A stretch of 42,002 nucleotides of DNA from positions 1-42,002 of the forward strand of contig QZLD01000142.1 in NCBI GenBank assembly GCA_004796385.1, written 5' to 3'. Source of the DNA: Gammaproteobacteria bacterium (GTDB lineage Bacteria > Pseudomonadota > Gammaproteobacteria > QZLD01). The position numbers were made by a program, and so were the translations under genes. Positions 1 to 42,002 of this stretch are shown piece after piece (the first letter of the stretch is position 1; each line of letters starts with the position of its first letter). The notes under the pieces were generated by a model. That model did not search any database. It was not told the origin of the DNA and saw nothing but the letters and a program-made list of their open reading frames with translations.

Positions 1-1
1 C

Positions 2-931
2 AACTCCTTCTCTGGTGATAATGGTGGATTAGACTCCATGACTAATGATTTAAAAGAGCTTGGAGATTTTATTAACGCCATTGACTCCGGAGATGAAATA
101 GCAAAACAAAAGATTCACGATCTTAATAATCCGATAAATAAAATGTTGCGTTCATCAAAGCAACTGCCTCCTACTTTGGGAAACATGACCGCTCAAATTG
201 CTAATGATAGTAATAAAGTAGCCCAATCAAAAACTAAAGGAGATATTGAGGATGTTCTTAAAAGCCATGTTCATGAAGAGTACAGGGCAAAAATACGATT
301 TAGATATCCATTAAGCAGAAAATCCAGAAATGAAGTAACCCTTGCCGACTTTGGTGAATTTTTTGGTTATGGAGGCACAATGGAATCGTTTTTCGAGGAG
401 CATCTTAAACCAATAGTTAATACATCAAAAAGATACTGGAGCTGGAATGATGGAATCAAATACAGCGCAAAAACTTTAAGACAATTTCAAAGGGCGGATG
501 ATATTAAAAAAATTTTTTTTAAAAAAGACTCACGCACTCCCAAGATCAGGTTTTCGCTAAAACCAATCTCAATGAGTTCTCATGTAGAACAGTTCCTGTT
601 AGATCTTAATGGTCAAATTCTTACATATAAACATGGGGCTCAAATTGCCACAGCAATGGAATGGCCGGGAGAGATTCTTAATGGAAAAGTAAGAGTTGTC
701 TTCACTCCACTTGGAGGCGGCATACCGGCAGCTATAGAAAAATCAGGTACTTGGGCATGGTTTAGAATTCTGGACATGATGCTGGTACAAAGAACAAATA
801 GCTCAAATATTTATCATGTAACTTTTGACTTAAATGGCAGTAAAGCAACATTTGAACTAAGAGCAGAAAGTGCGGTAAATCCATTTGGAACAAACAATCT
901 GCGCCTTTTTAGATGCCCAGCAAAGATGTGA
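2..931 (+). CDS. tssM: Type VI secretion inner-membrane protein TssM (IcmF family), C-terminal part, truncated by window edge
   Basis: The reading frame is open from base 2, so the ATG listed at 38 is internal; about 309 residues of the C-terminus are present. TssM is the inner-membrane, periplasm-spanning component that with TssL and TssJ forms the T6SS membrane complex. The visible part corresponds to the periplasmic C-terminal domain: the stretch WPGEILNGKVRVVF followed by SGTWAWFRILD matches the family's usual pattern of a WPG motif, a beta strand and a 'G-W-FR-hydrophobic' segment. The protein ends seven bases before the tagF start, and tagF and a PP2C phosphatase follow on the same strand, which is a familiar T6SS gene order. 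The N-terminal membrane helices and the ATPase-like cytoplasmic domain must lie outside the window. The identity is supported by both motif and neighbours. Confidence 0.85.
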   Translation, partial: NSFSGDNGGLDSMTNDLKELGDFINAIDSGDEIAKQKIHDLNNPINKMLRSSKQLPPTLGNMTAQIANDSNKVAQSKTKGDIEDVLKSHVHEEYRAKIRFRYPLSRKSRNEVTLADFGEFFGYGGTMESFFEEHLKPIVNTSKRYWSWNDGIKYSAKTLRQFQRADDIKKIFFKKDSRTPKIRFSLKPISMSSHVEQFLLDLNGQILTYKHGAQIATAMEWPGEILNGKVRVVFTPLGGGIPAAIEKSGTWAWFRILDMMLVQRTNSSNIYHVTFDLNGSKATFELRAESAVNPFGTNNLRLFRCPAKM

Positions 932-938
932 GAAACTT

Positions 939-1688
939 ATGGAAGAAACACAAAACAGTAAAGTAGGATTATACGGAAAAATTCCGGGGCACGGTGATTT
1001 TGTCAGCCGCAACCTTGAAGATGAATTTATGGTTCCCTGGGATCAATGGCTGCAAAATGTTATCAGTGTCAGTCGGGAACAATTGGAAAACCTGTGGTTA
1101 CAAACATTTCTTACAAGTCCGATATGGCGCTTTTCCTTTGAAGGAGGTGCCTGCGGAGCTTATCCCATGACTGGAGTTATGATTCCCAGTGTTGATAAGG
1201 TTGGAAGATATTTCCCTTTCGTTTTGGCTGCGCCCATAACCAACTCTCCGCTGCACCACCTTATTAACGATGAAGAGTGGTATAACCATGCTGAAGATAT
1301 TCTGCTGGCAACACTAGAGAGTGATATTAAAGTTGATCAGGTATTGGAAATGACAGCTGCCATGCCGGAGTTATCGTCGGCAAAATTAACAGAAAGCAAT
1401 GCAATTCAAGTACACCACTCATTCGACACTCCCAAACATGCAAAAATGGTCTGGGGTGCATCAACAGCTGAGTTTGACTCTGTGAAAGATGCACTACCCG
1501 GATTTTTTGAAGTTGCACTAAATGAATTCTTTTCCCCATATTCTTTATGGTGGACTAATGGCTCTGAACAGATAGATAGATCACTGCTTGTATGTGACGG
1601 AATGCCACCACTTGCTGGATTTGCAGCCATGCTTGATGGAAATTGGGACCAGTGGGGCTGGCCCAGACATCAATTAATCAAATACTAA
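939..1688 (+). CDS. tagF: Type VI secretion accessory protein TagF
   Basis: A protein of 249 residues. The start at 939 (MEETQNSKVGLYGK) is preferred over the track start at 885, which would overlap tssM by 47 bases. The N-terminus GLYGKIPGHGDFVSRNL is the hallmark of the TagF/ImpM family: G-[KL]-P-GDF-R followed by a conserved 'W..WL' segment, here WDQWLQNVI. A central LTSPIWRFSF and a GVMIPSVDKVGRYFPF segment also fit the family. TagF proteins are cytoplasmic and in characterised systems act in post-translational control of T6SS firing, in the threonine-phosphorylation pathway or independently of it. The gene lies between tssM and a PP2C phosphatase, as in other T6SS loci, and all three are probably co-transcribed. 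No truncation or frameshift is seen. Confidence 0.87.
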   Translation: MEETQNSKVGLYGKIPGHGDFVSRNLEDEFMVPWDQWLQNVISVSREQLENLWLQTFLTSPIWRFSFEGGACGAYPMTGVMIPSVDKVGRYFPFVLAAPITNSPLHHLINDEEWYNHAEDILLATLESDIKVDQVLEMTAAMPELSSAKLTESNAIQVHHSFDTPKHAKMVWGASTAEFDSVKDALPGFFEVALNEFFSPYSLWWTNGSEQIDRSLLVCDGMPPLAGFAAMLDGNWDQWGWPRHQLIKY

Positions 1689-1703
1689 TAATTAGAGAGT
1701 TTT

Positions 1704-2441
1704 ATGTATACAACACAAATTGTAAGCCAACGCTGGATATCCTGTTCCAAAACGGATAAAGGCAATGTTCGCAAAATTAATGAAGATTCCATGCTTGATA
1801 TGCCTGCAAAAGGGCTGTGGGTAGTTGCTGATGGAATGGGAGGACACGAAGCAGGAGACCTTGCAAGCCAAACAGTTATAGATAAAATGGCTGAAATAGA
1901 TTCTGATGATCTTCTTTGCGACCATTACTACTACATAACAGAAGCTATTCAAACTGCAAATAGAGAAATACTGGAAGTATCGAAAAATAAATTCAATGGA
2001 GCCGTAATTGGCTCTACAGTGGTTATTCTGTATCTGCAAAATGATACTATCAACTTTCTCTGGGCAGGCGATAGTCGTGGTTATCTGCTAAGAGACAATA
2101 AATTAACACAAATAACTACAGATCACAGTGAAGTTCAGGAGCTGGTAGCAAGAGGACTTATTCCTAAAGAAGAAGCTGAAAACCATCCCCGAGCCAATGT
2201 TATTACCAGAGCTGTCGGCGCAGTAGAAGATCTTGATTTAGATAGCATTAGCTGCCGTTATCAACGGGGCGATATAATTTTGCTGTGTAGTGATGGACTG
2301 ATAAGAGATATTAACGATAATGAAATTGAAGAGATAATTAAATATAAAGATATTGATGACAGCTTGGAACGTCTCATGAAAACCTGTCTTGACAGAACAG
2401 CCGCGGACAATGTCACAATAATTTTAGTTAGGATATTGTAA
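1704..2441 (+). CDS. pppA: PP2C-family serine/threonine phosphatase, T6SS-associated (PppA-like)
   Basis: A protein of 245 residues, the usual length for a stand-alone bacterial PP2C. The metal-binding motifs appear in order: DKGNVRKINEDS near residue 20, VADGMGGHEAGDLAS near 45-60, WAGDSRGYLLR near 120, TRAVG near 170, LLCSDGL near 195 and DNVTIILVR at the C-terminus. In T6SS loci PppA dephosphorylates Fha or other targets of the kinase PpkA and so opposes kinase activation. It starts 15 bases after tagF, on the same strand, and AGAGAG precedes the ATG. Its stop lies two bases from the stop of the convergent membrane-protein gene, so it is probably the last gene of the T6SS transcript. No PpkA or Fha gene is in the window, so the T6SS role is inferred from position. 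Confidence 0.85.
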   Translation: MYTTQIVSQRWISCSKTDKGNVRKINEDSMLDMPAKGLWVVADGMGGHEAGDLASQTVIDKMAEIDSDDLLCDHYYYITEAIQTANREILEVSKNKFNGAVIGSTVVILYLQNDTINFLWAGDSRGYLLRDNKLTQITTDHSEVQELVARGLIPKEEAENHPRANVITRAVGAVEDLDLDSISCRYQRGDIILLCSDGLIRDINDNEIEEIIKYKDIDDSLERLMKTCLDRTAADNVTIILVRIL

Positions 2442-2443
2442 TT

Positions 2444-4261
2444 TTACAAACTGTTTATACCGTCTATCTTTACTGTTTTCCCAGTATCAGGAAGAGTAAA
2501 TTTCTTATATTTTCCTTTATCCTCAACCACATCCCAGTAATACCAAAGGTTTGTGCTACTGTTAATATCTTTAAAGCTATAGATTATTTCGGTTGGTTCA
2601 CTGTTTTCATTTACTGCAATCACTTCAATTGTCACATCAGGAAAAGATCTCTTATAACCTAACGAAATCAAATGCTTATAATTACTAAACAGTGTATCGC
2701 GTACAGCTACTGAATCAGTATAGATTTTCATTCCACTATCAATAGAAATTTTTAGTTTATTCTCATCTGTTCTTGTTATATCAATTGATTCGTAAGATGA
2801 AGTTAATATTCTGGCACTTTCAGGCAACTGCTTTTCAAAGTATGAAAATTGGTAAGGCAGATATAACCATTGGAAAGAGTGTGGTGAACTAATTAGATAA
2901 ACCCTTTTTTCAGATAAGTCCTGGCTAAGAAATATAATATCGGCATCATTATTTTTTTTCTTAACCATTCCCTGATACAGATAAACCGAAAGGCATAGCA
3001 ATGCTATAAATGAAATGAATATATTAAACCCCAGATAAACAACCTTATACGCCTTATACACACAACAATTTTTGTTTTGGTAATAATTAAAGGCAAGTAT
3101 AAAAAAACCGAACATCATTACCGAAACAAAGATCAGCAATCGCCCGCTTATCATTCCGATTGCAACCGGAGGAACTACACTAAAAAGTGCCCCAACAAGA
3201 AAGAACCTTGCCAGCTTTACCTCTTTAATAAACTGCCTGTTTAATATTAGCGTTAAAAGAAATATCGCAGCACCAATAACTGCATAAATGACCTTTGTTA
3301 AAGGAGAAAATAAATTATAGAGCATATCAACACCAGATATCTGATTAAGAATCAGTGCCGGCCCCCTTGTAAAAACCACCTCAACAAATCCTTTAAAATT
3401 TTTAATAGGATCAACATAAAGCCCATTATTTAATGCTCCATAATGACCACTCTGATAGCAGATCCTCCATAAAACAACTAATAAAAGATATGGAGCAAAG
3501 GTGATTATTTTCTTTTTAATTGATTCAGGTGAAATAAAAAGAATATACGCCATAATCAATCCTGCTGAACCTATACCGGCCTCTGCTGATAAGAGTGCAA
3601 GACCAAAAAAAACCAAACTTAGAATCCGGTTTTTCAAACTGTTTGTAAGAAGCATAAAATAAAAAGATAACAACCCAAATGAGCCTGCCATAAGTGCGTT
3701 ACGACTGGCGATCCATCCAAGGCTTTCATAAAGGCTTAAATCAACAACCAAAAACAACAAACCAAAGGCTGCCAATTTTTTTCCATTCATGGAGGTATCT
3801 TTAAACAGATGCTTAAATACCAAATATCCAGATAGTAGATAGAGCATAAACCAGAAAATACTGTGTAAGTGCATCATGGCTATTGAGTCAGGCCATAGCT
3901 TATAATCCAGCCAGTGACTTATTGATGCCAGTGGCCGCCAGAAACTCAGCTGTACCTCATCACTCCCCCACCACGGATATACCCCAATCTCTTTCATACG
4001 ATTAATATTGGTTCTGTCCTTTGGAAAAAATGAGAACAGGGTCATGGCTGCATCGGTAGCACCTATATCGCCATCTGCATTTTGAAAACCCAGTTGTTGC
4101 AACTGATGCGAACCTTTTAACGCCACATAGTGAAAATAATCATCAGCAGCAAGAGGAACCTTTATAGAGGACAAAGCGAAAAACAGAGCCAGAAAAAAAA
4201 GAAGCCATGGCTTACTTACAAACTTAATAAATAGCTGTGAAGTCTTATTAATTAAAGCCAT
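2444..4261 (-). CDS. Polytopic membrane protein, candidate GT-C-fold glycosyltransferase
   Basis: A protein of 605 residues with about ten predicted membrane helices in the first 430 residues (for example WLLFFLALFFALSSI, FWFMLYLLSGYLVF and IYAVIGAAIFLLTLIL), then a soluble C-terminal part of about 170 residues. Directly after the first helix comes LAADDYFHYVAL, an acidic pair in the first extracytoplasmic loop. This is where GT-C glycosyltransferases that use polyprenyl-phosphate sugars carry catalytic acidic residues. The gene lies 90 bases downstream of the HAD-UbiA gene in the same orientation, so it may transfer the lipid-linked pentose made by the three upstream enzymes. Pseudomonas pilin arabinosyltransferase TfpW is a known precedent for a GT-C enzyme beside DprE1/DprE2/UbiA homologues. 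I recognise no specific family; the GT-C call is inferred from topology, the acidic loop and context. It could be an O-antigen ligase-like or other membrane protein. Confidence 0.55.
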   Translation of the reverse strand: MALINKTSQLFIKFVSKPWLLFFLALFFALSSIKVPLAADDYFHYVALKGSHQLQQLGFQNADGDIGATDAAMTLFSFFPKDRTNINRMKEIGVYPWWGSDEVQLSFWRPLASISHWLDYKLWPDSIAMMHLHSIFWFMLYLLSGYLVFKHLFKDTSMNGKKLAAFGLLFLVVDLSLYESLGWIASRNALMAGSFGLLSFYFMLLTNSLKNRILSLVFFGLALLSAEAGIGSAGLIMAYILFISPESIKKKIITFAPYLLLVVLWRICYQSGHYGALNNGLYVDPIKNFKGFVEVVFTRGPALILNQISGVDMLYNLFSPLTKVIYAVIGAAIFLLTLILNRQFIKEVKLARFFLVGALFSVVPPVAIGMISGRLLIFVSVMMFGFFILAFNYYQNKNCCVYKAYKVVYLGFNIFISFIALLCLSVYLYQGMVKKKNNDADIIFLSQDLSEKRVYLISSPHSFQWLYLPYQFSYFEKQLPESARILTSSYESIDITRTDENKLKISIDSGMKIYTDSVAVRDTLFSNYKHLISLGYKRSFPDVTIEVIAVNENSEPTEIIYSFKDINSSTNLWYYWDVVEDKGKYKKFTLPDTGKTVKIDGINSL

Positions 4262-4351
4262 AATAGCAACAACCTATTTGTTAGAGCCTGATAGGCTGTC
4301 TCAATAAATAAAAAAGTAAAGTTAACTTACCAAAATAATTATCACTAATAC

Positions 4352-5803
4352 TTATAGTGCCTGAATCTGAATATAACTTTGGTTCGCCAAAGCCAAAAAT
4401 AATGCCGAGATAAGAGCTACAACCCAGCTACCCTTGTCTTTAATAGCGAAAACAATAGGGTCTTCGTGCATATTGCCTCTTGCTGTTATTAACCAGATTC
4501 TGCTTATCCAAAACAGTATCAAAGGGCAGATAAACCAGAGCATACCAGGGTTTTTATAAAGCTTTTCATCAAGGCTGTTTATATAAAGAGCAAATACCAA
4601 AACGGCAAGATAACCACTTGCCGTTCCCATACTATTGACTATAGTAAGATCCGAAACAGAATATCCCCTCCCCTTTGCCTGCTCTTTTTTACTATTAATA
4701 AGATTAATAAGCTCTGATGCTCTTTTAACCAGCGCCAAACTTAAAAATACAAACACGGAAAATGCCAAGAGCCAGAAACTAGGAGATATCTTACAAGCCG
4801 CAGCACCTGCAACTACCCTGCTTGTAAAAAGTCCGGCAAGAACTATTACATCAACCATTGGAAGAGTTTTTAATTTAAAGGAATAGATAAGTGTCGTGCC
4901 AATATAAATAGCAAGTACAACTGCAAATTTCCACGGAATAAAAAAGAGCATTATCATACTTAAAACAAATAGTAAAAACGCAATCATCAGTCCATGCAGG
5001 ATTGATATATCGCCGGATGCAAAGGCTCTTTTCTTTTTATAACTGTTGGCTCTGTCTGCATCCAGATCTAAAAGATCATTTACAACATATGTTGCCGATG
5101 CACATAGGCCAAAACAGACGAAAGCCAAAAGCGCACTAATCACAAGAGGAGTCTGACTGAATTCGTGAGATGCCAGTAGTGGCACAAAAATCAAGGCATT
5201 TTTGGTCCACTGATGAATTCTGATAGCCTTAAGATACTTTTTTATGCTCGCCGTCTTTCTATCAAAAATGAGCTCAACTTCGCAGCTTTTTTTGGCAATC
5301 TCTATTGTTCCAGGCTTGGCATTAACAACAATAGCCTTTCTTGATATCTCCCATATATGGCCATCTTTCGCCTCATTTCCTGCGTAGTCGAAATTTCTTT
5401 TACCATAGGTCTTTTCCAGATACTCCGCCTTATTTCTTCCGGTAAGATTTACTGCATCATCTGTTGAAACAACACCACTGAATATTCCCAGATAATCAGC
5501 TATCTTCTCAGCATATTTCTTATAACTGCCGGTAACCAAAACCAGTTCACGCTTTTCGCCGAACTGAGCCTTCAGATATTCTAAAAATTCATAATCGTAA
5601 GGAAGATTTTCGACATCTATTTCAGAACGGTTTGCAAGCTCTCTTTTAAGATGCTGTTTACCCTGCATTAACCAGAAAGGCACCATAAAAACAATGTAAA
5701 GATGCCTTTTAAATGCCCTGACAAATGACTCAAGCATAATATCGCTACGAATCAGTGTGCCATCAAGATCGACACACAAAGGAATATTCGGCTTTTGTGA
5801 CAT
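4352..5803 (-). CDS. HAD phosphatase-UbiA prenyltransferase fusion (decaprenyl-phosphate phosphoribosyltransferase type)
   Basis: A protein of 483 residues. The start at 5803 (MSQKPNIPLCVDLDG) is preferred: AAGG lies eight bases upstream and this avoids overlap with the preceding gene. The N-terminal third is a HAD hydrolase, with motif I CVDLDGTLIRSD, motif II LVTGSYKKYA and a late GNEAKDGHIWE acidic motif. The C-terminal two thirds is a UbiA membrane prenyltransferase with about eight helices; NDLLDLDADRANSYKKKR is the first Asp-rich motif, and DVIVLAGLFTSRVVAGAA matches the second conserved region of the mycobacterial Rv3806c type. That enzyme joins PRPP to polyprenyl phosphate, and the fused HAD domain could remove the 5-phosphate from the product. 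The two downstream steps match the dprE1-like and dprE2-like genes encoded immediately upstream. The substrate assignment is inference; other UbiA acceptors are possible. Confidence 0.8.
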   Translation of the reverse strand: MSQKPNIPLCVDLDGTLIRSDIMLESFVRAFKRHLYIVFMVPFWLMQGKQHLKRELANRSEIDVENLPYDYEFLEYLKAQFGEKRELVLVTGSYKKYAEKIADYLGIFSGVVSTDDAVNLTGRNKAEYLEKTYGKRNFDYAGNEAKDGHIWEISRKAIVVNAKPGTIEIAKKSCEVELIFDRKTASIKKYLKAIRIHQWTKNALIFVPLLASHEFSQTPLVISALLAFVCFGLCASATYVVNDLLDLDADRANSYKKKRAFASGDISILHGLMIAFLLFVLSMIMLFFIPWKFAVVLAIYIGTTLIYSFKLKTLPMVDVIVLAGLFTSRVVAGAAACKISPSFWLLAFSVFVFLSLALVKRASELINLINSKKEQAKGRGYSVSDLTIVNSMGTASGYLAVLVFALYINSLDEKLYKNPGMLWFICPLILFWISRIWLITARGNMHEDPIVFAIKDKGSWVVALISALFLALANQSYIQIQAL

Positions 5804-5816
5804 TACATGAACCTTA

Positions 5817-6554
5817 TTATAATTTTGTTTTTTTGAATACAAATTCAGGAATAGAGGTAATAACCATCATTACACAGCGCCAAAACCATTTAGTATATAT
5901 GGTGTTTTTTCTTTTCTGCTGAGCCTTAACTATATCTCTGGCAACCTCTTCAGGCTCGGCAGTTAGTTTTGCAGGCAAATCCATTCCTTCAGTCATTCTG
6001 GTATTCACAAACCCGGGTTTTACTGTAACTACATGAACACCGCTTGCATAAAGACGATGGCGCAAGCCAGAAAGATAGGCTGTAAGACCTGCCTTAGCAC
6101 TTCCATACAGGTAGTTGCTCTGCCGTCCCCTGTCTCCTGCAACAGATGACACACCTACAATAAATCCACTCTTTTTGCTCTCATAATCGTTGGCTATAAC
6201 ATTTAGCAGAGAAACTGCTCCAACATAGTTGGTATTTATAATTCTTTGTGTCTCTTCAAAATCCGCCTGCGCCTTTATCTGATCTCCCAGATACCCGATG
6301 AACAACAGCGTACCTTCAGGTTTTGGATCGAGTTTTTCGTAAAAATCAGCATGGGATGCAAAATCCACTGCATCAACCTCGACTGTTTCAGCTTCAATAT
6401 TGTATTTTACCTTCAAGTCTGTGGCGGTTGCTTCGGCCTCTTCCTTTTCCTGCGCTCTGGTTGCCAAATAGAGGCTTTTTCCCTGTTTAGCATATTCTGC
6501 AGCCACTGCCTTAGCGATATCCGACGCTGCTCCTAATATCAATATATATGACAT
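5817..6554 (-). CDS. dprE2: Short-chain dehydrogenase, DprE2-like (polyprenylphosphoryl-2-keto-ribose reductase)
   Basis: A protein of 245 residues, the common SDR length. It starts with a Rossmann fold (ILILGAASDIAKAVAAEYAK) in which the usual TGxxxGIG is GAASDIA, the form found in DprE2. The catalytic Ser is in VGVSSVAGDRG and the YxxxK pair in NYLYGSAKAGL. DprE2 with DprE1 epimerises polyprenylphosphoryl-ribose to the arabinose form: DprE1 oxidises C2 and DprE2 reduces the keto intermediate with NADH. The gene starts one base after the dprE1-like stop and ends 13 bases before the HAD-UbiA start, so the three are almost certainly translated from one mRNA. The C-terminus is basic and hydrophobic (FWRCVMMVITSIPEFVF), as in family members that stay near the membrane. 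The specific substrate is inferred from the partners. Confidence 0.82.
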   Translation of the reverse strand: MSYILILGAASDIAKAVAAEYAKQGKSLYLATRAQEKEEAEATATDLKVKYNIEAETVEVDAVDFASHADFYEKLDPKPEGTLLFIGYLGDQIKAQADFEETQRIINTNYVGAVSLLNVIANDYESKKSGFIVGVSSVAGDRGRQSNYLYGSAKAGLTAYLSGLRHRLYASGVHVVTVKPGFVNTRMTEGMDLPAKLTAEPEEVARDIVKAQQKRKNTIYTKWFWRCVMMVITSIPEFVFKKTKL

Positions 6555-6555
6555 A

Positions 6556-7878
6556 TTAAATCCCTACTCTCTTTGATTGTAATGAGGCGAACCTGTTATC
6601 AGGATCATATTTATGTTTTAGCTCCTTAAACCTTTCTGCATAAGGATATCCGGCAAGCATTTTTGGCTCCATTCTTACGTCTTTTGCAAAATAGAGACGC
6701 CCGCCATAGTCAAGCACCAAGTCATCAAGCTCGTCCAACAATTTGAAAAGACCGTTTTTAATTGGAAAATCAAGCGCCAGCGTGTAACCCTCTTTCGGAA
6801 ATGAGAAGAGGTCATCCTGCTGCCCAAACAGTTTCAATACTGCAAGAAAAGACCCCTGACCACTCTCAGCTATTCTGGAAAGCACCTTTCCAAGCCCTTC
6901 TCTGCCTGCATCTTTCGGCAATACAAACTGATATTGTGTAAAACCGCGCTTGCCGTAAATTCTGTTCCAGTTCAAAACTCCATCCAGAGGATAGAAAAAC
7001 TGATCATAATCTACTATTGAAACCTTGCTTTCCTTTGGCCCCTTCATGTAATAAAGAGCATTAAATGCCTTTACTGTCAATGGGTTAAGCGCAAAAGATG
7101 GAAAGTTTATCGGAACATTTAATTTGAGTTTTTTAGGAAGAATCAATGGCGCTCTGCGATGCTTGATTTTAACCAGTTCATTTTCACCGGCATGCTCTCC
7201 ACGCATCATCAGAGAGCGCCCCATATTTTCACCCTGCATAAGACAGTCAATCCAGGCTACAGAGTATGTCCAGTCATCTGAGTCTTCAAATACATCCATT
7301 ATTTCAGATAAATTTTTTGCCTTGATCATCTCTTGGCGTATAAAAGCTGTTTCAACACGAATCAAATTCATGGATACTCGCAGTATATAGCCTGTAAGCC
7401 CCATACCTCCTGCGGTTGCTTCAAACAGTTCGGAGTTTTCATCCTTGCTACATCTGACTACCTCACCTGAGGCAAGCATAATCTCCATCCAGTTAACGTG
7501 GTGGCAGAATGATCCTGAAAGATGGTGATTTTTTCCGTGGACATTTGAGGCTATAGCACCGCCAACTGTTACAAATTTTGTACCGGGAGTTGTCGGCAAA
7601 AACCAACCTCGAGAGACAAATACATCAAGAATATCCTCAAGAGAAACACCGGATTCACAAACAAGTTCACCACTCTCCTCATCAAAGCTGATCATACGAT
7701 TAAAACGCAGTGAGGAAACAACAGTTTGTGACAGAGAGCTGTCTCCATAACACCGACCTAACCCCCTCGGAATAACCTCTTTGGCTTCGGATATAATTTT
7801 AGATAACTTACCTTCATTTACGAAAGACCTGAAATCAACATCCACTTCGGGGTAATTCCCCCAGTTCGATAGCTTCAT
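6556..7878 (-). CDS. dprE1: FAD-linked oxidoreductase, DprE1-like (polyprenylphosphoryl-ribose 2-oxidase)
   Basis: A protein of 440 residues, close to mycobacterial DprE1. The vanillyl-alcohol-oxidase-type FAD domain shows RGLGRCYGDSSL near residue 40, PGTKFVTVGGAIASNVHGKN near 97-117 and GGMGLTGYILRV near 155. The C-terminal part has WNRIYGKRGFTQYQFVLP, LDFPIKNG and GGRLYFAKDVR, where the Lys in FAKD (about residue 399) matches the essential DprE1 lysine. It oxidises the C2 hydroxyl of polyprenylphosphoryl-ribofuranose; the DprE2-like product finishes the epimerisation. In DprE1 the residue targeted by benzothiazinones is a Cys in a WNICVDFPI context; here the aligned segment is YTLALDFPI, with Ala. 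It is the first gene of the putative four-gene transcript, with a 268-base intergenic region upstream. Confidence 0.87.
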   Translation of the reverse strand: MKLSNWGNYPEVDVDFRSFVNEGKLSKIISEAKEVIPRGLGRCYGDSSLSQTVVSSLRFNRMISFDEESGELVCESGVSLEDILDVFVSRGWFLPTTPGTKFVTVGGAIASNVHGKNHHLSGSFCHHVNWMEIMLASGEVVRCSKDENSELFEATAGGMGLTGYILRVSMNLIRVETAFIRQEMIKAKNLSEIMDVFEDSDDWTYSVAWIDCLMQGENMGRSLMMRGEHAGENELVKIKHRRAPLILPKKLKLNVPINFPSFALNPLTVKAFNALYYMKGPKESKVSIVDYDQFFYPLDGVLNWNRIYGKRGFTQYQFVLPKDAGREGLGKVLSRIAESGQGSFLAVLKLFGQQDDLFSFPKEGYTLALDFPIKNGLFKLLDELDDLVLDYGGRLYFAKDVRMEPKMLAGYPYAERFKELKHKYDPDNRFASLQSKRVGI

Positions 7879-8146
7879 AACTTTAATTTCCCGAATTTAA
7901 CACACATAGAACCTTTAAAATAAATCTATAACAGCAAATTTGATTGCATTAATCTCAAACAACTTCGTCCTTTGCGCTTTATTATTTTTTTAGAAAAGCT
8001 TATTTATACTAAATATGTTCAATAGTTGCAGAACTTCCTAATTACAACAAAACAGCTAACTATTAGCAAGAGCAGACAGCCATTTTACTATATAAAAAAA
8101 CACGCCATATTTCAGGCGTGTTTTTTATTCAAAATTTTCGAACATG
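7879..8146. other. Intergenic region between rpoS and the dprE1-like gene
   Basis: A 268-base AT-rich gap. It contains the rpoS terminator (8094-8126) and must also hold the promoter of the dprE1-dprE2-UbiA-GT-C transcript, because both flanking genes are on the minus strand. I could not find a convincing -35/-10 pair. No small ORF or RNA gene is evident. Confidence 0.6.
8094..8126 (-). terminator. Rho-independent terminator of rpoS
   Basis: The sequence AAAAAACACGCC, an eight-base loop and GGCGTGTTTTTT form a GC-rich six-base-pair stem that extends to twelve pairs through flanking A and T tracts. It sits about 20 bases past the rpoS stop. The A/T tracts make it potentially bidirectional, but only rpoS is transcribed into it. 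Confidence 0.9.
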
Positions 8147-9259
8147 CTAACCAAAAATTATCTCTTCTGAAAATCCGGTTCTTTCTAAAACTTCTCTAAG
8201 TTTCTTAAGAGCATCAATCTGAATCTGCCTAACTCTCTCTCTGGTAACTCCAATTTCATTACCAACCTCTTCAAGCGTCGATTTTGGATAACCATGAAGT
8301 CCGAATCTTCGTTCAATTACAGAGCGCTGTTTTTCATTGAGTTGATCCAGCCACTCTTCAATATGCCCCATAATGTCATCATCCTGAAGAATTCTTGATG
8401 GATCTGGATTGCTTTCATCTGCAATTGAATCTACAAGTGATCTCTCTGCATCCTTTCCTACCGGAGTATCCACCGAAGCTATTCTCTCATTAAGACCAAG
8501 CATTTTTTTAACTTCTTCAGCAGGCTTATCCAATACCTCTGCAATTTCTTCTGCCGTAGGTTCGTGATCAAGATTTTGGGCTAATTTGCGGGAAGTTCTA
8601 AGAAAGGAATTTATCTCTTTTATGACGTGGATAGGAAGCCTTATGGTTCTGGTCTGATTCATTATCGCCCGTTCAATTGTTTGACGAATCCACCAAGTGG
8701 CATATGTGGAAAATCTAAAACCTCTTTCCGGATCAAATTTTTCAACCGCTCTAATAAGTCCTAAATTCCCCTCTTCTATAAGATCAAGTAACGGCAACCC
8801 TCGATTCATATAACGACGGGCAATTTTAACAACCAACCGTAGATTGCTCTCTATCATTCTCTTTCGCCCAGACTCTACTCCCTTTTGAGCAAGTCTCGAA
8901 TAATAAACTTCTTCCTCTGCTGATAACAGAGGTGAAAAACCAATTTCACCAAGATACATGCGGGTCGCATCGAGCCCTCCATCAGCAAAGGCATCGTCTT
9001 CATTTCTTGTTCTTGCTGTTATGGCGTTACTGCTCTCTTCCGACGAATCATCTTCACTACTATTATCTACATCAGAGGCATCCAGCATGCTCTCTTCATC
9101 GGCAATATCACCTTTTTTTGCCTTCTTTTTTCTTTTTTTGGCATTTGCTGATTTTTTTCCGGGAATATCGTTACCAATCACAACTTCGCTATCGGCTTCA
9201 GTAACAACAGTTGAGTCATCCCATTCCGCTTCTGGCTTAACCACACACTTCTTGGCCAT
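8147..9259 (-). CDS. rpoS: RNA polymerase sigma factor RpoS (sigma-38)
   Basis: A protein of 370 residues. The start at 9259 (MAKKCVV) is chosen because AGGAG lies seven bases upstream; the track's upstream start has no such site. Conserved sigma regions appear in order: region 1.2 [16 protein letters not shown] near residue 98, region 2 with [20 protein letters not shown] and [20 protein letters not shown], region 3 with [18 protein letters not shown], and region 4 with [15 protein letters not shown] and [20 protein letters not shown]. It lacks region 1.1, as RpoS does, and lies directly downstream of nlpD, the classical arrangement. RpoS directs general stress and stationary-phase transcription. 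The N-terminus is about 45 residues longer than in E. coli RpoS and is low-complexity: a Lys-rich run, then an acidic Ser/Asp-rich run. Confidence 0.95.
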
Positions 9260-9328
9260 AACACATCTCCTTTGCATTAATTGTCAGAATGTTTCATCGG
9301 CAGATTAGGTTTTACCTTTAATCGACCT

Positions 9329-10093
9329 TCACTTTTGTTTAAATCCCTTTTTAGGTAAATACCTAATTGGATCAACCGGTTTTCCATTGCGGCGGATCTC
9401 AAAATGGAGTCTTGCATTACCTTCGTTATCAACTCCCATCTTTGCTATCTTTTGACCTGCTTTTACGCTATCACCCTCTCCAACCAAAAGAACAGAGTTA
9501 TAACCATAAGCTGTCAAAAACTCTTCGCTGTGTTTTACTATCAATAGTTTTCCATAACCTATCAGACCGCTACCGCTATACACAACTTTTCCTGATCGGG
9601 ATGCGTATACTGATTGTCCTTTTTTCCCGGTTATGTCAATGCCCTTGCTTCCAGTAATACCAGTATTGAAAAGCCTTGCCACTCGACCAATAGTAGGCCA
9701 TCTCCATGAAGAAAGAACTGTGACCTGATCCTCATTTTTGCTTTTTTCAATATTTTTTTTGCGATTTATTTTATTTTTCTTATCTTTAACTTTTTCTTTT
9801 GCTCGCATATTGTTGTTTTTATTGAATTTTAAGCACCTCCTTATATACAGCAACTGACGAGGATAAATTGTGTACGGACTACTGATACCATTACACGCTG
9901 CAAGTTTTTGCAGGTTAATATCATATCTCCAAGATAAAGAGTATAAAGTATCCCCTTTTTCCACTCTGTAAGCCTGTGGCCTGTATGTTCGATTTTCAGT
10001 ACTACGCTTTCTATAACTAGAACAAGATGAAACCAACAATAGGCAAAGCAGAATCAAAAAGTAACTGGCTGATTTTTTCCCTATCACTCTCAT
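9329..10093 (-). CDS. nlpD: NlpD-type lipoprotein: LysM plus degenerate LytM (M23) domain
   Basis: A protein of 254 residues. A lipoprotein signal peptide ends in the lipobox VSSC (Cys near residue 24). A LysM peptidoglycan-binding domain follows (YRVEKGDTLYSLSWRYDINLQKLA), then a Lys-rich linker and a C-terminal M23/LytM domain (GIDITGKKGQSVYASRSGKVVYSG ... LHFEIRRNGKPVDPIRYL). In active M23 enzymes the first metal ligand is His in HxGxD; here it is SKGID, and the second motif is LHFEIR. The site is therefore incomplete, as in NlpD proteins that activate the amidase AmiC instead of cutting peptidoglycan. It lies 69 bases upstream of rpoS, and in E. coli the main rpoS promoter lies inside nlpD. 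AGGA directly abuts the ATG, so a GTG two codons later (10087) is a possible better-spaced start. Confidence 0.9.
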   Translation of the reverse strand: MRVIGKKSASYFLILLCLLLVSSCSSYRKRSTENRTYRPQAYRVEKGDTLYSLSWRYDINLQKLAACNGISSPYTIYPRQLLYIRRCLKFNKNNNMRAKEKVKDKKNKINRKKNIEKSKNEDQVTVLSSWRWPTIGRVARLFNTGITGSKGIDITGKKGQSVYASRSGKVVYSGSGLIGYGKLLIVKHSEEFLTAYGYNSVLLVGEGDSVKAGQKIAKMGVDNEGNARLHFEIRRNGKPVDPIRYLPKKGFKQK

Positions 10094-10223
10094 TCCTAAA
10101 AAACATTTGCTAATTGGATTTGCTATAACACCAAGAACCTTATCATATTGTTACAAAGAATGGGATTATTCCATTTTTAATCTACACTTATGCTGAGTAC
10201 TGTTAATTTTCCGGGCATTAAGA

Positions 10224-11684
10224 ATGGATAAGATAAAACCGATAGATTTGTGGATACGCAATATTGTTGACAGGGAACTTCCTGCAATGGGGTTCACTGT
10301 AAAAACCATTTGTGAACTTCTTGCTAAAAGAACTTCAACTGCAAATGATATCGCCAATACAATACTAAAAGACCCTGGGATGACCTCTACTCTTTTGAGA
10401 GTAGCAAATAGTGCTTATTACAATACAGGAGGATCTGAAATAACCACTGTAAGCAGAGCTGTGGTTCTTTTAGGATCGCAGGCAATAAGAAACTTAAGCC
10501 TTTCAGTATCCGTAATGGAAAATGTTATCAAAGGTGCAAAAAAAGACCGCCAGCTTCAGCTATTAGCCAAGTCAATGTTTGCCGCTACCCAAGCGAAATC
10601 ACTTGCAATTAAAAGAAATCATCCTCATCCTGAAGAGGTATTTATTGCTACTCTTCTTTATCATCTTGGGGAAATGACTTTCTGGTGTGTTGATTCAAGA
10701 GAGGCTCTTGCGCTGGATAAAGCGCTATCGAACCCCCGTATTCCTAGGGCAGTTGCAGAAAAAGAGATTCTCGGATTCAGATTCGCGCAATTAACCCATG
10801 CCCTGTCATATGAATGGAATCTTGGGGATGCTTTGCGCGAAGCTTTAATCTTCAGCGATGGCAGAAACGGTGAAGCAGATGCCAGAAATATTGTTCTGAG
10901 CCACCAGATAGAAAACGCCTCCAGAAACGGCATAGAATCGCCAATAATGAACTGGGTATGCAAACGCACTTCCGACTTCATCCAAAAACCTGTGGATGAG
11001 GTCAAAACCATTGTTACCACTACTGCTGAAACAGCACAAGAAACGGCCGATGAAATGGGGGTTGACCTGAAATGGCGTGTAAAACCTGAAAAAGATCTGA
11101 TTAAAGTCAGCAGAGAATATAATGATAGAGCTTCTTCAGTATCAAGAGATGTTCAGAATCAGATCAGCTCTGAAATTGACAAAATGATACCCAGCAAGCC
11201 TGATGTTCAGCTTATCCTAAGAATGATAATTGAGGGAATTCAACGCGGTGGGAACATGGATAGAACTTTATTGGCAATTCTTACACCGGACAGAAATAAA
11301 CTGATTGTAAAATATCAACTTGGTGATGAATCATCAGTTTTCTGCAAAAAATTTGATTTCCCTCTGGAAAATAACAGCATGAGACTTTTCCCGTTCATTA
11401 TGAGGCAGATTAAAAGACCTGTATGGATAAGTAAAAATAATGCGGGAGGCATTGATAAAATGATAACCACTGAAATTCGTAACCTTACAGAAGGAAACGA
11501 TTTCCTTGTTGCGCCTTTAATTATTGATGATAAAGATATCGGAATGATCTATTCCGACAGAGGAATAAGTAAATCTCAAATGGATAGGGAAGCTTTTGAA
11601 AATTTCTGTAGATTCGCACAGCAAGCAAATACCTGCTTACACAGGATTCATGAATCACCGCTAAAGCCTTATTTAACAAGCTAA
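10224..11684 (+). CDS. HDOD-domain signalling protein with C-terminal GAF-like region
   Basis: A protein of 486 residues. Residues 10-210 form an HDOD domain: LPAMGFTVKTICELLAKRTS, DPGMTSTLLRVANSAYYN, VSRAVVLLGSQAIRNLSLS and an HLGEM segment in the central helix, which lacks the HD pair of active HD phosphohydrolases. Residues 330-480 look like a GAF-type sensor domain (MIIEGIQRGGNMDRTLLAIL ... LVAPLIIDDKDIGMIYSDRG). Proteins with this layout occur in gammaproteobacteria as stress or cyclic-di-GMP-linked regulators of unknown mechanism. The gene diverges from nlpD across 130 bases and is convergent with the 142-residue hypothetical protein, whose stop is four bases away. Its ligand and partner cannot be inferred from the sequence. 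Confidence 0.8.
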   Translation: MDKIKPIDLWIRNIVDRELPAMGFTVKTICELLAKRTSTANDIANTILKDPGMTSTLLRVANSAYYNTGGSEITTVSRAVVLLGSQAIRNLSLSVSVMENVIKGAKKDRQLQLLAKSMFAATQAKSLAIKRNHPHPEEVFIATLLYHLGEMTFWCVDSREALALDKALSNPRIPRAVAEKEILGFRFAQLTHALSYEWNLGDALREALIFSDGRNGEADARNIVLSHQIENASRNGIESPIMNWVCKRTSDFIQKPVDEVKTIVTTTAETAQETADEMGVDLKWRVKPEKDLIKVSREYNDRASSVSRDVQNQISSEIDKMIPSKPDVQLILRMIIEGIQRGGNMDRTLLAILTPDRNKLIVKYQLGDESSVFCKKFDFPLENNSMRLFPFIMRQIKRPVWISKNNAGGIDKMITTEIRNLTEGNDFLVAPLIIDDKDIGMIYSDRGISKSQMDREAFENFCRFAQQANTCLHRIHESPLKPYLTS

Positions 11685-11688
11685 AAGA

Positions 11689-12117
11689 TCAAAGGTTAGC
11701 TGCTATCTCAATCTCGCAGTCCTTGACCCACTTAACGGATTCGTCACTTAAAATGAATGGCATTTCACCTCCATCAAGCATCAACCCATCAACTTTTTCA
11801 CACAAAACTCCAGCAGCAATTACTGAAGTAATATATTGGCAATAATCATTATAAGTAATCAGCACTATTGCGTTTTTGCGGTCACCTACAATTTTAAGGT
11901 CTGAAGCGTCTAATTCTGAAATATCAATCTCGTCAAAATAGCACTCAAAACCACCTTTTTTGCCCTTATAACTGCATTTTACAAAACCATCTACAGTTAG
12001 TGGATCAAAGTCGATTTCAAGCTCAGCATCAAATCCGCTCGCTTTAATCGCCTTTGCCCACTCTTGCGCTGTTATCATTTTCTCCTTATTAAGGAGAACT
12101 ACATTTTCAACCGACAT
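11689..12117 (-). CDS. Hypothetical protein, third gene of the ratA-rnfH transcript
   Basis: A protein of 142 residues with no signal peptide or membrane helix. I do not recognise the family. It is acidic, with Asp/Glu-rich stretches such as ELEIDFDPLTVDGF and CYFDEIDISELDASDLK, and has three Cys residues spread along its length. The start is well supported by AGGGA five bases upstream of the ATG. It begins eight bases after rnfH and shares its orientation, so it is co-translated with the RatA and RnfH homologues. Its stop lies four bases from the convergent HDOD gene, and a short AGCTAA...TTAGCT inverted repeat spans the two stops. A cytoplasmic accessory role is all that context allows. Confidence 0.7.
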   Translation of the reverse strand: MSVENVVLLNKEKMITAQEWAKAIKASGFDAELEIDFDPLTVDGFVKCSYKGKKGGFECYFDEIDISELDASDLKIVGDRKNAIVLITYNDYCQYITSVIAAGVLCEKVDGLMLDGGEMPFILSDESVKWVKDCEIEIAANL

Positions 12118-12125
12118 TCAATTCC

Positions 12126-12452
12126 CTATGATTCTGCAGCTGACGCAGCTTCAGCCTTTGCCTTATCTCTCTCGGCCTTCTCTTTTCTGGCTGTTTTCGG
12201 ATCAACCTGAAGAGGCCTTAATATCTCAATTCTATCCCACTCATTAAGAACAGTATCCGCTTTTGCCTTTTTTCCAAAAATAGAAACAGCATGTTTATTA
12301 AGATCTACTTCCGGGTAACGTTTGTAAACACCGGACATTTCGACCGCATCCTCAAGCTTTGTTCCTTCAGGAACTGCAACCTCAAGTATTGCTTGCTGAT
12401 CAACCGATCTGGCGTATGCAACCTCTACCTTTATCTTTTTTACTTCAGTCAT
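12126..12452 (-). CDS. rnfH: RnfH family (UPF0125) ubiquitin-like protein
   Basis: A protein of 108 residues. It begins MTEVKKIKVEVAYAR and contains EVAVPEGTKLEDAVEMSGV, VDLNKHAVSIFGKKAKADT and DRIEILRPLQVDPKTARKEKA, the well-known RnfH/RatB pattern with the C-terminal RPL-DPK-R signature. The fold is beta-grasp, like ThiS and MoaD. The function is uncertain: it was named from rnf clusters but usually follows ratA, as here. The C-terminus is a charged Ala/Lys/Glu-rich tail. It overlaps the end of ratA by eight bases, so the two are translationally coupled. Confidence 0.92.
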   Translation of the reverse strand: MTEVKKIKVEVAYARSVDQQAILEVAVPEGTKLEDAVEMSGVYKRYPEVDLNKHAVSIFGKKAKADTVLNEWDRIEILRPLQVDPKTARKEKAERDKAKAEAASAAES

Positions 12453-12873
12453 ATATTTCTCCAGCTCTTTTTACAAATGCCTTCACCATAGTATTGGCAG
12501 CATGATTAAAAACCATTCCGAAAACCCGTTTAATTAAACCGCTTGAATATTCATATTCAAGTCTTAGGCTTACTTTGCAGGCGTGATCATCAAGAGCAAA
12601 AAAGCGCCACTCTCCGGTAAGGGAGGAAAAAGGGCCTTCAACAAGTTTAAGCCTTATATAATGCCCTTTTTTTCGATTATTTACTGTTGAAAAAGACTCA
12701 TTAATCCCACCTTTCTGAATTCCGATTCTGGCAAACATATCATTACCATCAATATTCAGAACCTCGCTGGCTTTACACCAAGGCAGAAATAACTTATATG
12801 ATTCAACATCATCCACCATCTCAAACATCTGTTCTGCTGAATATGGAACTAATTGACTCTTTTCTACAATCAT
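12445..12873 (-). CDS. ratA: RatA-type SRPBCC (START-like) protein
   Basis: A protein of 142 residues, the family length. It begins MIVEKSQLVPYSAEQMFEMV, followed by DDVESYKLFLPWCKASEV, a FSTVNN segment and a SSLTGEWRFFAL segment, all typical of the coenzyme Q-binding/RatA family (E. coli YfjG, yeast Coq10). These proteins bind hydrophobic ligands such as ubiquinone; E. coli RatA was also reported to block 70S ribosome assembly when overproduced. Its stop overlaps the rnfH start by eight bases, and a good sigma-70 promoter lies just upstream (12902-12930). In many gammaproteobacteria smpB lies next to ratA; it is not here. Confidence 0.92.
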   Translation of the reverse strand: MIVEKSQLVPYSAEQMFEMVDDVESYKLFLPWCKASEVLNIDGNDMFARIGIQKGGINESFSTVNNRKKGHYIRLKLVEGPFSSLTGEWRFFALDDHACKVSLRLEYEYSSGLIKRVFGMVFNHAANTMVKAFVKRAGEIYD

Positions 12874-12901
12874 CCAAGACTGCCCGCTAAAAAACCGAGT
12901 G

Positions 12902-12930
12902 ATTATACCTTACGATAGTATTGTAACCAA
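12902..12930 (-). promoter_or_regulatory. Candidate sigma-70 promoter of ratA-rnfH
   Basis: On the minus strand TTGGTT, a 17-base spacer and TATAAT (a perfect -10 box) end about 28 bases before the ratA ATG. This gives a leader of roughly 20 bases. It would drive the ratA-rnfH-hypothetical transcript. Confidence 0.55.
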
Positions 12931-13000
12931 GTAGCAACCATAGGCGATAACCTGAAAATAAAAATTCTTACGATGGAAATTAAAAATCTGCCTGGGGCAT

Positions 13001-13603
13001 TTATGGCTTTTTCTTATGCTCTCTGATTTTATCCAGCTCTTTCTCAAGACAATCCGGACAAAGACCATGAGAAAACCCCATCCCCCACTCTTTATTAAAA
13101 TATTGTTCCAGTTTCTGCAAAGCCTGGTCTCCATTACGAATCACTTTACATCTGGAACAGATTGGAATCAGCTTATTTATCTCCGCAATCTCTTCAAAGT
13201 CCTCCATTATTAATATTACAAAATCGTCTCCATTGTATTTAAAAGGCGCTGTTGTAATTAATAAAAACACTTCGGTTATCTCGCCATTTTTTAATAGATC
13301 CATTCTGGTTCTTTTTCTATTAATCGTATTTCCTGAAAGTGTAGCCTTTACAGAGTTTCTGATATCGCAATATTTACACTGCTCTGATGTTCCACAACCT
13401 CCGCTTGAGTTATGATGATGGTAACAATCAAAAGCATCACCACCCCGCTTACCCTCAATAGTTTCAAACCAATAATGAGTAACTGATAACCCCGAACGAT
13501 TACCAAAGAGAATTTCTGCATTTTCATCTATAACAAAGACCATTGCAGGCATCGAGTTAAATACTGCCCCAAGCAGATCTGCCGTATAGATATTATCTTT
13601 CAT
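13001..13603 (-). CDS. Stand-alone PAS-domain protein with two cysteine clusters
   Basis: A protein of 200 residues if started at 13603 (MKDNIYTADLLGAVF); the track start lies inside the upstream gene. A PAS domain covers about residues 10-140, beginning FNSMPAMVFVIDENAEILFGN. Inside it lies a Cys/His-rich insert, FDCYHHHNSSGGCGTSEQCKYC, of a kind seen in PAS domains that could bind metal or an iron-sulfur cluster. The C-terminus has a second cluster, LIPICSRCKVIRNGD ... FSHGLCPDCLEKE, which matches the LP-C-CKKIR ... SHG-CP-C signature usually found downstream of PAS domains in histidine kinases. No kinase, GGDEF or DNA-binding output domain is present. It is separated by five bases from the exported START-like gene and is the last gene of the long XrtA-linked transcript. 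A redox or metal-sensing adaptor role is inference. Confidence 0.75.
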   Translation of the reverse strand: MKDNIYTADLLGAVFNSMPAMVFVIDENAEILFGNRSGLSVTHYWFETIEGKRGGDAFDCYHHHNSSGGCGTSEQCKYCDIRNSVKATLSGNTINRKRTRMDLLKNGEITEVFLLITTAPFKYNGDDFVILIMEDFEEIAEINKLIPICSRCKVIRNGDQALQKLEQYFNKEWGMGFSHGLCPDCLEKELDKIREHKKKP

Positions 13604-13608
13604 ATTAT

Positions 13609-14229
13609 TTATTCTGTTTTTTTGCTTAAATACCTTCTGGTATTTGTTAATACTTTGGGAATGCTCTCTTCTGTAAAATAATCTACTATCCACCCCAGCC
13701 CAAAAGGAATCTCCCCCGGGTCGGTAAAAACATAATAGGTAACGATAATTCCATCATTAACTCTTTTGTCTTTTTCAAACTTCCAATAACCTATTGTGTT
13801 ATCTATAGATTGTAGTTTCGGCACCTCCGGCCAATCAATCATCTTCCAGCTTATCTGTGCGTCGCTATCTTTTTTATTAAGCTTAAACAAAAGACGATAT
13901 TTTTTAACCTTCCCCAGAGGAAGCCCTATAGTGTTATCTGTTGTTATTACGCCATCTTCTCTTTTGTTTACTATTATACTTTTCAGATCAGGCATAAATT
14001 CCGGGTGGGTTTTGAAATCGGTAAGGATATTAAAAATAGTGTCTATATCGGTTTTAAAAATTGCTATCGCTATATATGTACGGCTATTTTGTCCACCGCT
14101 ATATTCATTAGCCTGCTGTTTTATTATTATTTCGCCTTGCTTAAGTTTTTTTATTTCTGAATCAGTCACAACACTTGCGTAACTTATAACATTAAAAAAT
14201 ATAAGCATTAAGAAAATATTAATCCGCAT
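13609..14229 (-). CDS. Exported SRPBCC/START-like lipid-binding-type protein
   Basis: A protein of 206 residues with an N-terminal signal peptide (MRINIFLMLIFFNVISYASV). The mature part resembles START/polyketide-cyclase-like proteins: IAIAIFKTDIDTIFNILTDF, HPEFMPDLKSIIV, an ISWKMIDWPEV segment, YWKFEKDK and the late GWIVDYFTEESIPKVLTNTRR, a helix typical of the SRPBCC C-terminus. Such periplasmic proteins are suspected of binding hydrophobic ligands, but no ligand can be named. It lies 10 bases after the MTI phosphorylase gene and 5 bases before the PAS gene, so it is probably co-transcribed with both and with the XrtA genes upstream. Confidence 0.75.
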   Translation of the reverse strand: MRINIFLMLIFFNVISYASVVTDSEIKKLKQGEIIIKQQANEYSGGQNSRTYIAIAIFKTDIDTIFNILTDFKTHPEFMPDLKSIIVNKREDGVITTDNTIGLPLGKVKKYRLLFKLNKKDSDAQISWKMIDWPEVPKLQSIDNTIGYWKFEKDKRVNDGIIVTYYVFTDPGEIPFGLGWIVDYFTEESIPKVLTNTRRYLSKKTE

Positions 14230-14239
14230 ATTAAACGCT

Positions 14240-14980
14240 CTATATCTGCTCTACAACATGCTCGAGCAATACTTTAACATTCTGCATTCCCTCATCAAGA
14301 TTACGGTTTATCTCTTCCATGGTTATCTCTTCCTGGGTGATTCCTGCAGCCCAATTTGCCATTACCACACAGGCTGCATATGACATATCTAATTCTCTTG
14401 CAAGAGATGCTTCAGGCATTCCTGTCATCCCGACAATATCACAACCATCCTGCTGCATTCTTTTTATTTCTGCCATTGTTTCAAGACGAGGGCCTTGGGT
14501 TGCACCATAAGTTCCACCGCCTCCATACTCAATATTTGCGCCCTCGGCTGCTTTTATCAAAAGTTTTCTCAAACCAGATGAATAGGGATAGGTAAAATCG
14601 ATATGGGTTACATGATCAAGGTCAGATTCAAAAAATGTCTGCTTGCGCGAATGGGTGTAATCAATTATCTGATCCGGAAAAGCTATCATTCCGGGCTTAT
14701 ATTCAGGTTTCATTGTTCCTACTGCCGCGATAGCAAGTATTCTTTTTGCTCCAATATTGTTTAATGCCCAAATATTTGCCCGATAATTTACCATATGCGG
14801 CGGTATGGTATGCCCTACCCCATGCCTTGCTAAAAACGCTATTTTTTTACCACAAAGCTCTCCATGCACAATCGGTGCAGAAACTTCTCCATATGGGGTA
14901 TGTACCACCTCTCTACGAACTATATTCAGGGTTTCCAAGGTGGTTAATCCTGTTCCGCCTATTATTGCAAGATCTGTCAT
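14240..14980 (-). CDS. S-methyl-5'-thioinosine phosphorylase (PNP/MTAP family)
   Basis: A protein of 246 residues. The start at 14980 (MTDLAIIGGTGL) has AAGGAAG upstream; the track start would add 11 residues with no site of its own. The family motifs are IIGGTGLTTLE, a phosphate-binding FLARHGVGHTIPPHMVNYRA, ATQGPRLETMAEIKRM and VGMTGMPEASLARELDM. The base-recognition segment VVMANWAAGI carries Asn where adenine-specific MTA phosphorylases carry Asp, which favours a 6-oxopurine substrate. In Pseudomonas this enzyme phosphorolyses methylthioinosine to hypoxanthine and methylthioribose-1-phosphate, salvaging polyamine-synthesis by-products after MTA deamination. It starts 25 bases after the FemAB gene. 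The substrate call rests on the Asn and on the family; a general PNP is the alternative. Confidence 0.85.
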   Translation of the reverse strand: MTDLAIIGGTGLTTLETLNIVRREVVHTPYGEVSAPIVHGELCGKKIAFLARHGVGHTIPPHMVNYRANIWALNNIGAKRILAIAAVGTMKPEYKPGMIAFPDQIIDYTHSRKQTFFESDLDHVTHIDFTYPYSSGLRKLLIKAAEGANIEYGGGGTYGATQGPRLETMAEIKRMQQDGCDIVGMTGMPEASLARELDMSYAACVVMANWAAGITQEEITMEEINRNLDEGMQNVKVLLEHVVEQI

Positions 14981-15005
14981 TATGCTTCCTTTCTTTATAT
15001 CTTTT

Positions 15006-16085
15006 CTATCCAAGATTTTTAGCCAGCAACGGGCCTATTTTCCTGCTCAATGATAATGGCATTTTTTTCCAGCCATTTACAAAAAGACGGTATTTGGGAT
15101 TAAGTGGATTTATCTCCGGCATTTGATTCGCTTTTACCAGATAATACTGATAAGGCAATGGCTGAGGTTCAAAACCCCAGTTTTTCTTAAAACTATATGC
15201 TCCGGTACCGATTTTGCTTCTTCCGTAATCAAATATTGTATAGCCTTTATCTGCCGCACGACGCATGACTTCCCAATACATAAAGTCATTTCCTTTATAA
15301 GCTCTGGCTGCATCTGTACCGCCCCCATAGTATGGTATAACTTCATTTTTAAAGTAGAAATTCATTACGCTGGCTATTACTTCTTTATCTTTAAGGATAG
15401 TAACTATATCGCAGTCATTAGCAAATTCATCTTTAATTGCCTGAAAATATTTCTTTGGAAAAACAGGCGTTCCCAGCCTCCAGACACTAAATGAGTAGGC
15501 GTGAAAAAATCTGTCGATATCTGTATCTATCTCACTTATCAACTCCGCCTTTATACCTTTACGAACTACGGCCCTCTGTTTTCGGGGAATTGCTTTTAGG
15601 TTCTCTTCATGATCCAAGCTTATCTCTTTGCGAAAAGTCACATATAGTTCTTTTGTTGGCCAATCCGGATAGCAAATTTCTCTTTCACGCAATTCAAGAG
15701 CATCAACTTTAAGATCTTCCGCTATCTGACATGCTCTTTTTTCAAGCATTGTTTTTATTTCCCGAGTATCTGCAATTGCTCCACCATAAACAGCAAAAGG
15801 CAAACTGATAAGGCTATTACCAAAAAGTTTGCTTTTTATATGGCCAAGAGGCATAACTCCTTTAATATCTCCAGCATTTGTTTTTGCAAGCAAATAATAG
15901 GATTTATGATTTAGTGTTTTTTCCAGTATTTTCCGCCAACCTATTCTGTGAAAAAAAGTCGAATCATCCCTTGAGAAGATGTAATCATCCCATCTCTGCT
16001 CATCACCATTAGAAAACAATTCTATTGTGATCGCCTCATGACCCGCAGTGTTTTGGTCTGCTTTAGTAGCAGCTCCGTTTTCCAT
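15006..16085 (-). CDS. FemAB-family protein of XrtA/PEP-CTERM systems
   Basis: A protein of 359 residues with GGAGA just upstream of the ATG. It is a GNAT-fold FemAB/FmhB-like protein: FHRIGWRKILEKTLNHKSYYL, GVMPLGHIKSKLFGNSLISL, PFAVYGGAI, a RKQRAVVRKGIK basic patch, YGGGTDAARAYKGNDFMYWE and DYGRSKIGTGAYSFKKNWGF. The IFDYGRSK...FKKNWGFEP pattern is diagnostic of the FemAB subfamily that accompanies exosortase XrtA in exopolysaccharide loci. The reaction is unknown, but related proteins transfer aminoacyl or acyl groups onto envelope polymers. It follows the polysaccharide deacetylase with 21 bases between them, in the usual XrtA order. Confidence 0.88.
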   Translation of the reverse strand: MENGAATKADQNTAGHEAITIELFSNGDEQRWDDYIFSRDDSTFFHRIGWRKILEKTLNHKSYYLLAKTNAGDIKGVMPLGHIKSKLFGNSLISLPFAVYGGAIADTREIKTMLEKRACQIAEDLKVDALELREREICYPDWPTKELYVTFRKEISLDHEENLKAIPRKQRAVVRKGIKAELISEIDTDIDRFFHAYSFSVWRLGTPVFPKKYFQAIKDEFANDCDIVTILKDKEVIASVMNFYFKNEVIPYYGGGTDAARAYKGNDFMYWEVMRRAADKGYTIFDYGRSKIGTGAYSFKKNWGFEPQPLPYQYYLVKANQMPEINPLNPKYRLFVNGWKKMPLSLSRKIGPLLAKNLG

Positions 16086-16106
16086 AAATTCTCCATTGAC
16101 TTGCGA

Positions 16107-16994
16107 TTATGTTCTTTCTAAATAAATACTATCTACCCGACCCCATACAAAATCATCCAACAATATCTTTAACCGATTTTCCATTTTTTTTAGATTCGTG
16201 TAGTGACGCACTTTGGTTTTTAGCGATATGTTATGTTGCTGTGGTTGCTCAGGATCTATCTCCCACGGATGAAAATAAAAAATCGCGGGCTCTTTATCTT
16301 TTCTATTTACTCTTCCAATTGCATATTTTGACCAAAAGTATGGCAGCAACCTAAAGTATCCTCCACCTCCGCAAGGAAAATTTTTACCTAATAATCTGGT
16401 TGTAGTGACGGGAATCTCAATAAATGCTGTTTTTTTTCCATTTTTTTTATTTGGTCTAAATGCAAAACGAGGAGAATCCGGCATTCCATACAGATCATGT
16501 TTTATTGGATAGATGCTGGAACTGTATCTGTATCCTGCCTCTTCAAGAAGTTCCAACACCCAGAGGTTAGTTGCTCCAATAGAGTAACTGGGCGCTCTGT
16601 AACCAATAACTTCAACACCGGAAATATCTTCAAGAATTTTTTTTGTGGTGGTTATATCGCTATAGAAGCTGCTCTTATCAAAATTCGTTACCCGTACATG
16701 ATCATAACCATGACTTGCCAGCTCATGCCCTGAATCGACGACCTTCCTTATAAGTTTAGGGTATCTTTCGGCAACCCAACCAAGTACAAAGAAGGTTGCT
16801 TTAATATTTTTTTCTGCAAATATTTCCAGAACTCTATTGGTATTATTCTCTACCCTGCAGGGAATATCCTGCCACTGCGCTCTTTTTATATATTTTTCAA
16901 AGGCTGATACCTGAAAGTAATCTTCGACATCTACCGTCATAGCGTTTAACAAGGGCTTCTTCTGCTCCGCCGGATTTTTTGCCGGATGCTCCAT
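16107..16994 (-). CDS. XrtA-associated polysaccharide deacetylase (NodB fold, DUF3473)
   Basis: A protein of 295 residues. The start at 16994 (MEHPAKNPAEQ) has AAGG five bases upstream and lies two bases after the wecB stop; the track start would overlap wecB. Family motifs are AMTVDVEDYFQVSAFE (catalytic Asp and metal Asp), ATFFVLGWVAERYP, GHELASHGYDHVRV (metal His pair), GYRAPSYSIG and FYFHPWEIDPEQP. The last motif and the C-terminal part (LKTKVRHYTNLKKMENRLKILLDDF) are the DUF3473 portion typical of the PEP-CTERM-locus subfamily. It should de-N-acetylate a HexNAc-containing exopolysaccharide. No signal peptide is visible, so it is probably cytoplasmic or acts on lipid-linked intermediates. 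Confidence 0.9.
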   Translation of the reverse strand: MEHPAKNPAEQKKPLLNAMTVDVEDYFQVSAFEKYIKRAQWQDIPCRVENNTNRVLEIFAEKNIKATFFVLGWVAERYPKLIRKVVDSGHELASHGYDHVRVTNFDKSSFYSDITTTKKILEDISGVEVIGYRAPSYSIGATNLWVLELLEEAGYRYSSSIYPIKHDLYGMPDSPRFAFRPNKKNGKKTAFIEIPVTTTRLLGKNFPCGGGGYFRLLPYFWSKYAIGRVNRKDKEPAIFYFHPWEIDPEQPQQHNISLKTKVRHYTNLKKMENRLKILLDDFVWGRVDSIYLERT

Positions 16995-16996
16995 AT

Positions 16997-18136
16997 CTAC
17001 CTTCTTTGAAACCATTCTTCTATATGAGCAACAATTCTTTCTGCTGCTTTGCCATCCCAAAATTCGGGAATATTGCCAGCCCTTCCGCCTGTTTCCATAA
17101 CATCATTAAATGTATGGATGATTTTCCTCTTATCAGAGCCAACTATAGTGTTGGTGCCTTCCGTTACTGTTATCGGTCTTTCTGTAGAATCACGCAGGGT
17201 TATACACGGAATACCCAGCGAGGTTGTCTCTTCCTGTATACCTCCTGAATCGGTAAGCACAACCTTTGCCCCTTTCATTAGCCCCAACATCTGAAGATAT
17301 CCTGCCGGTGGTAATTTTAATATTCCCGGCTGCTCAAAGAAATCAGATAGCCCATAAGATCCAATTCTTGCTGCTGTACGCGGATGCACAGGGAAAACCA
17401 GAGGCAATTCTTTGCTGATTTGTGTAAGTGTTTCCAATAATGATTCAAGTACCTCTTTCGAGTCTACATTGGATGGACGATGCAGAGTCATAACTCCATA
17501 GCTACCATCTTCACCGCTGAAAAGCCTGCCTCCTCCATTATCTCTGAATATCTCTTTTGCTGAAACAGCATTAGGCAGGTTCATTTTCAGGGTATCTATC
17601 ATAACATTGCCTGCAAAATAAATTTTCTCTTCTGCTATACCCTCTTTAGCAAGATTTTCCTTTGCCTCTTTTTCTGTTAAATAGAGTAGGTCGGATATCT
17701 GATCGGTCAGTATTCTGTTTATCTCTTCCGGCATGTTTCTGTCGCCACTACGAAGACCCGCTTCCACATGAATCAGCGGAATATTCTTTTTAACCGCAAC
17801 CAAACCACAGGCTATTGTGGAATTAACATCTCCTACCACCAATACTGCATCAGGAGTTTTCTGATCCAGTATTGGTTCAAATCTCTTCATTATTTCTGCC
17901 GTTTGCACTGCGTGGCTACCGGAACCAACTTCAAGATCAACATCAGGCTCCGGAATTCCAAGTTGATCAAAAAATGATTTTTTCATGGCCTCGTCATAAT
18001 GCTGACCCGTATGAACTAAGGTTGCATTTATAATCTGACTTTTTTTTATTGCGGCCATAAGCGGAGCTATTTTCATAAAGTTAGGTCTTGCCCCTACAAC
18101 ACAGATTATCTCTTTTGTATTATTTTCCTGACTCAT
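16997..18136 (-). CDS. wecB: UDP-N-acetylglucosamine 2-epimerase (non-hydrolysing)
   Basis: A protein of 379 residues, the family length, with AAGGA six bases before the ATG. Motifs include VVGARPNFMKIAPLMAA, LVHTGQHYDEAM, VVGDVNSTIACGLVA, IHVEAGLRSGDRNMPEEINR, VMTLHRPSNVD, LTDSGGIQEETTSLGIPC and LRDSTERPITVTEGTN. It interconverts UDP-GlcNAc and UDP-ManNAc in the cytoplasm. Together with the adjacent deacetylase and FemAB genes it is a standard member of XrtA/PEP-CTERM polysaccharide loci, where it likely supplies UDP-ManNAc or its derivatives. A 94-base gap separates it from the ATPase gene upstream. The stop is two bases before the deacetylase start. Confidence 0.95.
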   Translation of the reverse strand: MSQENNTKEIICVVGARPNFMKIAPLMAAIKKSQIINATLVHTGQHYDEAMKKSFFDQLGIPEPDVDLEVGSGSHAVQTAEIMKRFEPILDQKTPDAVLVVGDVNSTIACGLVAVKKNIPLIHVEAGLRSGDRNMPEEINRILTDQISDLLYLTEKEAKENLAKEGIAEEKIYFAGNVMIDTLKMNLPNAVSAKEIFRDNGGGRLFSGEDGSYGVMTLHRPSNVDSKEVLESLLETLTQISKELPLVFPVHPRTAARIGSYGLSDFFEQPGILKLPPAGYLQMLGLMKGAKVVLTDSGGIQEETTSLGIPCITLRDSTERPITVTEGTNTIVGSDKRKIIHTFNDVMETGGRAGNIPEFWDGKAAERIVAHIEEWFQRR

Positions 18137-18230
18137 TATTTTTCCTTCTGCTCTCTTTTAGTAAATTTTAAAGAGCTGAGTTTATCCTCTTTTTATTACG
18201 TTATTTTTTCTTTTATTAATTGAATTTCGT

Positions 18231-19376
18231 TTACTTTGGTTTAAACGTCTTTAGCTGAAAAGTATCAAATTCCGATTCCATGCCTCCACCAAGACGTCCA
18301 ACGAGCATTCCATGAAGATATTCTATCTTCCTTTCAAGACCGGTAACTCTCTCTTCAAGTGAATCTATTTTTGCTTTAGCCTCTACAAGTTCTTCCGATT
18401 TTTTCTTAAGCTCTTCAGTAACATGAATTTCGTGACTTTTTGATGGTACAGTTCCTGCCTTTTCCATATGCTCATCAACTGAATTCATATCATATTTAAT
18501 TGATGAATTTGCAGGTCTTACTTGCTGTCCCAATGATGAGAAAGATTCTATTCCGGTTATTGCTTTCATTTCATTTTTTAGCTCATCAACAACTGTCTGC
18601 ACTACTTCTTTATCGAAAACATCCAACTGATGCAAAGCACCTAAAAGAAGCAATCTGTCACAAAGGCGATTTACGCGCCTTGGAACACCGTGGGTTTCCA
18701 TATAGATAAGCTCAAATGCTTCTGATGTGAATTTTGGGTTACTACGCCAGCCACATTTTATAAGGCGATACATTATGTAATCCTCTGTCTCCTTTTCCGT
18801 AAGCGGTTCAAGGTGACATGAGGCAATAATACGCTGCCTAAACTGCTCCATTGAGTCATGTGCCAAAAGATGCCTTAACTCAACTTGTCCCAACATAAAG
18901 CATTGCATAATCGGCTTACTGTTATGGTTAATATTGGATAACATTCTTAGCTCTTCGATACCCGGAAGAGATAGGTTTTGCGCTTCATCAATAACAAGCA
19001 GCACTCTTTTGCCTTCATTTGCCTTCTGCTTTAGAAATGTTTCTATAGCATGCAAAACCTGCGTTTTTGATAATCCCTCTGTTGAAATACCAAAAGAGGC
19101 GGCAACTAAGAACGGCATTTCATTACCATCAATCTGGGTGGTTACTATTCTGGAAGCAACCACAGGACCAAATTCGAGTACGGAGAAAAGTCTTTCAACA
19201 AGAGTGGTCTTACCTGTCCCAATCTCTCCTGTTATTACGATAAATCCTTCCGCCTGTTTAAGGCCATATTGAAGATAGGCAAACCCCTGATTGTGAACCT
19301 TGCTCCCGAAAAACAAGCTGGCACTCGGCGTAAGCTGAAAAGGATTACCTTTTAATTTGTAAAATTCTTCATACAT
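18231..19376 (-). CDS. XrtA/PEP-CTERM-associated AAA ATPase (ExeA/GspA-like)
   Basis: A protein of 381 residues. The start at 19376 (MYEEFYKLKGNPFQLTPSAS) is chosen; the GTG listed by the track lies 15 bases upstream and lacks a ribosome site. The N-terminus YEEFYKLKGNPFQLTP-FF is typical of the ExeA-type ATPase fold. Walker A is GEIGTGKTTLVERL, Walker B is VLLVIDEAQNLSLP, and a RRVNRLCDRLLLLG sensor-2 segment follows near residue 220. The C-terminal 100 residues form a coiled coil (KKKSEELVEAKAKIDSLEERV). This subfamily is found in XrtA loci next to the outer-membrane protein and wecB, exactly as here. Its role, probably in polymer assembly or secretion, is not established. Confidence 0.9.
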   Translation of the reverse strand: MYEEFYKLKGNPFQLTPSASLFFGSKVHNQGFAYLQYGLKQAEGFIVITGEIGTGKTTLVERLFSVLEFGPVVASRIVTTQIDGNEMPFLVAASFGISTEGLSKTQVLHAIETFLKQKANEGKRVLLVIDEAQNLSLPGIEELRMLSNINHNSKPIMQCFMLGQVELRHLLAHDSMEQFRQRIIASCHLEPLTEKETEDYIMYRLIKCGWRSNPKFTSEAFELIYMETHGVPRRVNRLCDRLLLLGALHQLDVFDKEVVQTVVDELKNEMKAITGIESFSSLGQQVRPANSSIKYDMNSVDEHMEKAGTVPSKSHEIHVTEELKKKSEELVEAKAKIDSLEERVTGLERKIEYLHGMLVGRLGGGMESEFDTFQLKTFKPK

Positions 19377-19413
19377 AGCTACACCACTCACAATAGGATA
19401 AAGATGAAATATT

Positions 19414-20802
19414 TCAGTAAATTATAGTTGTGCCAACAGAAAAAATCATTTCTTTATATTCTACGACGTCTTCTTTTCCATCACGAATCTGTTTGCTTGC
19501 CTGCAAATACGCCGTAGATTTTTTGCCTATATTTCTATCCACACCAATTGTAAGCATTGAAAGATCGTCCAATCTTTCGTCAAATGACTCACACAATCTA
19601 CTCCAGTTACCATTAATCCTAAAAGTAGTTTTTCCTGAATAACTGTATTTCCAGGTAAGATTAAAACTATACAGTTTTTCTGTAAGTTCCTTATGTCGGT
19701 AACGTCTGATATCCCGCCCTGTTCCAATTAAAAAATAGTTTTTACGTCCATTCAATACATAATTAGCTGCCAGTTTTTCTTGTATAAAGGTATCGTTTTC
19801 TATTCTGAAAAGGTCTGAAATATCGCCAATATAATTTTCTACATCCACTGCAGTATCTACAGCAAGAGCTGTTACTTGCGTTAAAGCTTCTGAATAGTAA
19901 ATATTAAGTGAGCTGTTTTTTCTTGTGTGTTTAAAATCGAATGAGTAGACTGAACCATAAACCCTATTTCCGCTACTTACCTGCAAATATGTTCTCTTTG
20001 TTGGAAACCATTTAAAACCTACTTCATTAGTTTCATCTTTTTGTGTTGGATAATCAGAAGGTGCTCTGAATGTTTCCTTTTCCACTCCACCTTCAGCAAA
20101 CACTACAAATCTATTAAACAGTGGATATGATAGATATAGTGTATCTCTTTGCAGCTGCGATCGTTCTATATTTCTTATATGCGTTTTATCGTAATAACTG
20201 CTTATCTTCCAGTTAAAACGATCAATACCTGCATGTGACCCAATAACCAAATTAGCGCCTCTGCGCTCTGTATCCTGCCTTCCCGGATCATAAAGATCAA
20301 AACCAAACCATGTATATAGATTAACTTCTACATTTCTGGAAATTCTGCGATAAAATCTCGGTTCGGCAAGAAGACTAAATACATTTATTGTGCTGTCTTC
20401 ATCATGATAGCCATCAAAAGCTATTGCACCTGAAGGATCATCAATAATCTGCTCATTCTTGATTTTTAAATTAATAAAAAGTGTATCGTCAATCGGTTCT
20501 GTAATAATATTTGAGAAAAGAGAATGACTTACATATTCATGAAAATCCGCCTCATGGTAAATTCTTGAAAAGAAAGAGTAATTAAGTTCAATACTGTTTT
20601 TTCTTCCTGCCATCTTTAAATTAATAAAGGGCTCTATGGATGTGTAAAAGTCCGATTTGATGTTATTGTCTCTTCTGTAAATATTATCGGAATATGAAAA
20701 CTTTGTCTCAACGCCATAACCGATTTCGGACTTTGCTGCCTGAGCATGAACCGATATAAGCATAATAAGAGAAAATAAGAATTTTTTTGTAGCACTATTC
20801 AC
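19414..20802 (-). CDS. XrtA/PEP-CTERM-associated outer-membrane beta-barrel protein
   Basis: A protein of 462 residues with a GTG start preceded by AGGA at six bases. A signal peptide (KKFLFSLIMLISVHAQAAK) leads into a protein made of alternating amphipathic strands (SIELNYSFFSRIYHE, TLFINLKIKNEQII, EVGFKWFPTKRTYLQVSSG) and ending in a beta strand (MIFSVGTTIIY), as outer-membrane barrels do. It matches the PEP-CTERM-system-associated barrel that precedes the ATPase in XrtA loci. It is likely the exopolysaccharide export channel or an accessory to it. It is the first gene of the XrtA-type transcript here; 123 bases separate it from the hybrid kinase gene upstream. Where other loci have chain-length and kinase genes, this one has sensor kinases. 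Confidence 0.85.
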   Translation of the reverse strand: MNSATKKFLFSLIMLISVHAQAAKSEIGYGVETKFSYSDNIYRRDNNIKSDFYTSIEPFINLKMAGRKNSIELNYSFFSRIYHEADFHEYVSHSLFSNIITEPIDDTLFINLKIKNEQIIDDPSGAIAFDGYHDEDSTINVFSLLAEPRFYRRISRNVEVNLYTWFGFDLYDPGRQDTERRGANLVIGSHAGIDRFNWKISSYYDKTHIRNIERSQLQRDTLYLSYPLFNRFVVFAEGGVEKETFRAPSDYPTQKDETNEVGFKWFPTKRTYLQVSSGNRVYGSVYSFDFKHTRKNSSLNIYYSEALTQVTALAVDTAVDVENYIGDISDLFRIENDTFIQEKLAANYVLNGRKNYFLIGTGRDIRRYRHKELTEKLYSFNLTWKYSYSGKTTFRINGNWSRLCESFDERLDDLSMLTIGVDRNIGKKSTAYLQASKQIRDGKEDVVEYKEMIFSVGTTIIY

Positions 20803-20925
20803 TGAAGATCCTGCGTTTTATTAACAGTAATTTAGAAAAGCAATTTTCCACGCAGGCGATAATAACATATGGGTTATATAGCCGATACTATATTTTCCTG
20901 CTAAAACAGAAATCATTGTGTTAAG

Positions 20926-23900
20926 TCAATATAGCTGGCTTATTAAATCTCTTGCTCTGCTAAAATCGAAGTTCAGCGTCGCGCGCATTGCTTCATCAAG
21001 TATTTCGCTTTCCTCTTCCGAACAGTTTTTCAGCAATATATCAATAATTTCCCGTGATTCCAGGTTATTATCCTCAAGAGATTGTTTCAGTTTTTTCAAA
21101 TACTCTCTCTTTTCTGTTTGCGATAAAGTCCTTACAGGATCATCAGTTTCCATTTTTGTGACATCTGTTATTGATTCTAATGATTTAAGCACTATATTAA
21201 GGCCACTTGAAAATGTTTCCAATAGCTGTTTAAATTCCTCAATATTAGCTTCATTGCTATTTTCTTTAATATATTTTTCCAGTTCAGCAGCTGCAACCAT
21301 TAACTCACCTGCGCCAAGACTACCAGCTATTCCCTTTATACTATGTACTAGCCTTCTTGCAGAAACCGGATCAATATCATATTGCTGCTCAACCTGTGCT
21401 GCGGCATCACTATAATCATCCAGAAAAGCGCTTACCATTTTAAGGTAAATCTTTTTATTTCCGGCAAGTGCCGATAGCGCATCATCAATATCAATTCCTG
21501 ATAATTTCTCCGGCAGTTGTATTATGCCTTCAGTTTGTTTTTTCAGATAACGGCCATCTCTGTTGGGATCTATATCAAGAAGAGAAAATACTGTAGAGAA
21601 AAAACAGTTCACATCAATTGGTTTTGTAATAAAATCATTCATCCTGTGGTGCAAACATTTCTCTCTTACCCCTTTCATTGCGTTGGCAGTCATGGCAACT
21701 ATCGGTAATTCGTTCTTACTGAATTTTTTCCTGATATTGTCTGTCGCTTCATAACCGTTCATTTCAGGCATTTGAATATCCATAAGAATAAGGTCAAAAC
21801 GTTTTACTTTGGTTATTTCTACAGCTTCGCGACCATTACCTGCAATATCAAGATCTGGATAACCTTCCAAAAGATCGCATATTAATTCCTGATTAAGAAG
21901 ATTATCTTCAACAAGTAGTATGTGTTTTCCTGTAAGAAGTTCTGGAGTATAGTTTGTTGAGACTACCGAGAACTCTGTTTCTTCAGATTCGCCCCCTCCA
22001 ATAGCTAAACTCAGCGCAGAAAGTAATTGGGGCCATCTTACAGGTTTATATAAAAATGAATCTATTCCAGTATTATATGCTGCCTTTTGAATCTCATCAC
22101 TACCATGCCCTGTCATTAAAATTGTTGCTGGTGGTGATTCCCAGTTTTTTATTTCATTGATAAATTCTATTCCGTCTTTCCCCGGCATCATCCAATCAAC
22201 AATAACAAAATCATATTTATTGCATTTTAATAACTTCTCTGCTTTTTCAGCGGAATATGCCTGATCAACATTCATTTCCGATTCTGTTAGCATGTCTGCA
22301 AGCACCTGAGTACTATAAACATTATCATCGACAACTAAAACAGATCTGTTTGTAAGGTTTTCCGACCTGATATTTCTTTTTCCGCTTTGCCCCTTACCAA
22401 CATTAATGCTAAACGAAAAACAGCTTCCCTTATTTACCTCACTTTTAACAGCAATCCTCCCCCCCATTAGCTCTACCAAATGCTTGCATATTGCCAGACC
22501 TAAACCTGTACCTCCAAATTTTCTGGTAGTTGATTCGTCTGCCTGTGAAAACGACTGAAATAACTTATTTAAGCCTTCCTCTTCAATGCCTATTCCTGTA
22601 TCTGCTACTTCAAAATCCAGAATTAACTGATCGTCAGATATACTTGCTTCAGAAACTTTTACACTAAGCCTGACAACTCCTTTATCTGTAAACTTTATCG
22701 CATTGGTAATAAGGTTTATCAAAATCTGTGACAATCTGAGTGAATCCCCAATAACATTTGGAGGAACCTCTGGAGAGACGTTAATTACAAACTCCAGATC
22801 TTTTTCTAATATCTTTGCAGAAAATAGTTCAGCAACATTATCCATAACTGTATCTATAGAAAATTCTGCTTTTTCCAGCTTAAGCTTCCCCGCTTCTATC
22901 TTGGAAAAATCAAGAATATCGTTAATGATTCCCAATAAAGTCTGGGATGATATAAGTATTTTATGAAGATATTTTTTTACTTTTCCCGAATCGACACACG
23001 ATTTTATTGCCAGCTCAGAAAAACCTATGATTGCATTCATTGGTGTTCTTATTTCATGGCTCATATTTGCAAGAAAAGAACTTTTGGCATTTGCAGATGC
23101 TTCTGCTCTCTCCTTCTCTCTTAATACTTTTTCTCTCTCTTTTCTATCGGTAATATCAACTACCGAACCTTCATAATATCGTGGTATTCCGTTTTTATCT
23201 CTTATAAGACGAGCTGAACATGAGGCCCAGCCTACTGTCGAGTCTTTTCTTAAAAACTGCATTTCATAACTGTTAACCCGATCATTTTCAGCCATTATTC
23301 TGTTGTAATTTATTCTGTCTTCATCCTTGTAATAAAATAATTTATCCGGATCATAGCGGTTACCTATCAATTCATCAGATGAATCAAATCTAAGTATATC
23401 CACTAACGCTCTATTCACACTTAAAAAACGCCCTTCCAATGAAAAACGAAATAGTCCTTCTGCGGCATTTTCAAAAACATCCTGATAATGTTTCAGGTGC
23501 TCCAGTGATTGAGACTGGGCATAATCTTTTTCTGCTCTTTCAGCATTTATTTTATCCGCCAATGCAAATGAGAAGAATACAACCTCTGCAATAGCACCAA
23601 AAAGTCCTGAGTGACCGGTAAAGTAGTTATATGGCAATAACCCTCTGGCCATAAGTACATAGATCAGGATTCCCAATAAAAAGCACATACACGCCAAGGT
23701 ATATATCTTGGCGGTTCTCATACCTTTCATTATGCCGAGAATCCCTGTAACAAAGGTGGTAAATGAAGTTAATACAACAAAAATAGAAAAGAATCTGATT
23801 GTGATTTCATATGGAACTATAAAAACAGAAATAGCCAAACATGCAGATAGTGTCTGCATAAATATTAAAAACTTATCATATTTTTGAAAATTTTCTTTTG

Positions 23901-24747
23901 TCTTTAAAAGAACTCGTGCAAAAGAGACAAGAAAGAACCCGAATATTCCTCCCCAAAGTATTATCGCGTAGTTAGCCATCCACGGATTACCCGGCCATAA
24001 ATAGTGGAAAGAAACTCCTTCAAGAGAAAGTTGCAGTATTACAAATGAAAGGGAGTACATAACATAGTGAATGTATGTTTTATCATTTATGCTTAAATAC
24101 AGAAACAGGTTATACAGAACCATTACCATTACTGCACCGATACAGATTCCAAATAGCATCTGAAATGCCTGATCCGATTCCAGAAATGCCATTTGATCCC
24201 ACAAAACCATGGATATTCTTAAACTTCCACTGGTTTTAATACGGATATAAATTACTTCTGTTGTTTCCGGTTTTGCTTCAAGCGGATATAGAAAATTTGT
24301 ATGCAGTATGGGGCGAAATTCAAATGGTTTATTATCGCCCATATTTACCTGATCATAATCACCTGAGTTATCTTTGGAGTAAAACCTGATATCATCTATA
24401 AGTGGGTAAAATACTTCCAGAAGTAGGTTTTTATTTTCCAAAATTAATTTTGGCTTATATGTATATTCCAACTTTATCCAATAGGCTGTTTTTGTAAAAC
24501 CCATATTGGGCAAATCAAATTCACTTTGAACAAACCTCTTTTGATTTTCGGGCTTTAATATGTCTCCGATTGTCATTTCACCATTCTGATCAGCTAAATA
24601 CTGTATATGTTTTCCAAGAACTTCTTTGCGTAATCCTTCATCAAAAGTCATTGCTTTAACTGTATTGGAATAGCTCCCCACTGCCACGACAATTATTAAG
24701 AACAATAGACAACTTATATTTACTTTATTTTTTTTAGTGATAAACAT
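20926..24747 (-). CDS. 7TM-DISM hybrid histidine kinase (PAS-HisKA-HATPase-REC-REC-HPt)
   Basis: A protein of 1273 residues. A signal peptide is followed by a periplasmic 7TMR-DISMED2-type beta domain (about 40-180; TAYWIKLEYTYKPKL), then seven membrane helices (about 190-400). Then come a PAS domain (about 415-540), HisKA with SFLANMSHEIRTPMNAIIGF, and HATPase_c with LINLITNAIKFTDKG, DTGIGIEEEG and GGTGLGLAICKHL. REC1 carries DFVIVDWMMPGKDG and REC2 carries LILMDIQMPEMNGYEA. An HPt domain has RRLVHSIKGIAGSLGA with its phosphorylatable His intact. It can therefore run a complete His-Asp-His relay. The periplasmic DISMED2 domain suggests a carbohydrate-type ligand, by family analogy. It lies nine bases after a response regulator gene and probably shares its transcript with that regulator and a PAS kinase. 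Confidence 0.92.
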   Translation of the reverse strand: MFITKKNKVNISCLLFLIIVVAVGSYSNTVKAMTFDEGLRKEVLGKHIQYLADQNGEMTIGDILKPENQKRFVQSEFDLPNMGFTKTAYWIKLEYTYKPKLILENKNLLLEVFYPLIDDIRFYSKDNSGDYDQVNMGDNKPFEFRPILHTNFLYPLEAKPETTEVIYIRIKTSGSLRISMVLWDQMAFLESDQAFQMLFGICIGAVMVMVLYNLFLYLSINDKTYIHYVMYSLSFVILQLSLEGVSFHYLWPGNPWMANYAIILWGGIFGFFLVSFARVLLKTKENFQKYDKFLIFMQTLSACLAISVFIVPYEITIRFFSIFVVLTSFTTFVTGILGIMKGMRTAKIYTLACMCFLLGILIYVLMARGLLPYNYFTGHSGLFGAIAEVVFFSFALADKINAERAEKDYAQSQSLEHLKHYQDVFENAAEGLFRFSLEGRFLSVNRALVDILRFDSSDELIGNRYDPDKLFYYKDEDRINYNRIMAENDRVNSYEMQFLRKDSTVGWASCSARLIRDKNGIPRYYEGSVVDITDRKEREKVLREKERAEASANAKSSFLANMSHEIRTPMNAIIGFSELAIKSCVDSGKVKKYLHKILISSQTLLGIINDILDFSKIEAGKLKLEKAEFSIDTVMDNVAELFSAKILEKDLEFVINVSPEVPPNVIGDSLRLSQILINLITNAIKFTDKGVVRLSVKVSEASISDDQLILDFEVADTGIGIEEEGLNKLFQSFSQADESTTRKFGGTGLGLAICKHLVELMGGRIAVKSEVNKGSCFSFSINVGKGQSGKRNIRSENLTNRSVLVVDDNVYSTQVLADMLTESEMNVDQAYSAEKAEKLLKCNKYDFVIVDWMMPGKDGIEFINEIKNWESPPATILMTGHGSDEIQKAAYNTGIDSFLYKPVRWPQLLSALSLAIGGGESEETEFSVVSTNYTPELLTGKHILLVEDNLLNQELICDLLEGYPDLDIAGNGREAVEITKVKRFDLILMDIQMPEMNGYEATDNIRKKFSKNELPIVAMTANAMKGVREKCLHHRMNDFITKPIDVNCFFSTVFSLLDIDPNRDGRYLKKQTEGIIQLPEKLSGIDIDDALSALAGNKKIYLKMVSAFLDDYSDAAAQVEQQYDIDPVSARRLVHSIKGIAGSLGAGELMVAAAELEKYIKENSNEANIEEFKQLLETFSSGLNIVLKSLESITDVTKMETDDPVRTLSQTEKREYLKKLKQSLEDNNLESREIIDILLKNCSEEESEILDEAMRATLNFDFSRARDLISQLY

Positions 24748-24756
24748 TTTTAAGTT

Positions 24757-25872
24757 CTAATCCACTGCCTCAAAAAGCTGTTTCAATATGTCATCGAATA
24801 TTTTTTCAAGCTCCATTCCTTTATCGTATGACTCAACTACATGTTTTCTACTATTTTCCAAAAGATTGTGCATCTGTGCCTCTTTCTCTGGTAAAAGGTC
24901 AAAAAACATTAGTTCTGCATCCATCTCCTTTATCAGATCTTCCATTGTTCTGTTGTTTTCTTCCTTGAGTCGCATAACCTCTTCATTTGCCTCTTCTATC
25001 GCTGAGTGTGTATCTTCTATTGCTCTACGCATTGCCAGCCTTTTATTTTCAATATCTCTTTCTATCTCCATTGCACATATTCTGGCATTGGCTCCATTCA
25101 ATAGCGGCGGCAGGTTATCCTTTATTCTTCCATATCGATCAGGTTCATCAATCGGCATATTCTTAACCAGAAGAGAAATTCTCTCGAAATTAACAAAGGT
25201 TCTGCTTCCAGCATCAAAAAATCGTCCTTTATTTTTGATTCTGCTTAATAATTCTGCTTCTAATGGTCTGGACTGACCATCGTGAGTAAGGTTTATTTCA
25301 TCATCATACAATCTTATCTGTACAGTGCAATTTAAACCCAAAGACTCTGTTGCTACAAATAACTCATTTACAAACTCATCATAATTTTTACATAAAATAA
25401 CCTTATCCAGAAACCCCATCACAACACCAAGCTCGCCAGCACTCGACATAGCTTGCATTGCCGTATTAAAAGCACTTTCATAATCACTCTTTAGACTTTT
25501 ATATTCTTCAACACCTGCAAGAAGAACGTCTATCTTCTTTTTCAGCTCCTCAAAAACCAACGGCTTTGTTATAAAATCATCACCTCCGGATTCATACCCC
25601 TTTAGCCTTTCATCCAGCATATCTTTTGCTGAAACAAATATTATTGGAATTCCACTATATAAATCGTGGTTTTTAACCCACTTACATACTTCGTAACCAT
25701 TCATCTCAGGCATTGCAATATCAAGAAGAATAATATCAGGAACATTTTGCGATATATCACTAATAAAACTTTTCCCACTGTCGTAGGTAAATATCTCATA
25801 GTCCTTTCTAAGGTATTCATCAAGAATAACGGTTCCTGTCTGTTCATCGTCCACAACCGCAATCTTTCCCAT
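24757..25872 (-). CDS. Response regulator with REC domain and long coiled-coil C-terminus
   Basis: A protein of 371 residues. The ATG at 25872 has AGGG eight bases upstream; the GTG in the track is too close to that site. The receiver (residues 1-125) is intact: VVDDEQ acidic pocket, phospho-Asp in IILLDIAMPEMNGYEVC, IFVSAK and the DDFITKP lysine. The central region (about 145-265) resembles a GAF-like sensory module (LNCTVQIRLYDD ... ARICAMEIERD). The remainder is heptad-rich (EDTHSAIEEANEEVMRLKEE). No DNA-binding, GGDEF or phosphatase domain is present. It sits between two histidine kinases, 9 bases from the hybrid kinase and 95 bases from the PAS kinase, and is probably their partner. Confidence 0.85.
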   Translation of the reverse strand: MGKIAVVDDEQTGTVILDEYLRKDYEIFTYDSGKSFISDISQNVPDIILLDIAMPEMNGYEVCKWVKNHDLYSGIPIIFVSAKDMLDERLKGYESGGDDFITKPLVFEELKKKIDVLLAGVEEYKSLKSDYESAFNTAMQAMSSAGELGVVMGFLDKVILCKNYDEFVNELFVATESLGLNCTVQIRLYDDEINLTHDGQSRPLEAELLSRIKNKGRFFDAGSRTFVNFERISLLVKNMPIDEPDRYGRIKDNLPPLLNGANARICAMEIERDIENKRLAMRRAIEDTHSAIEEANEEVMRLKEENNRTMEDLIKEMDAELMFFDLLPEKEAQMHNLLENSRKHVVESYDKGMELEKIFDDILKQLFEAVD

Positions 25873-25967
25873 TTTCACATCCCTTTGTCTTAATTTTACT
25901 ATTCCATAAAAAACTAGTTCAAACTGATAAATTTCTCTATATAAAATCCATTTACTTCACTTAATAC

Positions 25968-27836
25968 TTAATAAATCTGAGGAACATGTGGCAATTTAAC
26001 AGTAAATATCGCTCCACCTTCCGGGTTATTAGCTGCAAATATCTCTCCGCAATGTGCATTAACAATTTCCCTACTAATGGCCAACCCCAAACCGGTTCCG
26101 CCTATATGCCGTTTTTTCCCACTATTGGCCTGCATAAACTTTTCAAAAACTGATTCTATTTCACTCTTTTCCATTCCTATTCCATTGTCTATAACATCAA
26201 ACTGTATTGCAGGCACCGATTTTTCTTCATTTATTCCACAAATTTCTGCATTGCTGAATATTATTTCTATTTTTGAGTCTGTATCACTATATTTAATAGC
26301 ATTTGAAATAAGATTAGCTATAACTTGAGATACTCTTGTTCCATCTCCCAGAACAACTGTTGAAAAATCAGGCTGTTCGCATATTAATTCCATTCTTTTT
26401 TCTGTAATCATCCCCTGAAATTCATCAATTACTATGGTTGCTAAAGAATACAGTTCTATTTTATTAAAACTGTATTCCATCTTGCCTGCTTCCATTTTTG
26501 CAAAATCCAAAAGATCATTGAGAAGCCTTAATAATCGCTTTCCACTACTGTTTATTGTTGAAAAATATTTTCCGGCTTTATCTGCATCTATTATTTCCGC
26601 CTTTGCCACCCCTAATTCAGAGAAACTTAAAATACCATGAAGAGGTGTTCTTATTTCATGAGTGATACTTGCAAGAAAAGATGATTTTGCTCTATTTGCC
26701 TCTTCCGCCTTTTCTTTTGCATCAATCAATTCCTTTAGTTGATTGTTAACCATGTGCTCAAGTTTTTTGCTGTATTCTTCAAGATATTTCTCCGATTCCT
26801 TTCTTGCTGTTATATTTTGAAGAAAACCTTCAACTCCACAATATCTACCATCATTATCATAAAAACGAGATGCTGAAATACTAACAAACTGCCTCTCTCC
26901 ATTAGGGAGCTCAAGTTCAACATCAAAATCGGAAATATATCCATCACAAGACAATTTTTTTAACAGCTCTTCTCTTTGTTGCGGGTTAACATAAAAATCA
27001 GTTGCATTCCTGCCAACAAAATCATCAGGAGTTAATGATTCTGACAAGGCATTCACATAGTGAGATATATCAAGAATAATCCCCTTAGAGTCAGCCCGGT
27101 AATAAATATGCCTTACTTTTTCAACAAGAGTCCCTATGATTTGCTCTTTTTCTGAAACTTCTTTTTTCAGATTCACCGCTTCTGTTCGATCTGCTCCAAT
27201 ACAGAGAGTTACATTTTCGGAAGAACTTCCTTTATTAACAGGTAATAAAATCCAGTCGCAGAACTTTTCGGCTCCGGCAATAATAAACATATTTGAAGTT
27301 ATGTAGTTATCTCGTAATACCGTTTTGTCAGCATCTACTTTACTTGTCTGATTTTGCAGCAAATTGGTAAATTTCAGAAAGAAGTTTTCACCAACTACAT
27401 CCGCCTCTTCAACATTAAGCATTTCAAGAGATTTTTGGTTAGTTGCAATAATGCTCTGATTATTATCGAAAATTACTATTGGGTACGGTGAACTGGCAAT
27501 ATTAAAATCAAATATGGAAAGCTGGGAGGATGTCTCTTCAAATACAGTATTCTTTGATGAGGGACAACCTTCTTCACTACTCTCTTCACTAGAACATTCA
27601 GGCTTGTCTTTTAATAACAGAAAGTTTTTTTTATACAGATAATAGCTACTTAAAAAAAATGCTATTAAAATTGCCATGACTGTAATAACCAGAATATTTC
27701 TATTTGAAATAATTGATTTTAACTGGTCTATTTCAAAAAAGTATATAACAAATATATTCAGTATTAATGCTGCTAACATTTCAGAAAACACCAAAATTGC
27801 AACTATTCCTACTTTAAGCATCCTTACATCCTGCAT
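25968..27836 (-). CDS. Membrane-bound PAS sensor histidine kinase
   Basis: A protein of 622 residues. Two membrane helices lie at about residues 10-32 and 45-67, with almost no periplasmic loop. Two PAS domains follow (FNIASSPYPIVIFDNNQSII near 110, and YYRADSKGIILDISHYVNAL near 245 with a PAC segment DNDGRYCGVEGFLQNITARK). A coiled coil leads to HisKA, SFLASITHEIRTPLHGILSF, and HATPase_c with QVIANLISNAIKYSD, DNGIGMEKSEI and GGTGLGLAISREI. There is no receiver or HPt domain, so phosphate must pass to a separate regulator, most likely the downstream response regulator. The signal is probably cytoplasmic or redox, given the PAS domains and lack of an extracellular domain. Confidence 0.92.
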   Translation of the reverse strand: MQDVRMLKVGIVAILVFSEMLAALILNIFVIYFFEIDQLKSIISNRNILVITVMAILIAFFLSSYYLYKKNFLLLKDKPECSSEESSEEGCPSSKNTVFEETSSQLSIFDFNIASSPYPIVIFDNNQSIIATNQKSLEMLNVEEADVVGENFFLKFTNLLQNQTSKVDADKTVLRDNYITSNMFIIAGAEKFCDWILLPVNKGSSSENVTLCIGADRTEAVNLKKEVSEKEQIIGTLVEKVRHIYYRADSKGIILDISHYVNALSESLTPDDFVGRNATDFYVNPQQREELLKKLSCDGYISDFDVELELPNGERQFVSISASRFYDNDGRYCGVEGFLQNITARKESEKYLEEYSKKLEHMVNNQLKELIDAKEKAEEANRAKSSFLASITHEIRTPLHGILSFSELGVAKAEIIDADKAGKYFSTINSSGKRLLRLLNDLLDFAKMEAGKMEYSFNKIELYSLATIVIDEFQGMITEKRMELICEQPDFSTVVLGDGTRVSQVIANLISNAIKYSDTDSKIEIIFSNAEICGINEEKSVPAIQFDVIDNGIGMEKSEIESVFEKFMQANSGKKRHIGGTGLGLAISREIVNAHCGEIFAANNPEGGAIFTVKLPHVPQIY

Positions 27837-28005
27837 AATACCCCGTAATCTATGAATTATTGTAGTAATATCATTTTAGTAGAGAGCTGCATTTTTCCCA
27901 GATTTACTAACTGCATATATTTATAAAACGGTTCATTAATAAACACATCTTAGCTGACATAAAGTTTTAAACATCGACGGTTGCTTAAAAACCTGTGTGT
28001 TTAAA

Positions 28006-28446
28006 TCACTTATTTACAAGCATACCTTCTAATATTCGTGCTCCGCTTTCTACGAAAGAACTGCATTTCATGTTAAATAAATTATTATTTACTGCTATTT
28101 GCCTTCCTTCTTCTGTACTTAAATCGCAACCTAATAAAGAACTGCAATCAAAAAATTCATTTTGCCTTTTAAACTCTTCACAAAATTCATTAATACGTTC
28201 ATAAAGTTTGCTTCGCCCATCTCTGTTATTACAATCTTCACCACATGTTGCTATTCCCAAAACCATAATAGCTCCGGTAATAACACCGCAAGTTTCCGAT
28301 ATTTGCATTCCAGCAGCAAAACCTGCAGATAGTTTTAAGGCATCGGCTTCATTCAGATCATACTCATTACAAAAACAGGTAATAATTGCCTGAGAACAAG
28401 CATAACCGGAATCGAACCTCTCTTTTGCCAATTCACTCTTTATCAT
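28006..28446 (-). CDS. C_GCAxxG_C_C family putative redox protein
   Basis: A protein of 146 residues. The pattern FDSGYACSQAIITCFCNEYD, AGFAAGMQISETCGVITGAIM and a late FFDCSSLLGCDLSTEEGR followed by NMKCSSFV is that of the C_GCAxxG_C_C family. These proteins have several conserved Cys residues and are thought to be redox-active or metal-binding; no function is established. Such proteins are more often seen in anaerobes and metal-reducing bacteria. Here it lies 19 bases after the GGDEF/EAL pseudoenzyme gene on the same strand, so the two may be co-transcribed. The 169 bases downstream show no clear terminator. Confidence 0.85.
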   Translation of the reverse strand: MIKSELAKERFDSGYACSQAIITCFCNEYDLNEADALKLSAGFAAGMQISETCGVITGAIMVLGIATCGEDCNNRDGRSKLYERINEFCEEFKRQNEFFDCSSLLGCDLSTEEGRQIAVNNNLFNMKCSSFVESGARILEGMLVNK

Positions 28447-28465
28447 ATTTTATTGCTAACCTTAT

Positions 28466-30523
28466 TTATAAAGTTTCTGAAGCAGAAAAAACATCTGCCG
28501 GCTCCTGCATAAAATAGCCCTGAATATAATCGACACCGCAACGATAAAGTGCGGCAAGACTACTGGCATCTTGCACCAACGAAGCTATTGTCATGGCATG
28601 ATTTTCACTTGCTTCTCTGGCTATAGCTTCTATTCTTTGCTGATTTTCCTCATTGCTATTTATATCCACAACAAGAGAACCATCAATTTTTACATAGTCT
28701 ACAGGCAATTTTTTTATGATGTGAAGGGAATCTCTATCTTTTCCATAATGCTCTACCGCAATTTGGCATCCTAGTTTTTTCAGGCCGCTTGTCAACTCCC
28801 AGGCATCCTGTAGCCTTAATGATGCAGATGACTGAGTAATCTGAAATACAAATCTATTTCCTTCAAGACCAGATTCAAATATACGTTGCTCAATAAAAAA
28901 GATAAGATCCCTGTCTTCTATACTGCTCGGAAACAGTTTTATAAATAAAATAGGCTTATGCCCTAATGAGTTATTTTCTGAAATCACATGTATAGCATGA
29001 TCTATTACCCAACGATCAATTTTACTACTGACATTTGAGTGCTCAGCAACAGGTAAAAATTCCTGAGGTAAAATATCTGCTCCTGTCTCATCCTGCATTC
29101 TTAAAAAAACCTCATAGAAGGATTCCGGATGACCACTTAGGTTGGCAATAGGTTGATAAACCAATCTAAAGCGATCCTCCATAAGAGCGGATTTTATCGC
29201 CTCAGTCCACTTTTCAATTATTTCCCGAGAAAGTTTTACAGTTTCTTCTCTATTGGATTCACTCTCTTTGTTGGCTTCATTAATTGCACATGACTCTTCT
29301 GCTCTTTTGACAGCACCAAGAGCATCAGACACTTTGCTACCAAGCAAAGTAACCCCCACGCTGTATTTGGCAGTCAGTTTTGTACCTTGATCTAAATATT
29401 CTACTTTTTCAATTGCTTGTCTTATTGACTCCACATACGAATCAAGAACTCTTTCGTCGTCACTATAATAAAGAATGACAAAAACATGGTTATCTATATA
29501 TGCAGGAACATGCGGCGGAGAAACTTTACTTCTGAGAATATTTCCTACAGTTATATCAAATATTCTGGTAACTGCTGATTTATCTGAATTTTCCATCTCT
29601 TCAAGATGAATATATACCACTGCTCCTGATGCGCTTCCTGCCTGATTATGAGATATCGCCTGATTCAGCTTCTCAAAAAAATACTCTTTATTATACAAAC
29701 CTGTAACGGCATCTCTTTTTGAAAGATACCTGAACTCCCGCTTAAGATTATCTGCTCGCTTAATCTTACTTTTACATATAGCTGCAAGATCACTCGATGG
29801 AATAGGCAAACCTATCAGAGTATCTATTCCTGATGAAATTGCCTGTTGATCAAATATTCTTTTATCCCGTTTGGTTATTACTGCTATAGGTAACCCAAAA
29901 AACTGATCGTCCTGCCGTAATACCTGAACCAGATCAACAGCACTGATAGTTGGCATATCTCCATTTATTATCAACATATCCGGCTTAAACAGATCTATAC
30001 TGGAAAGAATTTCTGCTGAATTCTCAACAACTCCCGCCTGAAGCCCAAGACTATCCAGCTGTGAAACCGTTTGCCTTGGCAACTCGGAGCCATCGCTTAA
30101 TAGCATAACCCTATCCACCTCTTTTTTGTTGTGATCACAATGCAGGTTGAGCTGATTCAGCATAGCCATGATATTTACCGGCTTAAAAAGAAATGAATCT
30201 GCCCCCTCTCTAACAGCATTTAATCTACTGGAAAGAGAACCATTTTCACCTATTAGCAAAGTAAAAATCTTATGATCACTAAATCCCTGAGCCGCACTAA
30301 TTACCGCAGAAAAGCTTTTTTCTTTAAAAATCTTCAGTTCTGCAACAACAACCTGAGGACTATATGATTTACAAACGTTCTCAAAAACCCCAATACTATT
30401 CATTACTCTGGCCTTATAACCATAGTTCCTGGCCTGAGAAGCAAGCTCCTGTGCAATATTGTTATTTTCAAAAAGAAAGTAGATCTGTGATTCGCTATTA
30501 TTCTCGACGTTGTTCCAAACCAT
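28466..30523 (-). CDS. FimX-like REC-REC-GGDEF-EAL protein with degenerate motifs
   Basis: A protein of 685 residues from the ATG at 30523, which has AAGG six bases upstream; the track's TTG start lacks a site. Two receiver-like domains come first. The phospho-Asp position reads VVVAELKIF (Asp to Glu) in the first and LIINGDMP (Asp to Asn) in the second. A GGDEF domain follows (DAVTGLYNKEYFFEKL), but the signature is replaced by DNHVF. The C-terminal EAL domain has EVFLRM for EALLR, IKLFPSS for the metal Asn segment, FQITQ for ElTE, EHYGKD for DDFGtG, VKIDGSLV (intact) and IASLVQD for the AEGVE segment. It probably neither makes nor cuts cyclic-di-GMP and may bind it or a partner, as FimX does. 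FimX itself governs type IV pili; no pilus genes are in this window. Confidence 0.85.
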   Translation of the reverse strand: MVWNNVENNSESQIYFLFENNNIAQELASQARNYGYKARVMNSIGVFENVCKSYSPQVVVAELKIFKEKSFSAVISAAQGFSDHKIFTLLIGENGSLSSRLNAVREGADSFLFKPVNIMAMLNQLNLHCDHNKKEVDRVMLLSDGSELPRQTVSQLDSLGLQAGVVENSAEILSSIDLFKPDMLIINGDMPTISAVDLVQVLRQDDQFFGLPIAVITKRDKRIFDQQAISSGIDTLIGLPIPSSDLAAICKSKIKRADNLKREFRYLSKRDAVTGLYNKEYFFEKLNQAISHNQAGSASGAVVYIHLEEMENSDKSAVTRIFDITVGNILRSKVSPPHVPAYIDNHVFVILYYSDDERVLDSYVESIRQAIEKVEYLDQGTKLTAKYSVGVTLLGSKVSDALGAVKRAEESCAINEANKESESNREETVKLSREIIEKWTEAIKSALMEDRFRLVYQPIANLSGHPESFYEVFLRMQDETGADILPQEFLPVAEHSNVSSKIDRWVIDHAIHVISENNSLGHKPILFIKLFPSSIEDRDLIFFIEQRIFESGLEGNRFVFQITQSSASLRLQDAWELTSGLKKLGCQIAVEHYGKDRDSLHIIKKLPVDYVKIDGSLVVDINSNEENQQRIEAIAREASENHAMTIASLVQDASSLAALYRCGVDYIQGYFMQEPADVFSASETL

Positions 30524-30674
30524 AATCATCCTTAATATTCGGATTGAATAAACACGCAACTCTCTTATTTAAGATTAGGCAGCAACAACCTGATTTTCCA
30601 GTATATTAAGCAAAATAAGACGTCTATTTTAGAATAATTATCAATTTCTTCTTATTTGGCACCTTACAGACACT

Positions 30675-31691
30675 CTAACTAAGAATCTCTCTTAGCACCG
30701 TCGTAGCATAAGAACCACTTGGCAAATCAAATTTTACTTCGACACCATCATCATCTTCTTTACACTGAACATTTTGCGGAACAACCTTTAATTTACGCCG
30801 ACTTAGTTCAACTCCAAACGCTATTAATCCTTCTGAAATCCATCTATTTTCATCTATAACCCGCATCTCAATTGAACTAAGAGAAAGAGAAGTCTTTTTA
30901 TATTTTCCAAATAGAACTGCAGTAGGAGATATTTCATTTCTATCAATCCTTAACTGTAAATTCTCTTCAGAATTTGCTGAAAAGATTGAAGAACCATTGC
31001 TGAACATAAAAACATCATCAGGCAAAGCCTTATTCCAGCTGTTTTCGCTAACCCGTTGAGAAAGAACTTCATTAAATAAAAAAGATCTTGCGGTTGAAAG
31101 CAGTATTCCTCGCTGAGTTTTGCTCACCTTTGTTTTTCTGGCAAAAAAATCACTAAGTTTCATAATGTTTCTGCCTTCCCTACCAAAACGCTGCTCACCA
31201 AAATAATTTGGAACACCCTGCACTGCAATATATTTCATACTGTCTTCAATATCCTCCAATCTCACTCCTCTGATATAAATTATGAATTTATTCTTTTTTA
31301 TTGTTCCTTTTTTAAGTTTCTTTCTATTTTTTGTAATATTTAATAAATTTATATTTTCGTTTTCCAGAAGATACCAGTTAAATTCTTTTTTTCCCGGCAA
31401 CCTCACACTAAACCACTGAGTGGTTACAGCATTTTTATCTTTTAAACCGGCATAACCTATATCCATTCTGGGGACACCGCAAAATTTTGAAAGTATCTTT
31501 ACAACCTCATCTGTATTTACTCCTGACTTTCTTATCTGCAAAAAAACATTCTCTCCCTCACCATCCGGCTCAAAAGAAAGAATCTCATCAACCTGAAAAT
31601 CATGTATACGCTGTTTTATAAGCCCTCCGGACAGTTTGAAAGAGTAGGCTCGTGCAAGGTTAGCAAACCAGTTTGAATAATCGTTTATCAA
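30675..31691 (-). CDS. truD: tRNA pseudouridine(13) synthase TruD
   Basis: A protein of 338 residues, the family length, with a TTG start preceded by AGAGGTG. The catalytic motif MDIGYAGLKDKNAVTTQWFS holds the nucleophilic Asp. Other family blocks are IKQRIHDFQVDEIL near the N-terminus, VQGVPNYFGEQRFGREGRN and the C-terminal VEVKFDLPSGSYATTVLREI. It converts U13 of tRNA-Glu to pseudouridine. In many gammaproteobacteria truD lies in an ispD-ispF-truD-surE-pcm-nlpD-rpoS run; here nlpD-rpoS are 20 kb away, so the run has been broken. It diverges from the djlA-like gene across 94-97 bases. Confidence 0.93.
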   Translation of the reverse strand: MINDYSNWFANLARAYSFKLSGGLIKQRIHDFQVDEILSFEPDGEGENVFLQIRKSGVNTDEVVKILSKFCGVPRMDIGYAGLKDKNAVTTQWFSVRLPGKKEFNWYLLENENINLLNITKNRKKLKKGTIKKNKFIIYIRGVRLEDIEDSMKYIAVQGVPNYFGEQRFGREGRNIMKLSDFFARKTKVSKTQRGILLSTARSFLFNEVLSQRVSENSWNKALPDDVFMFSNGSSIFSANSEENLQLRIDRNEISPTAVLFGKYKKTSLSLSSIEMRVIDENRWISEGLIAFGVELSRRKLKVVPQNVQCKEDDDGVEVKFDLPSGSYATTVLREILS

Positions 31692-31730
31692 AAAACACCT
31701 CTGGATAGTTCTGAGAAAATATAAAAACGC

Positions 31731-31739
31731 TGCTATACT
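31731..31739 (+). promoter_or_regulatory. Candidate extended -10 promoter of the djlA-like gene
   Basis: TGCTATACT is an extended -10 element (TGn plus TATACT, five of six matches). It lies about 50 bases before the djlA start, in the short divergent region shared with truD. No good -35 box is visible, which is usual for extended -10 promoters. Confidence 0.4.
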
Positions 31740-31788
31740 AACAGATATTCTTTACTTATATCACAAACAATAATTGTAAAGGTTAATG

Positions 31789-32610
31789 ATGTTTTTTACT
31801 CATAATGAAATGCTTGGCTCTATCGTTGGATACATCTCTTTTGGCCCATTTGGAGCCATGTATGGCAAAGTGATAGGCAAATCAATAGACAATTTTTTCA
31901 ACTCCAGCCAAACACTACCAAGATATCTATCTAAAGAAGTTAAAAATTGTCGTCGAAACCAAGCATCTAACATAAATATTAATGCTGCATTCTTTGATTC
32001 TCTGTTTTCAGTAATGGGGTTAATTCTTAAATCATGCCTTTTGAGCAGAAAAAACGAACTGCGTCAATTGCAATTAATTATGGATCATATGAAGTTAAGC
32101 AGCGAATTAAGGCTTGACGCCATAAACCAATTCTATAATGGTCAAAGCAGTTCTTTTGTTATGAACAGTTCGCTAATTGAACTAATTAAAATTTGCGGTC
32201 GACGAACTAATCCGATAAAAATTTTTGTTGAAATTCTCTTACAATCCGTATACAAAGACGGGAAATATGTAAATCAGGGAATAAATAAGATTAAGGAAAT
32301 ATCTGCTTTTTTAAACATATCTACAGATGAATTTGAACAGACAAAATCGTTGGTAGCCAGCTATAACGAACATCTTGCAAAAAATAAAAACAGCTATAAA
32401 TATGAGCTGGAAAACGCATACAATATTCTCGGCTTAGAAAAAGGAACTAATAAATCTGAGCTTAGAAAAAAATATAAACAACTTATGAATCAACACCATC
32501 CGGATAAACTTACAGCAAAAGGGTTTCCCAAAGAATTCGGTGTTATAGCTACAGAAAAAACTCAGGAAATAAAAAACGCATATGACCTCATCAATAAAAA
32601 TCTCCGTTAA
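31789..32610 (+). CDS. djlA: DjlA-like co-chaperone (TerB plus C-terminal J domain)
   Basis: A protein of 273 residues. AAAGG lies six bases before the ATG at 31789 and only three before the ATG at 31786, so the second is preferred. The N-terminus GSIVGYISFGPFGAMYGKVI is a glycine-rich single membrane segment like that of DjlA. Residues 65-195 resemble the TerB-like domain (FFDSLFSVMGLILKS ... IFVEILLQSVYKDGKY). The last 65 residues are a J domain (AYNILGLEKGTNKSELRKKY) with the essential HPD motif in NQHHPDKLTAKG. DjlA is an inner-membrane DnaK co-chaperone with its J domain in the cytoplasm. The gene end overlaps the start of the esterase gene by 29 bases. Confidence 0.9.
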   Translation: MFFTHNEMLGSIVGYISFGPFGAMYGKVIGKSIDNFFNSSQTLPRYLSKEVKNCRRNQASNININAAFFDSLFSVMGLILKSCLLSRKNELRQLQLIMDHMKLSSELRLDAINQFYNGQSSSFVMNSSLIELIKICGRRTNPIKIFVEILLQSVYKDGKYVNQGINKIKEISAFLNISTDEFEQTKSLVASYNEHLAKNKNSYKYELENAYNILGLEKGTNKSELRKKYKQLMNQHHPDKLTAKGFPKEFGVIATEKTQEIKNAYDLINKNLR

Positions 32611-33553
32611 TATCAATACAGTTAAAATCATCTCCGTTTTAATACTATCTTTTTTTATTGCATCCTGTGGTAATTCCAATGTAAGGCCGGAATCACCTAA
32701 ATGGAAGAACATTTCTGCAGGAGGCTTCTCAAAGGTTTTTCTTTATGTCCCTAAAAACATTTCGCCTATAGGTAAAGGACGATCTTTAATGATGGTTCTG
32801 CATGGCTGTGTCCAGGAAGCTGTAGACTTTAAACTAGCCAACCTGGATCTTGTTGCAGAAAAATACGGAATGGTTATAGCGTTGCCTCAGGCAGAATTTC
32901 AATCGCACCTTGGCTGCTGGGACTACAGAAGTTCAAACAGAGGTCGCAACGATGGAGACTATGAAAACCTCATAAATCTTGCTAAAAACCTAACTGCAAG
33001 AAAAAACCTGATTATTGACCCCGATCAAATATATATTGCTGGACTCTCCTCAGGCGCATCATTTGCAATGACTACCGCATGTATTGCTCCTGATATCTTT
33101 GCCGGTATGGGAGCCTTTGCCGGCCCTAGCCTTGGGACTCATGCAGATGGATCAGCAATGAGAATTGATAGCGATATGAATACTGCTGCAACAAATTGCA
33201 AACAATACGGCCATAGTTACAAAAAGTACTTTGCAGATCAGGTAGCCTCATTTGCTCAGGGGGAAAATGACTCAATAGTAAACCATGATTATCTGAAAAT
33301 TAACGCAGACGCTATGTCTGCTGTTTACAAAATAGCTTCATCTCCTCAAAAAACCAAGCAAATACAACCACAAATAACTGAATATCTTTATGAAAACGGC
33401 AGGGTATCAAGAATAACAATAAAGAGGTTTGGACATGAATGGCCTGCAGGATTAAATGCTGGTGGTGGTTTTATATCCGATATCAAATTCAACTATGGAA
33501 TGTATCTTGCAGAATATTTTATGATTAATAATAAAAGAGTTTTAAAAAATTAA
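32582..33553 (+). CDS. Lipoprotein esterase of the PHB-depolymerase family
   Basis: A protein of 323 residues. A lipoprotein signal (VKIISVLILSFFIASCGNS) has the lipobox IASC. The alpha/beta-hydrolase fold follows: RSLMMVLHGCVQEAVDF (oxyanion region), CWDYRSSNRGRNDGDY, the nucleophile motif GLSSGASFAM, and the catalytic His near the end in FGHEWPAGLNAGG. This is the pattern of the Esterase_phb family, which includes short-chain PHA depolymerases and feruloyl/acetylxylan-type esterases. The enzyme is probably anchored in the outer membrane. Its start lies within the last 29 bases of djlA, suggesting translational coupling. The C-terminal accessory domain often fused to such enzymes is absent, but occurs in the separate protein encoded at 35188. 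Confidence 0.85.
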   Translation: MTSSIKISVNINTVKIISVLILSFFIASCGNSNVRPESPKWKNISAGGFSKVFLYVPKNISPIGKGRSLMMVLHGCVQEAVDFKLANLDLVAEKYGMVIALPQAEFQSHLGCWDYRSSNRGRNDGDYENLINLAKNLTARKNLIIDPDQIYIAGLSSGASFAMTTACIAPDIFAGMGAFAGPSLGTHADGSAMRIDSDMNTAATNCKQYGHSYKKYFADQVASFAQGENDSIVNHDYLKINADAMSAVYKIASSPQKTKQIQPQITEYLYENGRVSRITIKRFGHEWPAGLNAGGGFISDIKFNYGMYLAEYFMINNKRVLKN

Positions 33554-33574
33554 TTTGCATTTATTACTTCCATA

Positions 33575-33613
33575 TAAAAAGTCCCCCTCGGACTGCTACT
33601 TTCCAGAGGGGGA
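33575..33613 (-). terminator. Rho-independent terminator of the GPX-repeat protein gene
   Basis: TCCCCCTC, a 16-base loop and GAGGGGGA form a perfect eight-base-pair stem. Read on the minus strand it is followed by CTTTTTAT, so it terminates the minus-strand gene that stops at 33706. No T-run follows on the plus strand, so it should not serve the esterase gene. Confidence 0.75.
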
Positions 33614-33705
33614 AATTGGGGGAGAATGTTACGTTTATCTTCTTACTACTTACGTTTATTGTCACTTTTATACAAACCATCCTTGGCATTCATCCTTTAT
33701 ATCTC

Positions 33706-34734
33706 TTACTGCATACTAACCTGATGATCACCTGCAATATCAGTAGAATTAATATATTGAGTTGATCCGGTTACTATTACTCTGTAGTCCTTAGAAGCAT
33801 AGTGCCATGAACCACTCAATTCTACTTCTACAGTAAGCTCTGTACCTGCTTCCACATTTTCAATCTGAATCCAGTCGATATACTCAAAAGTATTTGACTC
33901 AGCAATTACATTTCCATTGGCATCTTTTACTACAATATCAAAATCATCCAGTTGGTATTCAGGTACAAGTACGATAGTTACATACTGATCTTCACCAGAA
34001 GTAAAAGTGTATGAATCAGTTTCCCAATATGGCCATGCAATATATCCTTCAACCATGAAAGATGTATCATTATCTGCTTTCGATTTAGCATAATCTTCAT
34101 CGTAATTTTCAAATAGCTCGTAATCTCTTTCACCACCTTCATAGTCAACAGTTACAGTTCTTACCTCTTCTCCATTTTCAATGTATGCGCCATCGTAATC
34201 AGTGGCATAGCCATGTGCTCCTACCGGCCCCAGAGGACCTAAAGGACCTAACGCTCCAAGGGGACCCACCGGACCTAGTACAGACCATACCCCACCTGCC
34301 TGAAGCTGCTTACCGAAATCATTGATTGCTGGCAAATCAACATTATATGCCTGATAGCTTAAAGGACCATTTGGTCCTAATGGACCTGACTCACTTAGCG
34401 GGCCATCATGATCAGTCATATCATCAGACCAATCACTCCAATCACCAATTGCGCTCATCCAATATGATACATTCCAACTGTTATTTCCAACCGGACCAAG
34501 AGCACCCAAAGGTCCGTAAGGTCCAATTGGCCCCAGATACCCAAGACAGCTCTGCTCATCAAGATAGATCTCTGCATTTGACGGAGTACTTACTGCTGGT
34601 GTTACACTGACAAGACTTTGATTCATATCTTCAACTGATGAAGCTGAAATATAAAAATCACTTGCAGTAGCAGTTAATGATACAGATATAGCCAATGCTG
34701 CAGTAGATACGATTTTGGTAAAGTTTGCTTTCAT
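33706..34734 (-). CDS. Secreted protein with collagen-like GPX repeats and a C-terminal beta domain
   Basis: A protein of 342 residues with GAGGA seven bases before the ATG. A Sec signal peptide (FTKIVSTAALAISVSLTATAS) is followed by two short runs of Gly-Pro-X triplets: LGPIGPYGPLGALGPVG near residue 67 and GPVGPLGALGPLGPLGPVGA near residue 155. A shorter SGPLGPNGPLS lies between them. The third triplet position is mostly Leu, Val, Ile or Tyr, unlike animal collagen. The last 130 residues resemble a pre-peptidase C-terminal (PPC) type beta-sandwich (DSYTFTSGEDQYVTIVLVP ... DFDIVVKDANGNVIAES). Stretches of Asp, Tyr and Trp make it acidic. I know no function; a surface or matrix structural role is plausible. 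No PEP-CTERM or other sorting tail is present. Confidence 0.75.
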   Translation of the reverse strand: MKANFTKIVSTAALAISVSLTATASDFYISASSVEDMNQSLVSVTPAVSTPSNAEIYLDEQSCLGYLGPIGPYGPLGALGPVGNNSWNVSYWMSAIGDWSDWSDDMTDHDGPLSESGPLGPNGPLSYQAYNVDLPAINDFGKQLQAGGVWSVLGPVGPLGALGPLGPLGPVGAHGYATDYDGAYIENGEEVRTVTVDYEGGERDYELFENYDEDYAKSKADNDTSFMVEGYIAWPYWETDSYTFTSGEDQYVTIVLVPEYQLDDFDIVVKDANGNVIAESNTFEYIDWIQIENVEAGTELTVEVELSGSWHYASKDYRVIVTGSTQYINSTDIAGDHQVSMQ

Positions 34735-34763
34735 TAAATAATCCTCAAATAATTAACATTAAA

Positions 34764-34793
34764 AATATAAGTAAATAAATAATTGCTTAACAA
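34764..34793 (-). promoter_or_regulatory. Candidate sigma-70 promoter of the GPX-repeat protein gene
   Basis: On the minus strand TTGTTA, an 18-base spacer and TATATT lie about 30 bases before the ATG, leaving a leader of about 22 bases. The palindrome at 34822-34841 lies about 30 bases upstream of the -35 box. Confidence 0.45.
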
Positions 34794-34821
34794 CGAGATC
34801 TATACTAATAAACTCTTCTTC

Positions 34822-34841
34822 ATATGTAAATAATTACATAT
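34822..34841. promoter_or_regulatory. Palindrome, candidate operator
   Basis: ATATGTAA-ATAA-TTACATAT is a perfect eight-base inverted repeat with a four-base centre. It is placed like an activator site upstream of the minus-strand promoter. The binding protein is unknown and the region is AT-rich, so chance is possible. Confidence 0.35.
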
Positions 34842-34979
34842 TAAATTTGTGACACAGTCGACATATATTAGAGCACTCTAAAATACATGCAATGCAATTC
34901 ATTTATGAATACATGGTCACTCAACCCAGATAAAATCAGGTTTATCAGTCTATTACCTAAATATTGAATAATTTTTTTC

Positions 34980-35007
34980 TTGCATCACACATAAAAACAT
35001 GGATAAT
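34980..35007 (+). promoter_or_regulatory. Candidate sigma-70 promoter of the Ig-repeat protein gene
   Basis: TTGCAT, a 16-base spacer and GATAAT on the plus strand. It would give a leader of about 170 bases that carries the three inverted repeats at 35065-35145. The long leader makes post-transcriptional control possible. Confidence 0.4.
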
Positions 35008-35109
35008 CCGCATCAGCAGTTGCACCATTGATGTGCTCTGCTTATTAAAATGGACTTTTATTAAGGGAATTTCCCATACAAGGATCACCATAACTTGTGG
35101 TGAACTATT

Positions 35110-35145
35110 AATTAAGAAATATCGCTAAAGCCAGTTTTCTTAATT
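35110..35145 (+). repeat. Inverted repeat (hairpin) in the leader of the Ig-repeat protein gene
   Basis: AATTAAGAAA and TTTCTTAATT form a perfect ten-base-pair stem around a 16-base loop, ending 42 bases before the start codon. It is not followed by a T-run, so it does not look like a simple terminator. It could be an mRNA hairpin or a protein-binding dyad. Confidence 0.5.
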
Positions 35146-35187
35146 GTTTAACTTAACTTTACCAATAACACAATCGGGAGTCTTACC

Positions 35188-36003
35188 ATGAAAGCTAAAT
35201 TAATTTTTGCTATATGCGCTCTATTTTTATCGTCTGCAGCCCTTGCTGCCAAACCAGTTGTAACACCTGGCCAAACTATTGTTAACGGCAATACAGTAAC
35301 CTTATCCGGAACTGTTTATGACATGGATGGTGACATAGCTGGTGTTAGTGATCTTTTTGGAATGATGCCTTGCGAGCTAAACAATTACGGCTATGTTGCA
35401 ACTTACACCTGCAGCCCGGAAGTAACTTTTGAGCCTGGTTATCACGAAATCACAATGATTGCTGTTGATGCTGCTGGAAACTACAGTGATCCGGCCTATG
35501 CTGGATTTACTATTGAAGAACAAGAATCTGTTGCTCCTGTTCTAAGTGCGGTAGTTGCTAACACTACTGATGCAGAAAATGTAACTATTACAGGCGCTGT
35601 TAATGATACTGACGGTGACATTGATTCAGTTAAAGTTGTTTTCGGCGGAATCGCTGCAGACATTGCTTGTGATTACGAAGGAACTGATTTTGCAGGTACT
35701 TTTACTTGTGAACTTGGAGCACTTGAAGCTGGTGATTACGCTGTAAATATTGTTGCTGAAGATGCAGCAGAAAACACTGCAACTGAAGTAGTAGAATTCT
35801 CAATCGGCACTTTCAATGAGTGTGTTACTGCCACAAATCAAGAGCACGTTATGAATGGCCGCGCTTACACTTCGGGTTACTGGTTCTCAGTTGCTTATAA
35901 AGCAATTGGCTCAGAAGATAACCTTGGAGCATATGGTTTCACCACGACATCACTACAACAGACTGGCGAAAACAGCTGGACTAAAGTAGATAGTTGCGAG
36001 TAA
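35188..36003 (+). CDS. Secreted protein with two Ig-like repeats and a PHB-depolymerase-associated C-terminal domain
   Basis: A protein of 271 residues. The signal peptide ends SSAALAAK. Two similar repeats of about 90 residues follow: NTVTLSGTVYDMDGDIAGV ... GYHEITMIAVDAAGNYSD, and NVTITGAVNDTDGDIDSVKV ... GDYAVNIVAEDAAENTATE. These are Ig/cadherin-like beta sandwiches with DxDGD turns that could bind calcium. The last 60 residues (ECVTATNQEHVMNGRAYTSG ... TSLQQTGENSWTKVDSCE) resemble the domain attached to the C-terminus of extracellular PHA depolymerases and related hydrolases. No catalytic domain is present. The PHB-type esterase is encoded 1.6 kb upstream on the same strand, so the two may act on the same polymer; that link is inference. 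A strong terminator follows. Confidence 0.72.
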   Translation: MKAKLIFAICALFLSSAALAAKPVVTPGQTIVNGNTVTLSGTVYDMDGDIAGVSDLFGMMPCELNNYGYVATYTCSPEVTFEPGYHEITMIAVDAAGNYSDPAYAGFTIEEQESVAPVLSAVVANTTDAENVTITGAVNDTDGDIDSVKVVFGGIAADIACDYEGTDFAGTFTCELGALEAGDYAVNIVAEDAAENTATEVVEFSIGTFNECVTATNQEHVMNGRAYTSGYWFSVAYKAIGSEDNLGAYGFTTTSLQQTGENSWTKVDSCE

Positions 36004-36030
36004 TTCTTTACTTTAAGGTATAAACAAAAA

Positions 36031-36060
36031 GAGGCAGTCAATAGACTGCCTCTTTTTTCT
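36031..36060 (+). terminator. Rho-independent terminator after the Ig-repeat protein gene
   Basis: GAGGCAGTC-AATA-GACTGCCTC followed by TTTTTT: a perfect nine-base-pair stem with a four-base loop and a T-run, 27 bases past the stop codon. It separates this gene from nadA. Confidence 0.93.
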
Positions 36061-36133
36061 ATTATCATTATTTATAACCTTCATCTTTTCTGATAAATTG
36101 TCCATTCTTTTACTTTCACTAATAAGGTATAAA

Positions 36134-37192
36134 ATGAGCAACATAGATAATTCTGAAGGCAAACCAATCGACATCTCCCACAACATTCCCGACTTTCTTG
36201 TACCACCTGCAAAGCCTGAGCAACTTACCAGCGATGAAGTTGACTTTTATTTCAACAAAATAAAAAAGCTTGTAAAAGAACAAAATGCTGTAATTGTATC
36301 GCACTTTTATACCCACCCTCTCTTACAACAACTTGCAGATGAAACTGATGGCTATGTTGCAGATTCTCTGGAAATGGCAAGATTAGGAAAAGAACATCCT
36401 GCTCAAACACTTATTGTTCTTGGTGTTAAATTTATGGGAGAAACTGCAAAAATACTAAGCCCTGAAAAAAAGGTAATCATGCCGGATCTTGCTGCATCAT
36501 GTTCTCTTGATTTGGGTTGTCCGCCGGATCTATTCTCTCAATTTTGCGATCAACACCCTGAGCGCACTGTTGTTGTATATGCAAATACCAGTGCCGCTGT
36601 AAAGGCCAAATCAGACTGGGTAGTAACATCAAGCATTGCCCTAGATATCGTGCAACACCTGCATAACAAAGGAGAAAAAATCCTCTGGGCTCCGGATAAA
36701 CATCTAGGCTCATATATAGAAAAAATGACTGGGGTAGATATGATCAAATGGCAAGGTTCATGCGTAGTTCACGAAGAATTCAAAGCTCAACAACTAAAAG
36801 AATTAATGAAAAAAAATCCGGATGCAAAGGTTCTGGTGCACCCCGAATCTCCTCTTGCCGTTATTGATCTGGCAAATAAAGTAGGTTCCACATCACAACT
36901 CCTGCAAGCAGTTAAAGACTTTGGAGCAAAAAAATATATCGTAGCCACTGAAAGCGGGATATTCTATCGTATGCAGCAAGCAATCGAAGAGGTGGAACTT
37001 ATTCCCGCCCCATCAACAATTGAAGATGGCTTTAAGCGCCCTGCCCACGCACTCTGCCCATGGATGGCAATGAACGGTCTGAAAAATCTATGTGAGATTC
37101 TTGAAAACGGTGGCAATGAAATTGAGGTTCCAGAAAATATCAGACAAAAAGCATTTACCCCTATTCAGAGAATGCTCGACTTCAAAAAATAA
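36134..37192 (+). CDS. nadA: Quinolinate synthase NadA
   Basis: A protein of 352 residues. The ATG at 36134 (MSNIDNSEG) has AAGG six bases upstream; the track's TTG start lies 36 bases earlier with no site. NadA condenses iminoaspartate with dihydroxyacetone phosphate to quinolinate using a [4Fe-4S] cluster. The three cluster Cys are seen in [28 protein letters not shown] and [13 protein letters not shown]. The family segments [29 protein letters not shown] and [20 protein letters not shown] are all present. It is followed after 27 bases by a DAHP-synthase-like gene with its own strong ribosome site, so the two are probably one transcript. Neither nadB nor nadC is nearby. Confidence 0.94.
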
Positions 37193-37219
37193 TCTCCAAA
37201 TCATAAACAAGGAAAAAAT

Positions 37220-38332
37220 ATGATATTAATACTCGCTCCGGACATATCTAACGACTCAGGTGAATATCAATCACTCATCACGTATCTAAAAACTTTAAAA
37301 AACATAGAGGCTCGCCCCCACATAGTAAAAGGAAAAGAACAAACTCTTACAGAAATTTATCTTGTTGGAGACACTTCTCAGCTAAAAGCCGATGACTTCA
37401 AAGATCTCCCCTGTGTAAGCAATATTGTAAAAATATCCAAACCATACAAAATAATTGGCAAACATGCTGACGATAAACGTCCTACAGAATTCACATATAA
37501 TGGTATAACCTTCAGCCAGGACAATATCAATATATTTGCAGGACTATGCGCCGTAAGCACCAGAGAGCATGTTGAATCCATGATGAAAGCACTCAAGGAA
37601 AACGGTCAGCAATGCACCAGAATGGGTGCCTACAAACCAAGAACCAGCCCCTATTCTTTTCAGGGACATGGTAAAAACTGCCTGCCATATGTATTCGAGC
37701 TTGCAGGTAAATACGACATAAAAGTAATCGCAATGGAAATCACCCATGAAGATCACATCGATGAAATTAACGAAGCACTTGAACTAACAGGCAATCCTAC
37801 CGGAGTAATGTTACAAATTGGTACCAGAAATACCCAAAATTTTGAATTACTTAAAAGTGCCGGCAAACAGACAAGATTTCCTGTACTCCTGAAAAGAGGT
37901 TTTGGAATAACTCTGGAAGAATCCCTTATGGCAGCAGAATATCTTGCCAGTGAAGGCAACAGCAATATTATCTTTGCGCTACGCGGCATGAAAACAAACA
38001 TGGGCGACCCACATCGAAATTTTGTTGACTTTGCTCATATTCCTGTGGTTAAAAGATTAACCAGAATGCCTGTCTGTATTGATCCATCACACTCAGTCGG
38101 CACACTAGACAGAGGAGCAGACGGCATAACAGATGTTATGCATGTTACTGCACAAGGAGTAATCTCCGGCGCCAATATGATCTTGATAGATTTCCATCCT
38201 GAACCAACAAAGGCTCTTGTAGATGCAATGCAGGCAAATACCATTGATCAATTACCGGTATTGATAGAAGACGTAAACATTGCCAGAGAAGCATATTTAA
38301 AACGTTTACAAATAAAGGGAATAAAACCTTAA
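37220..38332 (+). CDS. Divergent DAHP synthase-like aldolase (type I-beta, KDO8P-synthase-like)
   Basis: A protein of 370 residues with AAGGA six bases before the ATG. The first 100 residues look like the small ferredoxin-like regulatory domain found before type I-beta DAHP synthases. The barrel then shows RMGAYKPRTSPYSFQGHG, MLQIGTRNTQNFELLKSAG, PVLLKRGFGITLEESLMAAEY and VCIDPSHSVGTLD, all matching the PEP- and phosphate-binding blocks. Several usually fixed positions differ: GPCAVES is GLCAVST, LCERG is FALRG, and the metal-ligand segment IEVHP is IDFHP. The metal Cys and the PSH His remain. It may be a true DAHP synthase or a paralogue making a related sugar acid. The pairing with nadA is unusual. 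Confidence 0.75.
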   Translation: MILILAPDISNDSGEYQSLITYLKTLKNIEARPHIVKGKEQTLTEIYLVGDTSQLKADDFKDLPCVSNIVKISKPYKIIGKHADDKRPTEFTYNGITFSQDNINIFAGLCAVSTREHVESMMKALKENGQQCTRMGAYKPRTSPYSFQGHGKNCLPYVFELAGKYDIKVIAMEITHEDHIDEINEALELTGNPTGVMLQIGTRNTQNFELLKSAGKQTRFPVLLKRGFGITLEESLMAAEYLASEGNSNIIFALRGMKTNMGDPHRNFVDFAHIPVVKRLTRMPVCIDPSHSVGTLDRGADGITDVMHVTAQGVISGANMILIDFHPEPTKALVDAMQANTIDQLPVLIEDVNIAREAYLKRLQIKGIKP

Positions 38333-38629
38333 GCCAGCATCTCTTTAATATAATATTTGCTGATTCAGAGTTCTCCTGCTGTTTCACAACAAGGGGAGAA
38401 ATAACATCCCCTTAATAAACTTTGAATCAGTTCATCCGCAAATCTCAGCCACGTTAATTTCTTAAAAAAATCGCCTCTTTCAACCTCTGCAGACAAACCA
38501 ACTAAACTCGCAAATATAACGCTGATTACTTTACTATTACCAGTCTTATAATGTACATACACTAACGCAAAAACCCCTTACTAAATATTAGAAAGGGGTT
38601 TTTACTATATCTTTTTTGGTATTTAGGTT
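38333..38629. other. Convergent intergenic region
   Basis: A 297-base gap between the convergent DAHP-synthase-like and PEP-CTERM genes. It contains the bidirectional terminator at 38569-38603. The 65-codon minus-strand ORF in the track has no ribosome site and no recognisable composition, so I see no gene here. Confidence 0.6.
38569..38603. terminator. Bidirectional Rho-independent terminator
   Basis: AAAAACCCCTT and AAGGGGTTTTT form a perfect eleven-base-pair stem around a 13-base loop. A and T tracts on both sides let it work in both directions. It lies between the stops of two convergent genes, 27 bases from the PEP-CTERM gene. Confidence 0.88.
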
Positions 38630-39187
38630 TTATTTTCTTTTTCTAGAAAGCCCTAAACCAAGCAAACCTAAACCAAATAACGCAATTGAAGCTGGCTCAG
38701 GAACTTCGCCATCTTTTCTATACTCAATATTATCAACAATTTCAATTAGATTTGTATCATAATAAATTTCTGCGTAGTTAAACAAACCTGTACCGGAAAG
38801 GGTTTGATTCATAATATCATCCCAGTTGGCAGTAAGAGCATAAGAACCTGTTAAAGCTCCATCAAGATAGAGATCAAGGTGCATTTGTCCATCAGGATCT
38901 CCAAACCCAGGATTGTCATTACCGAAATCGAACGATAGGTAATCGTATGTGTTGGCAAAACTAAGTTGTAGACGACTGGAATCATCTCCAAATATGCCAA
39001 GAGCAGTACCGTCACTTTGATGACCATAATCGCTCACTGATAAACCGGTCCCCATTGAATCGGTAAATGTAACATCACCAACGCTAAAAGAATTAACATT
39101 TGAAGCAGTAACACCATCAAAATTTATCACAGTAGCATTAGTGTTAGCTGCCGCAAGCAATCCAAGAGCGATAATTAATTTTTTCAT
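38630..39187 (-). CDS. PEP-CTERM sorting domain protein (candidate XrtA substrate)
   Basis: A protein of 185 residues. The N-terminal signal peptide is MKKLIIALGLLAAANTNATV. The C-terminus is a textbook PEP-CTERM tail: the motif VPEPAS, a hydrophobic helix (IALFGLGLLGLGL) and the basic end SRKRK. Exosortase XrtA cuts at this tail and the protein is then exported, often into an exopolysaccharide matrix. The middle is a beta-rich, Asp/Gly-rich domain (DSMGTGLSVSDYGHQSDGTA ... DYLSFDFGNDNPGFGD) without recognised catalytic residues. AAGGA lies nine bases before the ATG, and a sigma-54 promoter lies about 60 bases upstream. The gene is 18 kb from the XrtA-type polysaccharide genes of this window, and such substrates are commonly dispersed. 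Confidence 0.95.
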   Translation of the reverse strand: MKKLIIALGLLAAANTNATVINFDGVTASNVNSFSVGDVTFTDSMGTGLSVSDYGHQSDGTALGIFGDDSSRLQLSFANTYDYLSFDFGNDNPGFGDPDGQMHLDLYLDGALTGSYALTANWDDIMNQTLSGTGLFNYAEIYYDTNLIEIVDNIEYRKDGEVPEPASIALFGLGLLGLGLSRKRK

Positions 39188-39245
39188 AGTAATAATTCCT
39201 TAAAGTTAAAATCAGAATAAAACCAAACCATCCCCTATAACAAAA

Positions 39246-39260
39246 GCAATATATATGCCA
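39246..39260 (-). promoter_or_regulatory. Sigma-54 (RpoN) promoter of the PEP-CTERM gene
   Basis: On the minus strand TGGCATATATATTGC matches the -24/-12 consensus TGGCACGNNNNTTGC at all but two positions, with the invariant GG and GC in exact spacing, and a T-run follows. The predicted transcription start is about 47 bases before the ATG. PEP-CTERM genes in other bacteria are driven by RpoN with the PrsK/PrsR pair. The activator's upstream site would lie in the 88 bases before dcd or beyond. Confidence 0.78.
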
Positions 39261-39348
39261 CACCAATAACCATATGATATAAAAACATTTTATGAAATAC
39301 GTAAATAGCAACTGTAAAAAAAACCGACATAACCTTGCAAAAAAACCA

Positions 39349-39915
39349 CTAAGCTTTCGGCAATGTCACTCCAGTCTGCCCCTGATATTTGCCACCACGA
39401 TCTTTATATGATGTTTCGCAAATCTCGTCCGATTCATAAAAAAGCATCTGAGCAACCCCTTCGTTAGCATATATTTTTGCAGGCAATGGCGTTGTATTTG
39501 AAAACTCAAGCGTCACATGCCCTTCCCACTCAGGCTCCAAAGGAGTTACATTTACTATTATTCCGCAACGAGCATACGTTGATTTGCCAAGACATACAGT
39601 CAACACATTACGCGGAATCTTAAAGTACTCAACGGTTCTTGCTAAAGCAAATGAGTTTGGGGGAATTATACATACATCAGACTTTACATTAACAAAACTG
39701 TTTTCATCAAAGTTTTTCGGATCAACTATTGCCGAATTAATATTTGTAAAAATCTTAAATTCATCTGCACAACGAACATCATAACCATAACTAGATGTTC
39801 CGTAAGAGATTATTCTTTTATCATTTTCACAATAACGAACTTGCTCTTTCTCAAAAGGTGAGATCATTCCCTGCTCAGACATTCGCCTGATCCATTTATC
39901 TGATTTTATGGACAT
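39349..39915 (-). CDS. dcd: dCTP deaminase
   Basis: A protein of 188 residues, close to the E. coli length. The start at 39915 ([18 protein letters not shown]) avoids the overlap with mrp that the track start would create; this N-terminus is typical of Dcd. Motifs are [57 protein letters not shown] (active-site segment with the catalytic Glu following), [15 protein letters not shown] and [17 protein letters not shown]. It deaminates dCTP to dUTP for thymidylate synthesis. It follows mrp after 19 bases, the same pair as in Pseudomonas and relatives. Confidence 0.95.
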
Positions 39916-39934
39916 GCCCTGTAAACCTTGTTTT

Positions 39935-40993
39935 TTATGTTTTTGATAATGGTTGCTGCGAGAGTCTGGCAACCAAGTTGATAGCCACCTCTTTTATCAC
40001 ACGAGATATCTGTAAAGATGGTTGCTGCAATACTATTGGTAAACCTACATCCATGCTCTTTTGCAATTCGTGACTATATGGTAGCGAGCCAATAATATCA
40101 GTTCCGCAATTCTTTGCCACCTGTTTGAGCTCTGTTTCTCCGAATATATGCTCCATACTATTGCATTTTGTACAAATATTAAGGCTTTTATTTTCAATAA
40201 CACCTAACAGTGGTACATCTCGTTTTTTATATATATTTGAAGTCCTTACAATGTCTTTTTCAGAAAATTCATCAGGAATTCCTATTACAACGGCACCACT
40301 TACAGGGTATTGCTCCAAAATATTTTTAAGAATATCACCACTTGAAGATGGCATATCGACAATAAGATAATCCAATTCCCCCCATTTAGTTCCTTTAAGA
40401 AACTGATTTAAAATTCTTGAAACTTTATTACTACCCCATACAGCACTGTTATGCTCTTTTTCAAGTATTCCTGCTATAGAAACTGTTTTTATTCCATTTT
40501 TCTCAACCGGAATAAATATATTTTTTTCAGTTTTAATTTTTTCAATTATCCCTAAAGCGAAATACAGATCGGATTTAAACAAATCTGCATCAATAATCCC
40601 TACCCTTGCACCCTCATCAGCTATTGCTGCAGCAATATTTGCCGTTATTGCTGTTCGTCCCACTCCTCCTTTACCACCACCTATAAGAATAACATTTTGT
40701 ATTCCGTCAACTCTTTTTACATTCTTCTGAATAATATGCGATTTGCATTTGTGTGTAATATGAACATGAATCTTCTTTATTCCTTTAACCGATTCTATTT
40801 GCCCTTTAATTTCTTCAGCAAGAACAGATTTATATTTTTTTATCGGAAAACCAAATTCCAGATCAACAAAAACAACATCTTCATCAATATGAATATCTTT
40901 TACAACATCGGCCGATATTAAATCTTCCCGCAAATGTATATCGTAATAATCAGCAATAGCTGCTGCAACTGAGTCTATATCTGGCTTTTCCAT
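39935..40993 (-). CDS. Mrp/ApbC family Fe-S carrier ATPase with variant P-loop
   Basis: A protein of 352 residues with the two-part Mrp layout. An N-terminal DUF59-like (MIP18) domain covers about residues 1-85, and a ParA/MinD-type nucleotide-binding domain follows. The deviant Walker A reads [19 protein letters not shown]: the signature Lys is kept, but the usual GKS/GKT lysine is Arg. The switch region is [10 protein letters not shown] in place of the usual DADIYGPS, and VDMPSSSGD replaces VDMPPGTGD. The cluster-binding CxxC is intact in [20 protein letters not shown]. Mrp proteins carry Fe-S clusters to apoproteins. Position next to dcd matches apbC of other gammaproteobacteria. It may be a diverged functional ApbC or a paralogue that replaced it; metG, often upstream, is not seen here. 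Confidence 0.82.
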
Positions 40994-41002
40994 TTTCTTT
41001 AA

Positions 41003-42002
41003 CTACTTCCTTATTAAACCCGTTGTGATTTTATAAGCTCTTTTAAGCTCCAATGCCGTAATATTATATGCTTCTTCAATTTCCCTTAAACCGAACTGAG
41101 TGCAAGCTCTTTCAACTGCAATTGCACCTATACTTCGGCTATTAGACATTACACTTTCAATTATGGCCTCTTTTTCATTATCCTCAAGCCTGTGACTTTC
41201 AAGCTTGCTTATCATTTCTGCTGTACTGTTCAAGTATATTTGGATCATCTCTTTTATATCAAGATCGTTACCCAAATCTTCTAAGAGATTTTCTGTAACA
41301 GTTTTATCAAAAATCTCATGATCAATTTCAATTTGTTTCTCTGTCAAATATCGGCTAAGAACCCTCACCATCTCCTCTTTAGAAAAAGGCTTGGATATAA
41401 AATCATCCATTCCACAGGATACACATTTTTGCTTATCGCTCTCATAGGCATTAGCAGTTAACGCTATTATTGGGATTTTTCGAATATTGTTCTCTTTTTC
41501 ATACGCCCTAATCCTTATTGTTGCCTGAATACCATCAAGCTCAGGCATCTGACAATCCATAAAGATAAGGTCGTAATCTCCGCTTTTATATTTATCTATT
41601 GCTTCAAAACCATTGCTTGCAGTTTCAACATTATTACCGGCTCTCTCCAGTATTTTCTTTGCAACCAATTGATTCTCCGGAATATCTTCTACTATCAGAA
41701 TGTTATTAGAAAATACCGATGCCGATATAGAGTTGCTATTTTGAGATAAATGATATTTTGTTATAACTTGATCTGTAGTTGTTAATGAAATAGCCATCGC
41801 ATCAATTAATGATTTTTCAGATTCAGATCGCGACAAATATACCGCAATACCATTCTCATTGAATAACGAAGAATCGCCTCTTGTGGCACTGCTGCAATAG
41901 ATAACAATCTTAGAATCCCCCCATAGCCCTTTGATTTTTTTAATAAAAGAGGAATGTTCTTCATTTTGGAGTTCTGCATCTATTATTACAAAATCGGGTG
42001 CC
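41003..42002 (-). CDS. Hybrid sensor kinase, C-terminal REC-REC-HPt-like part, truncated by window edge
   Basis: The frame stays open to the window end, beyond the start listed at 41836, so about 333 C-terminal residues are present. The first receiver is partial: it enters with APDFVIIDAEL, which holds a phospho-Asp, and continues past KIVIYCSSATRG. The second receiver is complete: ILIVEDIPENQLVAKKIL, YDLIFMDCQMPELDGIQATI and DDFISKPFSKEEMV. The C-terminal 100 residues look like an HPt domain (LNSTAEMISKLESH ... SNSRSIGAIAVERACTQF), but where the phosphorylated His should be the sequence reads IIESVMSNSRS, with Glu. The kinase core must lie outside the window. It is nine bases upstream of mrp on the same strand. 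Confidence 0.85.
   Translation of the reverse strand, partial: APDFVIIDAELQNEEHSSFIKKIKGLWGDSKIVIYCSSATRGDSSLFNENGIAVYLSRSESEKSLIDAMAISLTTTDQVITKYHLSQNSNSISASVFSNNILIVEDIPENQLVAKKILERAGNNVETASNGFEAIDKYKSGDYDLIFMDCQMPELDGIQATIRIRAYEKENNIRKIPIIALTANAYESDKQKCVSCGMDDFISKPFSKEEMVRVLSRYLTEKQIEIDHEIFDKTVTENLLEDLGNDLDIKEMIQIYLNSTAEMISKLESHRLEDNEKEAIIESVMSNSRSIGAIAVERACTQFGLREIEEAYNITALELKRAYKITTGLIRK

Follow-up and report, generated by a model that had tools for sequence, protein, structure and literature searches.

In mycobacteria, decaprenyl-phosphate-arabinose is made by Rv3806c, Rv3807c, DprE1 and DprE2 and is then spent by GT-C enzymes of the Aft/Emb type. Arabinose is a building block of the wall of tuberculosis bacteria, and the pathway to its donor has been validated as a target for tuberculosis drugs; in Gram-negative bacteria, to our knowledge, few transferases that spend a polyprenyl-phosphate-arabinose donor have been characterised. 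A HAD-UbiA fusion of Citrobacter was shown biochemically to make polyprenyl-phosphate-ribofuranose; together with a flippase and a GT-C enzyme of GT136 it forms a three-component pathway (Kelly et al. 2024, PMC11127046). Systems that bear arabinofuranose (Araf) carry DprE1/E2 homologues (PMC11127046), and in Pseudomonas paraeruginosa a related donor is used in pilin arabinosylation by TfpW (PMC12369383, PMC11841053).

Organization of the locus

The window is the whole stretch of gammaproteobacterial DNA that was analysed, 42,002 nucleotides in length. Four of its genes share the minus strand in an operon-like layout and encode, in this order, a DprE1-like protein, a DprE2-like protein, a UbiA-type enzyme and a membrane protein of 605 residues (P0001). 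The gaps between them are 1, 13 and 90 bases, and the ORF map reproduces the strand, order and spacing given in the original prediction. The features are the following:

6556..7878, minus strand: DprE1-like FAD oxidase of polyprenyl-phosphate-ribofuranose, 440 residues (NF053785, 421.9 bits; DprE1 crystal structures)
5817..6554, minus strand: DprE2-like short-chain reductase, 245 residues (PRK07102, 346.8 bits)
4352..5803, minus strand: HAD-UbiA fusion, polyprenyl-phosphate 5-phosphoribosyltransferase plus 5'-phosphatase, 483 residues (NF006088, 626.4 bits)
5435..5782, minus strand: HAD phosphatase domain of the fusion, residues 8-123 (PF12710; DxDGT)
4478..5179, minus strand: UbiA phosphoribosyltransferase domain of the fusion, Pfam stretch 209-442 (PF01040)
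2444..4261, minus strand: GT-C-fold membrane protein (P0001), candidate pentofuranosyltransferase with a beta-rich C-terminal domain, 605 residues (AlphaFold and Foldseek)
4139..4144, minus strand: acidic pair D40-D41 of P0001, candidate catalytic base directly after the first transmembrane helix (invariant in 8 aligned members)
8087..8115, minus strand: promoter-like site within the 268 bases between rpoS and the dprE1-like gene, upstream of the latter (CTGAAA-17-TATAGT)

The coordinates of the fusion gene are counted from an ATG; a TTG at 5842 is likewise open as a start. The genes nlpD and rpoS precede the dprE1-like gene on the same strand, with 268 bases between rpoS and the latter. The promoter-like site in this gap has 9/12 matches and is considered weak, since comparable sites are equally common in shuffles of the region. 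A site scan of the coding strand found neither a promoter-like nor a terminator-like sequence in the 90-base gap before the P0001 gene. The window averages 37.3% GC, a value inside the range of the four genes (35.5-42.1%), and composition gives no clear signal of horizontal import. No copy of P0001 was found in the plasmids searched.

Downstream, type VI secretion system (T6SS) genes for the TssM C-terminus, TagF and an Stp1-like phosphatase (38-2441) lie on the opposite strand in convergent orientation, and the last of them stops two bases away from the stop of the P0001 gene. The original prediction had taken this neighbourhood as meaningful; the genes do adjoin, but a role as functional partner is rejected on account of the convergent strands and of the housekeeping gene rpoS on the other side, and the adjacency looks incidental. 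An XrtA/PEP-CTERM exopolysaccharide cluster is located at 14240-20802 of the window. Its exopolysaccharide is a candidate acceptor but only a lead, because housekeeping genes separate the cluster from the four-gene set. No pilin gene is present among the annotated ORFs of the window.

The donor enzymes

The fusion protein scores 626.4 bits against PRK08238/NF006088 over residues 3-474, well above the cut-off of 351. Its HAD domain matches Pfam PF12710 (E 3e-7, residues 12-123), with the DxDGT motif at residues 12-16, and its UbiA domain matches PF01040 (E 2e-22), decaprenyl-phosphate phosphoribosyltransferase profiles aligning from residue 187. At E <= 0.1, the only PDB relatives of the UbiA domain are two mycobacterial decaprenyl-phosphate phosphoribosyltransferase entries (8j8j, E 6e-24). 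The residues of the motifs NDLLDLDADR (ND..D...DR) and DLDGT (D12/D14) are conserved in 35 compared proteins. The UbiA protein thus groups with phosphoribosyl enzymes, as originally proposed; what had been missed is the N-terminal HAD phosphatase domain, which, by analogy with the same fusion type characterised in Citrobacter, would supply the 5'-phosphatase step.

The DprE1-like protein matches DprE1 crystal structures with E 2e-80. Since its score against NF053785 (421.9 bits) is under the equivalog cut-off of 500, it is named DprE1-like and not a DprE1 equivalog. The motif HGKNHH (114-119) and K399, which occupies the position of Lys418 in M. tuberculosis, recur in 92% or more of 22 DprE1-like proteins. 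In mycobacterial DprE1, Cys387 is the residue bound by benzothiazinone drugs. Ala368 stands at this position here, an alanine shared by 92% or more of that set, and because of this replacement the compared DprE1-like enzymes would be expected to resist covalent benzothiazinones. As a DprE1 marker in the host genome, PF04030 (ALO) gave no matches, the model being too weak. The DprE2-like protein exceeds the cut-off of the SDR equivalog PRK07102 (346.8 bits; cut-off 267) and scores 195.7 bits against NF053786 (DprE2), under the cut-off of 250; its residues S137, Y150 and K154 are conserved in 19 compared proteins. With the identities first assigned to all three proteins borne out by these matches, the trio very probably makes lipid-carried arabinose.

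To assess how common this arrangement is, 369 gammaproteobacterial genomes were surveyed. The NF006088 HAD-UbiA cut-off was passed in 44 of them, and about 84 contained a DPPRS-type match of at least 150 bits. Both DprE1- and DprE2-like genes were close to the fusion in 16 of the 33 loci examined, often with a large multi-helix membrane gene alongside, and a GtrA-like or PF03706-like membrane gene was present in 9 of the 33. One locus (L041) has the order of the window: genes for DprE1, DprE2 and the HAD-UbiA fusion, then a GT-C-like gene, but here a gene of the GtrA family precedes them all; the GT-C-like genes adjoining the trio in L041 and L097 show no relation to the P0001 profile. From these loci, and from the unrelated GT-C-like gene of L041, the general pattern is a donor module with a variable membrane transferase. 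The donor trio is therefore not rare and already known, and its combination with a GT-C enzyme has been described before (PMC11127046, PMC12369383). The "undescribed" glycosylation of the original prediction applies to the transferase only. No gene for a flippase, which in the three-component system would be of the MATE, SMR or GtrA type, occurs within the four-gene set, and neither GtrA (PF04138) nor PF03706 was found in the 85%-complete host genome.

The 605-residue membrane protein

The P0001 sequence has no match to Pfam, NCBIfam or PDB sequence models. A profile of its family (A1) retrieves no PDB chain at E <= 1, Aft/Emb arabinosyltransferases included, and no GT136 model is among the family-model matches; one homologue matches PMT_2 weakly. 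Eight residues, D40, D41, W97, W98, R109, P110, E227 and R374, are invariant in the 8 aligned family members. The pair D40-D41 directly follows the first membrane helix and is the candidate catalytic base; GT-C enzymes keep an acidic residue after this helix, as exemplified by the catalytic D31 of Citrobacter ORF12 (PMC11127046).

AlphaFold modeling predicted some twelve long helices and a C-terminal domain rich in beta structure both for P0001 (pLDDT 72, pTM 0.72) and for its homologue from L080, a gammaproteobacterial MAG (pLDDT 69, pTM 0.74). In a Foldseek search of the PDB, the top places for P0001 were all GT-C enzymes, with the arabinosyltransferase AftA first, followed by OST/STT3, PglB and ArnT (probability 1.00); for the L080 homologue, OST, PglB and ArnT were on top, and EmbA/EmbB and AftA ranked lower. 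The model of P0001 combines many transmembrane helices with an acidic motif in the predicted first periplasmic loop, both of which are expected of GT-C enzymes. These comparisons support assignment to the GT-C class, as had been guessed from sequence, but, with TM-scores of only about 0.25-0.40, they do not support a specific arabinosyltransferase subtype. Profile comparison additionally relates the membrane core of P0001, distantly, to a TMTC-like TPR protein (L003, 94% probability).

Distribution of the P0001 family

Homologues of P0001 were identified in eight other genomes from four groups: Gammaproteobacteria, Planctomycetota, Chloroflexota and one deltaproteobacterium. Those of the L080 MAG, two planctomycete MAGs (L081, L083) and a Chloroflexi MAG (L082) share 20-31% identity over most of the length, the deltaproteobacterial homologue (L084) aligns over part of it, and the remaining three come from gammaproteobacterial genomes (G129, G435, G756). 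Weak matches to profile A1 in G290, G414, G528 and about 15 others were omitted from the co-occurrence count because they cover mostly the shared GT-C/TMTC-like core. The host's own family and order comprise two genomes only, and the relative (G001) has neither a P0001 homologue nor a DPPRS-type match.

A DPPRS-type UbiA protein is encoded in all eight genomes (158-661 bits against NF006088); seven exceed a curated phosphoribosyltransferase or HAD-UbiA cut-off, and the eighth is cut at the sequence end. Six of the eight also encode a DprE1-like protein (243 bits or more), which was not found in the two planctomycete MAGs. All four gammaproteobacteria with a homologue, a small sample, have the DPPRS-type enzyme (p ~0.003, with two of the four sharing a family and genome size uncontrolled), the background rate being that of the 369 gammaproteobacterial genomes, from which the rate in other phyla may differ. 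Genes for glycans are generally more numerous in large genomes. No homologue adjoins a DprE1 or UbiA gene within the examined flanks, two contigs being only 7 kb long. Since the family was seen beside donor genes only here, its link to the donor pathway is drawn from one adjacency and from co-occurrence. Co-occurrence lends moderate support to the use of polyprenyl-phosphate-pentofuranose donors by the family, and, with the same moderate support, the novel element of the locus would be this GT-C family, as yet without a name, and its tie to the donor pathway.

The same data bear on a different explanation, which we consider unlikely: the trio would make polyprenyl-phosphate-Araf, whereas P0001, adjacent by chance, would use another polyprenyl-phosphate sugar, e.g., a hexose, the true arabinosyltransferase being encoded elsewhere in the genome. 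The distant relation to L003 is in line with it, as TMTC proteins of eukaryotes use dolichyl-P-mannose; so are the lack of linkage of the family to donor genes in other genomes and the different GT-C-like gene that adjoins the trio in some homologue genomes, e.g., L097 and L100. Chance adjacency is at odds, however, with the occurrence of the phosphoribosyl donor enzyme in 8/8 homologue genomes and with the position of P0001 on the same strand, behind a 90-base gap free of promoter-like and terminator-like sites.

Proposed pathway

The best reading of the sequences and models is that P0001 acts in the periplasm as a pentofuranosyltransferase, probably one for D-arabinose, and represents an undescribed GT-C family. 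On the cytoplasmic side, the UbiA domain would convert PRPP and undecaprenyl phosphate to polyprenyl-phosphate-ribose-5-phosphate, from which the fused HAD domain would strip the 5'-phosphate. The DprE1-like enzyme would then oxidise C2 to give a keto sugar, and the DprE2-like enzyme would reduce it to polyprenyl-phosphate-D-arabinofuranose. After transfer of the donor to the periplasmic side by a putative flippase, P0001, with the Asp-Asp pair as base, would pass D-Araf to an acceptor in the periplasm, for which a surface polysaccharide or another secreted glycan is the likeliest candidate. We regard it as reasonably likely that a lipid-linked pentofuranose is both made and spent by the products of the four genes, with P0001 transferring D-Araf to its acceptor, after counting against it the pLDDT of about 70, the TM-scores of at most 0.40, the DprE1 and DprE2 scores under the equivalog cut-offs and the lack of a GtrA or PF03706 match in the 85%-complete genome. 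Of the original interpretation, the donor pathway, already known and common, and the guess of a GT-C fold stand, while the relevance of the T6SS falls away.

A protein acceptor, such as a pilin arabinosylated in the manner of P. paraeruginosa TfpW, would be a sub-case of the proposed pathway and seems rather improbable. It would share the donor pathway class and the use of a GT-C enzyme with that system (PMC12369383, PMC11841053), and the fold matches do include protein glycosyltransferases of the OST family; these matches, however, reflect the general GT-C fold, the annotated ORFs of the window include no pilin gene, and homologues come from a nonribosomal peptide synthetase (NRPS) cluster and from phyla whose envelopes vary. 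A protein in preference to a polysaccharide as acceptor is thus unsupported. Least probable, and hardly to be expected, is that the sugar made and transferred is another pentofuranose, be it D-ribose or some other epimer, with the DprE1/DprE2-like enzymes acting at another position: both proteins fall under the curated cut-offs, two planctomycete genomes have the GT-C family without DprE1, so that members of the family may accept ribofuranose, and the Citrobacter GT-C enzyme accepts ribose and xylose donors (PMC11127046), but the DprE1-like protein retains the motifs of the catalytic and substrate regions, and systems of known structure that have DprE1/E2 homologues bear Araf (PMC11127046).

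More tentatively, we hypothesize that P0001 belongs to an undescribed GT-C family of polyprenyl-phosphate-pentofuranose transferases whose acceptors differ by host and whose members are spread through Gammaproteobacteria, Planctomycetota, Chloroflexota and a deltaproteobacterium. The L080 homologue sits between two NRPS genes, and if the hypothesis is true this member would imply that a peptide natural product is pentofuranosylated in the periplasm. If the proposed pathway is right, it yields a new enzyme family, with a handful of residues that lend themselves to testing, and the presence of the phosphoribosyl donor enzyme could guide the search for further pentofuranose transferases and glycans.

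Comparison with known systems

TMTC-like/PMT-like GT-C proteins share with P0001 the region around FWRPL..HWLDY..W and GWIA.RN (94% in the profile comparison), whereas P0001 has no TPR repeats, carries a beta-rich C-terminal domain and co-occurs with phosphoribosyl donor enzymes. The mycobacterial pathway has homologous donor enzymes and the same chemistry, and its AftA is the top fold match of P0001. In contrast to mycobacteria, the fused HAD domain replaces the Rv3807c phosphatase, an undecaprenyl carrier is expected, Ala368 takes the place of Cys387, and P0001 has no sequence similarity to Aft/Emb. The system of P. paraeruginosa (PSPA7_6245-6251 and TfpW; PMC12369383, PMC11841053) is also Gram-negative and also combines a polyprenyl-phosphate-D-Araf donor with a GT-C transferase; there the phosphatase is separate and TfpW lies beside pilA, whereas here the HAD domain is fused and the candidate transferase is encoded with the donor enzymes, no pilin gene being close by. 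The three-component system of Citrobacter youngae O1/O2 (GT136, PMC11127046) likewise unites a HAD-UbiA fusion, an auxiliary epimerase and a GT-C enzyme in one gene set. It differs in its single SDR epimerase in place of the DprE1/E2 pair, and the present set has no flippase gene, no family match for its GT-C protein and no surrounding O-antigen cluster. What the locus holds in common with the three-component architecture is a phosphoribosyltransferase with its phosphatase, an epimerase of the DprE1/E2 type and a GT-C protein, recognised at the fold level, encoded together with the donor genes.

Genomic neighbourhoods of the GT-C homologue and the donor genes

In L080, a gammaproteobacterial MAG, the homologue of the 605-residue protein is situated between two large nonribosomal peptide synthetase (NRPS) genes, with which it shares a strand:

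L080:563-9817, NRPS, domain matches: condensation 4, adenylation 2
L080:9965-11836, GT-C family homologue
L080:12327-21812, NRPS, domain matches: condensation 4, adenylation 2

HAD-UbiA, DprE1 and DprE2 are all encoded in this genome as well, and the product of the cluster is possibly a peptide bearing a pentofuranose.

At two further loci, a large multi-helix membrane protein adjoins the DprE1/E2/UbiA trio:

L097:13016-14527
L041:1853-3481

No Pfam transferase match was found for either protein, and comparison with the 605-residue protein of the window revealed no relationship; the donor module may be common to several unnamed membrane protein families. Genes for PF03706 (LPG_synthase_TM) membrane proteins repeatedly adjoined the phosphoribosyltransferase gene directly, and in one case the gene of the GT-C homologue; such a protein is a candidate flippase or different helper for the lipid-linked pentose. 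Five cases are:

L096:8271-9224
L100:10122-11081
L068:3474-4445
L048:9922-10953
L079:11442-12422

Features of the window

The window also carries an exopolysaccharide set comprising FemAB-like, polysaccharide deacetylase, WecB-like epimerase, ATPase and outer membrane protein (TIGR03016) genes:

14240-20802, minus strand, XrtA/PEP-CTERM-associated exopolysaccharide genes

The UbiA ORF (4352-5842) contains an upstream in-frame TTG; if translated from there, it would extend into the DprE2-like gene. The start adopted is the ATG at 5803, which agrees with the family profile. In the DprE1-like protein (6556-7878), Ala368 occupies the position of mycobacterial DprE1 Cys387, the benzothiazinone target, and at least 92% of the 22 DprE1-like proteins compared have alanine there.

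Follow-up and report, generated by a model that had tools for sequence, protein, structure and literature searches.

Analysis of a 42,002-nt stretch of the gammaproteobacterial contig QZLD01000142.1 (assembly GCA_004796385.1; below, the window) raised the question of which enzyme removes the 5-phosphate from polyprenyl-linked phosphoribose. In mycobacteria, this removal has been assigned only to Rv3807c, a candidate phosphatase that conditional knockdowns showed to be nonessential (PMC5964476); elsewhere, it is commonly built into the transferase. A single gene of the window (positions 4352 to 5803, 483 amino acids from its ATG) encodes a UbiA-type membrane transferase with a HAD phosphatase fused to its N terminus and was defined by its ORF, its start site, Pfam and NCBIfam matches, and an AlphaFold model. 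This gene and all other features of its operon described below lie on the minus strand. The reading frame extends back to a TTG at 5842, and the ATG at 5803 is the better start because an AAGG sequence is positioned 8 nt upstream and the stop codon of the preceding dprE2-like gene, 13 bp away, ends at 5817. A Pfam scan revealed a soluble HAD domain (PF12710, 3.3e-07, above its cut-off; positions 5258 to 5785) and a UbiA domain (PF01040, 1.7e-22; positions 4382 to 5245). NCBIfam model NF006088 (PRK08238) spans the whole protein (627.1 bits versus a cut-off of 351; profile positions 6 to 480 of 482); this model is named "UbiA family prenyltransferase," carries no specific functional name, and differs from the protein in nothing diagnostic. 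The AlphaFold model was confident over both domains (pLDDT, 92.8; pTM, 0.88).

Assignment to the HAD phosphatases was based on four motifs, namely, DxDGT (I), T/S (II), K (III), and G(D/N)xxxD (IV). Motif alignment located all of them in the fusion protein (numbering from the TTG): motif I, DLDGT, with the nucleophilic aspartate (D25/D27; positions 5756 to 5770); motif II, TGS (T104 to S106; positions 5525 to 5533); motif III, a lysine (K138; positions 5429 to 5431); and motif IV, GNEAKD (G155 to D160; positions 5363 to 5380). A preliminary description of the locus, which had proposed an intact HAD-UbiA protein starting at the ATG and had listed motifs I, II, and IV, was thus confirmed on each of these points, and the motif III lysine is added here. 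A Foldseek search with the HAD half of the predicted structure placed phosphoserine phosphatases first (E value, 4e-4). Of the 111 fusion relatives that possess the N-terminal domain, 107 have retained the HAD catalytic residues; the fusion is thus not a chance one.

The UbiA half was assigned on the basis of its Pfam match, phmmer, and Foldseek. Searching the solved structures with the fusion protein by phmmer revealed the mycobacterial phosphoribosyltransferase 8j8j (6e-24), and 8j8j_A was also the top Foldseek match of the UbiA half (TM score, 0.83 by target length). The PRPP/Mg motif NDLLDLDAD (N-D-x2-D-x3-D; positions 5054 to 5080) was identified by homolog alignment and by its equivalents in the characterized protein ORF15 (see below), and its four residues are invariant across 119 aligned homologs. 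The arginine and glutamate of a second motif, KRASE (positions 4712 to 4726), likewise have ORF15 equivalents. The UbiA half therefore combines the UbiA fold, the N-D-x2-D-x3-D motif, and the R/E motifs that define DPPRS/PPPRS enzymes in the wide sense. The fold and the active-site residues are shared with Rv3806c of Mycobacterium tuberculosis (DPPR synthase, 8j8j), which lacks the HAD domain that is fused here. The best score to the equivalog models of decaprenyl-phosphate phosphoribosyltransferase (NCBIfam PRK12324) was 141.6 bits, below the cut-off of 207. The protein would work like Rv3806c yet falls outside the PRK12324 family by score. A role of the UbiA half as an aromatic or quinone prenyltransferase, to which weak matches to the 4-hydroxybenzoate and heme O prenyltransferase models might point, was rejected and has next to no probability: these matches reach 20 to 40 bits, compared to 627 for PRK08238 and about 141 for the decaprenyl-phosphate phosphoribosyltransferase model, and the best solved relatives by both sequence and fold are the mycobacterial phosphoribosyltransferase structures.

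A protein of the same architecture has been characterized. ORF15 (PPPRS-PRP) of Citrobacter youngae O1 consists of an N-terminal HAD domain fused to a UbiA transferase and forms farnesylP-Ribf from PRPP in vitro, performing both steps (Kelly et al. 2024, PMC11127046). According to the published positions (no direct alignment), D18, N247/D248/D251/D255, and R366/E369 of ORF15 correspond to residues of the fusion protein described here. The distance from the nucleophilic aspartate to the asparagine is 230 residues here and 229 in ORF15, and the spacings from asparagine to arginine (119 residues) and from arginine to glutamate are identical. By homology and motifs, the fusion thus provides the PPPRS-with-phosphatase component of the three-component pentofuranose system of Kelly et al. 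(2024).

On these grounds, the gene very probably encodes a bifunctional polyprenyl-phosphoribose synthase that feeds a lipid-linked arabinofuranose pathway. For the protein studied here, this reading is based on the arrangement of the genes, the intact domains and motifs, the predicted fold, and co-occurrence; for ORF15, others have shown the first two reactions in vitro. The UbiA half would transfer 5-phosphoribose from PRPP to a polyprenyl phosphate, probably undecaprenyl phosphate, in the membrane, and the fused cytoplasmic HAD domain would hydrolyze the 5-phosphate to yield polyprenyl-phosphoryl-ribofuranose. The DprE1 oxidase and the DprE2 reductase would then invert C2 to give polyprenyl-phosphoryl-arabinofuranose, a flippase would carry this lipid to the other side of the membrane, and the GT-C-like protein encoded at positions 2444 to 4261 may transfer its arabinofuranose to a glycan or protein of the envelope. 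The earlier suggestion that one protein carries out both transfer and dephosphorylation fits all the evidence and has a precedent in ORF15; since the two-step activity has been published for that protein, the suggestion was right but not new. The accompanying claim that the fusion closes the pathway gap between UbiA and DprE1 holds for fusion-bearing bacteria only, and the identity of the phosphatase in mycobacteria does not follow from the fusion. HAD-UbiA fusions are common, and their mechanism has already been demonstrated in principle. Because this principle was published in 2024, the gain of the present analysis lies in the distribution of the fusion and its conserved dprE1/dprE2 context, not in a new mechanism.

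The dephosphorylation step could alternatively be performed by a separate phosphatase, with the fused HAD domain acting on another substrate (free phosphoribose or a nucleotide) or having a regulatory role. The nucleophile mutant D18A of ORF15 bears on this in two ways: it accumulates the 5-phosphate lipid, as expected if the HAD domain is the phosphatase, and it retains some dephosphorylated product (PMC11127046), so the HAD domain is perhaps not the only phosphatase for the step. Natural variants also bear on it. In three genomes of one genus, motif alignment revealed fusions with a decayed HAD domain (L065, positions 6898 to 8319; L066, positions 9171 to 10493; L067, positions 8603 to 9925), in which motif I reads DLEGAL and motifs III and IV are lost, with the transferase motifs intact. 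A Pfam HAD match was absent from both of the proteins scanned (two of the three), and DUF212 was not found in the three genomes. Together with the residual activity of D18A, these fusions indicate that the HAD domain is not strictly needed everywhere. In locus L070 (positions 7189 to 10979), an unfused UbiA gene is followed by a DUF212/divergent PAP2 gene (positions 10488 to 10979; PF02681, 4e-33) that may perform the step, judged by its position; GtrA, dprE1, and dprE2 are oriented divergently. Against a separate enzyme stand the conserved catalytic residues of the fusion relatives, the failure to find DUF212 in the host genome (85% complete), and locus L069 (positions 5742 to 13012). This unfused operon comprises dprE1, dprE2, a standalone HAD gene (positions 7786 to 8397; PF12710, 5e-36), an unknown gene, UbiA, LPG_synthase_TM, and a gene for a large multi-pass protein, and is a Rosetta-stone counterpart of the fusion. 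Dephosphorylation of the lipid by a separate phosphatase in the organism studied here is accordingly regarded as highly improbable.

The presence of a separate HAD gene (L069) or DUF212/PAP2 gene (L070) in unfused operons supports the assignment of the dephosphorylation step. BLAST of the L069 HAD protein against the fused HAD domain returned a short motif I match only, and close common descent of the two is therefore not claimed. In a tree of UbiA halves, fused proteins separate from unfused ones with weak support (0.62), a topology compatible with one fusion event. The four variants (fused HAD, separate HAD, separate PAP2-like protein, and decayed HAD) make the phosphatase question testable by comparison. 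Among the other fusions, the second aspartate of HAD motif I is replaced by asparagine in locus L048. The HAD domain is N-terminal in the proteins from Pseudomonas folii, P. viridiflava, and strain ICMP 561 (L149, L153, and L154); for the P. syringae B728a protein, a C-terminal PRP domain has been described (PMC11127046).

The genomic localization of the fusion gene revealed the same-strand order dprE1-like, dprE2-like, fusion, and multi-pass protein, positioned behind rpoS; the first three genes are contiguous, with gaps of 1 bp (dprE1-dprE2) and 13 bp (dprE2-fusion). A terminator-like hairpin at about 8120 to 8093, ahead of the operon, was recognized by eye and is not on the list of the terminator scan. 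The DprE1-like FAD oxidase (positions 6556 to 7878) scores below the DprE1 equivalog NF053785 (421.9 versus 500 bits), and its closest solved proteins are still DprE1 structures (phmmer, 2e-80). The DprE2-like SDR reductase (positions 5817 to 6554) is below the DprE2 equivalog NF053786 (195.7 versus 250 bits) and above the cut-off of the SDR model PRK07102 (346.8 versus 267 bits). In the DprE1-like protein, an alanine (TLALDFPIK) is aligned to the cysteine of mycobacterial DprE1 (NVCVDFPIK), the residue targeted by benzothiazinones.

Co-occurrence was surveyed in 299 Pseudomonadota genomes. The fusion was found in 34 of them, DprE1 in 46, and both in 29 (odds ratio, 85; P = 2e-23, a value that serves only as a guide because the genomes are related). 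In 28 of the 29 genomes carrying both, the two genes are no more than 1.2 kb apart. A second sample comprised 80 named GTDB loci, which are the best matches to the protein of the window rather than a random set; 3 of them are also in the survey. Genes in these loci were called by tblastn and codon-position-aware calling. HAD and UbiA were present in all 80 loci, DprE1 within 1.6 kb in 61, and both DprE1 and DprE2 in 59. By their record titles, the loci belong to Gamma-, Beta-, Alpha-, and Zetaproteobacteria, Corallococcus, Verrucomicrobia, KSB1, Nitrospiraceae, and others. The association of the fusion with dprE1 and dprE2, on which the preliminary description had made its reading depend, was thus borne out: with 28 of 34 fusion genomes having DprE1 within 1.2 kb and 61 of 80 loci within 1.6 kb, the fusion does not occur mostly apart from these genes.

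The survey also bears on the end product. Polyprenyl-phosphoryl ribose or xylose could be used as such, with the DprE1/E2-like genes serving another lipid sugar. In keeping with this, DprE1 is lacking in 5 of the 34 surveyed fusion genomes and in 19 of the 80 named loci, with some of these cases lying at contig ends, and ORF15 serves the synthesis of O-antigen ribofuranose together with a flippase of the MATE type and an enzyme of family GT136 (PMC11127046). The contiguity of dprE1, dprE2, and the fusion in the window and the strong enrichment of DprE1/E2 adjacency argue against a ribose or xylose product, which we consider very unlikely here. Arabinofuranose as the product has parallels: DprE1/E2 homologs have been noted in candidate arabinofuranose systems (PMC11127046), and PSPA7_6245-6251 of Pseudomonas paraeruginosa is described (Harvey 2011, as cited in PMC12369383) as a cluster for D-Araf pilin glycosylation. 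As proposed for the operon studied here, that cluster combines a D-arabinofuranose pathway with a UbiA homolog outside mycobacteria; its UbiA protein has no HAD domain, and the phosphatase proposed for it is a separate protein from another family (PMC11127046).

For the later steps of the proposed arabinofuranose pathway, the multi-pass protein (positions 2444 to 4261) is a candidate GT-C glycosyltransferase (arabinosyltransferase), based on hydropathy, distant homologs, and position. Hydropathy analysis predicted 10 transmembrane segments: the first is followed by an outer loop of about 105 amino acids with an ADDY motif, nine further segments, and a C-terminal soluble part of about 180 amino acids. 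This topology is GT-C-like, no match was obtained in Pfam, NCBIfam, or the PDB, and the protein may supply the GT-C component of the Kelly et al. system. Its single-sequence AF2 model was poor and unusable (pLDDT, 41.5). Only two distant homologs turned up in 368 other genomes, and the stretches retrieved around these two contained neither dprE1 nor dprE2 nor a fusion gene. In contrast to the C. youngae locus, DprE1/E2 homologs adjoin the fusion here, and neither the MATE flippase nor the GT136 partner was recognized. No flippase gene lies beside the operon. GtrA and LPG_synthase_TM were not found in the 85% complete host genome, and MATE genes are present away from the operon. GtrA, EamA/SMR-like, or LPG_synthase_TM genes occur in many of the named loci, as do large proteins that lack a Pfam match; these are candidates for the flippase and the transferase. 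The host genome consists of 339 contigs, and its order is represented by just one other genome in the collection. That the operon, which comes from a gammaproteobacterial order with hardly any sampled genomes, builds a D-arabinofuranose envelope glycan, with the protein at 2444 to 4261 founding an undescribed GT-C family and a flippase type new to the pathway, is a tentative and rather doubtful proposal.

Genes resembling those for XrtA/PEP-CTERM exopolysaccharides (FemAB-like protein, deacetylase, UDP-GlcNAc epimerase, AAA ATPase, and outer membrane protein) were recognized by eye at positions 15006 to 20802, as was a PEP-CTERM protein at positions 38630 to 39187. An exopolysaccharide of this type is a possible acceptor glycan for the operon. 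A further gene (positions 33706 to 34734) encodes a protein whose N-terminal half contains repeated collagen-like stretches of the LGPxGPLG type.
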